From Hyphomicrobiales bacterium (GTDB taxonomy: Bacteria; Pseudomonadota; Alphaproteobacteria; Rhizobiales; Beijerinckiaceae), in contig CAKNFJ010000001.1 in assembly GCA_930633495.1 (NCBI GenBank), forward strand, positions 1,426,001 to 1,490,000: DNA of 64,000 nt, read 5' to 3'. This document shows positions 1 to 64,000 of the stretch, in pieces. Made by a program: the position numbers and the translations under genes. Every line of letters starts with the position of its first letter. Positions within the stretch are counted from its first letter, which is position 1. The notes under the pieces were generated by a model. The model saw only the letters and a program-made list of their open reading frames with translations, was not told where the DNA came from and did no database searches.

Positions 1-1107
1 CTCGTCCTGCTCTTGATGGCGGTACTTGCGGGCTGGCGCGGCGGCAAGAGCCGCGCGATCGAGGCCGCGATGGCCGCCGAGCGCGCCCGCGAAATGGACG
101 ACAAGGTCGCGGAGATGAACCGGCAGCAGGCCGAGCTCGCCGGCCGGATGCAGTCCATGGCCGAGATTCTCTCGACCCGGCAGGGCGACCTCGCCCGGCT
201 CGTCGCCGAGCGGATGGACGGCCTGCGCCAGCAGGTCGGCGCCGGGCTGGAACGCAATGTCCAGCAGACCACCGAGAGCCTCGGCAAGCTGCAGGAGCGG
301 CTGGCGGTGATCGACAGCGCCCAGAAGAACCTGACCGACCTCACCTCCGAGGTGGTGACGCTCCGGGACGTGCTCGCCAACAAGCAGGCGCGCGGCGCCT
401 ATGGCCAGGGCCGGATGGAGGCGATCATCCGCGACGGCTTGCCCGCCGCCTTCTTCGCCTTCCAGCCGCAATTGTCGAACGGGAAGCGGCCGGACTGTCT
501 CGTCACCCTTCCCGGCGACGGGCGCGGCCTCGTCATCGACGCCAAGTTCCCGCTGGAAAGCTTCACGCTGCTGCGCGAGGCGCGCGGCGACGACGCCAGG
601 AAGGCCGCCGGCCAGCGCGTGCGCAACGATGTCGGCGTGCATGTGAAGGACATCGCCGAGCGCTATTTCCTGCCCGGCGAGACGCAGGATGTCGCGCTGC
701 TCTTCGTGCCGTCCGAGTCGATCTATGCCGATCTGCACGAGCATTTCGACGATATCGTCCAGCGGGCGCACCGCGCCCGCATCATGATCGTCTCGCCGTC
801 GCTGCTGGCGCTGGCGATCCAGCTGATGCAATCGCTGGTGCGCGATGCGCGGATGCGCGAGGAGGCGCAGGTCATCCAGAGCGAGGTCGGCAAGCTGCTC
901 GACGATGTGCGCCGGCTCGGCGAGCGCGTCGACAAGCTCGATACCCATTTCCGCCAGGCTCAGGACGATGTCGGCCAGATCAAGACCTCGGCCGGCAAGG
1001 TGACGAGCCGCGCCGAGAAGATCGGCGCGCTCGATTTCGACGACGAGAAGAGCGAGCCGAAGCTGCCTTTCGCCAAGGGGCTGGAGCTGAAACGCGCGGC
1101 GGAGTGA
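1..1107 (+). CDS. rmuC: DNA recombination protein RmuC (5' end outside window)
   Basis: RmuC-family protein, thought to limit DNA rearrangements; it has a membrane anchor, a coiled coil and a nuclease-like core. The frame is open to base 1 and begins with hydrophobic residues just before an ATG at 13, so the true start and part of the membrane segment probably lie to the left. From about residue 20 to 130 (numbered from base 13) the sequence is charged and heptad-like. The core carries GRGLVIDAKFPLESF (an RmuC hallmark with the D-A-K motif) and a basic C-terminus. It stands alone ahead of a toxin-antitoxin pair. The family is clear; only the start is uncertain. Confidence 0.9.
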   Translation, partial: LVLLLMAVLAGWRGGKSRAIEAAMAAERAREMDDKVAEMNRQQAELAGRMQSMAEILSTRQGDLARLVAERMDGLRQQVGAGLERNVQQTTESLGKLQERLAVIDSAQKNLTDLTSEVVTLRDVLANKQARGAYGQGRMEAIIRDGLPAAFFAFQPQLSNGKRPDCLVTLPGDGRGLVIDAKFPLESFTLLREARGDDARKAAGQRVRNDVGVHVKDIAERYFLPGETQDVALLFVPSESIYADLHEHFDDIVQRAHRARIMIVSPSLLALAIQLMQSLVRDARMREEAQVIQSEVGKLLDDVRRLGERVDKLDTHFRQAQDDVGQIKTSAGKVTSRAEKIGALDFDDEKSEPKLPFAKGLELKRAAE

Positions 1108-1176
1108 GAGGCCGGGCGGCATGGTATTGCCGCACGATCACGCTATATTCGTTTGATGACGAGGAGTTGCGCCGCC

Positions 1177-1437
1177 ATGCCCACGGGCGAAATGACCGTC
1201 ACGCTGCCGCCGGAACTGGCGAAGCTGGTCGAAGTCGAATTGGTCTCCGGACGCTATGCCTCGATGGTCGAGGTTCTGCGGGACGCGCTTCAAGCGCTGG
1301 CTGAGCGCGACGAGGCGCTGGAACATTGGCTCCGTGAGGACATCGTAGCCGGGCACGCGGAATATCTGGCCGATCCGTCGGCTGTCGTCGCGGCATCGGA
1401 TGTCCTTGCCCGGGTCAAATCCCGTCGGCACGCGTAA
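1177..1437 (+). CDS. parD: ParD-like type II antitoxin
   Basis: 86-aa antitoxin of the ParD/CopG ribbon-helix-helix class. The N-terminal strand (MTVTLPPELAKLV) is followed by two helices (VSGRYASMVEVLRDALQAL), and the acidic tail should wrap the toxin. The ATG at 1177 is chosen over upstream in-frame codons because a GAGGAG ribosome site lies about 9 bases ahead of it. The stop is 14 bases before the ParE-like gene, the usual antitoxin-first layout. By family analogy it should bind DNA upstream and repress the pair; no operator was picked out by eye. Confidence 0.85.
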   Translation: MPTGEMTVTLPPELAKLVEVELVSGRYASMVEVLRDALQALAERDEALEHWLREDIVAGHAEYLADPSAVVAASDVLARVKSRRHA

Positions 1438-1451
1438 GAGTAGAAGCGTCG

Positions 1452-1757
1452 ATGCAGGTCGTGTTCACGCGGCGGGCGGTGAACCAGCTTGCTCGATTGC
1501 ATCACTATATTGCCGACCGGACGAGCGAGACGGTAGCCGACAATTATGTCGGCCGCCTCGTGGCGTATTGCGAACGCTTCGATACGTTCCCGGAACGCGG
1601 CATGCGGCGCGATGACGTCCTGCCCGGTCTGCGGCTGGTCGGTTTCGAACGCCGCGCGACGATCGCCTTCATGGTCGAAGCCGAGAGGATCGTGATCGAG
1701 GGCGTTTTCTACGGCGGCCAGGACCTCACGCGCCGGCTCGCACGCCGCAAGCGTTGA
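1452..1757 (+). CDS. parE: ParE/RelE-superfamily toxin
   Basis: 101-aa basic toxin of the RelE/ParE fold. It shows the N-terminal strand (VVFTRRAVNQLARL), the long helix pair and the conserved C-terminal IEGVFYGGQD strand that marks the ParE branch. ParE proteins typically poison DNA gyrase, but the target here is inferred only from the family. It directly follows the ParD-like gene and was probably co-transcribed with it. It ends two bases before the convergent OsmC gene. No internal damage is visible, so the pair looks intact. Confidence 0.85.
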   Translation: MQVVFTRRAVNQLARLHHYIADRTSETVADNYVGRLVAYCERFDTFPERGMRRDDVLPGLRLVGFERRATIAFMVEAERIVIEGVFYGGQDLTRRLARRKR

Positions 1758-1759
1758 GT

Positions 1760-2269
1760 TCAGCCGCGGTTGAGCACCGCCGAAAGTTCCGGCTTCACGT
1801 TCAGCGTCTGGAAGACGACGCAGTAGCGCTCGGTGAGCTTGAGCAGCGTGTCGAGCTTCTCTTGTGGCGCATCGCTCTCGATATCGAAGGAGAGGCGGAT
1901 CGCCTTGAAGCCCACGGCAGCGTCCTTGGCGACGCCGAGCGTGCCACGGAAATCGAGATCGCCCTCGGCGCGAACCACGCCCTTCTTGAGCTCGATCTCC
2001 AGCGCGGTCGCGACCGCCTTCAGCGTCACGCCGGCGCAGGCGACCAGCGCCTCCAGCAGCATGTCGCCGGAGCAGAGCTCGGCACCTGAGCCTCCGGTGG
2101 CGGGATGCAGGCCCGCGAGTGCGATCGCGCGGCCGGTCTCGACCTTGCAGGCGATGTGCTGATCGTCGAGCTCGCCATGGGCCTTGAGTGTGATGACCGC
2201 CGCCTCGGGATTGGTCCGGTATTCATCCTTGAGGGGGGCCTGCAAGGCGCGCAGCGCGGTGACGTCCAT
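1760..2269 (-). CDS. OsmC/Ohr-family peroxidase-like protein
   Basis: 169-aa OsmC-fold protein. Family members reduce organic or fatty-acid hydroperoxides using two cysteines. Visible hallmarks are the first cysteine region (CSGDMLLEALVACAG), the central RAEGDLDFRGTLG strand and the second cysteine in LTERYCVVFQTL near the C-terminus. Two in-frame ATGs lie six bases apart. The inner one (2269) is preferred because AAGGA sits 8 bases upstream of it but only 2 bases from the outer. The gene lies downstream of the degenerate ATPase gene on the same strand and may share its SAM-II-controlled transcript, a plausible link between sulfur supply and thiol peroxidase. Confidence 0.8.
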   Translation of the reverse strand: MDVTALRALQAPLKDEYRTNPEAAVITLKAHGELDDQHIACKVETGRAIALAGLHPATGGSGAELCSGDMLLEALVACAGVTLKAVATALEIELKKGVVRAEGDLDFRGTLGVAKDAAVGFKAIRLSFDIESDAPQEKLDTLLKLTERYCVVFQTLNVKPELSAVLNRG

Positions 2270-2310
2270 GATCATGATCCTTCTAAGCGGTCGGCCGGCT
2301 TGTAGCGGCT

Positions 2311-3021
2311 TCAGGCCGCCGCCTCCACCTCTGGCACGGCATGCCGGTTTTCTTTTTCAAGCGCCCGACGCAATTCGCGGCGCAAGGTCACGAAGCCGAC
2401 GGAACCCTCATTGCGCGGACGCGCCAGCAGGTTGTCGAGACTGAAGGCGACCGGCCCAGGCTGCTGTGGCAGGACGTGGATGCGATCGGCCAGACGCAGG
2501 GCCTCCTCGACCGAGCCGGTGGCGATGACGACGGCGGGGCGCGCTTGCGTGCAGAGCTCCGGCAGGAAGGCGACGAGCCGAGCGCGCGCATCGGCATCGA
2601 GCGCCGCAAAGGGCTCGTCGATCAGCAGCAACCGCGGCCGGACCAGCAGAAGGCGGGCAATGGCGAGGCGCAGGAGCCCCTCGGGCGAGAGGGAGGCCGG
2701 CCGTTGCGTCGCCTGCCCGGCAAGGCCGAGGCGAACCAGCACATTGGCGATCAGACCCTCGCGCTCGAACGGCGTCGCCTTCGGCAGGGCGTAGGCCAGG
2801 TTCTCGGTGAGATCGAGCCAGGGAAAGAAGCGCGGCCGGGCGCAGAGCAGGCCGATCTCCGCCGTCGGCACCGCTCCCTCATCGGTCTGCTGGCCGGCGA
2901 GCGCACGCAACGCCGCCTTCCGCACCTCCGATGGGCCGAGCAGGGCGATGATTTCGCCGGCCCGAGGGCGCGGCAGGGCATGTTCGGGAGAGCGGGAGAA
3001 ATCGTGAAGAACGGCCGACAT
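2311..3021 (-). CDS. Degenerate SsuB-like ABC ATPase paralog
   Basis: 236-aa protein alignable over its whole length with the intact ATPase at 3183-3965, but with most catalytic motifs lost. The Walker A region reads LLGPSEVRKAA instead of GGSGCGKTT, so the glycines and the Ser/Thr are gone. The Q-loop FQEPR is CARPR, the LSGGQ signature is LSPEG, and the H-loop His is Gly (ATGSVEEA). Walker B (LLLIDEPFAALD) survives. The reading frame is full length and codon use looks normal, so it is probably kept for a non-catalytic role such as a partner subunit or regulator. It has its own promoter and SAM-II riboswitch, which duplicate those of ssuA. The start at 3021 gives a short leader before the ATPase body. 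Confidence 0.8.
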   Translation of the reverse strand: MSAVLHDFSRSPEHALPRPRAGEIIALLGPSEVRKAALRALAGQQTDEGAVPTAEIGLLCARPRFFPWLDLTENLAYALPKATPFEREGLIANVLVRLGLAGQATQRPASLSPEGLLRLAIARLLLVRPRLLLIDEPFAALDADARARLVAFLPELCTQARPAVVIATGSVEEALRLADRIHVLPQQPGPVAFSLDNLLARPRNEGSVGFVTLRRELRRALEKENRHAVPEVEAAA

Positions 3022-3088
3022 TGCGGGCTCCATCCATGGACAAGGCGGAAGGAGCGCCGACGGCATCAGCCGTCCCCGTCGTTCCCGC

Positions 3089-3140
3089 GCTTTAGCTGCA
3101 TTTGTTTCGCGCCCGCAAGCTGAGGCTCAAATCGGCGCGT
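3089..3140 (-). promoter_or_regulatory. SAM-II riboswitch A, leader of the degenerate ATPase gene
   Basis: Read on the minus strand, the leader has the SAM-II (SAM-alpha) pattern. A CGCGC 5' stem strand is followed by the GATTTGAG loop and a CTTGC segment, the GCGCG 3' stem strand comes next, and then an A-rich linker leads to the pseudoknot strand GCAGCTAAAGC. Stem pairing CGCGC/GCGCG is exact. SAM-II aptamers switch off translation or expression when S-adenosylmethionine is bound. The element lies between the promoter at 3147-3175 and the start codon at 3021. It is nearly the same sequence as riboswitch B at 5847-5900. Confidence 0.85.
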
Positions 3141-3146
3141 GTCCTC

Positions 3147-3175
3147 TTCTAAGGTCCGAACGTCCGTTTTGTCAA
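3147..3175 (-). promoter_or_regulatory. Promoter of the degenerate ATPase transcript
   Basis: On the minus strand TTGACA (3170-3175) is followed 17 bases later by TTAGAA (3147-3152), a good sigma-70-type pair. Transcription would begin just before the SAM-II aptamer. The same TTGACA, the same 17-base spacing and much of the spacer are found in front of ssuA. Confidence 0.7.
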
Positions 3176-3182
3176 ACGATAC

Positions 3183-3965
3183 TCACCACCACATGCCGGC
3201 GGTCTCGGCCGCCTTCTCCTGATGCGGGGTCTCGTCGCGCAGGGAACGGTCGAGCGTACGCAGCGCCTCGCGCTTCGTCGCCTCGAAAGCCGGCGAGAGC
3301 CGGTCGCGCGGGCGGGCGAGAGGGTTATCGAGTTCGTCGAAGATACGGCCGGGCTTGGGCTGCATCACCACGATGCGGTCGGCCAGCGCCACGGCCTCCT
3401 CGACATCATGGGTGACCATGACCACGGTGGGGCGGCTCTCCTGCCAGAGCGCCAGCAGATGGCCGTGCAGGCTCGCGCGCGTCGTGGCGTCGAGCGCCGA
3501 GAAGGGCTCGTCCATCAGCAGCAGCTTCGGCCGGGTGACGAGGGCGCGGGCGATGGCGACGCGCTGCTGCTGGCCGCCGGAGAGCTCGCGCGGCCAGCGT
3601 TTCTCATGGCCGGCGAGGCCGACGCGGACCAGCGCATTGCTCACCAGCCCGTCGCGCTCGACGGCGGAGAGATGCGACAGCCCGAAGCCGACATTCTCGG
3701 CGACGCTGAGCCAGGGGAAGAGCCGCGGCTCCTGGAAGATGACGCCGACATCGGCGCGCGGCTCGGCGATCGCCTCGCCGTCGAGGCGGATCGCGCCCTC
3801 GCTCGGCCGGTCGAGCCCGGCGACGAGGCGCAGCAATGTGGTCTTGCCGCAGCCCGAGCCGCCGAGCAACGCGACGATCTCGCCGCGCCCGACCTCGAGC
3901 GTGATCGCCGACAGGGCGCGCGTGCCATCGGCATAGGTCTTGGACAGCCGGTCGAAACTCAGCAC
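3183..3965 (-). CDS. ssuB: Sulfonate/taurine-type ABC transporter ATPase
   Basis: 260-aa ATPase of the nitrate/sulfonate/taurine importer group. All motifs are intact: Walker [10 protein letters not shown] near residue 35, Q-loop [10 protein letters not shown], signature [14 protein letters not shown], Walker [13 protein letters not shown] and H-loop VTHDVEEA. It would power uptake through the permease encoded 12 bases upstream, with the binding protein encoded first in the operon. Control is through the SAM-II riboswitch ahead of ssuA, which suggests a cargo feeding methionine or SAM synthesis. The exact substrate cannot be read from sequence, and taurine or an aliphatic sulfonate is an inference. 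Confidence 0.87.
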
Positions 3966-3977
3966 GAGGTTGAGCCT

Positions 3978-4808
3978 TCAGAGCTTGTCGCGCGCCGTAT
4001 CCTGCCAGGCGAGGAAGGGCCGCGTGATGGCGAGGAGCAGCCCGTCCGCCAGCTTGCCGAGCACGGCGAAGCTGATGATGGCCGCAATGATGGTGTCGGG
4101 CCGGCCGAGCTGCTGGCCGTCGACGAGCAGGTAACCCAACCCCTCGCTCGCCCCCATGATCTCGGCTGCCACGACGAACATGAAGCCGAGGCCGAGGCCG
4201 GCGCGCAAAGCGGTGATCCAGGCCGGTAGGATCGCCGGCAGCAGCACGCGGCGCACCATGGCGAGGCGCGACAGGCGGAAGACCCGGCCGACCTCGACGA
4301 TCTTGCGATCGATGCCCTGGATCGCGGCGGCGACGCCGAGATAGACCGGGAAGAAGACGCCGACCGCGATCAGCGCGACCTTCGAGGCTTCGAAGATGCC
4401 AAGCCAGAGGATGAAGAGCGGCACCCAGGCGATCGAGGGGATCGCACGCAGCGCCTGCAATGTCGGATCGAGCAGGCTGCGGGCGACCGGGAGCGCCCCT
4501 GTGACCGCACCCAGCACGGTGCCGGCAAGCGCGCCGAGGCCGAAGCCCGCCGCCACCCGCCAGAGCGTCGCGGTGGCGTGGGTCAGGAGCTCGCCCGAGG
4601 CGGCGAGGCCCCAGAGCGTGCGCCCGACGACGCTGGGCGGCGGCATCAGCCGGCCATTGGCGATGCCGGCCGCGACGAGGCCCTCCCAGAGGACGGCCAG
4701 CACGACCGGCAGGACGAAACCGGCGACCGCGAGGCCATAGCCGCGACGGGGAGCGGCCGACCGCTCTCCCCTCGTCTCGATCGCGGCTTCGACCCCGAGA
4801 ACGCTCAT
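3978..4808 (-). CDS. ssuC: Sulfonate/taurine-type ABC transporter permease
   Basis: 276-aa inner-membrane permease of the SsuC/TauC group with about six hydrophobic segments. The cytoplasmic loop that contacts the ATPase is present around ALRAIPSIAWVPLFILWLG and again near the EAA-like region. It lies between the binding-protein gene (16-base gap) and the ATPase gene (12-base gap) and should be cotranscribed with them. Membrane topology and operon position make the role secure; the substrate is inferred only from the operon. Confidence 0.85.
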   Translation of the reverse strand: MSVLGVEAAIETRGERSAAPRRGYGLAVAGFVLPVVLAVLWEGLVAAGIANGRLMPPPSVVGRTLWGLAASGELLTHATATLWRVAAGFGLGALAGTVLGAVTGALPVARSLLDPTLQALRAIPSIAWVPLFILWLGIFEASKVALIAVGVFFPVYLGVAAAIQGIDRKIVEVGRVFRLSRLAMVRRVLLPAILPAWITALRAGLGLGFMFVVAAEIMGASEGLGYLLVDGQQLGRPDTIIAAIISFAVLGKLADGLLLAITRPFLAWQDTARDKL

Positions 4809-4824
4809 CGCCGCGCCGCCGCCG

Positions 4825-5787
4825 TCAGTTGGTGGCGACGAAGCTGCGGTCGATCAGCGAATCCACCGCCGCCTTCACATCGGTCGAGGCCGGCAGAACC
4901 CCGGCTTCCTTCAGCGCATTGCCGGCAGCGGTGATGCTGTCGATCTGCGCCTGCCCGATGGCGGAATGGGTGAGCTCGGTGCGCGTGAGCTGGCGCTCGA
5001 TCACCGGCTCGGAGAGCTTGGTATACTCGACCAGCACCTTCTTCAGCTCGGCCGGGTTGGCGAGCGCATAGGCGCGCGCCTGCTCATATGCGGCGAGCAC
5101 CTTGCGCACCAGCGCCGGGTTTTCCTTGGCGAAGGCTTCGCGGACGTTGAGGATGCCCCAGGTGTTGTCCTCGGCCTTGCGGTAGAACAGCCTGGCGCCG
5201 CTCTCGACCTCGGCCGCCGCCATCAGCGGGTCGAGCCCGGCCCAGGCCTCGACATCGCCGCGCTCCAGCGCGAGGCGGCCATCGGCATGCTGCAGCAGGA
5301 CGAGCTTGACGTCCTTCTCGGTCAGCTTGGCATCAGCCAATGCGCGCACGAGGAAGATGTGCGGATCCGTGCCGCGCGTGACGGCGACGCGCTTGCCCTT
5401 GAGATCCGAGACCTTGGCGATGTCGCTCTTGGCGCCGGTGACGAGCGCGGTCCATTCCGGCCGGGAATAGACATAGACCGACTTGATCGGGTTGCCGTTG
5501 ATCTTGCCGATCAGCGCGGCGGCGCCGGCCGTCGAGCCGAAATCGATCGAGCCGGCATTGAGGAATTCGAGCGCCTTGTTCGATCCGGCGGACAGGACCC
5601 AGCGCACCTTGATGCCCTCGGCCTCCAGCGCCTTCTCGAGGATGCCGCGCTCCTTCAGCACGAGGCTGACGGGATTGTAGGTCGCGTAGTCGAGCCGAAT
5701 TTCCTTCGGCGCCTGCGCGAAGGCCGGCGCGGCAAGCGAGACCGCTGCAAAGACGGCAAGGACGAGGCGGCGGGTGATGCTGGTCAT
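4825..5787 (-). CDS. ssuA: Sulfonate/taurine-type periplasmic binding protein
   Basis: 320-aa periplasmic solute-binding protein. A Sec signal peptide (MTSITRRLVLAVFAAVSLAAPAFAQ, given here as TRRLVLAVFAAVSL then AAPAFAQ) ends at AFA-QA. The mature part has the SsuA/TauA pattern: DYATYNPVSLVLKERG, then GSNKALEFLNAGSIDFG and GKRVAVTRGTDPH. The start at 5787 is used because it opens directly into the signal peptide and follows GAGAGGGATC; upstream in-frame codons fall in the leader. It is first in the operon and sits directly behind the SAM-II riboswitch, so binding-protein supply should fall when SAM is abundant. Confidence 0.87.
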   Translation of the reverse strand: MTSITRRLVLAVFAAVSLAAPAFAQAPKEIRLDYATYNPVSLVLKERGILEKALEAEGIKVRWVLSAGSNKALEFLNAGSIDFGSTAGAAALIGKINGNPIKSVYVYSRPEWTALVTGAKSDIAKVSDLKGKRVAVTRGTDPHIFLVRALADAKLTEKDVKLVLLQHADGRLALERGDVEAWAGLDPLMAAAEVESGARLFYRKAEDNTWGILNVREAFAKENPALVRKVLAAYEQARAYALANPAELKKVLVEYTKLSEPVIERQLTRTELTHSAIGQAQIDSITAAGNALKEAGVLPASTDVKAAVDSLIDRSFVATN

Positions 5788-5846
5788 GGACTGATCCCTC
5801 TCTTGACGGTGCGAGGGATCGGGACGGGTCAGGTCCCTGGCCCCAC

Positions 5847-5900
5847 GCTTTAGCTGCACTTATTTCGCGCCCGCAAGCTGGTGGCTCAAATCGGCGCGTA
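5847..5900 (-). promoter_or_regulatory. SAM-II riboswitch B, leader of ssuA-ssuC-ssuB
   Basis: Minus-strand leader with the SAM-II architecture: CGCGC, GATTTGAGCCACCAG, CTTGC, GCGCG, an A/T-rich linker (AAATAAGT) and the GCAGCTAAAGC pseudoknot strand. The stem pairs perfectly. It lies about 60 bases upstream of the ssuA start. Compared with riboswitch A, only a few positions differ, mostly in loops and the linker, which suggests recent duplication or shared selection. Confidence 0.87.
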
Positions 5901-5905
5901 TCCGA

Positions 5906-5934
5906 CCTTTAGGTCCGATCGTTCTGTTTGTCAA
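5906..5934 (-). promoter_or_regulatory. Promoter of ssuA-ssuC-ssuB
   Basis: Minus-strand TTGACA (5929-5934) and TAAAGG (5906-5911) are separated by exactly 17 bases, so transcription would start at the edge of the SAM-II aptamer. It is back to back with glnD, whose start lies 118 bases to the right. Confidence 0.65.
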
Positions 5935-6052
5935 ACAATACGTCGCGGTACGTCAATTTCATAATTACCGTAATTCACATGTGTAATTTAACCCTCTCAT
6001 CCGACGGCCCGCGCGTGCTAGGAAGGACGGCAGCCGACGGAACCGTGCCAAC

Positions 6053-8863
6053 GTGACAGCCTCCTCCACATTGCCCGCGCTTGCCTTCGCCGACATGCTG
6101 CACGATCCGGAAGCCGGTATCGCAAAGCTGTTCGAGGCGAAGCGGCGGGGGGACAAGGCGGAGAAGCGGCAGTTGCTGGTCGCGGCGCTGCGGCGGCTGC
6201 TCGATGAAGGGCATGTTTCGGCTAAGACGATCCTGTCGGGGCCTCGCGGCGGCCTTGCCTGCGCGCACCGGCTCTCGGCCGTGATGGATGCCGTCGTCAT
6301 CGGGCTGCACAAAGCCGCGACCTCTTATTTCTACCCGGCCGACAACCCGTCGCAATCCGAACGCATCGCGGTCGTCGCCGTCGGCGGCTATGGCCGCGGC
6401 ACGCTGGCGCCGGGCTCCGACGTCGACCTGCTCTTCCTGTTCCCGCACAAGCAGACGGCCTGGGGCGAGAGCGTGGTCGAATCCATGCTCTACCCGCTCT
6501 GGGACCTGAAGCTGAAGACCGGCCATTCGGTGCGCTCGATCGACGATTGCGTGCGTGAGGCGCGGGCGGACATGACGATCCGCACCGCGCTGCTGGAGGC
6601 GCGCTTCCTGGTCGGCGATCGCGCCCTGTTCGACGAGATGACGCGCCGCTTCGACGCCGAGGTGGTGGAGGGCACCGCCGCGGCCTTCACCGAGGCCAAG
6701 CTCGCCGAGCGCGAGACGCGGGTGCAGCGCGCCGGCACCTCGCGCTATCTGGTCGAGCCCAACGTCAAGGACGGCAAGGGCGGCCTGCGCGACCTCAACA
6801 CGCTGTTCTGGATCGCGAAATACGCCTATCGCGTCCATGACGTGCGCGAGCTCGTCGAGGCCGGGCTCTTCGACAAGGAAGAGCTCCAGATGTTCCAGCG
6901 TTCGGAGGAATTTCTCTGGCGCGTGCGCTGCTGGCTGCACTTCATCACCGGGCGCGCCGAGGAGCGGCTCTCCTTCGACCTTCAACGGCAGGTCGCCGCC
7001 GCGATCGGCTACACCGGCCGTCGCGGCCAGGCGCCGGTCGAGCGCTTCATGAAGGCCTACTTCCTGATCGCCAAGGATGTCGGCGACCTCACGGCCATCG
7101 TCTGCGCGGCGCTGGAAGCGCGCCAGCAGAAGCCGCGCGCGACGCTCTCGCGGCTGTTCGACACCCTCGCCAAACGCAAACGCGAGCGCTCTCTCGGCCA
7201 TCGCGACTTCAAGCTGTCGAGCCAGCGCCTCAACGTCGTGGACGACAGCGCCTTCGAGCGCGATCCGGTCAATCTCCTCCGGCTTTACGAAATCGCCAGC
7301 CGCGAGCATCTCGCGATCCACCCGGATGCGAGCCGGCTGGTGACGCAGTCGCTCAGGCTGGTGACGCCGGGCCTGCGCAACGACCCGGAAGCCAACCGCA
7401 TCTTCCTCGAGATCCTCACCGCGCGGCGCTCGCCCGAGGTCGTGCTGCGGCGCATGAACGAATCCGGGTTGCTCGGCCGCTTCGTTCCGGATTTCGGCCG
7501 GATCGTCGCGATGATGCAGTTCAACATGTATCATCACTACACGGTGGACGAGCACCTGATCCGCGCCATGGGCGTCCTGGCCGAGATCGATGCCGGCGTG
7601 CTCGAAGCCGAGCATCCGCTCGCCAACGAGATCATGCCGACCATCGCCAACCGGCGCGCGCTCTATGTCGCGCTGTTCCTGCACGACATCGCCAAGGGCC
7701 GGCCGGAGGACCATTCGGTCGCCGGCGCCCGCATCGCCCGCAAGCTCGGGCCCCGTTTCGGGCTCACCAGCGCGCAGACCGAAACCGTGGCCTGGCTGGT
7801 CGAACACCATCTCGACATGTCGACCGTCGCGCAGAGCCGCGACCTCGGCGATCCCAAGACGATCGAGAGCTTCGCCGCGACCGTGCAGACGCTGGAACGG
7901 CTGAAGCTGCTGCTCATCCTGACGGTCGCCGACATCAAGGCGGTCGGCCCCGGCGTCTGGAACGGCTGGAAGGGGCAATTGCTGCGCACGCTCTACTTCG
8001 AGACCGAGCTCGTGCTGGCCGGTGGCCATTCGGCCGTGGAGCGCAAGGCGCGCGTGACCATGAAGCAGGATGCGCTGCGCCAGCGCCTGTCCGACTGGAG
8101 CGCGGAGGAGCGCGACGCCTATGTCGCGCGCCACTACCCCGCCTATTGGATCAAGGTCGACCCCGACCGGCAGGAAAAGCACGCCCGCTTCCTGCGCGAG
8201 GCCGAGCGGGCGGGCCGCACGACGGCGACCATCGTCGAGACCGACAAGTTCCGCGGCGTGACCGAGCTCACGGTGCTGGCGCCCGATCATCCGCGCCTGC
8301 TCGCCATCGTCACCGGCGCCTGCGCGGCGGCCGGCGGCAACATCGTCGACGCCCAGATCTTCACCACCAGCGACGGCCTCGTGCTCGACACCATTTCGGT
8401 CTCGCGCGCCTTCGACCGCGACGACGACGAGTTGCGCCGGGCCGAGCGGATCGCCGCCGCCATCGAGCGGGCGCTCAAGGGCGAGATCAAGATCGCCGAT
8501 CTGGTGGCGCAGCGCCGCGCGCCGCCGCCGCGCGGCCAGACCTTCCAGGTCCAGCCGGAAGTCATCATCGACAACGTGCTCTCGACCCGCCACACCGTGC
8601 TGGAGGTTTCCGGCCTCGATAGGCCGGGCCTGCTCTACGATCTCACCACGGCGATCGGAAAGCTGAACCTCAACATCGCCTCGGCCCATATCGCGACCTT
8701 CGGCGAGAAGGCCGTCGACGTGTTCTACGTCACCGACCTGACCCATGCGAAGATCGTCTCGACCGGGCGCCAGCTCTCGATCCGCAAGGCGCTGCTCGAC
8801 GTCTTCAAGCTCGACATCGAGAAGCCCGCTCCGGCCAAGGCGAAAGTGCCAGCCCGCGCTTGA
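6053..8863 (+). CDS. glnD: Bifunctional uridylyltransferase/uridylyl-removing enzyme GlnD
   Basis: 936-aa nitrogen sensor that adds and removes UMP on PII proteins according to glutamine level. The nucleotidyltransferase motif GGYGRGTLAPGSDVDLL lies near residue 111, with the family's linker helices after it. The HD hydrolase domain shows HHYTVDEHL near 493 and LHDIAKGRPEDHS near 543. Two ACT domains close the protein (from about 736 and 849). Length matches alphaproteobacterial GlnD. The start is a GTG; no better in-frame codon has a ribosome site. It stands alone, upstream of grpE, and is divergent from the ssu operon. Confidence 0.95.
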   Translation: MTASSTLPALAFADMLHDPEAGIAKLFEAKRRGDKAEKRQLLVAALRRLLDEGHVSAKTILSGPRGGLACAHRLSAVMDAVVIGLHKAATSYFYPADNPSQSERIAVVAVGGYGRGTLAPGSDVDLLFLFPHKQTAWGESVVESMLYPLWDLKLKTGHSVRSIDDCVREARADMTIRTALLEARFLVGDRALFDEMTRRFDAEVVEGTAAAFTEAKLAERETRVQRAGTSRYLVEPNVKDGKGGLRDLNTLFWIAKYAYRVHDVRELVEAGLFDKEELQMFQRSEEFLWRVRCWLHFITGRAEERLSFDLQRQVAAAIGYTGRRGQAPVERFMKAYFLIAKDVGDLTAIVCAALEARQQKPRATLSRLFDTLAKRKRERSLGHRDFKLSSQRLNVVDDSAFERDPVNLLRLYEIASREHLAIHPDASRLVTQSLRLVTPGLRNDPEANRIFLEILTARRSPEVVLRRMNESGLLGRFVPDFGRIVAMMQFNMYHHYTVDEHLIRAMGVLAEIDAGVLEAEHPLANEIMPTIANRRALYVALFLHDIAKGRPEDHSVAGARIARKLGPRFGLTSAQTETVAWLVEHHLDMSTVAQSRDLGDPKTIESFAATVQTLERLKLLLILTVADIKAVGPGVWNGWKGQLLRTLYFETELVLAGGHSAVERKARVTMKQDALRQRLSDWSAEERDAYVARHYPAYWIKVDPDRQEKHARFLREAERAGRTTATIVETDKFRGVTELTVLAPDHPRLLAIVTGACAAAGGNIVDAQIFTTSDGLVLDTISVSRAFDRDDDELRRAERIAAAIERALKGEIKIADLVAQRRAPPPRGQTFQVQPEVIIDNVLSTRHTVLEVSGLDRPGLLYDLTTAIGKLNLNIASAHIATFGEKAVDVFYVTDLTHAKIVSTGRQLSIRKALLDVFKLDIEKPAPAKAKVPARA

Positions 8864-8971
8864 TTTAAGGCGCCATAAGGCCGATATCCGGCACGAACCC
8901 GGCTGCCGGGCCGATTGGCCCAACCCTGTGAAGGGCCGTGCAGCCAGCCAGCAAAGGGACCTGAAGACACG

Positions 8972-9571
8972 ATGACGCAGAACCCTGCGACGGAAGACCC
9001 CAATCTCGAAGCCGCGGCCAACGCAGCCGAGCAGGCCGCGGCCAGCGATGGCACCGAAGCCTTGCTCGCGAAACTGCAGGCCGAGCGGGACGACCTCAAG
9101 GACAAGCTGCTGCGCACCCTCGCGGAGATGGAAAACCTGCGCCGCCGCACCGAGCGCGAGATCGCCGACGCCAAGGCCTATGCCGTGACGAGCTTCGCGC
9201 GCGACATGCTCGGCTCGTCGGACAATCTGCGGCGGGCGCTGGAAAGCCTGCCGGCCGATGCGATGCATACCGCCAACGCGGCGGCCAAGGCCCTGCATGA
9301 AGGCGTCGAGCTGACCGAGCGCGAGCTGCTGAAGACGCTGGAGCGCCACGGCGTGCGCCGCATCGACCCCCAGGGCGAGAAATTCGACCCGAACCTGCAC
9401 CAGGCGATGTTCGAGGCGCCGGACGCCGCGATCGCCAAGGGCCTGGTCTCGAAGGTCGTGCAGATCGGCTACAAGATTGGCGAGCGCGTCCTTCGTCCCG
9501 CGCTGGTCGGCGTCTCGGCCGGCGCGCCGAAAGCGGCGGAGCCGCCTGCCGACGACGCGCCCAAGCACTGA
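8972..9571 (+). CDS. grpE: Nucleotide exchange factor GrpE
   Basis: 199-aa GrpE, the cochaperone that releases ADP from DnaK. An acidic N-terminal tail leads into a long coiled coil (about residues 35-75, [20 protein letters not shown]). The beta domain carries the signature [13 protein letters not shown] and ends with [18 protein letters not shown]. The ATG at 8972 is favoured over an upstream ORF extension because family members begin with such an acidic tail. dnaK is not nearby; the Hsp70-like gene at 20,066-21,355 is a different family branch. The TRIC gene begins 4 bases after the stop, so the two are probably cotranscribed. Confidence 0.93.
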
Positions 9572-9575
9572 CGCC

Positions 9576-10190
9576 GTGTTCGAGGTTGCCGGCGTCGCCA
9601 TCTTCGCGCTGACAGGCGCGATCGTCGCAGCCCGCAAAGGGATGGACCCGTTCGGTTTCATCCTGCTCGCGACGGTCACGGGCGTCGGCGGCGGCACGCT
9701 GCGCGACGTCCTGCTCGGCAACAGCGCGTTCTGGGTGAACGATCCCTCCGACGTCGCAATCTGCTCCGTCGTGGCGCTCGCGGCCTGGGTCACCGCCTAT
9801 TTCCGGCCCGGCCTGCTCGAGGGCTGGGCCGGGCGCAAGATTCTGATCTGGGCGGACGCGGCCGGGCTTTCGCTCTTTGCCGTCATCGGCACGTTCAAGG
9901 GCTTGTCCGCCGGCGCGCCGGTTCTTTCCGCCGTGGCGCTCGGGGCCATGACCGCGAGCTTCGGCGGCATCCTGCGCGACATCCTGGCCGGCGACCGGCC
10001 GATGGTGCTCTGGGGCCGCGACTTCTACGTCACAGCGGCAACGGCCGGCGCAGCGGTCACGGCCCTGCTGATCGGGCTCGGCTTTTCCATGGCCGTGGTC
10101 ATGCTGGGCGGCCTGTTCACCGCCTTCGGGCTCAGGGCCGGCTCGCTGCTGCGGGGCTGGGCCTTCCCGAACCTGCCCGGGAAGCTGTAA
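9576..10190 (+). CDS. Trimeric intracellular cation channel (TRIC/UPF0126) family protein
   Basis: 204-aa integral membrane protein with about seven hydrophobic segments. It has the duplicated TRIC signature: the first repeat has GVGGGTLRDVLLG, the second has SFGGILRDILAG. Bacterial TRIC proteins form trimeric, monovalent-cation-permeable channels. The start is taken as the GTG at 9576, four bases after the grpE stop; an upstream extension would run deep into grpE in another frame. Prediction of channel activity is by homology only. Confidence 0.85.
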   Translation: MFEVAGVAIFALTGAIVAARKGMDPFGFILLATVTGVGGGTLRDVLLGNSAFWVNDPSDVAICSVVALAAWVTAYFRPGLLEGWAGRKILIWADAAGLSLFAVIGTFKGLSAGAPVLSAVALGAMTASFGGILRDILAGDRPMVLWGRDFYVTAATAGAAVTALLIGLGFSMAVVMLGGLFTAFGLRAGSLLRGWAFPNLPGKL

Positions 10191-10253
10191 AGCCTCGACT
10201 TATCGCATTGTCTTCATGCGACCCGGCATCCGCGTCGCTCGAAAACTCTCGCC

Positions 10254-10871
10254 TCACGGCTTCGTCACGCGCCTGAGCGTGAGATTGATCCGTCCGCCCT
10301 CGGGCAGCAATGTCGAGGATCCCGCGAGGATGCGGTCGATGCCGTGATAGGCCAGCCGCGCCTCGCCACCGAAGAGCAGCACGTCGCCGGAAGCGAGCTT
10401 GAGCGAGGTCGTCTTGCCGCCGCGGACCGTGCTCCCGATGCGGAAGATCGCCGCGTCACCGAGCGAGATCGACAGGACCGGGGCGTCGAAATCCTGCTCG
10501 TCGCGATCCTGATGCAGGCCCATCTTCGCGCTGCTCGCATAGAAGTTGACGAGACAGGCTTCGGGCGGATGCGGATAGCCGGAAAGCTCGCTCCAGAGGT
10601 CGAGCAGGGGCGCCGGCATCATCGGCCAGGGCTCACCCGTCTCGGGATGCTCCGGCTGGTAACGATAGCCGCTGACGTCGGAGACCCAGCCCAGCGGGCC
10701 GCAATTGGTCATCCGCACCGAGAAGAGCTTGCCGGTCTTCGGCATGCGGGGCTGGAAGAACGGTGCCTTGCGGGCGACGGCGCGCAATTCCGCCAGCAGC
10801 GCCGCCTGTTCCATCGGCGCAAGCTTGCCCGGCCAGTGGACGACGCCCGGTGCGACGGCGACACGGGTCAT
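10254..10871 (-). CDS. alkB: AlkB-type 2-oxoglutarate/Fe(II) dioxygenase
   Basis: 205-aa oxygenase that repairs methylated bases (1-methyladenine, 3-methylcytosine) in nucleic acid by oxidative demethylation. Iron ligands are visible as H120 and D122 in HQDRDE and H176 in YHGIDR; the 2-oxoglutarate-binding arginines are in RINLTLRR near residues 194-200. The nucleotide lid region SVRMTNCGPLGWVSD is typical of AlkB proper. The gene starts two bases after the dapB stop, so it is likely the second gene of a dapB-alkB transcript. No Ada box was recognised. Confidence 0.9.
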   Translation of the reverse strand: MTRVAVAPGVVHWPGKLAPMEQAALLAELRAVARKAPFFQPRMPKTGKLFSVRMTNCGPLGWVSDVSGYRYQPEHPETGEPWPMMPAPLLDLWSELSGYPHPPEACLVNFYASSAKMGLHQDRDEQDFDAPVLSISLGDAAIFRIGSTVRGGKTTSLKLASGDVLLFGGEARLAYHGIDRILAGSSTLLPEGGRINLTLRRVTKP

Positions 10872-10873
10872 GG

Positions 10874-11689
10874 TCAGAGCGCGTCGAGGCCGAGCACGTC
10901 GGCCATGGAGTAGAGACCCGGCGCCCGGCCCCTGCCCCAGAGCGCGGCCTTGACCGCGCCCTGCGCGAAGAGGCTGCGATCCTCGGCGACATGGGCCAGT
11001 TCGAGCCGCTCACCGATGCCGGCGAAGATCACCTTGTGGTCTCCGACCACCGTGCCGCCGCGCAAGGCGGCAAAGCCGATCGTGCCGGGCTCGCGCGCAC
11101 CGGTGATGCCGTCGCGCGCCGCGACGCGATGCTGCGCCAGATCGACCGCGCGGCCTTCAGCCGCCGCCTCGCCCAGCAGGACCGCAGTGCCGGAAGGCGC
11201 ATCGACCTTCATGCGGTGATGCATCTCGACGATCTCGATATCCCAGTCGGTTCCCAGCGTGGCGGCGACCTTGCGTACCAGCGCGGCGAGCAGGTTGACG
11301 CCCAGGCTCATATTGCCGGAGCGGATGATCGGCGTGCGCCGGGCAGCCTCGGCCAATTGCGCGAGATGCGTGGGCTCGAGCCCCGTCGTGCCGACGACGT
11401 GCAGGATGCCGGCCTCGGCCGCGAGGCCGGCGAAGGCGATGGTCGCTTCCGGAGCGGTGAAATCCAGCACGCCGTCCGCCCTGGCAAAGGCCGCGGCCGC
11501 CTCGCTCGTCACCGTGACGCCGAGCGACGGCAGGCCCGCGAGCACGCCGGCATCGGCGCCGATCGCGGCGGAGCCCGGCCGCTCGATCGCCGCCGCCAGC
11601 CGGCAGCCTTCCGCCTGATCGATGGCGCGGATCAGCATCCGCCCCATGCGCCCTGCGGCACCGACGACGACGAGACGCATATCACTCAT
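10874..11689 (-). CDS. dapB: 4-hydroxy-tetrahydrodipicolinate reductase
   Basis: 271-aa reductase of the lysine/diaminopimelate pathway, using NAD(P)H. The N-terminal nucleotide-binding motif [10 protein letters not shown], the conserved FTAPEA segment and the catalytic block [16 protein letters not shown] (general-acid His and Lys) are all present. Length is normal for the family. It heads a short minus-strand run with alkB. Diaminopimelate from this pathway also feeds the peptidoglycan acted on by the MepA protein encoded at 15 kb. Confidence 0.95.
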
Positions 11690-11788
11690 GGCGGGCGGGC
11701 TCCGGACTGGTTCGGCGGCAAAGGCGCCATCGCTTGGCCACTACCGCAATAGGCGGATTTCCGCCAGCGGCCACCCGGAAACCACGCA

Positions 11789-11818
11789 AAGCAAAACGGC
11801 CGGGTTGCCCCGGCCGTT
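11789..11818 (-). terminator. Rho-independent terminator after the Tim44-like gene
   Basis: Perfect 10-bp stem AACGGCCGGG/CCCGGCCGTT (11795-11804 with 11809-11818) with a four-base loop. On the minus strand it is followed by TTTTGCTTTG. It lies 23 bases beyond the stop of the gene at 11841-12824 and ends that transcript before the dapB region. Confidence 0.8.
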
Positions 11819-11840
11819 CGTCGTCTCAGAAGCGGAAAGC

Positions 11841-12824
11841 TCAGGCGGCCTGCTGGATGCCCGAGAGCTTCCAGGCGCCACCACGCTCGCGCAGGAAGGT
11901 CCAGTATTCCTTGACCTCCTGAGTCTGCGACGGGTTACCGTCCACGACCTGCCCGCTCTTGCGGTCATAGAGCGTATTGATCAGGCTGAAGCGCATCGCG
12001 ACGGTGGCATAATCGGTGTTGTCTTCGCGCCAGGCCTGCGACAGGTCGCCCTGCAGCAGCTTGACGTCGGACACGCGGTCGGCGACGCCGCGACGGACGT
12101 TCTCCGACAGATCCTCGTCGAAATAGCCGAACATCTCCGGCGTGGTGCGCTGGCGCAGCCCGGCCTCGTCCTCGTTCGAATAGGCCGTGTTGATCTCGCC
12201 GAGCAGGCGCTCGAAGCTGTTGAAGTCCTCACCGGCGAGCTCGATCGGCTGCGGCTGCACGGCAGCGGCGGACGCGCCACCACCGAAACCGCCCATGCGG
12301 GCCGCGGCAGGCTGCGGCTGCGGCGCGTCATAACCCTGCCGGGCATAGGGCGCCCCCGCACCGGCGAGCTGCGGCTCGGACCGGCGGCGGAAGAAGCGGA
12401 TGGCGAGCATCACGATGCCGGCGATCAGCGCGAGCTGGAGCAGGAAGCCGAACATGCCGGCGAGCGAGGCCAGGCCGCTGAAGAAACCCGAGCCGGAGAG
12501 CAGGCCGAACAGGCCGGCGCCGAGCAGACCGGCGCCGATGCCCATCATCATGTTGCGGGCGAAGGACGGGCGGGCAGCCTGCGCCGCGGCGGCACCCGCC
12601 GAAGGCCCGGCCATCGACGGCGAGGAGGGATTCGTGCGCTGGAAGGTCTGTGCACCACCCGGCGTCGTGTTCGTCGCAGGCGGTGCGCTGTTGGTGAACG
12701 ACCCGCGGCTGCCCGAGCTGCGGCCGCCGCCCGGACGGGCTTCGGCAACGAGCGGCACGAGCAACAGGGCCCCGGCTACCAGGGCGACGGCACGTCCACG
12801 ACGGGCAAACGAAATCAGTGACAT
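11841..12824 (-). CDS. Tim44-like domain membrane protein
   Basis: 327-aa protein with a signal or anchor sequence (RAVALVAGALLLVPLVAEA), a Gly/Ser/Ala-rich spacer, and a hydrophobic stretch at roughly residues 95-145 (MMMGIGAGLLGAGLFGLL, then LALIAGIVMLAIRFF). The C-terminal Tim44-like domain contains EDFNSFERLLGEINTAY and ends with EYWTFLRERGGAWKLSGIQ. The domain resembles the mitochondrial import motor anchor, but its bacterial role is not established. The ATG at 12824 is chosen because it opens into the signal sequence; upstream in-frame sequence is non-hydrophobic. Single gene, ended by the adjacent terminator. Confidence 0.85.
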   Translation of the reverse strand: MSLISFARRGRAVALVAGALLLVPLVAEARPGGGRSSGSRGSFTNSAPPATNTTPGGAQTFQRTNPSSPSMAGPSAGAAAAQAARPSFARNMMMGIGAGLLGAGLFGLLSGSGFFSGLASLAGMFGFLLQLALIAGIVMLAIRFFRRRSEPQLAGAGAPYARQGYDAPQPQPAAARMGGFGGGASAAAVQPQPIELAGEDFNSFERLLGEINTAYSNEDEAGLRQRTTPEMFGYFDEDLSENVRRGVADRVSDVKLLQGDLSQAWREDNTDYATVAMRFSLINTLYDRKSGQVVDGNPSQTQEVKEYWTFLRERGGAWKLSGIQQAA

Positions 12825-13018
12825 TGTTCCTCCCGGAGCCCCCCACGGGCTCTCTTCCAGCCAATATGGAGAGCGATGGCGATCCACGCAAGGCCCCATC
12901 CGGCTAACAGACTGAAATCCCTTACTATTTTAAATCAATGCATAATTATTCGTCGTGATGGGCCACGCGTGATAAAATCCGGGGCCGCCTGCGCGATGCC
13001 GGGCGCGAGGAGAGAGCC

Positions 13019-13318
13019 ATGACCGGATCCGGACCGAGGCCTCACCGACACAGGATGTTGAGCTGGCTGCTCGCGCTCGCGGTCCTGTTCCTGATCAGCG
13101 AAGCGGCTGCGGCCGGGGAGCCGGCCGTCGCGCTCGACCCGCCCCGCCTCGCGCAAGCGCCAGAACCGCTCTGCTTCTGCTGGAATGACGGCCGGAAGAT
13201 CGCGGAGGGATCGAATTCCTGTATCCGGACCACTCAGGGCCGCCGGCTGGCGACCTGCGGGCGCGTGGTCAACATGATGTCCTGGCAGGTCACCGAAACA
13301 CCCTGCCCCGAGAGCTGA
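13019..13318 (+). CDS. Small secreted cysteine-containing protein
   Basis: 99-aa protein with a basic N-terminus, a hydrophobic core (MLSWLLALAVLFLISEAAAAG) and a likely cleavage site after the alanine run. The mature part has five cysteines, including the CFCW pair, and would be periplasmic or secreted. No family was recognised. It stands alone with a strong terminator 25 bases beyond the stop. A start at 13055 (MLSWLL) would also give a workable signal peptide. Confidence 0.65.
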   Translation: MTGSGPRPHRHRMLSWLLALAVLFLISEAAAAGEPAVALDPPRLAQAPEPLCFCWNDGRKIAEGSNSCIRTTQGRRLATCGRVVNMMSWQVTETPCPES

Positions 13319-13343
13319 AGCGAGAGCTTCTTCGCGCAAACAA

Positions 13344-13380
13344 AAGCGCCGCCGGGATTTCCCGGCGGCGCTTGTTCTTA
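13344..13380 (+). terminator. Rho-independent terminator
   Basis: A 13-bp perfect stem AAGCGCCGCCGGG/CCCGGCGGCGCTT (13344-13356 with 13361-13373) with a four-base loop, followed by TGTTCTTA. It serves the small secreted-protein gene ending at 13318. Its mirror tail (CAAACAAAAG on the left) could also stop leftward transcription from the mini-gene at 13419-13502. Confidence 0.85.
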
Positions 13381-13418
13381 TGGCTCTTGTGGTCTTAGCG
13401 ACTTCGAGACTGACCTCG

Positions 13419-13502
13419 TCAGAACGCTCCCAGAACGATCGCCATCATGAACACGAAGGCCGCACCCATGATCCATCGGTCGAGACGTAGCGTGACACTC
13501 AT
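13419..13502 (-). CDS. 27-residue hydrophobic mini-protein
   Basis: A 27-codon frame beginning MSVTLRLDRWIMG and continuing as a single hydrophobic helix (AAFVFMMAIVLGAF). The start codon is preceded by a very strong ribosome site (AGGAGGAGGGTGTG-ATG). Just downstream is a terminator that can work in both directions. This combination argues for a real membrane mini-protein, although no homolog was checked. It is too short for standard gene callers. Confidence 0.6.
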   Translation of the reverse strand: MSVTLRLDRWIMGAAFVFMMAIVLGAF

Positions 13503-13894
13503 CACACCCTCCTCCTGTCATTGACCTGTCGCGGAGGCTAGCAGAACTGACGGGGGCCGCAAGAGGGCGGGACCGTGGCAGGGGTGCGGCGGAGGCTAGA
13601 TCATCCTTAAGTTTTGCTTAAAGCATTGATTAGCCTTGAGGATAATTCTGCAGACAAATCGTCACACGAGAGCTTTCACGACGCCTTGAGCCGCTCGTCG
13701 CAGGTTACGCACCGCGGGGCGGCGGCTGTCCTTCCCGACAACTTGCGAGGCGGCGCGCAGCCTCTCCCGATCCGCCGGTTAACGCCCTTGCGGCCCGGAT
13801 TAAGACCCGGTTCACCACCTTGGCAAAGTTAACCCGGCTGTGGCGGCCGGGGCGCAGTCGGTTGAGAAACCGTTCATCAAACGCTTCGCATTTG
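13503..13894. other. Intergenic region without a recognised gene
   Basis: About 390 bases between the mini-gene and the extensin-like gene. An A/T-rich stretch around 13600-13640 (GATCATCCTTAAGTTTTGCTTAAAG) contains overlapping TTAAG/CTTAA inverted elements and may hold a promoter or operator. No RNA gene or coding frame was recognised. Confidence 0.4.
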
Positions 13895-15052
13895 ATGCAG
13901 ATGCGACGCGCAAAACTCGCCCTCATCGCACTCGGACTGGTCGGCGCCGCCGGCCTGGCCGGCTGCGGCAAGTTCCAGAAAGCCCAGCGCGCCGCCTGGC
14001 GCGACCAAGCCGAGGCCGCCTGCATGGCGTCGCGCCAGGTGCAGCTGTCGAGCTATGTCAGCCTGCGCGGCAGCGCCATCGACGGCCCCGGAATCTGCGG
14101 CATGCAGCAGCCGCTCAAGGTCACGGCCCTGCAGAACGGCAGCGTCAGCCTGAAGAGTCCCGCCCTGCTCGCCTGCCCGGTCGTCGCGACCACCGATCAA
14201 TGGTTCGCCGAGGTCGTGCAGCCCGCCGCGATGAACATTCTCGGCGCGCAGGTCATCGAGATTCGCGCTGGCTCCTATTCCTGCCGCGCCATGAACAACG
14301 GCACCTATACGACGCGCACCTCGGAGCATGCCTATGGCAACGCCGTCGACGTCTTCTCCTTCCGGCTGAACGACAACCGGGTCGTGACGGTCAAGGACGG
14401 CTGGCGCGGCTCGCCCGAGGAGCAGAATTTCCTGCGTGAGATCTTCGTCGGCGCCTGCACCTATTTCGGCACGGTGCTCGGCCCCGGCGCCGACCCGATG
14501 CATTACGACCATCTCCATATCGACCTCGCCCGCCATTCGAAGGGGCGGCATGTCTGCAAGCCGATCATCAAGTACACGCCGAACTACAACCTGCCGCCGC
14601 CGGACCCGGCCCGGCCCTATTCCTCGGCGCAGAGCGCCCCGGCCCCCACCTCGCCCCGCGGCGGCACGCCGGCCGCCACCGCCTATGCGGCGGGACCGCT
14701 GCTGCGCCAGCCGAACGAGAGCCTTCGTCCGCCCGGCGCGGTGCAGGGCGGCTATCCGGTCGCGAACAACGGGCGGGGCCAGGACCACAGCCTCGATGCG
14801 CAGCAGCGCTTCCTGGAGCAGTACGACGCGCGCCAGCGCCAGGGGCGTTTCCAGCCGCAGCCGCTGCCGAGCGAGGCGCGCGGGCCGCTGGCGCTGCCCG
14901 GCGCGGTCGAGCCCTCGGAGGAAGAGACCGTCTTCGGCGATGGCGGCGGCTCCGGCGTCATGGACCAGCAGGGCTCGGAGGAGGCATTGCCGATCAGCCC
15001 CCAGCGCGATCCCTTCGCCTACAGCTCCGGGCGCACGCCGACGCGGCGCTGA
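13895..15052 (+). CDS. Extensin-like C-terminal domain lipoprotein
   Basis: 385-aa predicted lipoprotein. The signal sequence ends in the lipobox LAGC (about residues 25-28). The extensin-like domain follows (about 35-235) with DQWFAEVVQPAA, the metal-site-like SEHAYGNAVDVFSF and the second His pair in MHYDHLHIDLAR, a pattern shared with LAS/M15-type peptidoglycan peptidases. The last 150 residues are Pro/Gln-rich and disordered. It probably acts on or binds peptidoglycan in the periplasm. Convergent with mepA, whose product has a related activity. The ATG at 13895 is followed by another two codons later; either gives the same lipobox. Confidence 0.8.
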   Translation: MQMRRAKLALIALGLVGAAGLAGCGKFQKAQRAAWRDQAEAACMASRQVQLSSYVSLRGSAIDGPGICGMQQPLKVTALQNGSVSLKSPALLACPVVATTDQWFAEVVQPAAMNILGAQVIEIRAGSYSCRAMNNGTYTTRTSEHAYGNAVDVFSFRLNDNRVVTVKDGWRGSPEEQNFLREIFVGACTYFGTVLGPGADPMHYDHLHIDLARHSKGRHVCKPIIKYTPNYNLPPPDPARPYSSAQSAPAPTSPRGGTPAATAYAAGPLLRQPNESLRPPGAVQGGYPVANNGRGQDHSLDAQQRFLEQYDARQRQGRFQPQPLPSEARGPLALPGAVEPSEEETVFGDGGGSGVMDQQGSEEALPISPQRDPFAYSSGRTPTRR

Positions 15053-15061
15053 GCCTGCCCC

Positions 15062-16000
15062 TCAGCGCGAGACCAGCACCTGCCGGCATTCGGGCGGCAA
15101 GGCATCCAGCGACATCGGCGGCTTGGGCTTCGGTTTCGGCCCCGGCTTCGGCTTGGGCGGATTGAAGATCGCCTGATACTGGCGCTCGACCCAGCCATTC
15201 AGCTCGGCCCCGCAGCCATCGCCGAAATTCGGCGGTTCCTGGCCCTGGCAACTCGCCATGCCGGCCGGACAGGCCATGCGGATGTGGAAATGGTAGTTGT
15301 GGCCCCAGATCGGCCGCACCTTTTCCAGCCAGCTCTTGTCGGCCCCGGCCTCGCGGCAGAGCGCGACCTTCAGTGCCGGATTGACGAAGATGCGCTCGAC
15401 GCGCGGCTCGGCCGCGACCGTCCGGATCAGACGGGTATGGGCCGGCGTCCAGTTCTGCGGGTCGACATCGCGCCAGTCGGAGCGCGCCATGTTGACGGCC
15501 GGCATGTTCTCGCGCTGCTCGCGGTCGAGCCTCCCCTTCGGCATCGGCGTCAGCCAGACATCGGCATCGAGCCCGATCTGATGGGAGGCGTGGCCGGTGA
15601 GCATCGGGCCGCCACGCGGCTGCGACATGTCACCGACGAGAAGCCCCGGCCAGCCGGTGATGCGCGGCACGTCGCGGGCGAGCTTCTCCAGATAGTCGAT
15701 CAGGACCGGATGGCCCCAGTTGCGGTTGCGATTGAGCCGCATCACCTGCCAGCTCGGCCCGTCGACCGGCAGCGCCTCGCCGCCGGCGAGGCAGCCGCGG
15801 GCATAGGAGCCGATGGCGCGCGCCGCCATGCTCGCCGGCGTCGTCTTCTGGCCGAAAAGCGCGCGGGCAGCGTCGGGAAAGGCAGCGATGTTGGCCGCCC
15901 TCGTCTTCGCCTCCTGATCGGCGGTCGACTGTGCGAGTCCCGCGGCCGGGACAAGGGCCAGCGAGGCGAGAAGGGCGGCGATTCGTATAGTGCTGCGCAT
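15062..16000 (-). CDS. mepA: Penicillin-insensitive murein endopeptidase MepA
   Basis: 312-aa M74-type murein endopeptidase that cuts D-Ala-meso-DAP cross-links in the periplasm. A signal peptide (TIRIAALLASLALVPAAGLAQ) precedes the catalytic domain. Zinc ligands lie in GHASHQIGLDADVWL and WGHNYHFHIRMACP. The C-terminus has a PKPKPGPKPKPK tract, probably a flexible or wall-contacting tail. The start at 16000 opens directly into the signal peptide; the longer frame adds a hydrophilic stretch. It stops nine bases from the convergent extensin-like gene. Confidence 0.92.
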   Translation of the reverse strand: MRSTIRIAALLASLALVPAAGLAQSTADQEAKTRAANIAAFPDAARALFGQKTTPASMAARAIGSYARGCLAGGEALPVDGPSWQVMRLNRNRNWGHPVLIDYLEKLARDVPRITGWPGLLVGDMSQPRGGPMLTGHASHQIGLDADVWLTPMPKGRLDREQRENMPAVNMARSDWRDVDPQNWTPAHTRLIRTVAAEPRVERIFVNPALKVALCREAGADKSWLEKVRPIWGHNYHFHIRMACPAGMASCQGQEPPNFGDGCGAELNGWVERQYQAIFNPPKPKPGPKPKPKPPMSLDALPPECRQVLVSR

Positions 16001-16118
16001 CGCGGCAGAATCATCGCGGCTGTCGGCGGCGGTCAAGCGGAACGGCTGGACAAGCGGCGCGACCGATTGCAGCCTTGGGGCCAGGCGACACAGGGCGCCC
16101 CTTCAGGGAGGATCATCG

Positions 16119-17099
16119 ATGACGGCCAAGATCGACCGCCGCGCAGTTCTTGCCGGCGCGGGCGCGCTCCTCGCGGCACCATCCGCCGGCTCGGCACAGC
16201 AAGCCTGGCCGCAGGGACGAGTGATCAAGCTCGTCGTGCCGTTCACGCCGGGCGGCGCCACCGACGTGCTCGGCCGGCTCGTCGCCGACAAGCTCGGCCA
16301 GAGCTGGAAGACCAATATCGTCGTCGAGAACCGGCCCGGCGCCGGCAGCAATATCGGCACCGAAGCCGTGGCCAAGGCCGAGCCCAACGGCGACACGTTG
16401 CTGATCGTCTCCGTCGGGCTGGCGACGAACCAGTACCTCTACGCCAAGGTCAACTACGACCCGGTCAAGGATTTCGCGCCGATCACCATGGTCGCGCTCG
16501 TGCCCAACCTGCTCGTCGTCAACAACCAGCTCCCGGTGAAGGACGTCGCCGAACTCGTCGCCTATGCCAAGGCCAATCCGGGCAAGCTGACCTATGCCTC
16601 GTCGGGCGTCGGCACCTCGCTGCACCTGTCCGGCGAGCTCTTCCAAAAGCTCACAGGGACGAAGATGGTCCATGTTCCCTATCGCGGCTCCTCCCAGGCC
16701 ATCCAGGACCTGATCGGCGGCCGGGTCGACCTGATCTTCGACAACATCACCTCGGCCCTGCCGCAGGCGAAGTCCGGCGCCATCCGCGGGCTCGGCGTGA
16801 CGACGGCCAAGCGGGCGCCGACGGCGCCGGAATTCCCGCCCATCGCCGAAACGGTCCCAGGCTTCGACGTCTCCTCCTGGTTCGCGCTGTTCGCACCGGC
16901 CAAGACTCCGCCGGAGATCATCGCCAAGATCCAGGCGGACACCAAGGCCGGCATCGCCGACCCGGCGCTCAAGGCGAAGATGGACGCGCTCGCGGCGGAG
17001 CCGGGCGGCTGGACCTCCGACGAACTCGGCGCCTTCCTGCGCTCCGAAATGAAAAAATGGGGCGACCTGATCAAGGAAGCCGGCATCAAGGCGGATTGA
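16119..17099 (+). CDS. TctC-family (Bug) periplasmic binding protein
   Basis: 326-aa tripartite-tricarboxylate-type binding protein. The N-terminus has a twin-Arg-like/Sec signal (KIDRRAVLAGAGALLAAPSAG). The mature domain shows family motifs IKLVVPFTPGGATDVLGR, ENRPGAGSNIGTEAVAKA and VPYRGSSQAIQDLIGGRVD. The start at 16119 follows AGGGAGG at 16105-16111. No TctA or TctB membrane partners are nearby, which is common for orphan Bug proteins. The ligand is probably a carboxylate, but it cannot be named from sequence. Confidence 0.88.
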   Translation: MTAKIDRRAVLAGAGALLAAPSAGSAQQAWPQGRVIKLVVPFTPGGATDVLGRLVADKLGQSWKTNIVVENRPGAGSNIGTEAVAKAEPNGDTLLIVSVGLATNQYLYAKVNYDPVKDFAPITMVALVPNLLVVNNQLPVKDVAELVAYAKANPGKLTYASSGVGTSLHLSGELFQKLTGTKMVHVPYRGSSQAIQDLIGGRVDLIFDNITSALPQAKSGAIRGLGVTTAKRAPTAPEFPPIAETVPGFDVSSWFALFAPAKTPPEIIAKIQADTKAGIADPALKAKMDALAAEPGGWTSDELGAFLRSEMKKWGDLIKEAGIKAD

Positions 17100-17191
17100 G
17101 GCCGCGCCAGCTCCTGCGGAACCCAGCGTTTCCGGACGGCGTTTCCCGCTGGACCGCGCCCCGCCGGGGCGCTGACCTAAGGGAGTTCGCC

Positions 17192-17362
17192 ATGTCCACC
17201 GTCCTGATCGTCCTGCTCGTGATCCTGCTGCTCGGCGGCGGCGGGTATTTTGGCCATCGCAGCTACGGCCCCGCCGGGCTGGGCGGTGTGCTCGGCTTTG
17301 TCCTCGTCCTCGTTCTGATCCTGTGGCTGCTCGGTGCCATCGGCGGCGCGCCGGTGGCATGA
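17192..17362 (+). CDS. DUF3309-like small membrane protein
   Basis: 56-aa protein of two glycine-rich hydrophobic helices (STVLIVLLVILLLGGGG and GLGGVLGFVLVLVLILWLL) joined by a short YFGHRSYGPAG turn. The pattern matches the DUF3309 family, whose function is unknown. The ATG follows a GGGAG site at 17181-17185. It lies 92 bases after the TctC gene and ends 40 bases from the convergent ornithine cyclodeaminase gene. Confidence 0.75.
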   Translation: MSTVLIVLLVILLLGGGGYFGHRSYGPAGLGGVLGFVLVLVLILWLLGAIGGAPVA

Positions 17363-17402
17363 GCATGCATCCGAGCGGTCGACACGCCCGGCGGCCCGAA
17401 TA

Positions 17403-18350
17403 TCAGGCGCGGTTGTCCCAGACGGCGACAGCCGCGGCCAGATCCTCGAGCGCGACGCCGACCGACTTGAACAGCGTGATGCCGCCGCCCTCGACCCGGC
17501 CGGCGATCCGGCCATGGCAGAGATCGGCAAGCGTGCCGGCGATCTTGTCGGCGCTGTAGCTGCCCTCCGCGATCGCGACGGCGACATCGCCGCCTTCGTC
17601 GATCGCCTTGCTCGAATCGACCACGACGCGGGCGCGGTGCAGCGCATCGGCATCGGCCTCGCGCATCTGCATCGTGAAGCCGCCGATGAGGTCGAGATGG
17701 GCCTCGCGCTTGAGCCAGTGACCGTGGATCAGCGGCTCGGACGCGTTGGTGGCGCAGGAGATGATGTCGGCCGTGCGCGCCTCGCCCTCAAGATCGGTCG
17801 TGGCACGGGCGGCGATGCCGTCCTTCGCCAATTCGGCGACGGTGGCCTCGGCAGCTTCCGGCCTGCGGGCCCAGATCGCGATCTCGGTCAGCGGACGGAC
17901 GGAGCGATGCGCCTTGATGATGAAGGGCGCGAGCGCGCCGGCGCCCACCATCAGCATGTGGCTGGCTTCGGGATTGGACATGTAGCGCGAGGCGAGCGCC
18001 GAGGCCGCGGCCGTGCGCCAGGTCGTCAGGCGGTTGCCGTCCATCACCGCGAGGGGCTTGCCGGTGGCGCCGTCCATCAGCAGATAGGCGCCCATGACGC
18101 CCGGTAGGTTGCGCTTGCCGTTGCCGAAGAAGACCGAGACGATCTTCGTGCCGATATAGGGCTTGTCGACGTTGGGCCCGCTCCAGGCCGGCATGGTCAG
18201 CAGGATGGCGTTTTCCTCGTCCGGCCGCTCGATCGCATACTGGCCGCGCTTGGGGGCGACGACCTCGCTGCGGAAGGCCTCGTCGAGGACATCGATCAGG
18301 GCAGGATAGCTCAGGGCCGCGTCGATCTCGGCCAGGTCGAAAAGGCGCAT
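17403..18350 (-). CDS. Ornithine cyclodeaminase/mu-crystallin family protein
   Basis: 315-aa Rossmann-fold enzyme family that includes ornithine cyclodeaminase, ketimine reductase and alanine dehydrogenase. Motifs visible are GAYLLMDGATGKPLAVMDGNRLTTWRTAAASALA (split here as VMDGNRLTTWRTAAAS), the dinucleotide site MVGAGALAPF and SSKAIDEGGDV near the C-terminus. The exact reaction cannot be assigned. The start ATG overlaps the lapA stop by four bases or fewer, so it is translationally coupled to lapA. It is the last gene of the sppA-ihfB-lapA run. Confidence 0.83.
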   Translation of the reverse strand: MRLFDLAEIDAALSYPALIDVLDEAFRSEVVAPKRGQYAIERPDEENAILLTMPAWSGPNVDKPYIGTKIVSVFFGNGKRNLPGVMGAYLLMDGATGKPLAVMDGNRLTTWRTAAASALASRYMSNPEASHMLMVGAGALAPFIIKAHRSVRPLTEIAIWARRPEAAEATVAELAKDGIAARATTDLEGEARTADIISCATNASEPLIHGHWLKREAHLDLIGGFTMQMREADADALHRARVVVDSSKAIDEGGDVAVAIAEGSYSADKIAGTLADLCHGRIAGRVEGGGITLFKSVGVALEDLAAAVAVWDNRA

Positions 18351-18688
18351 CAATTCCGTCCGCTGGTCAGGGCAGGCAGGGCCGAGTCGGGAACCGCGGA
18401 GCGCAGGGCCTGCGTCTCCGCGCGCAGAACCTCGGCCTCGCGGCGGTTGCGGCGGGCCGCCCTGCGATATTTGCTCTGGGCAAGCCAGGCGGCGAAGCCG
18501 CCGATGAGGACACCGACGAAGATCGCCGCCAGCACCACCGCGAACAGCGGCAGCTCGTAGGACAACGTCGGCAGGTCGCGGCTGAACGGATCGAGCGAGA
18601 CCCGCACCGGCGCGCGGTTCGCAATCGAGAACAGCACGACCAGCAATGCGACCGGGACCAGAACCAACGCCTTGAGAAAGGCCTTCAT
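18350..18688 (-). CDS. lapA: LapA/DUF1049-family membrane protein
   Basis: 112-aa protein with two transmembrane helices (ALVLVPVALLVVLFSIANR and LPLFAVVLAAIFVGVLIGG) and a basic cytoplasmic coiled tail. This is the LapA pattern, known in enterobacteria for a part in lipopolysaccharide assembly with LapB. The IANRAPVRVSLDPF loop is typical of alphaproteobacterial members. It lies between ihfB and the cyclodeaminase gene. The ATG at 18688 is preferred to a GTG one codon upstream. Confidence 0.83.
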   Translation of the reverse strand: MKAFLKALVLVPVALLVVLFSIANRAPVRVSLDPFSRDLPTLSYELPLFAVVLAAIFVGVLIGGFAAWLAQSKYRRAARRNRREAEVLRAETQALRSAVPDSALPALTSGRN

Positions 18689-18717
18689 CACGTTCTCCGT
18701 GCGGCAGGAGCTTTCGA

Positions 18718-19002
18718 TCAGGCCTTGCCGTTGAGGCGCAGCCGCAGCTCCTTGCCCGTCTTGAAGACGGGGACGAACTTCTCCTCGACCTCCACCGCAT
18801 CGCCCGTGCGGGGATTGCGGCCGACGCGTGCCGAGCGCGCCTTGCGCGAAAAGGCACCGAAGCCGCGCAGCTCCACCCTGTCGCCGCGTTCGAGAGCTTT
18901 CACGATCTCGTCCAGGATGGCCGAGACGATGTTCTCGATATCGCGCTGATAAAGGTGGGTGTTCTGATCAGCGATCCGCTGAACGAGTTCGGACTTAATC
19001 AT
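18718..19002 (-). CDS. ihfB: Integration host factor beta subunit
   Basis: 94-aa DNA-bending protein of the HU/IHF family. The beta-subunit start [17 protein letters not shown] and the DNA-intercalating arm [21 protein letters not shown] are present. It pairs with an IhfA encoded elsewhere. IHF is used by many phage integrases and could serve the tRNA-Leu element in this same window. Located 28 bases after the sppA stop, the usual alphaproteobacterial order sppA-ihfB-lapA. Confidence 0.95.
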
Positions 19003-19030
19003 CGCCAGAGTATAACCATTTGTATCAACA

Positions 19031-20002
19031 TCATTTTTCAGCGGCAGGCTGCCAGAGCGCCAAGGGCGCGTCAAGCCGCAAGCCGACCGGCTGGTCCGCC
19101 GCCCGCGCGATCGTCGCGGCAAGCGCCTCCAGCCCGGCGCCACGCGCCATCGCTTCGGCGAAACTCCACAGGCCGAAGGTGGAGGATTCGCTGCGGCGGC
19201 GCCAGTCGCGGACCCTGAGATCCTTGGCGACGCCCTTTTCGCGCTCAAGCCAGGCGATGGCCTCCGGCTCTCCGCCGATCTGGTCGACCAGCTTCAGCCC
19301 CAGCGCCTGCCGGCCGGAATGGACACGCCCGTCCGAAACGGACACGACCTCGCCCTCGGCGAGATGACGGCGATCGCGCACCATGTCCTTGAACCAGGCA
19401 TAGTTGTCGTTGACGACGCGCTGGAGCGCCTCGCGCGCCTCGGGCGAGGTCGGCTCGAAGCCATTGGGGGCCGCCTTGAGCGGGCTTGACTTGATCGCCT
19501 CGACCTTGACGCCGACCGTGTCGAGCAGGTGCGAAACGTTGGGGAACTGGAAAAGAACGCCGATCGAGCCGACGAGCGAGGTCTGGCGCGCGACGATGCG
19601 GTCCGCCCCCATCGCGGCGATGTAGCCCCCGGAGGCGGCGACGCCGTCGACCACGGTGACCAGCGGCTTCTTGGCTGCGAGCTGGCGCAGCGCCGTGTGG
19701 AGCGCTTCCGAACCCGAGGTCGTGCCGCCGGGGCTGTCCACGCGCAGCACGACGGCCGAAACAGCCCTGCTGTCTTCGACGGACTTGATCAGGTCGAGCG
19801 TGCGGCGATCACCGGAGATGAAGCCGGACACGGTGATGCGGGCGATATGCGCGCTCGACAGGCTCGCGGGGGCATCGCCCTTCCAGGCCAGCCCTGCGAC
19901 CACCGCGGCCACGATCACGCCGAGCACGGCAAGGACGCGCCAGAGCGTCAGCTTGCGGCGCAAGCTGCGGCGATCGGCGAGCAGGTCGGCATCCGACGAC
20001 AT
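19031..20002 (-). CDS. sppA: Signal peptide peptidase SppA, short form
   Basis: 323-aa membrane-anchored serine protease that degrades cleaved signal peptides. An N-terminal membrane helix ([21 protein letters not shown]) precedes a single S49 domain, half the size of the E. coli enzyme, as is usual in this class. The nucleophile region is [15 protein letters not shown] and the catalytic Lys lies in [13 protein letters not shown]. The start at 20002 places the membrane segment about 35 residues in. It probably heads the sppA-ihfB-lapA transcript. Confidence 0.92.
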
Positions 20003-20065
20003 GAGGTTACTCCTGGCAGCTGCGGTCCGTGATGTAGACCCGCCGTGCCGGCCGGGCAAGGCGCC

Positions 20066-21355
20066 TCAGGCCGCGACCGGGGCGCGCGCCCGATCCAGCG
20101 CCAGCAGCGCAAGGCCGCTGGCGACCGAACGGAAGGCGTCGCCGATATGCACCTTGCCGGCGCCGAAGCGGCGGTCGAACAGGCGGCGCACGGCCGGGAC
20201 ATAGGAGGTTCCGCCGGTCATGAAGACCGCCTCGATGCGATCGCCACTGAGCCCGGCCTCGGCCAGAGCGCGGTCGAGCGCAGCCTCGATCGCGCCGACA
20301 TCCTCGGCGATCCAGCGCTCGAAATCGCTCCGGCGGATCGGTTTCTCGATGGTGACACCCATCTGGCTGAAGCTCAGCGTCGTGGTCTCGTGGTCGGAGA
20401 GCGCAACCTTGGTGGCCGAGACGGCGCGATAGAGCTCGTAACCGAGATCATATTCGATGACCGTCAGCAGATCCTCGAGCTTGCCCGGCTCGACCGCCTC
20501 GCGGATCAGCGCGTTGAGCTCGGCCATGGTCTCGCGGCTCTTCATCAGCGAGAGCTTGTGCCATTGCGCGAAAGCGGCGTGGTAATGGGCGGGCACCGGC
20601 AGGAGCTTGTCGAAGGAGCGGTATTCCGTGCCCTTCCCCAGCGCCGGCGAGACCGCATGCTCGATGATGCGGTAGTCGAACGTGTCGCCGGCGACGCCGA
20701 CACCGGCATGGGAGAGCGGTATCGCCTCCAGCCCGCCATTGCGGCCGGGCTCGAAGCGCATCACCGAGAAGTCGCTGGTGCCGCCGCCGAAGTCGGCGAC
20801 AAGCATGGTCTGAGGCTCCTTCAGATCGCGCGCATACCAATAGGCGGCGCCGAGCGGCTCATAGGCGAAATCGACCTGTTTCATCCCGGCCTTGCCATAG
20901 GAGCCCTTCAGGCGGCCGACTGCCAGCTCCTCGTCGGGCCGCTCGCCGGCGAAGACGACCGGGCGGCCGGAGACCAGCGGCAGTGCGTCATGGCCGTCGA
21001 GGCCGGCGGTGAGATCGGTGAGGAAGACGCCGATCAGATCCTCCAGCCGGAAGAGCTTGCCGAACAGCCGGGTTTCCTGGAAGGCGCGGCTGGAGAGATG
21101 GGTCTTCAGCGATTGCAGGAAACGATGCTCGGTCGTCATGCCGAGCGCCATGTCGAGGGCATCCGGCCCGCTGACATGGGTGATGCGGGTCTCGGGAGGT
21201 CGCCCCTCGCGCCAGAACATCAGAGCCGAGCGATAGGCGTCGACCGCGCCCTGCTTCGTGGCGAAAGAGCGCGTCATGACCGATCCGTCCGGCCCCGCCA
21301 GCGCGACGACGCTGTTGGTGGTGCCGAAGTCGATGCCGATGGCGGCAGGGGTCAT
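20066..21355 (-). CDS. Hsp70-family chaperone (YegD-like)
   Basis: 429-aa Hsp70/actin-fold ATPase. The phosphate-1 loop IGIDFGTTNSVVALA opens the protein. The phosphate-2 motif VADFGGGTSDFSVMR and the adenosine motif MTGGTSYVPAVRRLFD follow. It lacks the C-terminal substrate-binding and lid domains of DnaK, as in the YegD group. Its clients are unknown. The ATG at 21355 is the only start giving the canonical N-terminus. Single gene; a REP-like palindrome element lies upstream. Confidence 0.88.
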   Translation of the reverse strand: MTPAAIGIDFGTTNSVVALAGPDGSVMTRSFATKQGAVDAYRSALMFWREGRPPETRITHVSGPDALDMALGMTTEHRFLQSLKTHLSSRAFQETRLFGKLFRLEDLIGVFLTDLTAGLDGHDALPLVSGRPVVFAGERPDEELAVGRLKGSYGKAGMKQVDFAYEPLGAAYWYARDLKEPQTMLVADFGGGTSDFSVMRFEPGRNGGLEAIPLSHAGVGVAGDTFDYRIIEHAVSPALGKGTEYRSFDKLLPVPAHYHAAFAQWHKLSLMKSRETMAELNALIREAVEPGKLEDLLTVIEYDLGYELYRAVSATKVALSDHETTTLSFSQMGVTIEKPIRRSDFERWIAEDVGAIEAALDRALAEAGLSGDRIEAVFMTGGTSYVPAVRRLFDRRFGAGKVHIGDAFRSVASGLALLALDRARAPVAA

Positions 21356-21383
21356 GGCGAGCTCCTTTTTTGCCGTGAGTGCG

Positions 21384-21564
21384 TTGTCATTCCGGGGCTT
21401 CGCCTCAACGAAGAACCCGGAACCCATGAACGCGAACCGATTCCAGATTGTGCGGGGAACCCTCTCCCTGAGGGAGAGGGTTCCCCGCACTGTCCGCGTG
21501 AACGGAATCCGCGCCGTGTTCGTGGCTTCCGGGCTCGGGCCTTCGGCCCGCCCCGGAATGACAA
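21384..21564. repeat. Palindromic MITE-like intergenic element
   Basis: 181-base element bounded by perfect 15-bp inverted ends, TTGTCATTCCGGGGC on the left and GCCCCGGAATGACAA on the right. At its centre is a near-perfect cruciform: 20-bp arms (21450-21469 and 21471-21490) around a single G, built on GCGGGGAACCCTCTCCCT. The flanks inside are also roughly complementary. It has no coding capacity and sits in the gap between rpsA and the Hsp70-like gene. The ends resemble those of the palindromes at 27.8 and 28.2 kb (GTCATyCCG). Confidence 0.75.
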
Positions 21565-21573
21565 TGTGGTCTC

Positions 21574-21608
21574 GAAACAAAAGCCCGCGCGGATCGCTCC
21601 GCGCGGGC
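21574..21608 (-). terminator. Rho-independent terminator of rpsA
   Basis: 11-bp stem GCCCGCGCGGA/TCCGCGCGGGC (21583-21593 with 21598-21608) and a four-base loop. On the minus strand it is followed by TTTTGTTTCG. It lies 37 bases beyond the rpsA stop. Confidence 0.85.
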
Positions 21609-21644
21609 CGAATTCGAAGGCCGGCCGCTTTCGCGGCCGAAGCC

Positions 21645-23348
21645 TCACTTCTTGTCGGTCGCCTTCTTGAGCGCAGCGCCCAGGATGTCGCCGAGCGAAG
21701 CGCCGGAGTCGGACGAACCGAACTGGGCGATCGCCTCCTTCTCCTCGGCCATCTCCAGGGCCTTGATCGAGACCTGGATCTTGCGGGCCTTCTTGTCGAA
21801 GAGCACGACGCGGGCATCGACCTTCTCGCCGGCGGCGAAGCGCTCGGGGCGCTGCTCCTGGCGGTCACGGGCAAGCTCGGCGCGCTTGATGAAGGTCATC
21901 ATGTCGGTGCCGACGATCTTGACGTCGAGACCCGACTCCTTGACCTCGACCACCTCGCAGGTGACGACCTGGCCCTTCTTGAACTCGCCGGCATCCACGA
22001 AGGGATCGCCGCCGAGCTGCTTCAGGCCGAGCGAGATGCGCTCCTTCTCGACGTCCACATCGAGAACGACGGCCTGCAGGACGTCGCCCTTCTTGTATTC
22101 CTCGATGACCTGCTCGCCCGGACGGTTCCAGTCGAGATCCGAGAGGTGGATCATGCCGTCGATGTCGCCTTCCAGGCCCAGGAACAGACCGAACTCGGTC
22201 TTGTTCTTGACCTCGCCCTCGACCGTCGAACCAGCCGGGTGCTGCTCCGCGAAGAGCTCCCACGGGTTGCGCAGGGTCTGCTTGAGGCCGAGCGAGATGC
22301 GGCGCTTGACCGGATCGACCTCGAGGATCGCGACGTCGACTTCCTGCGAGGTCGAGACGATCTTGCCGGGGTGGACGTTCTTCTTGGTCCAGGACATCTC
22401 GGAGACGTGGATCAGGCCTTCGATGCCCGGCTCCACCTCGACGAACGCGCCGTAGTCCGTGATGTTGGTCACGCGGCCCTTGAGGCGGGTGCCGACCGGG
22501 TAACGCTCGGCGATGCCATCCCACGGATCGGCCAGCAGCTGCTTGATGCCGAGCGAGATGCGGTGCGTGTCCTGGTTGATCTTGATGATCTTGACCTTGA
22601 CCGTCTGGCCGATGGTCACGACCTCGGACGGATGGTTCACGCGGCGCCAAGCCATGTCGGTGACGTGCAGCAGGCCGTCGATGCCGCCGAGGTCAACGAA
22701 CGCACCGTATTCGGTGATGTTCTTGACGACGCCGTCGATGACCTGGCCCTCTTCGAGCGAGGCGACCAGCTCGGAACGAGCCTCGGCGCGGGTCTCTTCG
22801 AGGACGGTGCGGCGCGACACGACGATGTTGCCGCGGCGGCGATCCATCTTGAGGATCTCGAAGGGCTGCGGCTGGCCCATCAGCGGGCCGACGTCGCGGA
22901 TCGGACGGATGTCGACCTGCGAACGCGGCAGGAAGGCCACGGCGCCGTCGAGATCGACGGTGTAGCCGCCCTTGACGGTGTTGAAGATCATGCCGGTGAC
23001 CTTCTCGCGGGCCTCGAAGGCCTTCTCGAGCTTGACCCAGCTCTCTTCGCGGCGAGCCTTATCGCGCGAGATGACGGCTTCGCCGAGCGCGTTCTCGATC
23101 CGGTCGAGATAAACCTCGACCTCGTCGCCGACGTTCAGCTCCTGCTCCCGGCCGGGGCCGGTGAATTCCTTGAGCGCGACGCGCCCTTCCGTCTTCAGGC
23201 CGACGTCGATGATCGCCATATCCTTCTCGATGGCGACGACCTTGCCCTTGATGACGGTACCTTCCATCGCCTCATTGCGGGCGAAGGACTCTTCGAGCAG
23301 GGCGGCGAAATCCTCGCGACCCGCGCTATAGCTCTCAACTGCAGACAT
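21645..23348 (-). CDS. rpsA: 30S ribosomal protein S1
   Basis: 567-aa ribosomal protein S1, which binds mRNA leaders and unfolds them on the 30S subunit. Six S1/OB repeats are visible, for example [38 protein letters not shown] and [18 protein letters not shown], with recurring [14 protein letters not shown] strand ends. Start at 23348 follows CAGGAGATTAC. The Lys-rich tail ends KKATDKK. A strong terminator follows. It is a single-gene unit divergent from lemA. Confidence 0.96.
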
Positions 23349-23698
23349 GTAATCTCCTGGGAGCCGGCCGCGTATCCCGCGGATGTCCGGCGTGGCGCCG
23401 TGGTTGGTGCTGCATTCCGGATCGCCGCCGTCGGCCCCCCCTTTCGGAGGAATCCGGCCCCGACGTATCGGGACAGGAGGCACCTTGGCCGCCGGCTCGG
23501 TCCGCATCCCAGGGGTCGGGTCCAGCACGAAACGGGAGCAAGCCTCGAAGGCCGCCCCCGGCGCATGATCGATCACGGCCCTTCGGACAAGCGCGATGTA
23601 ATGCACTCTTGCCGCGAGGGCAAGCTTTCCACCGCTTCCCCAAGGTCTCCGGCCGTGCCAGTCTGCCGGTTCGCAGATCGGCACGAAGGGAGCGCCGC
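23349..23698. other. Divergent rpsA/lemA upstream region
   Basis: 350 bases holding the 5' leaders of rpsA (minus) and lemA (plus). Apart from the rpsA ribosome site (CAGGAGATTAC) and GGGAG ahead of lemA, no promoter box, structured element or small gene stood out. Confidence 0.4.
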
Positions 23699-24256
23699 AT
23701 GGGCTGGGTCATTCTCGGGCTGATCGTAGCCCTCGTCGTCTACGGGATCATGACCTATAACGGGCTCGTCGCGATGCGGCAGCGCGTCAACCAGGCCTTC
23801 GCCGACATCGACGTCCAGCTCAAGCAACGCCATGACCTGATCCCGAACCTCATCGAGACGGTGAAGGGCTATGCGACCCACGAGAAATCGACCCTCGACG
23901 CCGTGATCGCCGCCCGCAACGCCGCGCAAGGCGCGACCGGCGTGCACGACAAGGCGGCGGCCGAGCAGCAGCTCTCGGGCGCGGTCGGGCGGTTGCTGGC
24001 GCTCGGCGAGGCCTATCCGGACCTCAAGGCCAGCGCCAATTTCCAGCAGCTCCAGGTCGATCTCGGCAATGTCGAGGACAAGCTCGCGGCGGCGCGGCGT
24101 TTCTTCAACAATGCGGTCGGCGAGTTCAACGCCGCGATCCAGGCCTTCCCGGCCGTGCTGTTCGCGCCGCAGATGGGTTTCACCCAGCGCGAGTTCTTCG
24201 ATGTCGGACCCGAGACCAGGGCCCAGATCGAAGTCGCGCCCAGCGTGAAGTTCTGA
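23699..24256 (+). CDS. lemA: LemA family protein
   Basis: 185-aa LemA protein: an N-terminal membrane helix (GWVILGLIVALVVYGIMTY) and a long helical domain facing the other side. Family motifs are VNQAFADIDVQLKQRHDLIPNLIETVKGY (split: IDVQLKQRHDLIPNLIETV) and the C-terminal FPAVLFA. Function is poorly known; LemA genes commonly sit beside HtpX-like proteases, as here (35-base gap). Start at 23699 follows GAAGGGAG and puts the membrane helix first. Confidence 0.92.
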   Translation: MGWVILGLIVALVVYGIMTYNGLVAMRQRVNQAFADIDVQLKQRHDLIPNLIETVKGYATHEKSTLDAVIAARNAAQGATGVHDKAAAEQQLSGAVGRLLALGEAYPDLKASANFQQLQVDLGNVEDKLAAARRFFNNAVGEFNAAIQAFPAVLFAPQMGFTQREFFDVGPETRAQIEVAPSVKF

Positions 24257-24290
24257 CGGCAATACGATCTCGGCAGCGGGAGCGGCTGCG

Positions 24291-25370
24291 ATGGCCCAGG
24301 CCTTCGGGCTCTATACGCACCAGCGCAACAACCGGATCAGGTCCAACCTCCTGATCGCCGGGCTCTTCCTGCTGGTCTATCTCACCGCCTGGGGCCTGCT
24401 GCTGATCTTCTACGGCTATGGCGGCGTGCCGCGCGGCCGCACGGCCTTCGGCGAGGCGGGCCGGATCTTCCGCTCCTGGTTCCCCCTCATCACCGCCGCG
24501 ACGATGCTCTGGGTCTTCATCGGCTTCCGCATGAACGTCGCCATGATCGGCGCGGTCACGGGGTCGAAGGGGCTCGCGCGCGAGGACAACCCCAAGCTCT
24601 ACCGGATGCTGGAGAATCTCTGCATCTCGCGTGGGCTGCCGATGCCGAAGCTCGCGATCATCGAAAGCGATGCTCTCAATGCCTTCGCCAGCGGCGTCAA
24701 CGACAAGCAGTTCACGGTCAGCGTCACCAGCGGGCTCCTCGCCCAGCTCAACGACGCCGAGGTCGAGGCGGTGCTCGCCCATGAGCTGACCCATATCCGC
24801 AACGGCGACGTCCGGCTGATGGTCGTCGCCATTGTGATCGCCGGCGTGATCTCCTTCATCGGCGAGATCGTGTTTCGCGGGTTCGGCCGCAGCCGGATCA
24901 GGGTTTCGTCGGACGACGCCAAGAAAGGCAACGCCCTGGCGATCGTGGCCGGCATCGCCGTGATCGCGATCTCCTGGTTCCTGGCGGTGCTGATCCGGTT
25001 GTCGCTGTCGCGCTCCCGCGAATATCTCGCCGATGCCGGCGCGGTCGAACTGACCAAGAATCCCGATGCGATGATCTCCGCGCTGCTCAAGATCTCCGGG
25101 AGGGCCGATATCGAGGGCATCCCCTCCGGCGTGATGGACATGTGCTTCGAGAACGACCCCGACGACTTCGCCGACCTGTTCTCGACCCACCCTTCCGTGA
25201 CCAAGCGCGTGCAGGCGCTGGTCGAGACGGCGGGCGGGCGCATGCCGGCGATGCCGCCGCACCCGCCGAAGATCGCCGAGCGCCCCGACCTGCCGACGAT
25301 GGTCGAGGCTTCCGCCCATCACGACATCGGCCCGGGGCGCGGCCCCTGGCAACGGCCGCCGGCTGGGTAG
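24291..25370 (+). CDS. M48 family membrane metalloprotease (HtpX-like)
   Basis: 359-aa zinc protease with at least four membrane helices: two N-terminal (LLIAGLFLLVYLTAWGLLL and WFPLITAATMLWVF) and two flanking the catalytic insert. The HELTHIRNGD motif (near residue 164) gives two zinc ligands and the catalytic Glu; the third ligand is in SRSREYLADAGAVELT. Such enzymes take part in membrane protein quality control. Downstream of lemA and probably cotranscribed. The C-terminal 30 residues are Pro-rich and disordered. Confidence 0.9.
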   Translation: MAQAFGLYTHQRNNRIRSNLLIAGLFLLVYLTAWGLLLIFYGYGGVPRGRTAFGEAGRIFRSWFPLITAATMLWVFIGFRMNVAMIGAVTGSKGLAREDNPKLYRMLENLCISRGLPMPKLAIIESDALNAFASGVNDKQFTVSVTSGLLAQLNDAEVEAVLAHELTHIRNGDVRLMVVAIVIAGVISFIGEIVFRGFGRSRIRVSSDDAKKGNALAIVAGIAVIAISWFLAVLIRLSLSRSREYLADAGAVELTKNPDAMISALLKISGRADIEGIPSGVMDMCFENDPDDFADLFSTHPSVTKRVQALVETAGGRMPAMPPHPPKIAERPDLPTMVEASAHHDIGPGRGPWQRPPAG

Positions 25371-25448
25371 CCAATCTGCATCGCCCGCAGCGTGGACGAT
25401 CGCGCGGCCATCGCGATACCTTACCTTAGGTAAGAAGAGGGAGTGACC

Positions 25449-25712
25449 ATGAAAGCGATGCTCGTGATCGGGCTGGGTCTTTCTGCCCTAATGGCGGGAG
25501 TTCAGATCGCCGCAGCGCAGGAAGGATGCCGCGCCTCGCGGAGTTCATGCTCGCAGCTCCACGCATCCTGCGAGCAGAAGTGCCAGTCAGGCAACAATCC
25601 CAGCGCCTGCGTCGCACGCCTCTGCTCCGTGCCCTTGAGCGGGTGCAAGAGCAACGGCGTCTGGAAATCCGTGGCCAGTCCGAGCTGCTGGAAGACCAAC
25701 GACCGGAGCTAA
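25449..25712 (+). CDS. Small secreted cysteine-rich protein
   Basis: 87-aa protein with a signal peptide (MLVIGLGLSALMAGVQIAAAQ) and a short mature region holding eight cysteines in CRASRSSC, CEQKC, C, LCSVPLSGC and C, spacing that suggests disulfide bonding in the periplasm. No family was recognised. The ATG at 25449 is preferred to the GTG two codons upstream, with AGAGGGAG about 6 bases ahead. It ends four bases from the convergent isomerase gene. Confidence 0.7.
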   Translation: MKAMLVIGLGLSALMAGVQIAAAQEGCRASRSSCSQLHASCEQKCQSGNNPSACVARLCSVPLSGCKSNGVWKSVASPSCWKTNDRS

Positions 25713-25716
25713 AGGC

Positions 25717-26325
25717 TCAACGTCCGTCCCGCGCCCATTCGAGCGCTTCCTCCAGGCGGTCGTCGCCCCAGAACGACTCGCCGTCGCCCGCGACGAAGAA
25801 GGGCGCGCCGAAGATGCCGATCGACTTGGCGTACTCGATCTCGGCGCGCAACCGCCCCCTGATCTCTTCGCTGCGCGACAGCGGGATGGCGACGTTGGGC
25901 TCGCTGCCCGCCGCCTTGAGCGCGGCGGCCTGAACCGCCTCGTCGGCGATGTTGCGCCCCTCGCAGAACTGAGCCTTGAAGAGCGCCTTCGAGAAGGAGG
26001 GCGTCCAGCCGCCTTCGCGCCCGGCCAGGGCAAGCCGCGCGGCCGTCAGCGAATTCTGGGGAAAATTGTCCGGCTTGACGAAGCTGAGGCCCTGGCGCCG
26101 CGCGCGCCGGGCCGTATCGCGCCACATATAGCGGCCCTTGCTGGGATAGAGGGCGAAGGGAGAGGTGTTCCAGCCCTGAGCGGCGAAGATCGGTCCGAGC
26201 AGAAAGGGGCGCCAGCGCAACGCGACGCCCGCCTCCTCGGCCAGTTTCTCGATTCTGAGAGCGCTCAGGCAGGAATAGGGCGACGCGAACTCATACCAAA
26301 AGTCCAAAACGGGACGATTAGGCAT
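25717..26325 (-). CDS. 2-hydroxychromene-2-carboxylate isomerase (DsbA fold)
   Basis: 202-aa kappa-class glutathione transferase-like protein. The N-terminal strand VLDFWYEFASPYSCLSA carries the active-site Ser (SPYS), where DsbA would have CxxC. RWRPFLLGPIF and the C-terminal GIFGAPFFVAGDGESFWGDDR complete the fold signature. Family members isomerise hydroxychromene carboxylate during naphthalene breakdown, using glutathione; here, outside any aromatic pathway, a general GST-like role is as likely. Single gene. Confidence 0.85.
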   Translation of the reverse strand: MPNRPVLDFWYEFASPYSCLSALRIEKLAEEAGVALRWRPFLLGPIFAAQGWNTSPFALYPSKGRYMWRDTARRARRQGLSFVKPDNFPQNSLTAARLALAGREGGWTPSFSKALFKAQFCEGRNIADEAVQAAALKAAGSEPNVAIPLSRSEEIRGRLRAEIEYAKSIGIFGAPFFVAGDGESFWGDDRLEEALEWARDGR

Positions 26326-26566
26326 TCAGCCTCCGAACAGGTCGTCATCTCGTGTCGCGCACCGGCGAGCCTGCGCCCTTCGGAGCACGACCGCAAGCAC
26401 CCGCAAGGGCGCTCACAGGGAAGGGGCCGACGCCATCGCCACGCCGATCCATCACAGGACGACGCGGGATCGATCAGAAGGTTCCGATTGCTTCGCCCCG
26501 AGTGCTGCGATAGTGCGCCATTGCGTCCGAAACGCGGCCTGAGGGCCGCCAGCAGGAAATGAACAG

Positions 26567-27799
26567 ATGGCTGACAGCAGCGTGAAGAAGGTCGTTCTCG
26601 CCTATTCCGGCGGACTCGACACCTCGATCATCCTCAAATGGCTGCAGACCACCTATCGATGCGAGGTCGTGACCTTCACCGCCGATCTAGGCCAGGGCGA
26701 GGAGCTCGGCCCGGCGCGCGACAAGGCGCTGCTCCTCGGCATCAAGCCCGAGAACATCTTCATCGAGGATCTGCGCGAGGAATTCGTGCGCGACTACGTC
26801 TTCCCGATGTTCCGCGCCAACGCCGCCTATGAGGGCGTCTATCTGCTCGGCACCTCGATCGCGCGTCCGCTGATCGCCAAGAAGCTGATCGAGATCGCCG
26901 AGAAGACCGGCGCCGACGCCGTCTCGCATGGCGCGACCGGCAAGGGCAACGATCAGGTCCGCTTCGAGCTGACGGCCTATGCGCTCAAGCCCGACGTCGT
27001 GGTGATCGCGCCCTGGCGCGAATGGGACCTGCGCTCGCGCGAGCAACTCATCGCCTTCGCCGAGCAGCACCAGATCCCGATCGCCAAGAACAAGCGCGGC
27101 GAAGCGCCCTTCTCCGTCGACGCCAACCTGCTGCACGCCTCCTCGGAAGGCCGCGTGCTGGAGGACCCGGCGGTCGAGGTGCCGGATTACGTCTATTCGC
27201 GCACGATCTCGCCGGAAGACGCGCCGGACAAACCGACGATCGTCACGGTCTCCTTCGAGAAGGGCGACGCGGTCGCGATCGACGGCGTAAAGCTCTCGCC
27301 TGCGACGCTGCTCGCCAAGCTCAACGATCTCGGCCGCGACAACGGCATCGGCCGGCTCGACCTCGTCGAGAACCGCTTCGTCGGCATGAAGAGCCGCGGC
27401 ATGTACGAGACGCCCGGCGGCACGATCCTGCATGCGGCGCATCGCGCCATCGAGTCGATCACGCTCGACCGCGGCGCGGCGCATCTCAAGGACCAGATCA
27501 TGCCGCAATATGCCGAGCTGATCTATAACGGCTTCTGGTTCTCGCCGGAGCGCGAGATGCTGCAGGCGCTGATCGACAAGAGCCAGGAATTCGTCACCGG
27601 CGACGTCCGCCTGAAGCTCTACAAGGGCGGCGTCCATGTCATCGGCCGGTCGAGCGATTATTCGCTCTACGACCAGGACCTCGTCACCTTCGAGGAGGGC
27701 GCCGTGGCCTATGACCACCGCGACGCCGCCGGCTTCATCAAGCTCAACGCGCTGCGCCTGCGCACGCTCGGCCAGCGCAAGAAGAAGCTGGGGCTGTAA
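26567..27799 (+). CDS. argG: Argininosuccinate synthase
   Basis: 410-aa enzyme joining citrulline and aspartate with ATP in arginine synthesis. The ATP pyrophosphatase loop AYSGGLDTS lies at residues 12-20, and [15 protein letters not shown] and [15 protein letters not shown] form the citrulline/aspartate site. Full length. It stands alone; the 240 bases upstream show no recognised element. It is followed by a REP-like palindrome. Confidence 0.97.
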
Positions 27800-27823
27800 G
27801 CCCGTTCATCGGGGCGTTGAAGA

Positions 27824-27873
27824 GTGTCATCCCGCACGCGTTGCAGCACGAAGTGCTGCGGCGCAGATGCGGG
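27824..27873 (+). repeat. REP-like palindrome, left copy
   Basis: About 50 bases starting GTGTCATCCCG and folding on itself: CCCGCA (27831-27836) pairs with TGCGGG (27868-27873), and GCAGCAC (27843-27849) pairs with GTGCTGC (27853-27859). The inverted copy at 28226-28275 shares the outer GTGTCATCCCG and the inner layout. The two bracket the broken GIY-YIG gene. Confidence 0.65.
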
Positions 27874-27897
27874 ATCGCCACCCGATAAGGCCTCCAA

Positions 27898-28182
27898 TCA
27901 CCCGGCGAGGTCAGACCACGCCGGGTTTTCCTTTTCGATCAGCGCGATCTTCCAGGCACGGCGCCATGTCTTGAGAACCTTCTCGCGCGCGATCGCCTGG
28001 TTGGGCTCGTCGAAGGTCTCGACATAAACCAGCTTGTCGATGTTGTAGCGGGTGCCGTGTCCCATGATCGCGTGGCTCTTGTGCTAGGCGGTGCGGCGTT
28101 CGAGATCGCTGGTGATGCCGATATAGAGCGGGCCGTCCTTGCGCGTCGCGAGAATATAGACCGCGTAGATGCGGGCGGTCAT
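27898..28182 (-). pseudogene. GIY-YIG single-domain nuclease gene broken by an amber codon
   Basis: 95-codon frame encoding a small GIY-YIG endonuclease of the COG2827 type: AVYILATRKDGPLYIGITSDLERR, then GTRYNIDKLVYVE, then REKVLKTWRRAWKIALIEKENPAW (each a family hallmark). Codon 33 is TAG (28084-28086), between RRTA and HKSHAIMG, where relatives have Gln, so a single CAG-to-TAG change explains it. Otherwise the frame is undamaged, which implies recent inactivation, or possibly amber suppression or a sequencing error. It is flanked on both sides by inverted copies of a REP-like palindrome. Confidence 0.8.
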
Positions 28183-28225
28183 CGCAGCTCCGGCACGGAA
28201 GGCGGAGTTCTATTCTGCCGACGGT

Positions 28226-28275
28226 CCCGTGTCTGCGCAGCGGCACTGCGCGCCGCAGCGCGCACGGGATGACAC
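28226..28275 (-). repeat. REP-like palindrome, right copy (inverted)
   Basis: Palindromic element with CCCGTG (28226-28231) pairing with CACGGG (28263-28268) and GC-rich inner arms. Its right end CGGGATGACAC (28265-28275) is the exact reverse complement of GTGTCATCCCG at 27824-27834, so the two copies face each other across the GIY-YIG gene. Confidence 0.65.
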
Positions 28276-28311
28276 GCGGCATGCCCTCTGCCACGCGAGC
28301 CGGTGAGCGCC

Positions 28312-28557
28312 TCAAGGCTCGTCGATGACTTCGGTCGAAGGACGGTCATGGCCGTCGGCGAGTTCCTCGTGCCACTGGCCGTCCTTGTCCTGATAGATGA
28401 TGCCGTCGGTCTGGCCGGCGACCGTCTGGCGGGTCGCGGCCCGCGTGGCGGCTTTCAGCGCCGCGTCATGCGAGCGAAAAGTCTCCGACAGCGCGCCCCC
28501 GACCTTGTAGGCCCAGCCGCCGTCGTGCTCGACGATCTCGTACCTGACCATGGCCAT
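28312..28557 (-). CDS. DUF2188-like protein
   Basis: 81-aa protein whose MVRYEIVEHDGGWAYKVGG and FRSHDAALKAATRAA match the short DUF2188 domain (a small beta-sheet plus helix unit, function unknown). The start at 28557 has AAAGGAGG seven bases upstream; a second ATG two codons later is less well placed. It lies 53 bases after fabI on the same strand. Confidence 0.78.
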   Translation of the reverse strand: MAMVRYEIVEHDGGWAYKVGGALSETFRSHDAALKAATRAATRQTVAGQTDGIIYQDKDGQWHEELADGHDRPSTEVIDEP

Positions 28558-28610
28558 CGCATCCTCCTTTGGGTCGGGAGGAGAACAATGAGCCTGCCGC
28601 GAGGTTCCGT

Positions 28611-29444
28611 CTATTCCCCGTTGCCGCTATCAGCGGCGCGCAGGCCGTCGAGCGCGGGCATCGAGGTGATGTGGTAGCCGGCATCGACGTGGTGAATATC
28701 GCCGGTCACGCCGCCCGACAGGTCCGAAAGATAGTACAGCGCCGAGCCGCCGATCTCATCGAGCGAGACCGATTTGCGCAACGGCGAATTGGCCCGCTGC
28801 CAGGACAGCATCGCCCGCGCATCCGAGATGCCGGCGCCGGCCAGCGTCCTGACGGGTCCGGGCGAGAGTGCGTTCACGCGGATGCCTCGCGGACCGTAAT
28901 CGCCGGCGAGGTAGCGCACGCTCGCCTCGAGCGCCGCCTTGGCCACGCCCATGACGTTGTAGTTCGGCATGATCCGGGTCGAGCCGCCATAGGTCAGGGT
29001 CAGCATGCTGCCTCCCTTCGGCATGCGCTCGGCGGCACGCCGCGCGATCTCCGTGAAGGAGAAGCAGGAGATCACCATGGTGCGCGAGAAGTTCTCGCGG
29101 GAGGTGTCCGCATAGAGGCCCTTGAGCTCGTTCTTGTCCGAGAAGCCGATGGCGTGGACGACGAAGTCGAGCGTGTTGCGCTCCGGGTCGCCGCCCCAGG
29201 CCTCGTCGAGCGCGGCGAAGGTCGCATCGACCGAGGCGATGTCCTCGACATCGCAGGGGATCACCAGATTCGAACCGAGGCTCTCGGCCAGCGGCCGCAC
29301 GCGCTTGCCGAGCGCATCGCCCTGATAGGTGAAGGCGACCTCCGCACCATGGGCGTGAAGCATGCGGGCGATGCCCCAGGCGATAGAGTTCTGGTTGGCG
29401 ACGCCCATGATGAGGCCGCGCTTGTTATGCATCAGCGGGAGCAT
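28611..29444 (-). CDS. fabI: Enoyl-ACP reductase FabI
   Basis: 277-aa NADH-dependent reductase that completes each fatty-acid elongation cycle. The cofactor site GLIMGVANQNSIAWGIA, the HAIGFSDKNEL segment and the catalytic Tyr-X6-Lys (YNVMGVAK) are all present, so it is the classic triclosan-type FabI. It is the last fatty-acid gene in the fabA-fabB-DUF3303-fabI series on this strand. It is separated from DUF3303 by about 120 bases, so it may also have its own promoter. Confidence 0.94.
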   Translation of the reverse strand: MLPLMHNKRGLIMGVANQNSIAWGIARMLHAHGAEVAFTYQGDALGKRVRPLAESLGSNLVIPCDVEDIASVDATFAALDEAWGGDPERNTLDFVVHAIGFSDKNELKGLYADTSRENFSRTMVISCFSFTEIARRAAERMPKGGSMLTLTYGGSTRIMPNYNVMGVAKAALEASVRYLAGDYGPRGIRVNALSPGPVRTLAGAGISDARAMLSWQRANSPLRKSVSLDEIGGSALYYLSDLSGGVTGDIHHVDAGYHITSMPALDGLRAADSGNGE

Positions 29445-29565
29445 GGCACACTCTGAAAGGGAGTTTCAGGATCAAGTCCGAAGGCGGGAAAACGGAGGAG
29501 GACGCTCAGCCACTCTGGCTCATCAAACCTGAACGGGACACGATGAAGGCACGGAGCAGGCAGCA

Positions 29566-29835
29566 CTAGGATCTCAACACTGCCGCGGCCGTGGCCTTCG
29601 ATGTCGCGACGGGCACGATCTCGAAGCGGGCGAGGTCGCTCCAGCGCAGGACCCATTCCTGCAGCAAGGCGATATCGTCGCATTCCATGATCTGGAAACA
29701 GCGTCCCAGATCGGCGGCGACCCAGCTTTCGACATAGCGCACACCCTCCGGCGCCATCCGCCCGCGTTCCTGGAAGCGGGCGTAGACGTCCTTCACGCGG
29801 GCCTGATCGAAATGCTCGATCACCATGAAAAGCAT
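29566..29835 (-). CDS. DUF3303-like protein
   Basis: 89-aa protein of the DUF3303 type, a ferredoxin-like small fold: MLFMVIEHFDQARVKDVYARF at the start, then YVESWVAADLGRCFQIMECDD and LQEWVLRWSDLARFEIVPV. Function is unknown. It starts eight bases after the fabB stop, so it is probably cotranscribed with fabB. Confidence 0.8.
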   Translation of the reverse strand: MLFMVIEHFDQARVKDVYARFQERGRMAPEGVRYVESWVAADLGRCFQIMECDDIALLQEWVLRWSDLARFEIVPVATSKATAAAVLRS

Positions 29836-29843
29836 GGCCGCCC

Positions 29844-31070
29844 TCAGGCCTCCAGGCGCTTCATCACGATGGTGGCGTTGGTGCCGCCGAAGCCGAAGGA
29901 GTTGGAAAGCACGCAGCCGAGGCCGGCATTGTCGATGCGCTTGCGCACGATCGGCATGTCGGCGAAGGCCGGATCGAGCTCCTCGATATGGGCGCTCTCG
30001 CAGATGAAGTCGTTGTTGAGCATGAGCAGCGAGTAGATCGCCTCCTGCACGCCGGTCGCGCCGAGCGAGTGGCCGGTGAGCGACTTGGTGGCGGAGATCG
30101 GCGGCGCCTTGTCGCCGGCGCCGAAGACCTCGCGGATCGCCTCGATCTCCTTGCCGTCGCCGACCGGGGTCGAGGTGCCATGCGGGTTGATGTAGTCGAC
30201 CTTGGCGTTCACGCCCTGCAGCGCCATGCGCATGCAGCGCACCGCGCCCTCGCCCGACGGGGCGACCATGTCGTAGCCGTCCGAGGTCGCACCATAGCCG
30301 ACGACCTCGCCATAGATCTTGGCGCCGCGCGCCTTGGCGTGCTCCAGCTCCTCCAGCACGACGACGCCGGCGCCGCCGGCGATGACGAAGCCGTCGCGCC
30401 GGGCGTCATAGGCGCGCGAGGCGCGGGACGGCGTCTCGTTGAAGTCCGAGGACATCGCGCCCATGGCATCGAAGAGGACGGAAAGCGTCCAGTCCAGCTC
30501 CTCGCAGCCGCCGGCGAAGATCACGTCCTGCTTGCCCCACTGGATGAGCTCGTAGGCGTTGCCGATGCAGTGGTTCGAGGTCGCGCAGGCCGAGGAGATC
30601 GAATAGTTCACGCCCTTGATCTTGAACCAGGTCGCGAGCGTGGCCGAAGCGGTCGACGACATGCCCTTGGGCACGGCGAAGGGGCCGACCTTCTTGGAGG
30701 AGCCGCTCTCGCGCGCCTTGTCATAGGCGTCGATGAGGGCGCGGGTCGAAGGACCGCCCGAGCCCATCACGATGCCGGTGCGCTCGTTGCTGATCTCGCC
30801 GGGCTCCAGGCCCGCATCGACGATCGCCTGCTCCATCGCCACCTGGTTCCAGGCCGAGCCGCCGCCGTGGAAGCGCATGGCGCGCCGGTCGAGCACGCTC
30901 GCGGGGTCCAGCGACGGCACGCCGGCAACCTGGCTGCGGAAGCCGTGCGCGGCGAATTCGGTGACGTGGGTGATCCCGGACTTCGCCTCGCGCAGCGAGG
31001 CCAGAACCTCCTGCGTGTTGTTGCCGATGGACGAGACGATGCCCATCCCGGTGACCACGACGCGTCTCAT
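29844..31070 (-). CDS. fabB: 3-oxoacyl-ACP synthase I (FabB)
   Basis: 408-aa condensing enzyme that elongates unsaturated acyl-ACPs. The thiolase fold carries the nucleophile in [12 protein letters not shown], the first His in [11 protein letters not shown] and the second in [12 protein letters not shown]. Pairing with fabA immediately upstream identifies it as FabB rather than FabF. Start [17 protein letters not shown] is canonical. Part of the fabA-fabB-DUF3303 run. Confidence 0.94.
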
Positions 31071-31183
31071 GCTCGGTTCTCTCCAGCTATCAGCGGCGGC
31101 AGGGCGAGCCTCACCGCGTCCGGATTTCTATCGCGCAAATGGACCGCGCAGCCGAAGCGCGCAAGGCCGTGGCGCGTTTTTCC

Positions 31184-31696
31184 TCAGGCGGTTTCCGGCT
31201 TGAACAAGCCGACACGCATATCGCTGACCGTATAGATACGCTTGCCGTCGGCTTCGAGCCAGCCATCGGCGATGCCGAGCACGAGCTTCGACTTGAAGAC
31301 GCGCTTGAAATCGACGCCGTAGACGACCTTCCTGACACTCGGCAGCACCTGATCGGCGAACTTCACCTCGCCCACGCCCAGCGCACGGCCACGGCCGGGC
31401 AGGCCGAGCCAGCCGAGGAAGAAGCCGGTCAGCTGCCAGAGCGCATCGAGGCCGAGGCAGCCCGGCATCACCGGATCGCCCTTGAAATGGCAGTCGAAGA
31501 ACCAGAGGTCGGGCTTGATGTCGAATTCGGCGCGCACGAGTCCCTTACCGTGCTCGCCGCCCTCCTCGGCAATCTGGGTGATGCGGTCGAACATCAGCAT
31601 GGGCGGCAGCGGCAGCTGCGCGTTGCCCGGCCCGAACAGCTCCCCGCGGCCACAGGCGAGGATCTCCTCGTAGCTGAAAGACGACTGACGCTGCAT
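31184..31696 (-). CDS. fabA: 3-hydroxydecanoyl-ACP dehydratase/isomerase FabA
   Basis: 170-aa enzyme that dehydrates and isomerises C10 intermediates and so starts unsaturated fatty-acid synthesis. The active site [20 protein letters not shown] contains the catalytic His and the helix Asp. The start at 31696 ([13 protein letters not shown]) is standard; the longer frame runs into the regulatory gap. First gene of the fab run, divergent from irr, a linkage common in Hyphomicrobiales. Confidence 0.95.
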
Positions 31697-31977
31697 ACCC
31701 GCTCCGCTCCTTTGTGCCGGCCGGATTCGACCCGCTTGTTCTCCGATGTGCCTAACACGCCGGGAACCGGAAACGAAAGGGCGCAAGCGCTCCCTTCCCT
31801 GCCCCAGCGTCAAAAACCGCCGCGACAGTGCTCCAGATCAATGACAGGCGCCAGGCAGCGCCGAAAAACCGGCGCGCGCTTGCGACGGCAGAGCCGAGGC
31901 CCTACATTTCTTGGGATGATTTCAATCTGCAGGCGGAGCCTCGGGCGTCCGTTTCACGAAGGGGCACGAGCAGGGGC

Positions 31978-32442
31978 ATGAGCGATCCGACCTCCCAGAA
32001 CCAGGGCGACGGGTCAGTCGTGCGGCTAGGCTGTCCCTTCCATGACGTCCGCCAGAAGCTCCGGCGCGTCGGCCTGCGCCCGACCCGCCAGCGCGTCTCG
32101 CTCGGCTGGGTTCTCTTCGCCAAGGGACAGCGCCATGTCAGCGCCGAAATGCTCTACGAAGAGGCGATGAAGGAGCGCATCCCGGTCTCGCTCGCGACGA
32201 TCTACAACACGCTGCGCCAGTTCACTGAGGCGGGCCTTCTGCGCGAGCTGACTCTCGATGGCGCCAAGGCCTATTTCGACACCGCCGATCACGATCACCA
32301 TCATTTCGTCGTCGATGGCGAAAACCGGGTGATCGACATCCCGGCCGAGGCGATCGACGTCGCCAGCCTGCCGACGCCGCCCGAAGGCTACGAGATCGCC
32401 CGTGTCGATGTCGTGGTCCGGCTGCGCAAGATCGACGGCTGA
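31978..32442 (+). CDS. irr: Iron response regulator Irr (Fur family)
   Basis: 154-aa Fur-family repressor/activator. Irr proteins sense haem made under iron sufficiency, unlike ferrous-iron-sensing Fur. The N-terminus carries the Cys-Pro haem motif (LGCPFHDVRQKL), the winged helix has RPTRQRVSLGWVLF and VSLATIYNTLRQF, and the His cluster DHDHHHFV is the second haem/metal site. The start at 31978 follows CAGGGGC. Divergent from fabA with 280 bases between; an Irr-binding ICE could lie there, but none was recognised by eye. Confidence 0.92.
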   Translation: MSDPTSQNQGDGSVVRLGCPFHDVRQKLRRVGLRPTRQRVSLGWVLFAKGQRHVSAEMLYEEAMKERIPVSLATIYNTLRQFTEAGLLRELTLDGAKAYFDTADHDHHHFVVDGENRVIDIPAEAIDVASLPTPPEGYEIARVDVVVRLRKIDG

Positions 32443-32472
32443 GCCGCGCTTTTCCCCGAAAGGCCAAGGACG

Positions 32473-33243
32473 ATGCGTTTTTCCGGCACCCTGATCTCAC
32501 GGCGGGCCTTCGCCGGACTGACGCTCGCGGCGGCCCTGCCCGCCATCCCCGCTGTCGCGGCACCGCGCAGCCTGAGCGGGACCGTCTCCTTCCGCGAGCG
32601 CATGATGCTTCCGCCGAGCGCCGTGGTCGAGGTCAAGCTTCTCGATGTTTCGCTGGCCGACGCCCCGGCGCGGACCATCGCCCAGACCCGAATCTCCGGA
32701 CGGCGCGTCCCCACGCCCTGGACGCTGCGCTTCGACTCGCGCCGGATCGATCCGCAGCGCAGCTACGCATTGCAGGCCCGCATCCTCGACGGTGAGCGGC
32801 TGCTCTTCACCACCACAGAACGGCACAGCGTCTTCGCGGGCGGCCCCGACAACACCGATCTCTGGGTCCAGCGCGTGCCGGGACAGGATCAGCCGGCGGC
32901 GCGCGCCGCCTCCCCGGTCGGCAGCTGGCAGCTCGCCAGCTTCGGCGGCACCGAGACGCCGGCAGCGATCGTGACCACGCTTGCCATCGCGGCCGACGGC
33001 AAGGTCTCCGGTCGCGGCGGCTGCAATGGCTTCGGCGGCAGCGCGACCATCCAGGGCCGGGTGATCCGGTTCTCGCGGATGGTGTCGACGATGATGGCCT
33101 GCGAGCCGGACAAGATGGCTCAGGAGCAGCGCTTCCTCAAAACCCTCGAACGGGTGCATCGCTGGACCATCCAGCGCGGCACGGGTCGGCTCGCCCTGCT
33201 CGATCGCGGCGGCCGCCCGCTGATGACGCTGACGGCGCAGTAG
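32473..33243 (+). CDS. YbaY-like plus META-domain secreted protein
   Basis: 256-aa exported protein: a signal with twin-Arg-like core (SRRAFAGLTLAAALPAIPAVAA), then a YbaY-type beta-sandwich domain (SLSGTVSFRERMMLPPSAVVEV to about residue 135), then a META domain (GSWQLASFGG through GRGGCNGFGGSATIQG and MMACEPDKMAQEQRFL). Both domains are associated with envelope stress and lipoprotein-like functions, and the fusion occurs in proteobacteria. It lies 30 bases after irr and may be cotranscribed. Activity is unknown. Confidence 0.8.
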   Translation: MRFSGTLISRRAFAGLTLAAALPAIPAVAAPRSLSGTVSFRERMMLPPSAVVEVKLLDVSLADAPARTIAQTRISGRRVPTPWTLRFDSRRIDPQRSYALQARILDGERLLFTTTERHSVFAGGPDNTDLWVQRVPGQDQPAARAASPVGSWQLASFGGTETPAAIVTTLAIAADGKVSGRGGCNGFGGSATIQGRVIRFSRMVSTMMACEPDKMAQEQRFLKTLERVHRWTIQRGTGRLALLDRGGRPLMTLTAQ

Positions 33244-33249
33244 CGCGCC

Positions 33250-33780
33250 TCAGTCGACCTTCTCGTTCGGATAGACGCCCCAGAGTCGCTCCTGGCGGAT
33301 GAAGCCGTTGATGTTGCCGACGCTGATCCGGCACCAGGAATTGGCGCAGGACGCCACATTGGTCACGACTCCCGGCTGGAGACGGGCGACGACGACCGCG
33401 TCCTCGGATGCGGCGCCCCGCATCGGAAAGACCTCGTCCTTGTTACGGGACCAGGGCGCGACGAGCGCCGTGCGGCGGCCGGACAGCAGGCTGTGCAGCA
33501 CCCAGCCCTCGGTTCCGTCGGCATCGCGCACCCGGCGCCAGGTCTCGAATTCCGCCGTCACCTCGACCGGCAGCCCGGCGCGCTGATAGACCCAGCGCGT
33601 GCGATGTTCCTTCGACGGTCCTTCGCGCAGATTCACCCGGTCCGTCTTCAGGCTGACATAGCGCGGCACGGGCAGGCCGGTGACGGAGCCCGCCTGCATG
33701 TCCTGCGCGGCGGCGGCGAGCGACGAGCCGATGAGGAGGATGCCCGCCAGGGCCAATTGGCGCATCGTCGTGGCCTTCAT
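33250..33780 (-). CDS. Secreted SH3-domain protein
   Basis: 176-aa exported protein. Signal peptide LALAGILLIGSSLAAAAQ is followed by two bacterial SH3 (SH3b) units: VSLKTDRVNLREGPSKEHRTRWVY through GTEGWVLHSLLSGRR, and EDAVVVARLQPGVVTNVASC through WCRISVGNINGFIRQERLWG. Such units often bind peptidoglycan peptides. The start at 33780 begins the signal peptide. It converges on the META-domain gene with six bases between stops. Confidence 0.83.
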   Translation of the reverse strand: MKATTMRQLALAGILLIGSSLAAAAQDMQAGSVTGLPVPRYVSLKTDRVNLREGPSKEHRTRWVYQRAGLPVEVTAEFETWRRVRDADGTEGWVLHSLLSGRRTALVAPWSRNKDEVFPMRGAASEDAVVVARLQPGVVTNVASCANSWCRISVGNINGFIRQERLWGVYPNEKVD

Positions 33781-33957
33781 ACGCCGTTCTCCTTGCTGAG
33801 CGCCCTGCCCCCGGCGAAGGGTCAAGTTGTCTTCCGCTGCGCCGCCGCATAGACAACTCTTGCAGGGCCGCGCAACCGCACCATTCCTGGGCCACCAGGG
33901 TTAATGGCTGGTTGAAGGCCCATAGCGGATGCGGCGAATGACGGAAGGGTGACCGCC

Positions 33958-34953
33958 ATGTCGAAGAAGAAACCTTTGGTCGTGGTGACACGCAAGCTGC
34001 CAGCCGTGGTGGAAACCCGGATGCGCGAATTGTTCGACGCCCGGCTCAACATCGACGACAAGCCGATGTCGCCGGCCGCCCTCGTCGAAGCCGTGAAGAC
34101 CGCCGACGTACTGGTGCCCACCGTCACCGACAAGATCGACGCCGCCATCATCGCCCAGGCCGGCGACCAGCTGCGCCTGATCGCGAATTTCGGCAACGGC
34201 GTCGACAATATCGACGTCGCCAGCGCCGTGCAGCGCGGCATCACCGTCACCAATACGCCGGGCGTGCTGACCGACGACACCGCCGACATGACGATCGCGC
34301 TGATTCTCGCGGTGGCGCGCCGCATCGCCGAGGGCGCGCGCGTCATCCCCGACGACGACTGGGCCGGCTGGTCGCCGACCTGGATGCTCGGCCGGCGCAT
34401 CACCGGTAAGCGCCTCGGCATCGTCGGCATGGGGCGGATCGGCCAGGCCGTCGCCAGGCGCGCCGCCGCCTTCGGCCTGTCGATCCATTATCACAACCGC
34501 CGCCGGCTCGATTCGCGCGTCGAGGAGCAGCTCGACGCGACCTATTGGGATTCGCTCGACCAGATGCTCGCGCGCATGGACGTCGTCTCGGTCAATTGCC
34601 CGCACACGCCTGCGACCTATCACCTGCTCTCAGCGCGCCGCCTGAAGCTGATGAAGCCGGATGCCATCCTGGTGAACACGGCGCGCGGCGAGGTGGTCGA
34701 CGAGACGGCGCTCGCCCGCATGCTCGAAGCCGGTGAACTCGCCGGCGCGGGTCTCGACGTGTTCGAGAGCGAGCCGGCGGTCAATCCGCGCCTGCTCAAG
34801 CTCGCGCGCCAGCACAAGGTCGTCGTGCTGCCGCATATGGGCTCGGCCACCCATGAGGGCCGCGCCGATATGGGTGAGAAGGTCATCGTCAACATCAAGA
34901 CCTTCATGGACGGCCACAAGCCGCCGGATCGCGTGCTGCCCAGCATGCTCTGA
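33958..34953 (+). CDS. D-isomer-specific 2-hydroxyacid dehydrogenase (glyoxylate/hydroxypyruvate reductase type)
   Basis: 331-aa NAD(P)-dependent dehydrogenase. The GxGxxG site GIVGMGRIGQAVARR, the substrate Arg in VNTARGEVVDE, the Glu in DVFESEPAVN and the catalytic His in LPHMGSATHEGR are present. Similarity is closest to D-glycerate/glyoxylate reductases (GhrB/GyaR type). The ATG at 33958 is used; a GTG three codons upstream is an alternative. A single gene. Confidence 0.88.
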   Translation: MSKKKPLVVVTRKLPAVVETRMRELFDARLNIDDKPMSPAALVEAVKTADVLVPTVTDKIDAAIIAQAGDQLRLIANFGNGVDNIDVASAVQRGITVTNTPGVLTDDTADMTIALILAVARRIAEGARVIPDDDWAGWSPTWMLGRRITGKRLGIVGMGRIGQAVARRAAAFGLSIHYHNRRRLDSRVEEQLDATYWDSLDQMLARMDVVSVNCPHTPATYHLLSARRLKLMKPDAILVNTARGEVVDETALARMLEAGELAGAGLDVFESEPAVNPRLLKLARQHKVVVLPHMGSATHEGRADMGEKVIVNIKTFMDGHKPPDRVLPSML

Positions 34954-35033
34954 GAGCCCTGGAAGCCATTCCAATCTCATCCGTCGCGATGCCGCGTTCG
35001 CGGCTCCTTCGGATGGGGGCCGCGGCAGATGCG

Positions 35034-35702
35034 TCAGGCGGCCTGCGAGGCCGCCGCTTGCGGCCAATCGGCATAGCTGTCCACGACGGTCACGGCGCCC
35101 GCCGCCAGCAGGCGCTCACGCATGCGCGCCTTGTCATGGGCGGCGCCGGTGAAACCCGCCACCCGCATGCCTGCCGCCCTGGCGGCCTGAATACCGGGCA
35201 CGGAATCTTCCAGCACGAGGCAGTTCGCCGGCTGCACACCCATCTGCGCGGCAGCGAACAGGAAAACATCAGGCGCCGGCTTGCCGCGCGCGACCTGCGA
35301 GGCCGAGAAGACATGCGGATCGAACAGGTCGATCAATCCGGCAAGACCGAGATTGCGGCGCAGCGGCGCGAGGCTGGTCGAGGATGCGACGCAGCGTCGC
35401 CCGGCCAGCAAGGTCAGCGCCTCGCGAACACCCGGCAAGGCCCGCAATTCGCTTTCCAGCCGGGCGGCAACGCCGTCCTCGATCCTGCTCTCGAAATCCG
35501 ATGGTAGCGGCCGCCCGAGCGCCGCCTCGATCACCTTGAAGCCGTCGGCAAGCGGAATGCCGACCAGGTGCGCATTATAGTCCGCGAGCGTCCATTGCGT
35601 CAGGCCGATCTCGCAGCAGAGGGCGAGGCTGACCTCGCCGTAGAGCGTTTCGCTGTCGATCAGCGTGCCGTCGCAATCATAGATGACGAGATCGACCGGC
35701 AC
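35034..35702 (-). CDS. HAD-superfamily hydrolase (phosphoglycolate phosphatase-like)
   Basis: 222-aa haloacid dehalogenase-type phosphatase. Motif I is [13 protein letters not shown], motif II VASSTS, motif III the Lys in [12 protein letters not shown], and motif IV the acidic [17 protein letters not shown]. The cap region is the alpha-helical subclass IA form. Substrate unknown; relatives act on phosphoglycolate or beta-phosphoglucomutase-type sugars. It starts 24 bases after the NAD-dependent gene on this strand. Confidence 0.87.
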
Positions 35703-35726
35703 GCTCCCGCCTCCCGGCGCCGCCGC

Positions 35727-36731
35727 TCAGCTCGCCCGGGCCGTATCGAACTGGCCGGTCTTGCGAAAACGCCAGAGATAGGACGAGATCACCGCCTCGA
35801 CCGAGGTCGGCGCCAGGCCCAGCCCGGCGAAGTCCCGGCCCTCCTTCGCCGCCGAGGCGGAGACGACGTTGTCGCTCTCGAGCAGCGTCACCTGATCGCG
35901 GGTCAGCATCAGCTCGTCCGGAAGCAGGCCGAGCGTCAGCGTGTCCGCCACCTGCAGCACGCTGCCCATGATCCGCGCCAGCGGGAAGGGCAGCGGCGCC
36001 AGCAGGCGCTTGCGCCCGGTCACGCGGCAGACTTCCTCGAGGATCTGGCGCAGGCTCAGAACCTCCGGGCCGCCGAGCTCATAGACCTGCCCGCCCTGCA
36101 CCGTGCCGTCCACGGCGCGCGCCGCCACTTCCGCGATATCGCCGACGAAAGCCGGCTGGAACCGGGTCACGCCGTCTCCGACCAGCGGCAGCACCGGGAG
36201 CATCCGCGCCATCGAGCCGAAGCGGTTGAAGAAGGTGTCCTCGGGACCGAACATCACCGAGGGACGCAGCACGACGGCGCCAGGCACGGCAGCGAACACC
36301 GCCGCCTCGCCTTCGGCCTTCGTGCGGGCATAGGCCGAGGCCGATTCGGCATCGGCGCCGAGCGCCGAGAGATGGACGAGACGCGTGATGCCCGCCGCGG
36401 CGCAGGCCTGGGCCACCGCGCGCGCGCCATTCGCCTGCACCGCGGAGAAGCTCTGGCGCCCCTGCTCCTGCATGATGCCGACGAGGTTGATGACGGCATC
36501 GGCGCCCTTCACCGCCGCGGCGACGGAGGCGGGATAACGCAGATTGGCCTGCACGGCATGGATCTGGCCGACGATGCCGATCGGCTGCAGGAAATTGGCG
36601 AGATCCGGACGGCGCACCGCGACCCGCACCCGATAACCGCGCTTGACGAGCGCCCGCACGACATGGCGGCCGACGAATCCGGAACCGCCGAAAATCGTGA
36701 CGAGTTGCTGAGCCGGGGCTTGAAGGGCCAT
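35727..36731 (-). CDS. NDUFA9-like NAD-dependent epimerase/dehydratase family protein
   Basis: 334-aa atypical short-chain dehydrogenase. The N-terminal TIFGGSGFVGRHVVRAL is the nucleotide site; NLVGIMQEQG, SALGADAESASAYARTKAEGE (split: ASAYARTKAEGE) and VVLRPSVMFGPEDTF match the complex I NDUFA9-type group. In alphaproteobacteria this protein is regarded as a complex I accessory homolog; that role is inferred. It is probably cotranscribed with the HAD gene downstream. Confidence 0.85.
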   Translation of the reverse strand: MALQAPAQQLVTIFGGSGFVGRHVVRALVKRGYRVRVAVRRPDLANFLQPIGIVGQIHAVQANLRYPASVAAAVKGADAVINLVGIMQEQGRQSFSAVQANGARAVAQACAAAGITRLVHLSALGADAESASAYARTKAEGEAAVFAAVPGAVVLRPSVMFGPEDTFFNRFGSMARMLPVLPLVGDGVTRFQPAFVGDIAEVAARAVDGTVQGGQVYELGGPEVLSLRQILEEVCRVTGRKRLLAPLPFPLARIMGSVLQVADTLTLGLLPDELMLTRDQVTLLESDNVVSASAAKEGRDFAGLGLAPTSVEAVISSYLWRFRKTGQFDTARAS

Positions 36732-37009
36732 CGCGAAAGCTCCGTTTAGAATGCTTCTGCCCTCCTAGATCATGTTCCGCGAAAGTGGAAATCCCTTTTG
36801 CACCTTACGCCTTCTTCCGATGAGCATGCGGCCTTTCGCCCTGGGCGGATGGGGCATTTGCAGGTTCCGGGCCTGCGTTTCACGCCGCATTCCAGCCTCT
36901 CCGCCGCTGCCTGCTCCCGGACTTTCCACAGGCTGCGAACCACCGAATGCATTTCCTTGATGCAAGCCCGTTGACAGCACGACTCGCCCCCCGTAAACGA
37001 ACCGCCGTT

Positions 37010-37096
37010 GCCCAGGTGGCGGAATTGGTAGACGCACCAGCTTCAGGTGCTGGCGCCTGCAAGGGCGTGGAGGTTCGAGTCCTCTCCTGGGCACCA
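37010..37096 (+). tRNA. tRNA-Leu (CAG)
   Basis: 87-base tRNA with CCA encoded. Acceptor GCCCAGG (37010-37016) pairs with CCTGGGC (37086-37092). The anticodon stem CCAGC/GCTGG encloses TTCAGGT with anticodon CAG at 37044-37046. The long variable arm marks a type II tRNA, and the T-loop TTCGAGT is standard. Its 3' end is the likely integration site of the element to the right. Confidence 0.95.
37072..37096 (+). other. Putative left attachment site (attL core in tRNA-Leu 3' end)
   Basis: The integrase gene begins 165 bases beyond this tRNA and reads away from it. P4-type integrases commonly recombine at the T-arm/acceptor 3' end of tRNA genes, which they restore. The core would lie within TTCGAGTCCTCTCCTGGGC-ACCA. 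No second copy of this segment was noticed before base 64000, so the right end should lie further on. Confidence 0.5.
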
Positions 37097-37132
37097 CATT
37101 TACCTTCGTCGGCGTTCGCCGATGACCGAAAA

Positions 37133-37170
37133 GGCCTCCGAAACCTAGCGTTTCGGGGGCCTTTCTCTTT
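37133..37170 (+). terminator. Rho-independent terminator after tRNA-Leu
   Basis: Stem GGCCTCCGAAAC (37133-37144) and GTTTCGGGGGCC (37150-37161), one mismatched pair, loop CTAGC, followed by TTTCTCTTT. It terminates the tRNA transcript before the integrase gene. Confidence 0.8.
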
Positions 37171-37261
37171 GCTGGTGTTCGCCCGCGTTCGTTGACAGCC
37201 GCCGAATTTGTTGGCCTGCTCGCCTGCATAGGCCAACAGGCCCGAAATTCAGGCCAACATC

Positions 37262-38452
37262 ATGCCCCTGACCGACGTTGCGATAAGGAATGCCAAACCA
37301 ACCGAGCGGACCGTCAAACTGTCTGACGGGGGCGGCCTCCAGCTTTGGATTGAGCCAAAAGGCGGCAAGCTATGGCGTCTGGCCTACCGATTCGATGGCA
37401 AGCAGAAGAAACTCTCCATCGGCACATATCCGGGGATCGATCTTCGCGCGGCTCGCGCCAAGCGGGAGGAGGCAAAGACGCTCCTGCGGGATGGCAAAGA
37501 CCCCGGCGCCGAAAAACGGCTGGAGAAGCTGACCGGCAAGGCCAACAGGGAAAACACCTTTGAGGCCATCGCCGCGGAGGTTGCCGCCAGGAAGAAACAA
37601 AGCGGCAAGGCTCAAGCGACGCTCGACAAGTTCGATTGGTTCTTGGACTTGGCCAAGCCGGTGCTCGGCAAGCGCCCCATAACGGAAATCAGCGCCGCCG
37701 AAATTCTCGTTGTCCTGCGCAAGATCGAGGCGCGGGGACATCTCGAAACCGCGCGCCGCATGAGATCCATCATCGGCCAGGTCTTCCGCTTCGCCATTGC
37801 AACGCAGCGCGCGAAGGATGACCCGACTGTGGCGCTGCGCGGCGCCCTCATGGCTCCCGTTGTGAAGAGCCACGCTGCCGTCACCGAGGCCAAGGCATTC
37901 GGCGCCTTGCTTCGCGTCATCGACGATTACGACGGGATGCCCCTCACCCGGCACGCCCTCCGCCTTATGGCCCTACTCTTCCCCCGGCCGGGCGAGTTGC
38001 GGTTAGCGGAATGGCGGGAGTTCGATGCAGACGAAGCCGTTTGGACCATCCCGGCCGGCCGCATGAAGATGCGCAAGCCGCACGCCGTACCGCTGCCAAA
38101 GCAGGCGCTCACCATCTTGGCCGAGCTGCGGGCGATATCGGGCGATGGGGAACTGGTCTTTCCGTCCGTCCGGTCGGTCAAGCGCGCCATGTCCGAGAAC
38201 ACGCTGAACGCTGCCTTACGGCGGCTCGGTTACACCAATTCGGACGCGACCTCGCACGGCTTCCGCGCCAGCGCGTCAACGCTCCTGAACGAATCCGGCA
38301 AGTGGTCGCCTGATGCTATCGAGCGAGCGCTGGCGCATCAGGAAGTTGATGCCGTCCGCCGCGCCTACGCCCGCGGCGCTCACTGGAAAGAGCGTGTCGA
38401 GATGGCGCAGTGGTGGGCGGATCACCTCGACGAACTTCGTTCCGCTAGGTGA
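37262..38452 (+). CDS. int: P4-type tyrosine integrase
   Basis: 396-aa site-specific recombinase. The N-terminal DUF4102 arm-binding part (MPLTDVAIRNAKPTERTVKLSDGGGLQLW-like, here split VKLSDGGGLQLWIEPKGGK) leads to a core-binding domain and the catalytic domain. Catalytic residues visible are Arg near 243 (FPRPGELRLAEW), HGFRAS near 331-336 (His-x-x-Arg) and the Tyr near 367 in AVRRAYARG. It sits next to its presumed tRNA-Leu target and reads inward. The start ATG follows a weak ribosome site. Confidence 0.93.
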   Translation: MPLTDVAIRNAKPTERTVKLSDGGGLQLWIEPKGGKLWRLAYRFDGKQKKLSIGTYPGIDLRAARAKREEAKTLLRDGKDPGAEKRLEKLTGKANRENTFEAIAAEVAARKKQSGKAQATLDKFDWFLDLAKPVLGKRPITEISAAEILVVLRKIEARGHLETARRMRSIIGQVFRFAIATQRAKDDPTVALRGALMAPVVKSHAAVTEAKAFGALLRVIDDYDGMPLTRHALRLMALLFPRPGELRLAEWREFDADEAVWTIPAGRMKMRKPHAVPLPKQALTILAELRAISGDGELVFPSVRSVKRAMSENTLNAALRRLGYTNSDATSHGFRASASTLLNESGKWSPDAIERALAHQEVDAVRRAYARGAHWKERVEMAQWWADHLDELRSAR

Positions 38453-38455
38453 AGC

Positions 38456-39160
38456 ATGCCCAAGGACAGCCTTAAAGACCGTCTGAACGCCGAGATCCGT
38501 TTCGTGAAGAGGCTCTCCGCTGGCGAATTCAGCATGTTGGGAGAGCTGGGGCTTTCGACCGAGGAAAGGAAATCTCGGCGGGCAGCAGAGGCGCTGGAGC
38601 GCAAGAAGGCGCTTTCGACGCCGCTCGGCAGGTCCACCATCGCAGCGGTCGAAACGACCTTCTCGGCGCACACCGATTATGATGGGAGTCTCTCGGCGGC
38701 CTTCAAAGAGTTCGGGTTGGACCCTCACGACCCAAGAAGCTGGGCAATGATGTTGCGTTGCTTCGCGCGCGCCCATTTCGGCCCCAGGAAGGCAGGTGGC
38801 CGGCCCCGCGAATGGAATGGCGCACGGTACTGGCAATTGATCAGGGATGTGGCGGAGAAACAGCGCGGCAACGCCAACCTCTCGAAGGAAGACGCCTACC
38901 GAGCCCTTTCAAAGGACAAAAGATACCAAGGGATATCGGCGGTTGGTATTAAAAGAGCCTACCTTAAAGCCACCGATCCGCGAGCCAATGATGACCTCAA
39001 GAGCGTCATGGACATGCTACTCGCCGAATTTGGAGAAGAGGCCGCGAAGGAGGCCGTCGAAGAGCTCGGCTATTCGGAGGAGCTCGCGGCGGCATATGCT
39101 CAGAATGAGATGCTGGAGAGCGCCATCCGTTACTACCAAGAGAATGACGTTCAGCGTTAA
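38456..39160 (+). CDS. Hypothetical protein following the integrase
   Basis: 234-aa soluble, charged protein; no family recognised. The start lies three bases after the integrase stop, so it is probably cotranslated with it. The middle part (PHDPRSWAMMLRCFARAHFGP and GGRPREWNGARYWQLIRD) and an acidic helical C-terminus suggest a DNA- or partner-binding helical protein. A directional accessory factor or repressor is possible; there is no direct evidence for either. Confidence 0.65.
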   Translation: MPKDSLKDRLNAEIRFVKRLSAGEFSMLGELGLSTEERKSRRAAEALERKKALSTPLGRSTIAAVETTFSAHTDYDGSLSAAFKEFGLDPHDPRSWAMMLRCFARAHFGPRKAGGRPREWNGARYWQLIRDVAEKQRGNANLSKEDAYRALSKDKRYQGISAVGIKRAYLKATDPRANDDLKSVMDMLLAEFGEEAAKEAVEELGYSEELAAAYAQNEMLESAIRYYQENDVQR

Positions 39161-39169
39161 AGTGAAACT

Positions 39170-39222
39170 GGTCACAAAACTGGGGGAACGGTTTTATGGC
39201 CGACTAATTTAGGTCACAAAAC
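39170..39222 (+). repeat. Paired GGTCACAAAAC direct repeats
   Basis: The 11-mer GGTCACAAAAC occurs at 39170-39180 and again at 39212-39222, 42 bases apart (about four helical turns). The intervening and following bases (TGGGGGAACGG; CTCCCCCTAG) are partly complementary to each other. It lies between the integrase transcript and the AlpA-type gene, in a place that suits integrase arm sites or an excisionase/repressor operator. Confidence 0.5.
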
Positions 39223-39307
39223 CTCCCCCTAGATTTAAGTATCCAGAGTTCGCTGCATTTATTCTCTCGTTGCATTCACCCGAATGCGAACGACAGAGGA
39301 CAAAAAA

Positions 39308-39499
39308 ATGCAGCAAGCTGAACCGCTGGCATACTTGCCAAAGCCAGCCGCGCAATATCTGGGCATTGGCCTCACTAGCCTTTACGCCGAGATCAAGGCC
39401 GGCCGGATCACAGCCCGCAAATACGGCCGCCGCACCCTCATTCCCGCGGAAGACCTGAAAGCCTGGCTAGCCGCCCTTCCCGCAAAGGAGGCCGCGTGA
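39308..39499 (+). CDS. AlpA/excisionase-type helix-turn-helix protein
   Basis: 63-aa MerR/AlpA-like DNA-binding protein: LPKPAAQYLGIGLTSLYAEIKAGRITARKYGRRTLIPAEDLKAWLA (seen as YLGIGLTSLYAEIKAG and KYGRRTLIPAEDL) is the standard short winged-HTH. Such proteins serve as excisionases or activators of integrase genes. The ATG at 39308 follows AGAGGA by seven bases; a start eight codons upstream has none. First gene of the rightward early operon. Confidence 0.8.
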   Translation: MQQAEPLAYLPKPAAQYLGIGLTSLYAEIKAGRITARKYGRRTLIPAEDLKAWLAALPAKEAA

Positions 39500-39503
39500 C
39501 GCC

Positions 39504-39704
39504 ATGCATCTCGAAAAGCTGAACCCCGCCGCGCCGTGCAGGGCGCATGCGGGGTCCGGGGATCTGATCAGCTCGGCAGCGATCGATTTCCACCCTACCA
39601 CGACGGTCTTCGCGATCAAGAAAATCCTCGCTCGCGTCTCCGTCTCCGAGCCCGTCGCGCTCATCATCGCCGCTCACGCCGGCCTTCTGAGGGAGGGGCG
39701 GTAA
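39504..39704 (+). CDS. Hypothetical small early protein
   Basis: 66-aa protein (MHLEKLNPAAPCRAHAGSGD, then a helical part FAIKKILARVSVSEPVALIIAAHAG). No family recognised. It starts five bases after the AlpA-type gene and its stop overlaps the next start, so it belongs to the same tightly coupled operon. Confidence 0.6.
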   Translation: MHLEKLNPAAPCRAHAGSGDLISSAAIDFHPTTTVFAIKKILARVSVSEPVALIIAAHAGLLREGR

Positions 39705-40021
39705 TGGCAGCTCGTCGAAATTATCCCAGGGTCCGCGCCCGCCTCGCTGATGGTTGCACCATCGCCGTTGTCGGTCGCGAGGCACAGACTCTGATCCTCC
39801 TCGCGGAGAAGAAGGAGTGCGGCCTGCGCGCCTACGACTTCCCCGGCGGCCCGCCCTTCAGGCTCGCGGCCTACGTCTGTGACCTGCGGAACCAGTTCGG
39901 CGTCGGCATCTCCACCACGCGGGAGAAACACGCGACCGGCGAGCATGCGGTCTACACCCTGACCGCACCCGTCGAAATTGTCGCCGTCGATCACGGCGTC
40001 AAGGCGGGGGCTGCGGCATGA
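39704..40021 (+). CDS. Winged-helix-type small phage protein
   Basis: 105-aa protein. After a basic start (MAARRNYPRVRARLADGCTIAVV), the second half GGPPFRLAAYVCDLRNQFG and GISTTREKH with a closing HAVYTLTAPVEIV looks like the phage-type winged helix seen with many alphaproteobacterial replication modules. The ATG at 39704 overlaps the preceding TAA by one base (TAATG). DNA binding is inferred. Confidence 0.65.
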   Translation: MAARRNYPRVRARLADGCTIAVVGREAQTLILLAEKKECGLRAYDFPGGPPFRLAAYVCDLRNQFGVGISTTREKHATGEHAVYTLTAPVEIVAVDHGVKAGAAA

Positions 40022-40254
40022 CGGAGGCCCTTCTTCCCACGGTCGCTGGCGCGACTGACGCCCGGACGTTCATGGCCGGCTCGATGGCGATGGCTGCGAT
40101 CCACCTTGAGCACGCCTTGGCCCATATCGCCCTGGGCGACACCACGGCCTTGCTCCGCTCGGCACAGAAGTTCGCGGTTTGCGCGGCTGCTGCGGTCGAA
40201 ACGCTGCCCGAGGCGGTGAAGGAAATGGACGCGGAAGGCGGTGCCCATGTCTAG
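40018..40254 (+). CDS. Hypothetical small early protein
   Basis: 78-aa helical protein (MAGSMAMAAIHLEHALAHIALG, AQKFAVCAAAAVETLPEAV). No family recognised. ATG overlaps the previous stop by four bases (ATGA), so translation is coupled. Confidence 0.6.
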   Translation: MTEALLPTVAGATDARTFMAGSMAMAAIHLEHALAHIALGDTTALLRSAQKFAVCAAAAVETLPEAVKEMDAEGGAHV

Positions 40255-40492
40255 CGTCATCCGCTTTCCGAAGGAGCCGGTTCGCCGGTTCGCGCCCGAT
40301 AGCGTCGACGTTGTCCTCGACTTCGGCCGCTGGTGCGCTGCGACTCATTCGGGGGAGCGCCTTGTCAGGCGCTTTCCCTCCTCTCCCAACACCTTCGAAG
40401 CCGCCACCGCCCTCGCCAAGGAAATGAGCGAGCGGGATGGCCTGCGTTTCATCGAAACTAAGAGGCAGGACGATGACCAGCAGGAAAGCTGA
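40247..40492 (+). CDS. Hypothetical small early protein
   Basis: 81-aa protein (MSSVIRFPKEPVRRFAPDSVDV, then FEAATALAKEMSERDG). It overlaps the preceding gene by eight bases in another frame; the ATG at 40247 is used rather than a GTG two codons upstream. No family recognised; the second half looks like a short amphipathic helix. Confidence 0.55.
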   Translation: MSSVIRFPKEPVRRFAPDSVDVVLDFGRWCAATHSGERLVRRFPSSPNTFEAATALAKEMSERDGLRFIETKRQDDDQQES

Positions 40493-40772
40493 CCGCCAGC
40501 CTCATCCGTGCGCTGGGCTCAGCAAGCGCGCTCATGAGGTTTTCGAGCAAATCGCCATTGGCAACGACCTTGCTGGGCATCATCCCCGCATCCTCGAAAA
40601 GCTCGTTTCGCGCGGGCTGGTCGAGCGTCGCGCTGAGCAAATGCCTGGCCCATTCCCCGGCACCACTATGACCGTCAATCGCTATGACGTGCCGCTGATC
40701 GTGCACGCCGAATGGTGCTCGTGGTGCAACGAGAATGTGACCGACGAAATGCTGGATGGAGGCCGGATCTGA
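40473..40772 (+). CDS. Hypothetical early protein with winged-helix-like part
   Basis: 99-aa protein. HPCAGLSKRAHEVFEQIAIG and HHPRILEKLVSRGLVERR look like a winged helix (recognition helix plus wing start), and the tail has a paired-cysteine motif WCSWC. The start at 40473 follows AGGCAGGACG. Its stop overlaps the next ATG, so translation is coupled to the replication gene. Confidence 0.6.
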   Translation: MTSRKADRQPHPCAGLSKRAHEVFEQIAIGNDLAGHHPRILEKLVSRGLVERRAEQMPGPFPGTTMTVNRYDVPLIVHAEWCSWCNENVTDEMLDGGRI

Positions 40773-41629
40773 TGGCTCGCATCCGTTCCGTTCATCCCGG
40801 CCTTTTTACGGATGAGGCCTTCGCCGCCGTCAGCATGGCTAGCCGCGTGCTGTTCATCGGCCTCTGGTGCGAGGCCGATGACCTGGGCGTCTTCGAATGG
40901 AAGGGGCTCACGCTCAAGATGCGCCTTTTCCCCGGCGATGCCGTGGACGTGCCCAGTTTACTTTCCGAGCTCGCCGCTCGCGACATGATCCGCGCTTTCG
41001 AGCACGACGGGAAGCGGTACGGCGCCATCCGCAATTTCGGTCGCTACCAGCGGCCGAAGTCCCCGAAGGCCATCCACCCGCGCCCTAACGAGCTGACCAA
41101 CTTCCTTGCCTGCGACGGGCGCGGAATCGGTGGTCCGCTCAACCATCCTCGCGACGTAACCGCCGCGGATCGGAAGCGCCGACAGCGTGGCAATGAGAGA
41201 ATGCGTCACGCGTCAGCCGTGACACATTCCGAAAGCGACACGGATCAGCCGGGACGATTTCCGACTTTTTCGGAAGTGTCACGCCAGATGGAGGATGGAG
41301 GAGGTAATTCCGTAGCTAAAGCTACGGGCGTGACCGCCCCGGCAGAGCCTCCGGCGGTGACTGCCCTCCCCGTCGACTGGCGGGAACGGCTCTTCCGGCA
41401 AGGCCTCGCTTCCCTGCAGCAGTTGACTGGCAAAAACGAAGGGGCGGGGCGCGCACTGCTGGGCCGCTGGCTGCGCGATGCCCGTGACGATGCTCGCAAG
41501 GTGCTGCGTGCGATCGAAGATGCCCAGGAGCAGCAAGTCGCTGAGCCGGTCTCCTGGATCGAAGCCGCGCTGAAGGGGCGGCCGGCACAGCGCTCGGATT
41601 CCATGTCCTTCCTGACCGCGAGGGCTTGA
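40772..41629 (+). CDS. Phage replication initiator-like protein
   Basis: 285-aa protein opening with MARIRSVHPGLFTDEAFAAV and LFIGLWCEADDLGVFEWKG, followed by YGAIRNFGRYQRPKSPK, a conserved start of alphaproteobacterial phage replication proteins that resemble the O/DnaT class. A long disordered middle leads to a helical C-terminus (RLFRQGLASLQQLTG). It directly precedes the primase-helicase (two bases between genes), so it probably loads that enzyme at the origin. Confidence 0.72.
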   Translation: MARIRSVHPGLFTDEAFAAVSMASRVLFIGLWCEADDLGVFEWKGLTLKMRLFPGDAVDVPSLLSELAARDMIRAFEHDGKRYGAIRNFGRYQRPKSPKAIHPRPNELTNFLACDGRGIGGPLNHPRDVTAADRKRRQRGNERMRHASAVTHSESDTDQPGRFPTFSEVSRQMEDGGGNSVAKATGVTAPAEPPAVTALPVDWRERLFRQGLASLQQLTGKNEGAGRALLGRWLRDARDDARKVLRAIEDAQEQQVAEPVSWIEAALKGRPAQRSDSMSFLTARA

Positions 41630-41631
41630 GC

Positions 41632-43404
41632 ATGGAATTCATCGAGACGGCGAAAGCCGAAGGCATCCGCCTGCGTTCCTGGGGTCAGGGCAACCACAAG
41701 ACGACCTGCCCCCGCTGCTCTGCCACCCGGAAGAAGAAAACCGACCCCTGCCTGTCCGTCACCGTGTTCGCTGATCGGGTCCGCTGGAATTGCCATCACT
41801 GTCAGTGGACCGGCGGCGCCGGAGGTGAAGATTTCAGGCGCTCTCCCTATCGCGAGGTCCGCATGTTCAACCGTCCCGTTCGGATCGAGAATCCCGAGCG
41901 CCCCGCCAAGATGCTGGAGTGGTTTGCCGGCCGCGGCATCTCCGCCGCCACCGTTGAGCGGATGGGGGTCTACCTGACCCGCCAGTGGTTCCCGCAGGTC
42001 GAAGCCGAGGCGAATTGCATCGCCTTCCCGTATGAGTGGGCCGGCACGCTGCGCAATGTGAAGTACCGCGACAACGACAAGAACTTTCGCCAGGAGAAGA
42101 ACCCCGAGCCGGTGCTTTACAACGCCGATGCCATCAAGCCCGGCGAGGATCTGATTTTCGTGGAAGGCGAGATGGATGTACTCGCCTTCATCGAGGCGGG
42201 GCTGTCAAATGTGGTCAGCCTGCCAAACGGCGCCCCAGAGAAGGCTGAGCAATCGGATCGCCGCTATGAGCCACTGGCGACGCATGCCGAGGGGCTGGAG
42301 GCGGCAGGCCGCATATTCATTGCCACGGACATGGATGGGCCGGGCGAGCTGCTGGCGCAGGAACTAGCCCGCCGTCTCGGCAAGGATCGATGCTGGCGCA
42401 TCACCTTCCCAGCCGGCGAGGAGGCGACCACAAAGGACGCCAACGAGTGCCTGATGCAGTTCGGAAAGGACATCCTCCGAGCTCGCGTCGAGAACGCGCA
42501 GCCCTGGCCGATTGATGGCCTTTACGGTGTGGACGAGTTTTCCGACGCGGTTCTGGCGACCTATCGCGGCGAAGGCCCGAAACCCCTGACTGTCGGCATG
42601 GGTCGCGACATGGATCAAGCGTTCAGGGTGCTGCCCGGCCAGTTCGTCGTGCTTACGGGCATCCCGAATCACGGTAAGAGCCGCTGGCTCGATCAGGTGG
42701 CGGTGTCGATGTCCGAGCTGCACGGCTGGCGTTGGGCAGTGTTCTCCCCGGAGACGGGCAGCGAAAATCACATCATCGACCTGTGCGAGATCAAGACCGG
42801 GCTCCCGTTCCATGACGGCCCGACGATGCGGATGGACGAGGAACAGCTCCACACTGCGATGCAGTGGACGCGGGAGCGCTTCGTCTTCATCGACTCGGGC
42901 GAGCACACGCCCTCGATTGATTGGGTGCTGGAGAAGGCCAGGGCCGCGGTGCTGCGCAACGGCATCAACGCCCTGATCGTCGATCCTTACAACGAGCTTG
43001 AGGCCGGGCGCCCCGAGCGGATGACGGAAACCGAGTTCGTCTCGCAGCTCATCAGCAAGTGCAAGCGCTTCGCCAAGGTCCATGGCGTGACCGTGTTCAT
43101 GGTCGCGCACCCGACCAAGATTTCCAATCCCGCCGGCGGCAAGGAGCCCATTCCCGGACTCTACGACATCGCCGGCTCTGCGCACTGGCGCAACAAGGCT
43201 GACGCCGGCCTGGTCGTTTATCGCGACTACGAGGAGCGGTGCACGATGGTCATTTCCCGCAAGATCCGGCGCCAACCGATTTGCGGCCATCCGGGCGCGG
43301 TGAAGTTCTGGTTCATGACCGCGACCCGCCGTTTCGACGCAGCCCCCAACAGCTATCAGGTGCTTGGCGAGAAGACCGAGCCCAACGCCCGCCGCGCAGC
43401 ATGA
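41632..43404 (+). CDS. Bifunctional primase-helicase (Toprim plus DnaB-type)
   Basis: 590-aa T7 gp4/Twinkle-like enzyme. The zinc finger has CPRCS (C26, C29) and CHHC (C54, C57). The Toprim core reads LIFVEGEMDVLAFIEAG near 175 and FIATDMDGPGE near 230. The helicase has Walker A GIPNHGKSR near 343, Walker B NALIVDPYNE near 445, and the later VAHPTK motif. Both activities therefore look intact, which means the element encodes its own priming and fork unwinding. The ATG at 41632 lies two bases after the initiator stop. Confidence 0.88.
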   Translation: MEFIETAKAEGIRLRSWGQGNHKTTCPRCSATRKKKTDPCLSVTVFADRVRWNCHHCQWTGGAGGEDFRRSPYREVRMFNRPVRIENPERPAKMLEWFAGRGISAATVERMGVYLTRQWFPQVEAEANCIAFPYEWAGTLRNVKYRDNDKNFRQEKNPEPVLYNADAIKPGEDLIFVEGEMDVLAFIEAGLSNVVSLPNGAPEKAEQSDRRYEPLATHAEGLEAAGRIFIATDMDGPGELLAQELARRLGKDRCWRITFPAGEEATTKDANECLMQFGKDILRARVENAQPWPIDGLYGVDEFSDAVLATYRGEGPKPLTVGMGRDMDQAFRVLPGQFVVLTGIPNHGKSRWLDQVAVSMSELHGWRWAVFSPETGSENHIIDLCEIKTGLPFHDGPTMRMDEEQLHTAMQWTRERFVFIDSGEHTPSIDWVLEKARAAVLRNGINALIVDPYNELEAGRPERMTETEFVSQLISKCKRFAKVHGVTVFMVAHPTKISNPAGGKEPIPGLYDIAGSAHWRNKADAGLVVYRDYEERCTMVISRKIRRQPICGHPGAVKFWFMTATRRFDAAPNSYQVLGEKTEPNARRAA

Positions 43405-43415
43405 GAGGACGCACG

Positions 43416-44486
43416 ATGACGATTCACGCACAGGCGTCCAAACTGGACATGGACAAATTCGCCAAGGTCCACCGCCTGATGACGGCGGGGGCAACCGAGG
43501 GCGAACGCGCCGCGGCGAAGGCTCGGGCCGAGGCGATGGCGCAGCGGGCTGGCATGACGCTCAAGCAGGCTGTGTCCAAGGTGGACATCAAGCCGAAGCC
43601 CTCTCCCGCGCAGGCGTCATCTGACTGGCGGGACATCTTCCGCGGGTTCGATGATTGGTGTGAGGAGCGCGAGCCTGGTTACAAGGCCAAGCATGCACAA
43701 AAGAAGGCCGATCGCGAGCGTCGCCGCGCTGATCGGCGGCGGGTAGTCTTGGAGCGCTACGGATCAGAGCAAGCCGTTTTCGCGCTCAACGCAAAGGAGG
43801 CTGCGCTTTATGCTGCGGCCACCCCGTTCGCCAAACGGAATCCGGGCTTCTCGTATCTTGGCAAGGATAAGTTCGCTTGGACATCAGAGATCGACGGAGC
43901 CCGCGAGTTCCGCTTTCGCGAGGATGCTGGACCTGAGGCCCAAGCCGCCATCCGCGACGCGTGGCCGATGCCGGATTCCCTGCCCGGCCTGCTTACCGAG
44001 ACCATGGAATGGGACTCGCTTCATGATGACCGCCAAGCATTCATCGACGGCGAGTACCAACACCACGCAGAGGTTGAGGCGCGGATGGAGCTTTTGGAGC
44101 ACGAGCTGCACAATCGACCGGCTGAAACCTGGGATGATGTTGAGGCCCGCTTTGCCTGGGAGAAGCACAAGTTCGAGCGACAATGGGTCGACCCAACCGA
44201 AGAGAAGCCAGACGGTCTAGTTATGACGCTGCGCCGCGATTTCGAGATGCTCCGCCGCCGGTATGATGTTCCCGCTCAAAATGGACGCGACCTGCATCCC
44301 CTTAACGGAGACGCGGATAACGTGCGCCATGACGGCGCGCGTTCCCGCCGCACCAACGCCGACAAGCAGCGCGACGTGCTGTCCACGTTGGATGCCGAGC
44401 CGGAATTGTCCGATCGCGAGATAGCGCGCCGCTGCGGCGTCAGTCCTCAGACAATCGGCAACTGGCGCCGCCGGAGGGTGGCGTGA
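43416..44486 (+). CDS. DUF2786-like protein with C-terminal HTH
   Basis: 356-aa protein with an N-terminal DUF2786-like helical unit (KVHRLMTAGATEGERAAAKARAEAMAQRAG, split ATEGERAAAKARAEAM) and a charged middle. The last 45 residues form a helix-turn-helix (RDVLSTLDAEPELSDREIAR, CGVSPQTIGNWRRR). The next gene has the same HTH on a different body. Start at 43416 follows GAGAGGA by seven bases; an ATG overlapping the previous stop is the alternative. It probably binds DNA in replication or control. Confidence 0.68.
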   Translation: MTIHAQASKLDMDKFAKVHRLMTAGATEGERAAAKARAEAMAQRAGMTLKQAVSKVDIKPKPSPAQASSDWRDIFRGFDDWCEEREPGYKAKHAQKKADRERRRADRRRVVLERYGSEQAVFALNAKEAALYAAATPFAKRNPGFSYLGKDKFAWTSEIDGAREFRFREDAGPEAQAAIRDAWPMPDSLPGLLTETMEWDSLHDDRQAFIDGEYQHHAEVEARMELLEHELHNRPAETWDDVEARFAWEKHKFERQWVDPTEEKPDGLVMTLRRDFEMLRRRYDVPAQNGRDLHPLNGDADNVRHDGARSRRTNADKQRDVLSTLDAEPELSDREIARRCGVSPQTIGNWRRRRVA

Positions 44487-45178
44487 TGAAGGTCCCCGCC
44501 CCCAATCCCCACGATACCGATCCGCAAACGGAGACCGATCGCCTCATGACAGCCGCGCAGTTGGATTTGGCCTCCAGGCTCCGAATTTCCCTTACTCCCC
44601 GCGCGGAGGAAGCTGGCGTCGACATGACCGACAAGCCTTGGATCTGTGGCTTCGCGGGCTGGCGATTTGGACAGCCGGTGACGCCGGCTCTGCTTGTGGC
44701 GTTGGATGCATCCGACCATCCAATGCCGGGCAACCTCGCTGCGACCTGGGCAGAGTATCGCCATTGGCAAGACCTAAGCCGGGCCAATCCCGAACCGCAT
44801 ATCTCCGCGCGAATGGCCGGACTGGAGTATCTCATGGACACGATGCCGGATGCATCGGCACCAGGCATTGCGGCACGGCTGGCGTGGCTCTCGCACCTCG
44901 CGAAACTCGACCATTATCGCACGAACGCCGAAGATGCGGCGCTAGCAGCTCGGCTTGCCGCCGATTTCCGAGCGTTCACGGCGACTGTCGAATCTGAGCG
45001 GGCGGCTGAACCGGTTGCCGTAGACAGGCGCACTCAGGCAGACCGTCGAGCGGAGGTGCTGTCCATGTTGAGCACCTTGCCGGAGCTACCAGATCGCGAA
45101 ATCGGACGGCGCGTAGGAGTGAGCCCGCAAACGGTGTCCAACTTGCGCAAGAAGCTCGGAGCGCGCTGTCCACCTTGA
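44486..45178 (+). CDS. HTH-domain protein, second copy of the shared C-terminal module
   Basis: 230-aa protein whose N-terminal 180 residues are unlike the preceding gene, but whose C-terminus (AEVLSMLSTLPELPDREIGR, VGVSPQTVSNLRKK) is the same HTH module. The ATG overlaps the previous stop (TGATG), so the two are cotranslated. Three iteron-like repeats begin 19 bases after the stop and could be the binding sites of this module. Confidence 0.65.
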   Translation: MKVPAPNPHDTDPQTETDRLMTAAQLDLASRLRISLTPRAEEAGVDMTDKPWICGFAGWRFGQPVTPALLVALDASDHPMPGNLAATWAEYRHWQDLSRANPEPHISARMAGLEYLMDTMPDASAPGIAARLAWLSHLAKLDHYRTNAEDAALAARLAADFRAFTATVESERAAEPVAVDRRTQADRRAEVLSMLSTLPELPDREIGRRVGVSPQTVSNLRKKLGARCPP

Positions 45179-45196
45179 GCGGCGCGCCATAAAAAA

Positions 45197-45294
45197 GAGG
45201 CTCAATACCTCAATTTTTGTGCACCCCGCTTCAGAGGCTCAATACCGCAAACGTGACGCACGAAAAAATGCGCTCAATACCGCAGTTTTTGTGC
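45197..45294 (+). repeat. Iteron-like direct repeats (CTCAATACC)
   Basis: CTCAATACC occurs three times, starting at 45201, 45238 and 45273 (37 and 35 bases apart). Copies one and three extend to GCTCAATACC-G/T-CA-A/G-TTTTTGTGC, copy two diverges after CGCA. The block lies in an A/T-rich gap of about 140 bases between replication-type genes. The layout suits a replication origin or an operator set. Confidence 0.6.
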
Positions 45295-45319
45295 TTGGCG
45301 TCCAAGGAAGGACAGGACG

Positions 45320-45538
45320 ATGGCTGAGACCCGGATCGACCTAGCAATTGAAGCGGGTGCAAAGGCTCTCCACGAAAGCGCCCGCGAGAAGCGTCAGTTC
45401 AGTTGGGAGCAATCGTCAGAGGAGTGGCGCCGCGATCTGCGGTCCTTCGTTCGGCCCATCGTTGAAGCCGCGCTGGAATCCTCCGATGAGTTTCTGGCGG
45501 CGGCCACGCGTAGGAAGCCCACCCCCGAAGATAGATAG
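45320..45538 (+). CDS. Hypothetical small protein
   Basis: 72-aa acidic helical protein (MAETRIDLAIEAGAKALHES, then RRDLRSFVRPIVEAALESSDEFLA). No family recognised. A GGAAGGACAGG site lies just ahead of the ATG. It follows the repeat block and may be its first regulated gene. Confidence 0.6.
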   Translation: MAETRIDLAIEAGAKALHESAREKRQFSWEQSSEEWRRDLRSFVRPIVEAALESSDEFLAAATRRKPTPEDR

Positions 45539-45723
45539 CCTCGCCATGACTCAGCCGCGGGCGCGGAGTGGCTTTGAGAGGGCCGCTGCAGGGGTGGTGG
45601 CCTGGCCATCGTGAATGCCGTCCACGACTCCGAAAACAGCGCCTGCGCTTTGACGTCCAGTTCACTCCCGAATCGCTGTTAAGCTGGCCTGAGGACAGTC
45701 GGCGGGATGAACATAGGCGAGCC

Positions 45724-46956
45724 ATGGCAAGGAGTTTCACCCGCGAACAATTTTACAAGCTGGTTTGGTCAAAGCCGCTGACCCACCTGGCGAAAGAGTT
45801 CTACATTTCGGATGTGGCGCTCCATAAGATCTGCCGGAAGCACGATATCCCGAATCCGCCGCTCGGCTGGTGGGCCAAGAAGGAAGCTGGGAAGCCTGTC
45901 GAGCAGACACCACTTCCAAAGGCTAAAGCTGGCGCCGCTCGCGAAATCATCATCGCCAACGCCGATCTGAGCAAAGAAGCCGCGACGTTGTCCGCCGTTC
46001 GCGAACAAGCTCGCGTCCAGGCGTCCAGCGGTGACGACGCCGATGACGCGCCGCAGCATCCCATCATCGCACGGACGCTGGTGGCCCTTCGCAAAGCAAA
46101 AAACCCCGAAAAGGGCCTTATCTCCGTTTCCGAGCGTGGCCTTATTCACTGCACGGTGGCTCCCGCGTCAATCAACAGGATTGCAATCGGGCTGCCGAGA
46201 ATGGCGCGGGCAATAGCCCTCCAAGGCTTTCAGCTTGTCGAAGACGGGAAACGAGTGTGCTTCGCATCGAAAGCCGAATCGATAGGCTTTTCAATCACCG
46301 AAACGGTGAAGCGCGTGCCCCATGTGCTCACGCCGGCAGAGGCGAAGGAACAGGCAGCATACGAAAAGCGAGAGGAGAGGCGTCGCGCCCGGCGGAACTC
46401 TTGGGGCCATGATTTCGAGATGCCGCCTCGATTTCAAGAATGGGATTATCAACCCACGGGTCAGCTCGCGATCGAGTTAGAGCCGGTCTGGGGTGACGTT
46501 CGTCCGCGCTCGACCTTCCGAGACGGAAAGATCCAGCGCTTCGAAACGATGGCCAGCGACGTCGCTGTTGCGGTTGCGGTGCTAGCTGCGGCCAAAACGG
46601 ATGCACGGCTCAAGCAGGAAGCCAAGGAACGAAAGCGGCAGGAAGAACGGGACCGGCGCGACCAGGGTTTGCGGGCAGAGCATATTCAGGAAAGACGCGT
46701 AGCCACGTTCGGTACAATCCTGACGGAACTCGAGAAGCTCGATCGCATGCGGCAGCTTGTGGCGGCGCTAAATTCGCAACTGGCCAGTTCCGAGACTGCT
46801 CGGGTCGCCAATTTCGTCACTTGGGCGAATGACCGGCTCAGCGAGCTTGAGGCGGCTATTTCGGCGGCCACGCTGGAGGAGAAGTTCGAGGAGGCGCGGC
46901 TTTTCGGAGACGACGATGACTATAAGTTCGTTTCGCCGCCCTACTACGGATATTAG
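45724..46956 (+). CDS. Conserved unknown protein with N-terminal HTH
   Basis: 410-aa protein. The first 60 residues (REQFYKLVWSKPLTHLAKEF, then YISDVALHKICRKHDIPNPP and GWWAKKEAGKPVEQTPLP) match a widespread, uncharacterised family with a DNA-binding-like helix-turn-helix start. The middle is disordered and the C-terminus is a long coiled coil (about 285-385). Function unknown. It is the immediate upstream neighbour of the dCTP deaminase cargo and shares its orientation. The ATG at 45724 opens the family's conserved block; the longer frame adds 52 unmatched residues. Confidence 0.7.
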   Translation: MARSFTREQFYKLVWSKPLTHLAKEFYISDVALHKICRKHDIPNPPLGWWAKKEAGKPVEQTPLPKAKAGAAREIIIANADLSKEAATLSAVREQARVQASSGDDADDAPQHPIIARTLVALRKAKNPEKGLISVSERGLIHCTVAPASINRIAIGLPRMARAIALQGFQLVEDGKRVCFASKAESIGFSITETVKRVPHVLTPAEAKEQAAYEKREERRRARRNSWGHDFEMPPRFQEWDYQPTGQLAIELEPVWGDVRPRSTFRDGKIQRFETMASDVAVAVAVLAAAKTDARLKQEAKERKRQEERDRRDQGLRAEHIQERRVATFGTILTELEKLDRMRQLVAALNSQLASSETARVANFVTWANDRLSELEAAISAATLEEKFEEARLFGDDDDYKFVSPPYYGY

Positions 46957-46997
46957 CGCCGCGCTTTAAATCTTCGTCTCTGTGAGAGGGGAGCTCG

Positions 46998-47161
46998 ATG
47001 GCCGGTTCAGTCAAAAAACCGAAGCTGGCGAGCGGCGGCGCCGGCCGCGGAATTCTTTGCCAGATCAAGCGCAGCTCGTAGTCGACGCGGCTATCGCAAT
47101 TAGAAGCGCGCTGGCGAAGGCCACCGCGAAAAAGATCATGCATCAGCAGAGCCGACCGTGA
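46998..47161 (+). pseudogene. Possible frameshifted mini-gene
   Basis: An ATG with GAGGGGAG upstream opens MAGSVKKPKLASGGAGR, then the frame ends after 27 codons. In another frame the same stretch continues as LPDQAQLVVDAAIAIRSALA and KATAKKIMHQQSRP to a stop at 47161, with good coding character. One inserted base or two deleted bases in the GC-rich run near 47030-47050 would join them. It may be a decayed small protein or two unrelated fragments; confidence is low. Confidence 0.3.
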
Positions 47162-47164
47162 TTG

Positions 47165-47211
47165 AGGTCAGGAAATGTCCTCGCCCAAAGCGACAGAGGA
47201 CGACCTGACCT
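47165..47211. other. Two-step hairpin upstream of the deaminase gene
   Basis: AGGTCAGG (47165-47172) pairs exactly with CCTGACCT (47204-47211), and within it GTCCTC (47177-47182) pairs with GAGGAC (47196-47201). The 4-base and 2-base internal gaps leave a structured stem of 14 pairs. No U-run follows on either strand, so it is not a typical terminator. It may be a structured RNA segment or an operator. Confidence 0.55.
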
Positions 47212-47255
47212 AGATCGCTAAGCCGCAGCCGGCCGCCGGTCGAATACCGTTCGAA

Positions 47256-47444
47256 CTATGTCCGAGGTGGTTTGGGGTTGATTGGCGGCGACCGCTCGCC
47301 GGAGCTTTCCGAGCGCTGCGAATCAAACTGCTTATGCCGATTGTCGGAGGATGATGACCTGGTAGACCATTCTTGAACTCGCCCAGCAGCACGCTGTACG
47401 TCTTTCATCAACCAACCTGGCCGTAGGCTTACTTCCGTAGCCAT
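47256..47444 (-). CDS. Short RPGWL-type protein divergent from the deaminase gene
   Basis: 62-aa protein. The start MATEVSLRPGWLMKDVQRAAGRVQEW resembles a frequent short family beginning RPGWLxxDVxxAxxxVxxW found near mobile genes; the rest is Ser/Arg-rich and less conserved, perhaps a frameshifted tail. A strong ribosome site (GGGGAGG) precedes the ATG. It reads away from the deaminase gene, leaving 93 to 123 bases for divergent promoters. Function unknown. Confidence 0.55.
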   Translation of the reverse strand: MATEVSLRPGWLMKDVQRAAGRVQEWSTRSSSSDNRHKQFDSQRSESSGERSPPINPKPPRT

Positions 47445-47567
47445 GAATCACCTCCCCGATTAAGGCTATCAAGGTCTCCTGCCGAGTAGACTCCCACCGG
47501 AATCAGACCGCAATATCTCCGATATCAATTAGCAATAATGTTAGCCAAAAAGGGTGTATGGGGGATG

Positions 47568-49190
47568 AAACCGGCGCTTTCTCTCGTTCCAAATCCTGAA
47601 TTAATTTTTGGTATTGTCGCCCCCATCGGCGTCGACCTCGATATGGTCACCGAGCAGCTCATCGCAAAACTGCGGGAGATGGAATACGCGACGAACGAGC
47701 TCCGCCTAACGAAATTGATGCGCGAGCTGCCTATCCGACAGCCCATCTGCGACACCCCTTACGTCCAGTCCTACAAGGACCGAATAAGCTTCGCGAACGA
47801 AGCACGGAAGCGATACGGAGATGATGCGCTTGCCGCTCTCGCCATTAGCGCGGTGAGAGCTTACCGAGCTCAAATTCATGAAACTGAACCGGTCGAATCT
47901 GGCACACCGGAGGATGCTGGCGAGACCCCGGAAGAGCGGCCCGTTCCGGGACGGGCCTACGTCATCCGGCAACTCAAACGGCCAGAAGAAGTTGCTCTTC
48001 TACGGAGCGTCTACGGCCGACAATTCATCCAGATTTCTGCATTTTCCCCTGAGCGTAGTCGCATCAAGCGCATCGAGTCGCAGGAACGCTCGTCCCGGGG
48101 CGGGTTAGTCTCCGAGGTAGACGCTCACAACATCGCATTTGAAATTGTATCGCAAGACGCGAAAGAAAATCTCGACGACCACGGGCAGCGCGTAAGAGAC
48201 GCATTCCCGCTTGGTGACGTCTTCATCGACGCAAGTACATCGAAGGCTTGTTCGCTCTCACTCGACCGCTTCGTCAAACTGCTGTTCGGGAGTAACGAGA
48301 TCGGCCCAACTCGCGACGAGTACGGGATGTATATGGCGAAGTCGGCTTCTCTTCGCTCTCTTGATTTATCGCGGCAGGTGGGCGCTGCCGTCTTTCGCTC
48401 CAGCGGCGAAATAATCACGATGGGATGCAATGAAGTACCTAAGGCCGGAGGGGGCACTTATTGGAGCGGCGATGACCGCGACCAACGTGACATCGTTGAC
48501 GGCTCAGATCCAAACGAACGCAGAAAAACCGAAGTTCTTGTCGACGTCATCGACAGACTCAAGCGTTCCGGCTTTTTGAGCGAGGAGATTGCTCAAGAAG
48601 GTGACGCATATCAAATAACGAAAAAGCTCCTAGAGAACAGAAATCCGGAGAGTGTATCCGAATCCAAGGTGATGGATCTCCTGGAATTCGGGCGCATCAT
48701 TCATGCCGAAATGTCCGCACTAACCGATGCAGCTAGAAAAGGACTCTCTGTCCAGAATGCTACTCTCTATTGCACAACGTTTCCGTGCCATATGTGTGCG
48801 AAACACATAGTTGCATCTGGAATTGCACGGGTCGTTTATTTGGAGCCATATCCCAAGAGTTTCGCGGCCGAGCTGCACGGGGATTCAATTCAAGTTGAAG
48901 ATAACTCGTCGCCTGAGAAAATTGTCTTCGAGCCCTTCGTCGGGATAGCACCATTCCGATATCGCGACTTATTCGAAAAGGGAAAGCGGAAATATTCTGG
49001 AGGTTTAGCGCAACGGTGGAACCGCGGCGAACGTCGCCCGATGGTCGACGTATTCTTTCCGGCCTACTTTATCGCAGAAACGCAGGTCGCAGCTGAGTTC
49101 GATCGCCTGTTGCAGGTAGACGAGACGAAGTCACTCTCAGACGATCAGGAAGCGCTATCAACCGAACCCCAACCTGAAACGGGTGCCTAA
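47568..49190 (+). CDS. avcD: Antiphage dCTP deaminase (AvcD-type)
   Basis: 540-aa two-part protein. An N-terminal P-loop-like region (LIFGIVAPIGVDLD, no standard GKS) covers about residues 10-200. The C-terminal deaminase domain has the zinc motifs HAEMSA (379-381 being His-Ala-Glu) and PCHMCAKH (406-410). The stretch RDEYGMYMAKSASLRSLDLSRQ before it is typical of the family. AvcD/dCTP deaminases defend by converting dCTP and dCMP when phage shuts transcription, starving phage DNA synthesis. This stretch is visibly lower in GC than its neighbours, a sign of transfer. The start at 47568 has AAAGGG upstream; an in-frame ATG at 47538 has none. Confidence 0.88.
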   Translation, partial: KPALSLVPNPELIFGIVAPIGVDLDMVTEQLIAKLREMEYATNELRLTKLMRELPIRQPICDTPYVQSYKDRISFANEARKRYGDDALAALAISAVRAYRAQIHETEPVESGTPEDAGETPEERPVPGRAYVIRQLKRPEEVALLRSVYGRQFIQISAFSPERSRIKRIESQERSSRGGLVSEVDAHNIAFEIVSQDAKENLDDHGQRVRDAFPLGDVFIDASTSKACSLSLDRFVKLLFGSNEIGPTRDEYGMYMAKSASLRSLDLSRQVGAAVFRSSGEIITMGCNEVPKAGGGTYWSGDDRDQRDIVDGSDPNERRKTEVLVDVIDRLKRSGFLSEEIAQEGDAYQITKKLLENRNPESVSESKVMDLLEFGRIIHAEMSALTDAARKGLSVQNATLYCTTFPCHMCAKHIVASGIARVVYLEPYPKSFAAELHGDSIQVEDNSSPEKIVFEPFVGIAPFRYRDLFEKGKRKYSGGLAQRWNRGERRPMVDVFFPAYFIAETQVAAEFDRLLQVDETKSLSDDQEALSTEPQPETGA

Positions 49191-49403
49191 ATTGCAGGGA
49201 AGGCGTCGCCGTCGAACGGCAGGACATCTTCGGTGCCTTAGCTATTGAATGCCTCTGTAGGGTATCGAATTAACCCGCCAAGATTCTGGCAAATTTACAA
49301 TAATCTGGGCGATTGACTTCTAAAGGCCATCTGAAAGGCCAGCCGCTTCACTCCGCTGCCGGGAGAGATCGAGCCGCCGCCTCTGACATCCGGTGATTAA
49401 ATT

Positions 49404-49574
49404 TCAATCGAAGCAGTGGATCGTAACCCACTCCGCTTCCGTCATTGGCGGGCGCAGCTCGCGAGGGTCGCGCGGCTCATCTTCGGGCGGATAGTCGAGC
49501 ACGAGATATTCGACGCCCTGTCCATTTTGGACACGCTCCAGCGCTGCGATGCGCCGATCCAGTTCCCTGCTCAT
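49404..49574 (-). CDS. LxxRLxxLE small protein a
   Basis: 56-aa protein beginning MSRELDRRIAALERVQNG, followed by an acidic VLDYPPEDEPRDPRE stretch. It is one of five consecutive small proteins that share the N-terminal L-x-x-R-(L/I)-x-x-LE helix but not the rest. The start overlaps the stop of member b by four bases. It is the last gene of the leftward operon. Function unknown. Confidence 0.65.
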   Translation of the reverse strand: MSRELDRRIAALERVQNGQGVEYLVLDYPPEDEPRDPRELRPPMTEAEWVTIHCFD

Positions 49575-49771
49575 GCTGCCAGCGCCTGCTCGCCAGGGCG
49601 AACGATGACGCGGACGATATGGAACACGTCGGGGTCGGATGCCTCGATCGCTGCCAACCGTCCCGGCCGCTCAGCAGGGGCACAGTTCAGTACGTGATGC
49701 AGAATGCGCCGTTGGGACAACTTGCCGCCCGCCGCACGCTCCAGTTTTGCCAATCGCTCGTTCAGCCGCAT
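49571..49771 (-). CDS. LxxRLxxLE small protein b
   Basis: 66-aa protein beginning MRLNERLAKLERAAGG, the shared helix motif, then RRILHHVLNCAPAERPGRL. Function unknown. It is directly adjacent to member c upstream (start beside the c stop) and overlaps member a downstream. Confidence 0.65.
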   Translation of the reverse strand: MRLNERLAKLERAAGGKLSQRRILHHVLNCAPAERPGRLAAIEASDPDVFHIVRVIVRPGEQALAA

Positions 49772-49984
49772 TTACGCTGCTCCCTGGATTGCTGGCCTGT
49801 AGCCGGCCGGCCAGTTGATACGGATGATGGGTTCACGGGCCGTAATCCGACCTTCCGCAAAAGCTCGATCGCTTTCGGCCTCGTTCTCTTCGGACGTGCC
49901 GCACAGGATTAGGCAGCGCAGGGGGACGCGAGCACGTCGCGCGGCCTCCAGCCTATCGAGACGACGGGCGAGAGCGCTGGTCAT
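49772..49984 (-). CDS. LxxRLxxLE small protein c
   Basis: 70-aa protein beginning MTSALARRLDRLEAARRA, then a hydrophobic strand LRCLILCG and an acidic segment. It overlaps member d by four bases. Function unknown. Confidence 0.65.
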   Translation of the reverse strand: MTSALARRLDRLEAARRARVPLRCLILCGTSEENEAESDRAFAEGRITAREPIIRINWPAGYRPAIQGAA

Positions 49985-50199
49985 GTGTCAGCTCTCCACG
50001 CTGCCAGTATCGCGGCATGGTGTTCGCGGGCGCCGGGATAGTCTCCTCCGAGCAGCCCGACACCGATCTGGTGAAACCATTCCGGGTCGGCCAGAGCCAT
50101 TGCCACGGCAGCATCTCGCTCGACCTTAGAGCGGACTTTTGATGCCGGCCGGCGCCGCTCCTCTAGTTTGATTATGCGGGCAAGAATGGCGCTGGTCAT
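49981..50199 (-). CDS. LxxRLxxLE small protein d
   Basis: 72-aa protein beginning MTSAILARIIKLEERRRP, then VRSKVERDAAVAMALADPEWF. The start at 50199 is chosen because it gives the shared N-terminus and the four-base overlap with member e; the longer frame adds 12 unrelated residues. Function unknown. Confidence 0.65.
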   Translation of the reverse strand: MTSAILARIIKLEERRRPASKVRSKVERDAAVAMALADPEWFHQIGVGLLGGDYPGAREHHAAILAAWRADT

Positions 50200-50378
50200 T
50201 GCACTGCCTCGGGCTCTTCCAGGAGAGCCAGGCACTCTTCATGCGAGAGTCCGCATAGCTCGACGCGCTCCAGCGGCGCGTTCGGGTCATCGGATGCCGA
50301 CCATATGATGAATCTGTCGGCCTGGGCTTTCCGCGCCTGCTCTAGCCGATCGATGCGGGCGGACAGTTGCCGTGTCAT
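50196..50378 (-). CDS. LxxRLxxLE small protein e
   Basis: 60-aa protein beginning MTRQLSARIDRLEQARKA, then RFIIWSASDDPNAPLERVEL. It overlaps the DUF5681 gene upstream by four bases and member d downstream by four. Function unknown. Confidence 0.65.
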   Translation of the reverse strand: MTRQLSARIDRLEQARKAQADRFIIWSASDDPNAPLERVELCGLSHEECLALLEEPEAVQ

Positions 50379-50821
50379 GGGCGGCCTCCTTCCAATGCCT
50401 CAAGCCTGCGATGCAGGTCCGTCACCTCGATCGCCTTAGCGTGCGCGTCCACGAGCTTGCCGAGTTCGGCCGCCTCCGATGGCGTCAGCTCGCCGCCGGC
50501 AACAGCCTCCATGATGGCCTGCGTCGCCTTGGGCAGGTCGTTCACCGTCTCGATCTTCGGCAGGTCGAAAGTGACTGGCCGGTCGCGACGAACTGGCGCG
50601 AGCCGGTCCATGCAGAGGCGAAGCGCCGTGATATCGCCAGCCTGCGCAAGTTCTACGGCCTTGCGCGTCAAGGCTTCGGCCTCGCCCTCTAGAATAGCCT
50701 CTATGGCGAGCGTGACCTTGTGACGGGCGCCTTTCGGCCGGCCGGCGGGATTGCCCGATTGGCCAGGCTTAAAGAGCTGCGGTTTCTGTTTCCCGCCTGT
50801 AGTTTCAGAAGCGCCGGTCAC
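50375..50821 (-). CDS. DUF5681-domain protein
   Basis: 148-aa protein with the DUF5681 signature FKPGQSGNPAGRPKGARHK near residue 17, a basic loop often found in small proteins next to phage terminases. Its C-terminus ends in LHRRLEALEGGRP, the same L-x-RL-x-LE pattern that opens the next five small proteins. It starts with GTG overlapping the stop of a 50-aa gene upstream. A terminase partner is not seen in the window. Role in packaging is inferred from family context only. Confidence 0.78.
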   Translation of the reverse strand: MTGASETTGGKQKPQLFKPGQSGNPAGRPKGARHKVTLAIEAILEGEAEALTRKAVELAQAGDITALRLCMDRLAPVRRDRPVTFDLPKIETVNDLPKATQAIMEAVAGGELTPSEAAELGKLVDAHAKAIEVTDLHRRLEALEGGRP

Positions 50822-50970
50822 GCCAACCCTCGCATCATCACCCAGGCCACCATGGCGAAGCTCGCCAGCGCCAGAAGTGCGTCACCCCTTGCGAGAGGAC
50901 GCGCGAACAGGCACGTTGCAGTGGCAAACTGGAGCATTCCACCGTGGACCGGATGACGCGCGGCTTTCAT
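50818..50970 (-). CDS. Small hydrophobic protein ahead of the DUF5681 gene
   Basis: 50-aa frame ending GDALLALASFAMVAWVMMRGLA, a membrane-type helix. Its stop overlaps the GTG start of the DUF5681 gene by four bases, the same pattern as the rest of this operon, which supports translation. The ATG at 50970 has a poor ribosome site; an internal ATG at residue 12 is an alternative. It overlaps a rightward membrane-protein gene by 27 bases. Confidence 0.5.
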   Translation of the reverse strand: MKAARHPVHGGMLQFATATCLFARPLARGDALLALASFAMVAWVMMRGLA

Positions 50971-51171
50971 CGGCTTGGACTTGTTGGCGCTGTGCCGCTC
51001 CTGCTGATTGCGGCTTTTATCTGTTTTGGCGGGCTCTTCCTCGCGAAGACTGCCGGTGAAGCTAATGACAGCTACACCCTCGCGGCGTTTCTGGCCGTTC
51101 CGGGTGTCCTCTGGTACACCGCATGCCGTGCTATCGCGTGGGTTGTCAGCGGATTCCGCGAACCCGCCTGA
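50944..51171 (+). CDS. Two-helix small membrane protein
   Basis: 75-aa protein with two hydrophobic helices (LGLVGAVPLLLIAAFICFGG and YTLAAFLAVPGVLWYTACRA) and a basic start. Start is the GTG at 50944 with GGAG nine bases upstream. It reads opposite to the surrounding operon. A holin-like or accessory role is possible but unsupported. Confidence 0.6.
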   Translation: MDRMTRGFHRLGLVGAVPLLLIAAFICFGGLFLAKTAGEANDSYTLAAFLAVPGVLWYTACRAIAWVVSGFREPA

Positions 51172-51315
51172 ATGGCGCGCATAGGGATTTCCCTGCTGTC
51201 TGGGCTGTTGATTGCGTTCGGGCCGCATCCCATCACCCTAGCGCTGGTCTTGATCGGCTGCGGCTGGCAGGTAAGCCGGCGCGCTCCCCCTGCCCGATAC
51301 CTGCGATGGCAGTGA
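51172..51315 (+). CDS. Very small membrane protein
   Basis: 47-aa protein beginning MARIGISLLSGLLIAFGPHP and continuing ITLALVLIGCGWQVSRR, one or two short helices and a basic tail. It starts immediately after the previous stop (TGAATG), and its last 78 bases lie antisense to the end of the 955-aa gene. With the previous gene it forms a tandem pair of membrane mini-proteins. Unknown function. Confidence 0.5.
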   Translation: MARIGISLLSGLLIAFGPHPITLALVLIGCGWQVSRRAPPARYLRWQ

Positions 51316-54105
51316 CAGGCCGGTGGCTTGCGGAGCATAGTCGCCTGCCCTTCCCAGCCGCTCCGCAAGACGCGGTGCGATTGGCGTAGGCGGCCCGGCA
51401 TAATAGAGGCTCCGCGCCTGCCTACCTGCCTGCATATTGGCAATGGCGCCCACGCCCTTACCGCCCGCGAGGCCGAGCGTTGCGCCACCCCAACCACCTA
51501 GGGTCGCGCCGATCGTCGTCATAATGGCCTCCACTGCACGACGCGCCATTTCGCGCATCTGCCCGGCATTTCGGTTGCCCGAGTTCGATACGTTGGTGGA
51601 GCCCTGCGGCGGGACCAACTGCTTCGCCGCGACCGCCAGCTTGCGCATCTGGTTCATTTCCTCCGGCGAGAAGAGCCGAGCCGCCAGGCTCTGCCCCTCG
51701 CCCGAGACGAAGTTGAGAATGCGCTGGCTGAGCTTCTGAGCTCCCATCTCGGTCATGCCTTCCGGCACGTTGGCGATACGCTGCCAGAGCCCCTGCCGAA
51801 TGGCGGCCCACTCCGGGCCCTCCTTGCCGATCAGGTCCCCGATGGCATCCACCAGGCGGAGGTTTCCGGTCGAAGCCTTGTTTCCGAAGCCGAAGATGGC
51901 GGACGAGAGGTCCTCGGGCGAGAGCCGCCGTTCGGACACGTCCATCAAGAGTTTGACCGCGGCCTGCGCTTCCGGATTGTCAGGCTGGGCCTTCGCCCGG
52001 GCCGCGAACATCCGGAGCGCGTTGGAATAGCGCTGCATGGCGGTCAGCTCGTCGCCGGAGAACATCTTGGCCGCGAAGGTGCGGCCGCGCTCGCCGGTGA
52101 ACTCGGAGATCCGCTCGGCAACCTTGGCGGCGCTTTTCGGATCGGCTGCGTCGAAGCCGCTGGTGAGCTTCTGCCAGGCTGCGCCGCGGATCGCGCCGAA
52201 TTCTGCCGAATCTCGGCCGAGGACGTTTGCAAGGCGATCGACGAGGCGCGCGCTCAATCCCGTGCCACCGACGCGGGCCGAGCCAATCAGGAAGTTCGCG
52301 ACCTCCTCATCGGTTGCGCCGCGCTCGATGATGCGCTGGACAGCCCGGCCAGCGTCGTCTCCCGCGCCATTCGGCCGGAAGGCCTGCATCCAGGAGGAGA
52401 AGGCGCCCCGGGCATTCTTCATGGCCGCGAGCGCAGCCTCGTCGCCCGTGAAGAGCGAGCTGGAGAAGGCCCGTTCGAGCTGGTCGTCAAAGGCCTCGAT
52501 GATGCCGCGCATCGCCCGAGCGTCAGCCGGGTTGGCCTTGGCGTCCTTGTATCCGGCGATGATGATTTTCCGGGCCTGCTCGATTCCGCGCAGGTTGACG
52601 CCCGCGATTTCCTGACCGGGCGTCGGATTACCGATGCGGCCGAGATTGAGGCTGGCAATGCGGTCCAGCTCGTTGAGCGTCTTCGCTGCGATGGGCGTTG
52701 TCGCTCGATCGGGAATGATCGGTTCGGCGCGATTGAGGAGGCCTTCCTGAATGCGCTTCGAAATCGGCGCCGCAAAGTCGTTCGCCGCTGCACCGGGCGC
52801 CATGACTCCATTCTGTCCCGGCCTCGCCATGCCGGTGAAGAACTCGGGCGCAATCTCTCCCTGCTTGGAAAAGGCGTCTCGATAGGCCTCATTGTATTTC
52901 AGCTTGCCGCGAGCGGCAGCCGAGCGCGTGGCCTCCGCGACGAAGCCGCCGGCATCGACCGGGGACACATCCATCGGATTGAAGCGCCTCGCCATGGTGT
53001 CAGAAGCATCCTGCACGGTCCCTGTGAGGCGCGCCTGCTTGGCCTCCCACGTCGAGCGCGCACGGTTCGCGAAATTGTCGACTGCCTCCCCGACAATGCC
53101 GCCAGCGTCGCCCGGCCGGGCAAGGTCGACCTGACCACGGCCAGCCGTCGAACCGATGCTGTCCCGAGCCTCGAGAATTTTCCCGCGTTGCGCCTCAATG
53201 GCTTCCTGCGCGACGCGCTGGGCTCGATCACCATAGGCGCCGCCGGCCATCGCGTTCTCGCGGCCCATCATCGCGGGATCTGCTGCGCGCTGGCCTCGCG
53301 TAAGAGGAATGCCCAACTCATCGGCGGCCTGTGCGCCCGGAAGTGTCTGTGCAGGATTGCGACCGAGGCGGCTTGCGACGCCACCGAGAGCCGCGCCCAA
53401 GGCTCCCCCGACAAGCGCGCCACCAGTACCGCCCTGAGCGGCTGCAAGAGCCTTGTCCGCTATCCCGCCATCATTCTCGATAGCACCGGTCAAAGCGCCG
53501 TAAACTCCGCCAGTCGCGGCAGCATTGATTGCCGCTGCACCGCGAGCACCCTCGCGGACTGCATTGATGCCGGGCAGAAGTGCAGCAGTTGCGCCGAAGC
53601 CCCCGACCTGCCCCATAAGCCGAGAGCCAGGGTTCAGCGCTTCGTCGGCTGCGTCCATCGCCCGCTCGCGGGCCAGGTTGTCGGCATAGCGCTCGCTGAA
53701 GCTATCGCCGTTGCCGGCGCCGAAAGCCGCGTCACCCGCAGCCGCCAGCTTGTCCATGCCGGGCACCCACGAGGCGACGCCGCGCATATACGCATCAACG
53801 CGACCGAGGGGGCTGGCCTTGTCCTGCTGGAGCCGAGTGCGAACGGCGTCGGCAAGGTACTCACCATCCCGCAACTGCGTGTCGGAGCCTTCGCGCTCTG
53901 CTCTTGTCGCGAAACCGGACGGAGCCGCACCGCCGCCAGGCTGCCGGTTTGGCGCGACCGTTACGACGAGCGGGCCGCTGCCGGTATCCTGCGGAATACC
54001 GGACGGGGCGTCGAACTGGTCGAAGACGTTTCCTCCGTTGGAGGATGTCCCCCGCTTTGGCGCGGCGGCAGGCTGGTCGAACTGATCGAAGACGTTACCC
54101 GCCAT
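51238..54105 (-). CDS. Large internal virion / DNA-ejection protein
   Basis: 955-aa phage protein. The N-terminus repeats FDQFD twice (NVFDQFDQP and NVFDQFDAPSG), as in ejection proteins of alphaproteobacterial podovirus-like phages. A Gly/Ala-rich zone (PGINAVREGARGAAAI, GGALVGGALGAALGG) could form membrane-inserting helices. About residues 620-840 hold two tandem copies of one unit, each with an AIRxxxWQ(K/R) motif. The start at 54105 is two bases from the upstream gene's stop; the longer frame adds unrelated residues. Role is inferred from its place beside the transglycosylase and gp7-like genes. Confidence 0.7.
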   Translation of the reverse strand: MAGNVFDQFDQPAAAPKRGTSSNGGNVFDQFDAPSGIPQDTGSGPLVVTVAPNRQPGGGAAPSGFATRAEREGSDTQLRDGEYLADAVRTRLQQDKASPLGRVDAYMRGVASWVPGMDKLAAAGDAAFGAGNGDSFSERYADNLARERAMDAADEALNPGSRLMGQVGGFGATAALLPGINAVREGARGAAAINAAATGGVYGALTGAIENDGGIADKALAAAQGGTGGALVGGALGAALGGVASRLGRNPAQTLPGAQAADELGIPLTRGQRAADPAMMGRENAMAGGAYGDRAQRVAQEAIEAQRGKILEARDSIGSTAGRGQVDLARPGDAGGIVGEAVDNFANRARSTWEAKQARLTGTVQDASDTMARRFNPMDVSPVDAGGFVAEATRSAAARGKLKYNEAYRDAFSKQGEIAPEFFTGMARPGQNGVMAPGAAANDFAAPISKRIQEGLLNRAEPIIPDRATTPIAAKTLNELDRIASLNLGRIGNPTPGQEIAGVNLRGIEQARKIIIAGYKDAKANPADARAMRGIIEAFDDQLERAFSSSLFTGDEAALAAMKNARGAFSSWMQAFRPNGAGDDAGRAVQRIIERGATDEEVANFLIGSARVGGTGLSARLVDRLANVLGRDSAEFGAIRGAAWQKLTSGFDAADPKSAAKVAERISEFTGERGRTFAAKMFSGDELTAMQRYSNALRMFAARAKAQPDNPEAQAAVKLLMDVSERRLSPEDLSSAIFGFGNKASTGNLRLVDAIGDLIGKEGPEWAAIRQGLWQRIANVPEGMTEMGAQKLSQRILNFVSGEGQSLAARLFSPEEMNQMRKLAVAAKQLVPPQGSTNVSNSGNRNAGQMREMARRAVEAIMTTIGATLGGWGGATLGLAGGKGVGAIANMQAGRQARSLYYAGPPTPIAPRLAERLGRAGDYAPQATGLSLPSQVSGRGSAPAYLPAAADQDQR

Positions 54106-54106
54106 C

Positions 54107-56497
54107 TTACTGCCCCAGCACGCTAGCGGCTGCACCACGACCATATTTCGCGTCGAACTGGTCGCGAGCGCCTGGATTTGCCCTCAGGAACTCAACCGCT
54201 TCCGGCGGCGCCATGGCGGCCTGTGGACGCGGCGCAGGCTGGTTCCCGCTCTGCCCACGCTTCTCCGGGCTCTTGTAGTAATCGCCACCGCGAAGCTCTT
54301 TCGCTCGCTGCTGGTCGAATGCCAGATGGCGCTCCGCCGCCGCAATGGCACGATCCAGAATTTTAACGCGGAGGTCGTGTGGAAGATTGGCCGAGCCCTG
54401 CACGTCCAGCATAATCTTGCGCTCGCCTTCGGTCGGATTGCCGCCAAATGTGAGTTTGAGCTGCGCGAGAGCGTTGGTCGTGATGAGGTTGTTATATTCG
54501 GTCGTCGCCTGGCCGGCGTCGCTTCCGAATGTCCCCGTTACCATACCGCGAACGCCCGCTGTGGGGCCTTCATAGGCCCTGGCCGACAGCTCTTTGGCCT
54601 GCCGAAGATTGCTTATGACGGTCTGGCTTGAGAGGACCTTTTCATCCGCCTCAAGGATAGCCTTCTTGTCCGTCGCAGTGAGCGGCCCCATGTCCTCGCG
54701 CGGCATCTTGCCGGTAAGGATATAGCCCTGATAGCCGGGGTCTCCGGGCTTCAGTCCTGCCCGAACTGCTGCGCGCTCGCGCCCGGCCGTCTCCTCCTCG
54801 GGAGTGACCTTGCTCTTTTCCTTCGCGTACTCGGCCGGGTTCTTGGCGTCCGTCCAGCCCATCCCCTTCGCGTACATGAACTCTTTGACGCTATCGGGCG
54901 CCTTGGACTGCTCCAGAGCCTCCTTCAGGAAAATCTCGCCAACGGCGCGGGCGTTCGCCGGGAGGTTGGGATTGGCAAGCGCCGTAGCAATTTGCCCGAT
55001 CCTGCCTTTCCTCGCTTCCATCGCGCGCGTCTCGCGGTACTCCAGTGCTTCCTGTCCGTTGGTGGGGCGAGGAAGCTCAGCGCTGGCGACTGGGGCGGCG
55101 GGCGCAGCCGGTTGAGGCTGCCGGCTGACCGGCGCGGGCATGGCCCCCTGCGCCGGGACAGCGCCGCGCGCGGGAACATCGGAGGCCCCGGCGGGAGGTG
55201 GCGCAGGTGCAGGATTTCCGAGAGACGGAAGAGTGCGGGTCACCCCGAAATTGTCGGAGACGCGCGATACCTGAGAGCCCGATGAAAGGCCGCGCCGCGC
55301 TTCCTCGCTAGCCACCAACCCGCGAAGCTGGCCGGCATCATTCGAATTCGGATCGATGTCGACCGCTCCAGCCCGATCAATGGGCGGCACCTGCCCAATG
55401 GCGGGAGTAGCGCCTTGGGCGGGGAGATCAGCACGCAGATCCATCGGGCGAGATGGCGGGAGGATTTGGGCCTGCGGAGCAGTCGTCGTGCCCCTGCCGA
55501 GATTGGCGAGAGCGCTGCCCATCCAAGGCTGTGAAACGCCTTCCGCCTCGAATGCCGGGCGAAGGGGCGGCTCTCCCGAGGCGATGGCGTCGAAGGTGCG
55601 GCCCGTCATCGCCGGCTGGCCGGGAACGGCGAAGCCCTGGCCGCCGGTATCCAGCGACGCATTCGCGGAGCCAGGCGCCGGCACATCGGCAGAGGCTGTC
55701 CGCACTCCAGAGGAGCGAGCCCCAAGCTGGAGATAGTCCATCAGGGATGTGCCATTGGCGTCGCTCGGATTGTATTGCCCTCGGGTCTCAATGAACCGCT
55801 GAAGGCCCTTCTTCCCGCCGAGATGCGCGACCGCACGAAGGCCGTCAGCCGTGATAGGAATCCCGTTGATGCTCTGGCCGATGAGCCGGTCATAGCCATT
55901 GGCGCGAATGGACTGGTCGATGTCCGAGAAGTGCCAATTCTCAGCGGCCCGCTGGAGATCTGGCGAGCGCATGAACTGATCCGGCGTCGTTCCCTGCGGA
56001 ATAGCCCCGGCCGCTGCGGCTTCTTGCAAACGAGCCTGCCCGAACTGAGCACGGCCGAAGTGCCCGCGAGCGCCGCCGGCCCCTACTTCGTTGTTCCGCG
56101 CCCGCCAGTTGCCGCCGCTCTCGCTCGCGTTAAGCGCTGCCGGCAATGCCGAGCCGGTCGGTCCAGAAGCAGAGGTGCCCTGTCCCAAGGGCGCCAAGCC
56201 CTCGGAGCCCTGGCCGCCTATGCCGAGCCCGCCAATCGCTGCGCCGAGGCCTCGGGCTGCCTCCTGGCCAAGCTGCTTGTTCTGGGCATCCTGCCCCAAC
56301 TTCAGAAAGGTGGCCGCGTTGCCGATATCACCCAAGGCCAGCAACTTGCCGGCGACGGCGTTGTAATTGCCGGCCTGTATGTCGGGCCCGAATTCCGCAA
56401 TCTCGTCGCGGCGCCGCCTCTCTTGGATGGTCTTGCCGAGATTGTTGAGGGCGCTATTGAGCCCAGCGAACGAGTTTGAGAAGTCGAACGCCGCCAT
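54107..56497 (-). CDS. Internal virion protein with lytic transglycosylase domain
   Basis: 796-aa phage protein. A helical N-terminus (MAAFDFSNSFAGLNSALNNL) precedes a transglycosylase-like domain at about residues 118-260: catalytic Glu 126 in NASESGGNW, then GHFGRAQFGQARL, IPITADGLRAVAHLGG and YNPSDANGTSLMDYLQLG. The rest is a Pro-rich linker and a helical C-terminus. Such proteins cut peptidoglycan as phage DNA is delivered. It overlaps the upstream gene by one base and belongs to the same operon. Confidence 0.75.
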   Translation of the reverse strand: MAAFDFSNSFAGLNSALNNLGKTIQERRRRDEIAEFGPDIQAGNYNAVAGKLLALGDIGNAATFLKLGQDAQNKQLGQEAARGLGAAIGGLGIGGQGSEGLAPLGQGTSASGPTGSALPAALNASESGGNWRARNNEVGAGGARGHFGRAQFGQARLQEAAAAGAIPQGTTPDQFMRSPDLQRAAENWHFSDIDQSIRANGYDRLIGQSINGIPITADGLRAVAHLGGKKGLQRFIETRGQYNPSDANGTSLMDYLQLGARSSGVRTASADVPAPGSANASLDTGGQGFAVPGQPAMTGRTFDAIASGEPPLRPAFEAEGVSQPWMGSALANLGRGTTTAPQAQILPPSRPMDLRADLPAQGATPAIGQVPPIDRAGAVDIDPNSNDAGQLRGLVASEEARRGLSSGSQVSRVSDNFGVTRTLPSLGNPAPAPPPAGASDVPARGAVPAQGAMPAPVSRQPQPAAPAAPVASAELPRPTNGQEALEYRETRAMEARKGRIGQIATALANPNLPANARAVGEIFLKEALEQSKAPDSVKEFMYAKGMGWTDAKNPAEYAKEKSKVTPEEETAGRERAAVRAGLKPGDPGYQGYILTGKMPREDMGPLTATDKKAILEADEKVLSSQTVISNLRQAKELSARAYEGPTAGVRGMVTGTFGSDAGQATTEYNNLITTNALAQLKLTFGGNPTEGERKIMLDVQGSANLPHDLRVKILDRAIAAAERHLAFDQQRAKELRGGDYYKSPEKRGQSGNQPAPRPQAAMAPPEAVEFLRANPGARDQFDAKYGRGAAASVLGQ

Positions 56498-57234
56498 TAT
56501 TTCTTGCCCCCATTGCCATACAACCCGGTGAGCAGGTTGACACCCGAGCCGAGGACGTTGGCCCAGAGGCTCGCCCCGCTATTGACGTTGTCGGTGGCCT
56601 GCTTGGACTGCCCGAGCACGGCGCCGATGCCGGTGTTCGTGGCATTCCAGAGGTTGTTGAGGCCCATCTGGCCATAGCCGCCATAGAGGCCCGCTTCAGT
56701 CGCCCCCAAGCTGGCAAGGCTGGACCCGAGCTGACCCTGCAAGCTGGACTGCGCCGTCGCTGCCTGCTGGCCGCGATCAGAGAGGCCTTGGAGCTGGGAC
56801 TGCCAGTTGCCGTAGTCCTGATCCGCCTCGTTGCGGTTGTAGTCGGCAATCGCCGTCATCGTGTTGCCGGACCCGAGCGCCCCGAGAGCCGATGCTTTGC
56901 GCGCGACGGCGTCGGTACCCTGCGCAACCTTGTACTCGTAGCCCGGCGAGGCCCGGAACTTCGCCACCGCGTCGTCGCGCGCTGCATCCCCGCCGAGACC
57001 GAGAGAACCTTGATAGGTGCCTAGCGCGCTGGTGCCCGCCGAAACCCAAGGGTTAAGCCGGTCAATCGCGCCAAGGTAATTCTCGCGCAGATCGGTGCGG
57101 CCCTGGCCCAGTGCCGACAATGAGCGGCCGAGGTAGTCGTCCAACATCGATTGCCCACGGATGCCGGCATTTTCGGCGGTCGAGTAGCCCCAAATGCCGA
57201 TGTTCCGGGCGCTGGTCCCAGATCCAATAGCCAT
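56497..57234 (-). CDS. Gp7/DNA-transfer-type internal virion protein
   Basis: 245-aa Gly/Ala/Gln-rich protein. FRASPGYEYKVAQGTDAVAR and GSGNTMTAIADYNRNEADQDYG are the marks of P22 gp7/p32-like DNA-transfer proteins, which form part of the channel that takes phage DNA across the envelope. Start 57234 (MAIGSGTSARN) has GGGAGG upstream and overlaps the preceding stop (TGATG). First of the three ejection-type genes. Confidence 0.75.
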   Translation of the reverse strand: MAIGSGTSARNIGIWGYSTAENAGIRGQSMLDDYLGRSLSALGQGRTDLRENYLGAIDRLNPWVSAGTSALGTYQGSLGLGGDAARDDAVAKFRASPGYEYKVAQGTDAVARKASALGALGSGNTMTAIADYNRNEADQDYGNWQSQLQGLSDRGQQAATAQSSLQGQLGSSLASLGATEAGLYGGYGQMGLNNLWNATNTGIGAVLGQSKQATDNVNSGASLWANVLGSGVNLLTGLYGNGGKK

Positions 57235-57512
57235 CAGGCCCTCCCCTTGCACGAGATGACCTCGGCATAGGCCGCGTAGGCTTTGTCAGCCTCGCAAGCT
57301 TCCGTAATGATGGTGGTCAGGCCAGCGGTGATATCGTTACTGCTGGCGGGGCAGTTCATAAGCCCTAGAAGAAGGGTGTTCGCGTTTGCCCGAACGCGCT
57401 CAAGATACAACGCCGTCGCGATGAGGTGACGACTGGCCGGGATACTGGCTGCGACTGCTTCGGGCTGCGCCTCGCGCAGGAACTGCGGAACCTGGACGAT
57501 GTTGTCGCTCAT
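57234..57512 (-). CDS. Hypothetical protein of the ejection operon
   Basis: 92-aa mainly helical protein (MSDNIVQVPQFLREAQPEAV, then HLIATALYLERVRANANTLL). No family recognised. It overlaps both neighbours (four bases with the RHH gene, one with the gp7-like gene), so it is translationally coupled and probably needed with them. Confidence 0.6.
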   Translation of the reverse strand: MSDNIVQVPQFLREAQPEAVAASIPASRHLIATALYLERVRANANTLLLGLMNCPASSNDITAGLTTIITEACEADKAYAAYAEVISCKGRA

Positions 57513-57688
57513 CGCGCCACCTGCATGGCGGCGGGCTGAAGCGTGGCGAGCTGAGCGCGGATCAAGGCTCGGATTGCGCTCGACATCGACGTGTCGCGGC
57601 GCACGGCTTCCCGCTCCAACGCCGCGCGTAGCTCAGGTTCAACGACGAAGCCGATATGTTCGGTTCGCTTGCGATATGAGGAATGCAT
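57509..57688 (-). CDS. Ribbon-helix-helix-type regulator
   Basis: 59-aa protein with an RHH-like pattern: a beta-strand HIGFVVEPELRAALEREAVRR and helices TSMSSAIRALIRAQLA. The start at 57688 follows AATGGAGGCC; a longer frame exists upstream. It leads the ejection operon. A set of 10-base-period repeats at 57760-57792, 72 bases upstream, suits binding by side-by-side RHH dimers, so it probably represses its own operon. Confidence 0.7.
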   Translation of the reverse strand: MHSSYRKRTEHIGFVVEPELRAALEREAVRRDTSMSSAIRALIRAQLATLQPAAMQVAR

Positions 57689-57759
57689 CACGGCCTCCAT
57701 TTCTGAGGCCGATTCTGCCACTGATTTCAGTTTTTACCTAATAATTTCAATGTCTTATA

Positions 57760-57792
57760 CGCTGGCATGCGCTGACATTCGCTAGCGTTCGC
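57760..57792 (-). promoter_or_regulatory. Ten-base-period repeats, probable RHH operator
   Basis: CGCTGGCATG, CGCTGACATT and CGCTAGCGTT follow one another exactly, with a fourth partial CGC. The 10-base period places each on the same helix face, as RHH repressors prefer. Located 72 bases before the RHH gene start on the minus strand. Confidence 0.55.
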
Positions 57793-57876
57793 AACGCGGG
57801 CGGTTTTGCCCAGGCCAGGGGGACAGATGGCCTTTTTGGTGGCCTTCTTGCTCGGGACATGCCCGGTTATGATGAA

Positions 57877-58194
57877 TTAACAGGCTCTTAGCGCCAAAAT
57901 GCGATGCTCACTGACGGCATCGCATTCCTTCGGACGGCGCGCCGCAAGGCCATCTAAGAAGAACTCCGTCCCGAAGCTCGGCACGGCAGCAACCAGCACA
58001 GCAGGAGTGGACAACTTGTCCACTCCTTCGCGGATGCCACCGCTGACGCCACCGGCAAAGATGCTCGTACGGTGCGCCGTGATGCCGAGCGCGGCGAAAA
58101 GGTCTGCGAAGATGCCCTGAATCTCGTTCGCGGGACCGCTTATTCCTCGGGGCGTTCCGGCGGGTTCTCCTCGTCCAGATCGGAGTCGATCCAA
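57877..58194 (-). CDS. Doubtful reading frame in the capsid-gap segment
   Basis: 105-codon frame with fair coding character (IQGIFADLFAALGITAHRTS and LDGLAARRPKECDAVSEHR) but without a credible start: the only initiator lies within the end of the neighbouring 115-aa gene. It may be the broken remnant of a larger gene. A 25-base perfect palindrome lies inside it. No family recognised. Confidence 0.3.
   Translation of the reverse strand: MDRLRSGRGEPAGTPRGISGPANEIQGIFADLFAALGITAHRTSIFAGGVSGGIREGVDKLSTPAVLVAAVPSFGTEFFLDGLAARRPKECDAVSEHRILALRAC
58003..58027. repeat. Perfect 25-bp palindrome
   Basis: AGGAGTGGACAA, a central C, then TTGTCCACTCCT: 12-base arms with no mismatch. No T-run follows. 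It looks like an operator or recombination site rather than a terminator. It lies between the ejection operon and the XRE gene. Confidence 0.7.
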
Positions 58195-58487
58195 TCAATT
58201 TCGGCGGCAACGCCCCAATGCTTCGCGAGCTTTTCGAGAAGAGCGCTGTAGCCGCGCGCGCGTATCAGCGCAGTCGACCATTCCGTTCCGAGTCCGTAGC
58301 CGAAGATTTGCACATCGAAATCCGCCCCAATGGGGCCGATTTTGATGCTGTATTCGTCGGGGCCGTTGCCGGCGAAACTGCCGATAACCTTCAAACTCAA
58401 ATCACCAACGCGAGCAATCTCAGCGATTTCCCACATCCGGTGAATGATGAATTTAGGGAAACGCTGAACGCTGTCATTGTCAGTCAT
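58140..58487 (-). CDS. Hypothetical protein after the XRE regulator
   Basis: 115-aa acidic protein (IGPIGADFDVQIFGYGLGTEW, then EIDWIDSDLDEENPPERPEE). No family recognised. The start at 58487 follows GGAGAG and lies one base beyond the XRE stop, so the two form a pair; it might be a partner of the regulator, for example a toxin or antirepressor, but nothing in the sequence shows which. Confidence 0.6.
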   Translation of the reverse strand: MTDNDSVQRFPKFIIHRMWEIAEIARVGDLSLKVIGSFAGNGPDEYSIKIGPIGADFDVQIFGYGLGTEWSTALIRARGYSALLEKLAKHWGVAAEIDWIDSDLDEENPPERPEE

Positions 58488-58488
58488 A

Positions 58489-58749
58489 TCAATGCTCTCC
58501 GCTCGTGCCGCCCGCACGCTTCGCCAAGCGCACGCCTGGCTGGCCGTGGTTCAGGAACTCCACACCGGCCGCCTCTAAAGCGACCTGCACCTTGCGCACG
58601 ACATCAAGACCGCTGGTTAGCGTATTCTCGCCGTTCGCCTCCATTTTTCGGATCGTGTTGACGTTCACGCCTGCCGCATCGGCAAGCGCTCCTTGTCCCA
58701 TGTCCACGAGCGCGCGGGCGGCACGCAACTGGTTGCCAGTGCTCAGCAT
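58489..58749 (-). CDS. XRE-family transcriptional regulator
   Basis: 86-aa helix-turn-helix protein. LRAARALVDMGQGALADAAG and VNVNTIRKMEANGENTLTSG form the Cro/C1-type HTH, and VQVALEAAGVEFLNHGQPG closes it, typical of short XRE regulators. Divergent from the rightward small-gene operon with its promoter in between, as for a phage repressor. Inverted elements GTTAATTTAAC and CGCAG/CTGCG in that gap may be operators. Confidence 0.83.
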   Translation of the reverse strand: MLSTGNQLRAARALVDMGQGALADAAGVNVNTIRKMEANGENTLTSGLDVVRKVQVALEAAGVEFLNHGQPGVRLAKRAGGTSGEH

Positions 58750-58805
58750 TCCTAGGGGGCCTTTATCGGAAAACGACGCTGCTAGTTTTAATCACCACAA
58801 TAGCG

Positions 58806-58834
58806 TTGACAACCATCATTCTGTCGGGTAGTTA
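58806..58834 (+). promoter_or_regulatory. Promoter of the rightward small-gene operon
   Basis: TTGACA (58806-58811) and TAGTTA (58829-58834) with a 17-base spacer. Just after lie GTTAATTTAAC (palindromic) and CGCAG...CTGCG (inverted), the sort of operators an XRE protein encoded divergently would use. The operon's first gene starts at 58882. Confidence 0.55.
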
Positions 58835-58881
58835 ATTTAACCATCAACGCAGATTAATTCGCTGCGAATGAGGGTTAAAGA

Positions 58882-59262
58882 ATGCCTCTCGCCATTCTCT
58901 CCGCCGGCCGCATCGCCTTTAACAAGGCCGCTGTGATGGCCTGGGCCTATCGCGAAGGCCGCTTCGCCTTCCGCATGTGCCGCAACATCACCGAGCGCCG
59001 GCAGCAGCTTTCCAACTGGCTGCGCAAGGCATGGGCCGCCGCGAAGATGGAAGCGGCCATGCTGATCGACGCCGCCCGCCGTGAGTTCGAAGCCCGCGCC
59101 CATCTCGCTCAGCGCGCTCGCGAGGCCGTCGCTCTCGCCGCTCAGTTCCGCAACGACCCCGAGGCCATCCGCTTTGAGATCGAGCGCGAGCACTACCGCC
59201 AGCATTTCCAACCCGCCCGCATCGACGCTCTGCGCGGTGCTCTCGCCAGCATCGGAGCTTGA
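58882..59262 (+). CDS. Hypothetical early protein
   Basis: 126-aa basic, helical protein (MPLAILSAGRIAFNKAAVMA, WAYREGRFAFRMCRNITERR, and a long Ala/Arg helix). No family recognised. It leads the rightward operon behind a clear promoter. High Arg content would suit nucleic-acid binding, but this is only a composition-based guess. Confidence 0.65.
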   Translation: MPLAILSAGRIAFNKAAVMAWAYREGRFAFRMCRNITERRQQLSNWLRKAWAAAKMEAAMLIDAARREFEARAHLAQRAREAVALAAQFRNDPEAIRFEIEREHYRQHFQPARIDALRGALASIGA

Positions 59263-59265
59263 TCG

Positions 59266-59634
59266 ATGACTACCGCAACCGCCTTCTCGGATGAACACCG
59301 CCACCTTGCCGCAGTGTCAAACGAAGACCTGCGCTTGCTGTTCGACGCCCTGCGCGTCGCCACCGCCGTCATAGACGGCTTGGCTTTCCAGCCGTGGTTC
59401 ATGGAAGGCGGAGAGCATACCCCGGCGGGCAACGCCTTATTCCGATATGCCCGCGACATGGGTGTGCTTGGCGATCAGATTGCCCGCCATGTCAGGCTCA
59501 CGCCCCCGAAATCCGAGGGCGAGCGCCGCGAGCGTCTGCACCTGCTTTTGCAGGATGAAGCGGCCCTCTTCGACACAGAGGACATGAACGCCGCAGAGCA
59601 GGCCCTGGAATTGATCGACGCAGGGAAGGAATAA
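59266..59634 (+). CDS. Hypothetical early protein
   Basis: 122-aa helical protein (HRHLAAVSNEDLRLLFDALR, then LFRYARDMGVLGDQIARHVR). The second helix resembles similar ones in the next two genes, hinting at a shared origin. It starts three bases after the previous stop. Confidence 0.62.
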   Translation: MTTATAFSDEHRHLAAVSNEDLRLLFDALRVATAVIDGLAFQPWFMEGGEHTPAGNALFRYARDMGVLGDQIARHVRLTPPKSEGERRERLHLLLQDEAALFDTEDMNAAEQALELIDAGKE

Positions 59635-59637
59635 GTG

Positions 59638-59877
59638 ATGGCCGAACCCATCTCACAAGACAGCGTCCAAGACGACGTTTACCGCCTGTCGCAGCTCCTC
59701 AAGGCAGTCGATCAGATCATTTGGGAACAGCCCTTTGACAGCATCGACTCTCCAACGGCGCGGATGCTCGCAAGCATGGTGCGCATCGCCCAAGACTTGG
59801 CCAATACCGCCCAGCGTCACCTGCTGGAGGACTTCGACGCGCTGGCGAAGGCCGCAGAAGCGGAGGGCGTGGCATGA
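59638..59877 (+). CDS. Hypothetical early protein
   Basis: 79-aa acidic helical protein (VYRLSQLLKAVDQIIWEQPF, then MVRIAQDLANTAQRHLLEDF). The ATG at 59638 is used; GGGAAGGAATAAGTG precedes it. Its stop overlaps the next ATG. Confidence 0.6.
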   Translation: MAEPISQDSVQDDVYRLSQLLKAVDQIIWEQPFDSIDSPTARMLASMVRIAQDLANTAQRHLLEDFDALAKAAEAEGVA

Positions 59878-60092
59878 GCAATGCCTATGACGCGGACGCC
59901 GCCGAAACCGACGCCGGCAACCTTGCCGAGCTGCTGGACATCGTCGTCAGCGAGGAAACCGAACTGAGCCGCGCCGGAATGACGCCCGAGCAGATTGCAG
60001 CCCTCGCCCGTATCGGTGCGCTCGCCTGGGTTGGGCGGGATATCGCCCGCCGGCTTGCTGAAAACGTCTTCGCCGCCGTCAAGGCCGCCTAA
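59874..60092 (+). CDS. Hypothetical early protein
   Basis: 72-aa acidic helical protein (AELLDIVVSEETELSRAGMT and WVGRDIARRLAENVFAAVKA). ATGA overlap with the gene before. Similar length, charge and end helix to its neighbours. Confidence 0.6.
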   Translation: MSNAYDADAAETDAGNLAELLDIVVSEETELSRAGMTPEQIAALARIGALAWVGRDIARRLAENVFAAVKAA

Positions 60093-60127
60093 CCCGACAC
60101 TCCCTCAACATCGCTGGAGAAGATCCA

Positions 60128-60508
60128 ATGCCGAGCGCAACCGCTCTGGCAGCCGCCGAAGGCTTGCCAATCGACATTTCCCACCACCTGCTGACCATGG
60201 ACGACTTGGCGAGCCTGAGCCACGCCGATCTGTTTCAGGTCGCGGCCATCCTTCGGGCGGCGGCGGACATGATGGCCTACAGCCGCCACGCCGGCCTGCT
60301 GGAGGATATCAGCGGCGTCCTTGTTTCCCTGGCTAGCGACGCCCGCGCTGTTGCCGAAGCTCGCAAACCGACCAATTGCACGGAAGCCGATTGGCGCGGC
60401 TGGCTCATCGCGGCCCATGCCGCTTTTGCCTCCGAACCGCTTTCGGACATCGCTGCGAAGGCAGCCCTGGCCGCAGCGGTCGAGCGCTACGCCCCCGCAA
60501 TTCGCTGA
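60128..60508 (+). CDS. Hypothetical early protein
   Basis: 126-aa helical protein (ISHHLLTMDDLASLSHADLF, then AADMMAYSRHAGLLEDISGV). GGAGAAGATCCA provides a ribosome site. No family recognised. Confidence 0.6.
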   Translation: MPSATALAAAEGLPIDISHHLLTMDDLASLSHADLFQVAAILRAAADMMAYSRHAGLLEDISGVLVSLASDARAVAEARKPTNCTEADWRGWLIAAHAAFASEPLSDIAAKAALAAAVERYAPAIR

Positions 60509-60545
60509 ACCTACAACCCCTCCCTTCGCAGAGGAGTGCTCACGC

Positions 60546-61169
60546 ATGAGTGCCGCAATCCCGCTCCAGCCTGACGAGAGCCTTATTCTGGTCTCGGCTT
60601 TCGCCCGCAGCCTCAACGCCGAATATGACCAGCGATGCCGTGTCGACGATAAGGACGCGAAGCTGGACGATCTAGCCGACCTCGAAAGCGAGGCGGTCTA
60701 TTTCCTGGCCAACCATAGCGCATCCACTCTGGCAGGCTTGGCCGCAAAGGCTTCGATGCTGCAAGCCAGGACTTCGCATCTGCCCGTCAAAGGGGATCTG
60801 CGAAAGGAGCTGAGCGCTGACGACGCCTTGAGCTATTCGCTGCTCCGCGATGTCATCGCCCTGGCCGGCGTCGTCCCCGACAAGGCCCCGCCTGATCCTG
60901 CCATCACCTGTGCCCAATACTACAACCGCAAATTCGCGGCGGTGAACGCAGACGAGCCCAAGGGCGGCTCGCCCGAGCATGACAAGCTCGTCAGCGATTG
61001 GGATGCAGCAGCCTCGCTCTGCTACCGCACGAAGCCGCTTTCTTTCGCCGGCTGCCTCGCCCTGCTGGAGGTGATCCACTCCCGCGAACAGGGTTGCGCC
61101 TTGGGCGATGAAACCCGCGTTGCGCTGGAGACGCTGCGCGGCGGGCTCGCGGGGCTCGTGAACACATGA
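60546..61169 (+). CDS. Hypothetical early protein
   Basis: 207-aa helical protein (MSAAIPLQPDESLILVSAFA, then DDLADLESEAVYFLANHSAS). The ATG at 60546 opens the coherent part; the longer frame upstream is antiphase to the previous gene. Its stop overlaps a 57-aa gene. Confidence 0.6.
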   Translation: MSAAIPLQPDESLILVSAFARSLNAEYDQRCRVDDKDAKLDDLADLESEAVYFLANHSASTLAGLAAKASMLQARTSHLPVKGDLRKELSADDALSYSLLRDVIALAGVVPDKAPPDPAITCAQYYNRKFAAVNADEPKGGSPEHDKLVSDWDAAASLCYRTKPLSFAGCLALLEVIHSREQGCALGDETRVALETLRGGLAGLVNT

Positions 61170-61339
61170 GCCCGATCCGCATCAACCGCCAGCGCGGCAA
61201 GGGCAAGCCGAAACGCTCCTACGGCGTAAAGCCCGTCAGCCTCCCGACGTTCAGCTTCTATGGCCATCTGCCGGTCGTCTATGTCGACGGTGAACTGGTC
61301 GTTGGGCGCCGCGTCATTCCAATGGAGCCCCGCCGATGA
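61166..61339 (+). CDS. Very small basic protein
   Basis: 57-aa basic protein (MSPIRINRQRGKGKPKRSYG, then a strand-rich FYGHLPVVYVDGELVVGRRV). It is locked between its neighbours by ATGA overlaps at both ends, strong support for translation despite its length. Confidence 0.6.
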   Translation: MSPIRINRQRGKGKPKRSYGVKPVSLPTFSFYGHLPVVYVDGELVVGRRVIPMEPRR

Positions 61340-61668
61340 GCACGCAGCCCGACCCGATCCTGGCCGCAATCGCTGATTTCAAACCGTACGGTTCAGCGCT
61401 TCAGGCCGTGATGAATACCGACGACGACCAAGCGGTCGATAAAGCCTGGCGGCCTGCCTATGACCGACTCAATGCCATCTATCGCATGACACCTGAAACG
61501 CCGGCCGGCTTGTTGGCTCTCATGGACATCATGTTGGAGTGGGACGGCCATCACCTCCGCCTCACCGAAGAGCGGCGCGGCGAAGCCGACGACCTCGATG
61601 ACGCTGATAGAGCGCTCGTCGCCGCCGTGTTCCGCCATGCCAAGCGCATGCTGGAGCAGATGCAATGA
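61336..61668 (+). CDS. Hypothetical early protein
   Basis: 110-aa acidic protein (ILAAIADFKPYGSALQAVMN, then LLALMDIMLEWDGHHLRLTE). ATGA overlaps on both sides. No family recognised. Confidence 0.6.
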   Translation: MSTQPDPILAAIADFKPYGSALQAVMNTDDDQAVDKAWRPAYDRLNAIYRMTPETPAGLLALMDIMLEWDGHHLRLTEERRGEADDLDDADRALVAAVFRHAKRMLEQMQ

Positions 61669-62093
61669 GCGTGGTGGACCTTCGGCAATACGCCATCGTC
61701 GCGGCCTGCCAGACCGCTGGCAAGCAGGCTCTCGATTGCCATACGGCATTTGATGGGCCTTTCGGTCCCGAGCCCGTCATCCTCTCGGCAGCCGAGCGCG
61801 AGGAAGTCGTTTCGATCCTGACACAGGTTGCCCTTAGCCTGTCCGAACGGTCGGAGGCGATGCCGAGCCTGCGGCGGCGGCTTGGCGCGGTCGTGGAAGC
61901 GCTTATCGCTGTTGCCGACGCACTGGACGGCGATTGCGATCTGGAAGATGGCGCCGATCAGGAAGTCGTCTGCGAGGACGAGGGCGCACAGTGCGAGGAC
62001 GAGGGGAGTCCCAACGACAACGGGATTGCTGACGCAGACGGACGAGCCGAGCAACTTCCCGGCGTCCATTTCTGGAACGAGGCGTGTGTATGA
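61665..62093 (+). CDS. Hypothetical early protein
   Basis: 142-aa protein with a helical first half (VVDLRQYAIVAACQTAGKQA) and a strongly acidic tail (DGDCDLEDGADQEVVCEDEG) that could mimic DNA. ATGA overlaps on both sides. Unknown. Confidence 0.6.
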   Translation: MSVVDLRQYAIVAACQTAGKQALDCHTAFDGPFGPEPVILSAAEREEVVSILTQVALSLSERSEAMPSLRRRLGAVVEALIAVADALDGDCDLEDGADQEVVCEDEGAQCEDEGSPNDNGIADADGRAEQLPGVHFWNEACV

Positions 62094-62380
62094 AGCTGAG
62101 AGATATCAACGACGCCCTGGCTGCGGGCGACAGGGAGACGATGCGCCAGGGCTTCCGAGCCTTGGTAGACCAGCACGCGCGGGTGGAAGCGTCATCACCC
62201 GGAATGCTGGTCGTCGCGCTGAACCGCCTTTGCACCGCCCTCAAGGACGATCAGGCCCAGATGCCTCCCGCCATATGCGGCGCGCTCGATCTACCGGCCG
62301 GATCAACTTATGCAGACGGCACCACCCAGGCGAAGCGAGATGCACCGCGGCTGGCGCGGCATCTGACGGCGGCGGGGTAA
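62090..62380 (+). CDS. Hypothetical early protein, last of the operon
   Basis: 96-aa protein (MKLRDINDALAAGDRETMRQ, then VVALNRLCTALKDDQAQMPP). The ATG at 62090 overlaps the previous stop; a GTG two codons upstream is less likely. The operon ends here, with convergent genes after. Confidence 0.6.
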   Translation: MKLRDINDALAAGDRETMRQGFRALVDQHARVEASSPGMLVVALNRLCTALKDDQAQMPPAICGALDLPAGSTYADGTTQAKRDAPRLARHLTAAG

Positions 62381-62398
62381 CCAGTTCGGGACGCTCCT

Positions 62399-62614
62399 TT
62401 AGAGAAGCTCTGAGTCTGAATCGTCGTCAGGTGTATCGTCGGAGACAACGTCAATAAGCCAGGCGTCGCGGTGGTCCCATTTATGCGACCCGCCACAGGC
62501 GGGGCAAACTCGCAGTAGGCTCATCAGCTCTCGCGGGGCGATTTTGCCCGCTGTCTTTTCTCCGGTTCCGACTGGCAAGCCCGTGCCGGGACACCTGATC
62601 GCAATTTCTCGCAT
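62399..62614 (-). CDS. Small zinc-ribbon-like protein
   Basis: 71-aa protein: IRCPGTGLPVGTG at the start and LRVCPACGGSHKWDHRDAWL later form a short treble-clef or ribbon type with few cysteines (C-x-x-C). Similar short proteins are frequent in Hyphomicrobiales; role unknown. Ends 19 bases from the convergent operon. Confidence 0.65.
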   Translation of the reverse strand: MREIAIRCPGTGLPVGTGEKTAGKIAPRELMSLLRVCPACGGSHKWDHRDAWLIDVVSDDTPDDDSDSELL

Positions 62615-62652
62615 AGCTTACCTGGAGGGGGAATCGTGAGCGTTGATGATGC

Positions 62653-62889
62653 TCAGAATTTCGATATTTCCCGCTTGTACATGTCCAAGCCAGATTCGGC
62701 CTTGCCGTAAGGGCGCGACTCGTCTTCTCGCTTCAACGTGGGGGAAATCTTCCATCCCACAATTTCGGTAGCCTGCTCCGGGTCGAATTCGAGATTGCTA
62801 AGCTGCTTGCGAGCGGCATCGGCATCCGGCGCCTCGACGGTAACGAATGCGCGCCGGATCACAGTGATTTCAGCAGTGAACTTTGGCAT
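62653..62889 (-). CDS. Hypothetical protein
   Basis: 78-aa protein (MPKFTAEITVIRRAFVTVEA, then AARKQLSNLEFDPEQATEIV), alpha/beta in look. No family recognised. Probably its own transcription unit with the zinc-ribbon gene downstream. Confidence 0.6.
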   Translation of the reverse strand: MPKFTAEITVIRRAFVTVEAPDADAARKQLSNLEFDPEQATEIVGWKISPTLKREDESRPYGKAESGLDMYKREISKF

Positions 62890-63077
62890 GAAAAGCGGCC
62901 TTGGCGGATTGTAGCTTACCTAACGGCAACCGATGAGAGAAAGCTTAACGCGTCATCGTCCGAGTGAACGTTCTGGTGGCTCATAACGGTAGCGCCATGG
63001 TCGCTGCGAGACATTGACTGACGTCAAAGTGGTGGGACGCCTCACCCTTACTTTGCGCGGATCCGGCCATTGCCGCC

Positions 63078-63112
63078 TTGACTCCAACTTGGCTTTTGTT
63101 CCTATTTTGTTC
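63078..63112 (+). promoter_or_regulatory. LexA-controlled promoter
   Basis: TTGACT (63078-63083) and CTATTTT (63102-63108) form the promoter; the LexA box GTTC-CTATTTT-GTTC (63098-63112) overlaps the -10 region. GTTC-N7-GTTC is the alphaproteobacterial SOS box. Repressor bound here would block polymerase, so the genes from 63133 on should rise after DNA damage. Confidence 0.75.
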
Positions 63113-63132
63113 TCATCGTGAGGACAAAAGTC

Positions 63133-63351
63133 ATGACAGCGCAGCCAGCCGAGAACGACGACGATAAAGACGCAATCGAGTGGGAACTGATCGAGCTGAT
63201 TGAGGAACACGGCAGCGAACGCGCAGCGCTCCGAGCGCTCCTGCATGATTTCCAGGTGCTGCTTGCCGATGCCGATAGAGCCGTCTCGCGAGGCTTCGTG
63301 CGCGGCGTGTTCTCGCAAGGGGCTCCGCCTATCCGTGAGCCAGAGGCATGA
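63133..63351 (+). CDS. Small SOS-operon protein
   Basis: 72-aa acidic helical protein (ENDDDKDAIEWELIELIEEH, then FQVLLADADRAVSRGFVRGV). First gene after the LexA box. The ATG at 63133 is preferred to a GTG at 63118 that would leave almost no leader. The stop overlaps the next start. Confidence 0.62.
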   Translation: MTAQPAENDDDKDAIEWELIELIEEHGSERAALRALLHDFQVLLADADRAVSRGFVRGVFSQGAPPIREPEA

Positions 63352-63668
63352 GGCGCAGGGGCGAACTGTCGCCGGCCCGCATGGATCGGGAGTGGCCCCA
63401 TCAAGTCGCGGTGAGACGCATCCCCGGCCAGAACCTCGGGCACATAAATGCGTGCGGCCCACTCTCGTCGCTATGCTGGCGCCGGCACAGCGTGAACGAT
63501 GGCAAGCACTCCTATGAGATTTTGTGCTTCAGTGATCCAGCGCAGGCTGATCAGTTTTGCGAGGCAGTCAGAGGGGAGCGCTTCGACCCGCGCGACCGGA
63601 TAGGCTGGCGGTGGGACCGCGGGCGCGGTGCGAGACGGGACGAAAAGCGAAGGCAGCGAGGATATTGA
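63348..63668 (+). CDS. Small SOS-operon protein of EWPHQV type
   Basis: 106-aa protein containing DREWPHQVAVRRIPGQNLG and ILCFSDPAQADQFCEAVRGE, a pattern seen in small Hyphomicrobiales proteins near SRAP genes. Arg-rich tail. ATGA overlap with the gene before and 42 bases to the SRAP gene. Function unknown; a DNA-damage role is inferred from its operator. Confidence 0.62.
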   Translation: MRRRGELSPARMDREWPHQVAVRRIPGQNLGHINACGPLSSLCWRRHSVNDGKHSYEILCFSDPAQADQFCEAVRGERFDPRDRIGWRWDRGRGARRDEKRRQRGY

Positions 63669-63710
63669 ATCGCCGGCCTTGATTTCTTCGATGCAGCAGG
63701 GGCAGACGAA

Positions 63711-64000
63711 ATGTGCGGTCGGTTTAGCCAGGCATATAGCTGGGACGAGATTGTCGCCTTCAGCCAGCCGCTGACGGTGCCGGCGAACACGCCGAACCTG
63801 CGCGCCCGCTACAACATCGCCCCGACCACGGAAATCGACATCATCGTGAGAACGGATGCCGGCCGCGAGCTGAAGAAAGCGCGCTGGGGGCTCATTCCCG
63901 GCTGGCACAAGGGCAACGTCAAAGACTTCAAGCTCTCCACCTTCAACGCGCGCGTTGAGACGGTCGAAACAAGCGGGACGTTCAAGCACGCTTACAAAAG
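63711..64000 (+). CDS. SRAP/HMCES-type abasic-site protein (3' end outside window)
   Basis: First 96 residues of an SOS response-associated peptidase family protein. MCGRFSQ supplies the catalytic Cys2, which bonds to abasic sites in single-stranded DNA after Met removal. The conserved RARYNIAPT, ARWGLIPGWHK and FNARVETVET segments follow. Such proteins shield abasic sites from cleavage. Third gene of the LexA-controlled operon. Cut by the right edge. Confidence 0.9.
   Translation, partial: MCGRFSQAYSWDEIVAFSQPLTVPANTPNLRARYNIAPTTEIDIIVRTDAGRELKKARWGLIPGWHKGNVKDFKLSTFNARVETVETSGTFKHAYK

Follow-up and report, generated by a model that had tools for sequence, protein, structure and literature searches.

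Stand-alone anti-phage dCTP deaminases were reportedly described in Escherichia coli by Tal et al. in 2022. E. coli and Klebsiella encode proteins annotated as 'anti-phage dCTP deaminase' on small plasmids, where a small ORF is located upstream of the deaminase gene on the same strand. For the AvcID system, the accessible part of one report describes the partner AvcI as a noncoding RNA with a transcript of about 280 nt, which is encoded without a predicted terminator between avcI and avcD and is degraded once host transcription stops (PMC10511110). Going by the same portion of that report, the loss of this RNA antitoxin is the known switch for nucleotide-depleting deaminases (PMC10511110). In Vibrio cholerae, AvcID is carried on an island, as stated in the available sections of a second report (PMC12409362).

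The locus described here shares with AvcID of V. cholerae and V. parahaemolyticus the type of deaminase, by name and activity, and a putative regulatory partner adjoining the deaminase. The two differ in the nature of this partner, which is a noncoding RNA in AvcID according to the accessible parts of both reports (PMC10511110, PMC12409362), whereas the conserved neighbour here is a small gene for a protein, transcribed divergently. The plasmid-borne deaminases of E. coli and Klebsiella carry the same annotation, but they are only about 32-34% identical to the window deaminase among the matches listed, and their small ORF lies on the same strand. A further likeness exists to the P2/P4 prophage and satellite hotspots, which combine a phage-derived backbone with a slot for alternative defence genes, as far as the available part of the source describes them (PMC9122126); the present element is a different one, which integrates at a tRNA-Leu in Bosea. 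The deaminase family is already known, and the novelty of the locus in this clade lies in its conserved small gene on the opposite strand. No small-protein partner of this deaminase family was found in the literature searched, which did not cover the two founding papers from 2022.

The window, by which we mean the whole stretch of 64,000 nucleotides that was analysed, corresponds to G000:C1:1426001-1490000 of a 5.94-Mb Bosea genome; the genus is given by G006, a genome of the same genus whose sequence agrees at all 17,231 bases compared with a contig of Bosea lathyri DSM 26656. It contains an intact ORF on the plus strand (47568..49190), whose product of 540 aa is, judged by its sequence, a new member of the known defence family of anti-phage dCTP/dCMP deaminases. 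An alternative start at 47538 would yield a protein of 550 aa, but 47568 is the likelier start because most of the 17 rows of an alignment begin at or near that methionine; an N-terminal extension is seen in P0001, P0002 and P0003. The original prediction had placed the ORF among the AvcD-type anti-phage dCTP deaminases and asked for a search with the family HMM. This search agrees with the assignment, as the match to the NCBIfam model NF041025 'anti-phage dCTP deaminase' (452 bits, E 2.1e-135, model positions 1-434 of 437) exceeds the curated equivalog cut-off of 400 bits. The ORF also matches the PADLOC dCTPase model (523 bits, E 3.8e-157) and Pfam PF00383 (E 1.3e-19). The zinc deaminase signature consists of H379-A-E381 and P406-C407-H-M-C410 (numbering from 47568), and its H, A, E, P and both C residues are invariant in alignments of 17 and 31 rows; the HAE and PCHMC motifs and the residue numbers proposed for them (His379, Glu381, Cys407 and Cys410) are thus all correct. 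Likewise, the conserved block named in the original prediction, RDEYGMYMAKSASLRSLDLSRQ, is found exactly in the ORF, and an RDEYG...LSRQ block is mostly conserved in the deaminase alignments. The predicted fold is that of an N-terminal kinase-like domain joined to a dCMP-deaminase domain. The suggested P-loop-like N-terminus therefore stands with regard to this kinase-like fold, but the P-loop of the window deaminase is degenerate (GIVAPIGVDL), and a canonical Walker A GK[ST] was found in none of the alignment rows inspected by eye. The dCMP deaminases of human (2w4l), S. mutans (2hvv) and T4 (1vq2) and the bi-DCD of PBCV-1 (7fh4), which have a metabolic role, differ in that their solved chains comprise 140-173 residues without an N-terminal kinase-like domain.

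The deaminase family is large: of 7998 candidates scored, 5836 proteins reach E ≤ 1e-10. Within the best 120 of these 5836 proteins, the closest relative after the window's own entry is P0002 with 86% identity, and all further relatives show 64% identity or less. Deaminases over the family cut-off are found in 2 of the 61 near genomes, in 14 of the 385 Alphaproteobacteria sampled and, at phylum level, in 11 of 398 genomes, with the window included in each count. Among viral contigs, 9 of the 15 matching stretches encode a deaminase relative, and the upstream DNA of three such loci (L084, L085 and L087) is identical to that of the genome loci L004, L014 and L036. The deaminase is matched by 62 plasmid records, 46 of them over at least 80% of the query, and by 1284 phage records, two of them at this coverage. 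These two are unannotated 5-kb faecal contigs, and the other 38 phage matches listed are mostly annotated as dCMP or deoxycytidylate deaminase. The GC content of the gene (0.537, GC3 0.571) is indeed lower than that of its neighbours, with 0.624 for the element (37097-57300) and 0.674 for the host flank (1-36900). Together, the sporadic spread, the matches in viral contigs, plasmids and phage records and the low GC support the recent transfer that had been proposed. As a separate observation, Bosea lathyri harbors a second, diverged deaminase copy (G006:C13:167882-169225, in L142), for which one in-frame TAA is reported.

The original prediction further held that the deaminase is carried by an element at a tRNA-Leu gene, and this is upheld by the tRNA-Leu (CAG) at 37010..37096 on the plus strand, the integration site, and by a tyrosine integrase at 37262..38452 (plus strand; phrog_1, E 1.8e-64). 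Genes for an excisionase-like protein (39284..39499; phrog_66, E 3.1e-7), a replication initiation protein (40712..41629; phrog_1408, E 1.8e-29) and a primase/helicase (41626..43404; phrog_239, E 3.3e-94) follow on the same strand. To the left of the deaminase, the variable slot contains an uncharacterised accessory ORF of 425 aa (45679..46956, plus strand), which has no PHROG or PADLOC match at E 0.01 and a single weak Pfam match under its cut-off. On the right, a block of small ORFs and a DUF5681 protein (49571..51228, minus strand; PF18932, E 4.5e-14) is followed by genes on the minus strand for a 968-aa protein of no family, a 796-aa endolysin-like protein and a 251-aa DNA-ejection-like protein (51238..57252), with matches to phrog_26675 (E 1e-34) and phrog_598 (E 2e-18) in this stretch.

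The tRNA region (35700-37170) was matched in 41 of 41 Bosea genomes, in G027 at the level of the tRNA only. For 7 of the 12 Bosea loci fetched the alignment ends at 37097, the base after the tRNA, corresponding to an empty site; in four it runs to the query end on the integrase side, and one locus is the window itself. An integrase of at least 92% identity is present at the same tRNA in G018, G029 and G063, and a piece of 123 residues in G016. A comparison of 37041-37262 with the stretch that begins at 37300 and ends 37 kb past the window gave no second att copy in the form of a same-strand shared word of at least 13 nt, and a blastn search of the region up to 37 kb past the window returned matches at chance level only (E ≥ 0.5). 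No terminase, portal or capsid gene was found among the subset of window ORFs compared with PHROGs. Since both these structural genes and a second att copy were not found, 'phage-like element' is the right wording. None of 50,697 phage records was matched by 36900-61800 in a megablast search. That the carriage of the deaminase by such an element reflects conflict between phages, as had been suggested, is plausible.

When G012 was used to look for the right end of the element, the DNA beyond its empty site was not recovered beside the element in G000. Transposase-like ORFs (L093:2412-4901 and 7683-10056, of the IS66 and IS21 type by eye) are located about 1-9 kb beyond the right end of the window, and it is perhaps because of these that the right boundary has been lost. 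An ORF of 244 aa across the right end of the window (L093:711-1445) matches phrog_1599, a family of unknown function (E 3.5e-56), so that phage-type genes may extend past 57 kb. We also observed that the elements of three Bosea genomes (the window, G018 with L136/L137 and G036 with L144/L145) have the replication genes, the 968-aa protein and the endolysin-like protein in common, with the ejection-like protein in two of the three. A terminase, portal or capsid was not recognised in these three elements, for G018 and G036 in ORF lists read by eye, and the elements may be satellites or a recurring remnant.

Sibling elements were compared gene by gene using tblastn. The sibling in G018 resides at the same tRNA-Leu and shares the left side of the element, with 98% identity for the integrase, 85% for the primase/helicase and 94% for a 72-aa ORF, as well as the right side, with 87% for the DUF5681 protein, 85% for the 968-aa protein and 54% for the 796-aa protein. 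The right block at 49571..51228 is common to G018 and, in part, to the G029 sibling. No deaminase over the family cut-off was found in the G018 genome. In place of the deaminase, its slot holds ORFs including a protein kinase of 346 aa that matches the PADLOC models PD-T4-6 (E 1.9e-32) and mad6 (E 1e-38). G029 possesses the same flanks as the window element with different ORFs in the slot, and in G036 related element proteins flank about 12 kb of other genes, including what looks by eye like a transporter gene. Since a PD-T4-6-like kinase occupies the slot of a sibling, the slot looks like a site for defence cargo, and the view of the deaminase as cargo of the element is strengthened. The deaminase slot is probably a phage-borne defence cargo site, in a phage-derived element of Bosea that has no megablast match in the phage records. 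The slot of G018 (L136:11535-13790) contains a 168-aa ORF, the PD-T4-6/mad6-like Ser/Thr kinase and another 168-aa ORF; this last ORF has a very similar counterpart of 171 aa in G029 (L138:3532-4047).

Upstream of the deaminase lies a small gene that was missed in the original prediction. It is located on the minus strand (47256..47444), is transcribed divergently from the deaminase and encodes 62 aa (MATEVSLRPGWLMKDVQRAAGRVQEW...). Just before its ATG, a near-perfect Shine-Dalgarno sequence, GGAGGTGA, can be read from the sequence (47448..47455, minus strand), and both divergent starts are separated by a shared intergenic region of 123 nt with a GC content of 0.48 (47445..47567). The protein matches no Pfam, NCBIfam or PADLOC family. 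Its structural model consists of one helix (residues 11-44) at a mean pLDDT of 67, with low confidence after about residue 30. A protein-database search gave 13 matches among 80 candidates. One of these proteins, P0129, is 57% identical to the small protein of the window over 98% of the length, with 24 of the first 26 residues identical. P0129 and the 86%-identical deaminase P0002 are each listed on a contig of 4586 bp, and presumably share one and the same contig. In the aligned upstream DNA of the deaminase relatives, the frame on the opposite strand is conserved. The divergent ORFs form several homologous groups, the largest with 19 and 10 members (duplicates included), and the small ORF of the window belongs to the group of 10, which carries GWL or GWF near the N terminus; the groups may be of separate origins.

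We compared synonymous and nonsynonymous changes between similar small ORFs in 13 hand-picked pairs, some of which share a locus. In all 13 pairs pS exceeds pN. Seven pairs are saturated, and the six unsaturated pairs have dN/dS values of 0.08, 0.10, 0.11, 0.16, 0.21 and 0.24; the pairs L011/L012 and L008/L009 represent the window's own group of small ORFs. A frame control was carried out on five ungapped pairs, with L018/L022 (25% identity) left out. The changes at codon positions 1, 2 and 3 number 6, 4 and 25; 5, 5 and 17; 15, 10 and 27; 14, 12 and 32; and 20, 3 and 28, and thus fall mostly on position 3. The other frames give ratios of at least 0.70, except for the mirror frame (0.19-0.55), which has its wobble position in common with the coding frame and is interrupted by stops in 4 of the 5 pairs. 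Ten control ORF pairs range from 0.12 to 1.99, and since five of them fall below 0.8 (0.12, 0.15, 0.53, 0.55 and 0.75), single ratios should not be over-read. By this pattern of substitutions, the small gene evolves as a protein in the clade relatives of the window.

To count the small gene, loci were collapsed at 90% deaminase identity into 112 clusters, of which seven with flanks under 400 nt were dropped and 105 were counted. The counting rule was an ORF of 40-95 aa with a Shine-Dalgarno-like word and a start at most 160 nt from the deaminase start. Such an ORF is present divergently upstream in 58 of the 105 loci, as compared with 8 downstream on the same strand and 15 and 15 at the distal control positions. 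Among loci with an identity of 40% or more to the window, the window itself not counted, the divergent ORF is found in 45 of 51 (other positions 2, 7 and 8), and below 40% identity in 11 of 46 (other positions 6, 6 and 7). The divergent small gene is therefore a feature of the window's clade rather than of the family at large. In the even genome samples it occurs in 2 of 13 loci for the class and 2 of 13 for the phylum, and among plasmid loci in 1 of 10. A wider claim for 'most Alphaproteobacteria', based on 61 of 111 loci (controls 16, 16 and 10), was rejected, as this set held near-duplicates and the collapsed count restricts the signal to the clade. An HMM search of the small ORFs gave 53 of 113, a biased figure because the seeds were themselves upstream-divergent ORFs, and no match among the class-sample loci L162-L177. 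The profile of the GWL type (A2, 15 rows) was searched over 385 genomes and matched in six at E ≤ 0.01. Two of these matches are strong, namely the window (5.6e-19) and G270 (1.4e-16), both beside a deaminase, in G270 just downstream of its own; the remaining four (0.006-0.009) are at about chance expectation. Of the 17 class-sample genomes whose deaminase scores E ≤ 1e-60, 15 gave no strong match.

The reading that we favour, with somewhat better than even confidence, is that the two-domain deaminase is the slot cargo of the Bosea element and the divergent 62-aa protein its labile controller. We infer this role of the small protein from guilt by association. Speaking against it are the lack of the divergent arrangement in most distant family members, the division of the small ORFs into several sequence groups, and the occurrence of the Rhizobium-type motif in a larger phage protein that has no deaminase nearby. 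By comparison with characterised relatives, the deaminase would be inactive in healthy cells and would, upon infection, convert dCTP and dCMP to dUTP and dUMP, so that the incoming phage would be starved of deoxycytidine nucleotides. The 62-aa protein, a predicted helix with a GWL...W motif and a variable tail of low confidence, may hold the deaminase off through direct binding. Once infection stops host gene expression, the labile protein would be lost and the deaminase released, and the 62-aa protein would thus do the job of the RNA AvcI of Vibrio. More tentatively, and with slightly less than even confidence, this may extend to the clade as a whole (at least about 40% identity, fetched records largely Hyphomicrobiales), in which a fast-evolving divergent small protein would replace AvcI in a two-protein toxin-antitoxin-like pair and its loss on infection would free the deaminase. 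If the clade is indeed held by a small protein, the one-gene annotation of NCBIfam and PADLOC overlooks half of the locus, experiments with only the deaminase could be misleading, and counter-defence proteins of phages could target the small partner.

The locus might instead be a classical type III AvcID system, with inhibition by a structured RNA that is encoded upstream on the strand of the deaminase, and with some other role for the divergent small protein. In the accessible portions of the reports, AvcI is characterised as an RNA beside avcD that binds AvcD and inhibits it (PMC10511110, PMC12409362), and the 611 nt upstream of the deaminase (46957-47567) contain no complete plus-strand ORF of at least 60 aa. 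However, the upstream region has no Rfam match at E ≤ 1, the 303 nt directly upstream fold like shuffled sequences (z -0.27), the preceding 308 nt fold only somewhat better than shuffles (z -1.92), and the conservation upstream in relatives is that of the divergent coding frame. We regard an RNA inhibitor at this locus as unlikely.

It is likewise doubtful that the small protein, instead of inhibiting the deaminase, activates it, senses phage for it or assists it as a chaperone. Its position in the clade suits any dedicated partner equally, and its rapid change beyond the N-terminal helix would be in keeping with a protein that senses phage proteins. Against this, AvcI, the characterised partner in this family, is an inhibitor according to the available parts of the AvcID reports (PMC10511110, PMC12409362), and over-produced AvcD is harmful without AvcI, as the accessible part of a further report states (PMC9455884). 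That the deaminase serves the nucleotide metabolism of the element by supplying dUMP for dTTP, like T4 cd, and not defence, is very improbable, since the two-domain form of 540 aa lies over the anti-phage equivalog cut-off and a sibling's slot holds a defence-type kinase, even though the catalytic domain is of the dCMP deaminase fold and dCMP deaminases are frequent among phage records (1284 matches, two over at least 80% of the query).

In other lineages, a same-strand ORF of the GWL kind directly follows the deaminase in G270, in a Nitrosopumilus MAG and on two contigs of an acidimicrobial MAG, and the few such ORFs next to deaminases of other phyla hint that protein partners may be more widespread. 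The Rhizobium-type partner motif RPETRRGPYVITDEDI (RPETRRGPYVI) was observed inside a 297-aa phage protein (L202:3572-4465), whose viral contig shows no deaminase in the 8 kb covered; single-protein searches of viral contigs with two other small-protein queries returned nothing. In plasmids of E. coli, Klebsiella and Photobacterium, the deaminase is preceded by an ORF of about 60 aa on the same strand. The coding signal of these small ORFs is weak, with pN/pS of 0.49 for the enterobacterial and 0.73 for the Photobacterium plasmids, which fits an RNA antitoxin there. In L150, L151, L152, L155, L156 and L161, the same-strand ORF of about 60 aa is found at the position expected for AvcI, and in all of these loci except L150 the ORF, which may act as protein, RNA or both, ends in I/L-x-W.
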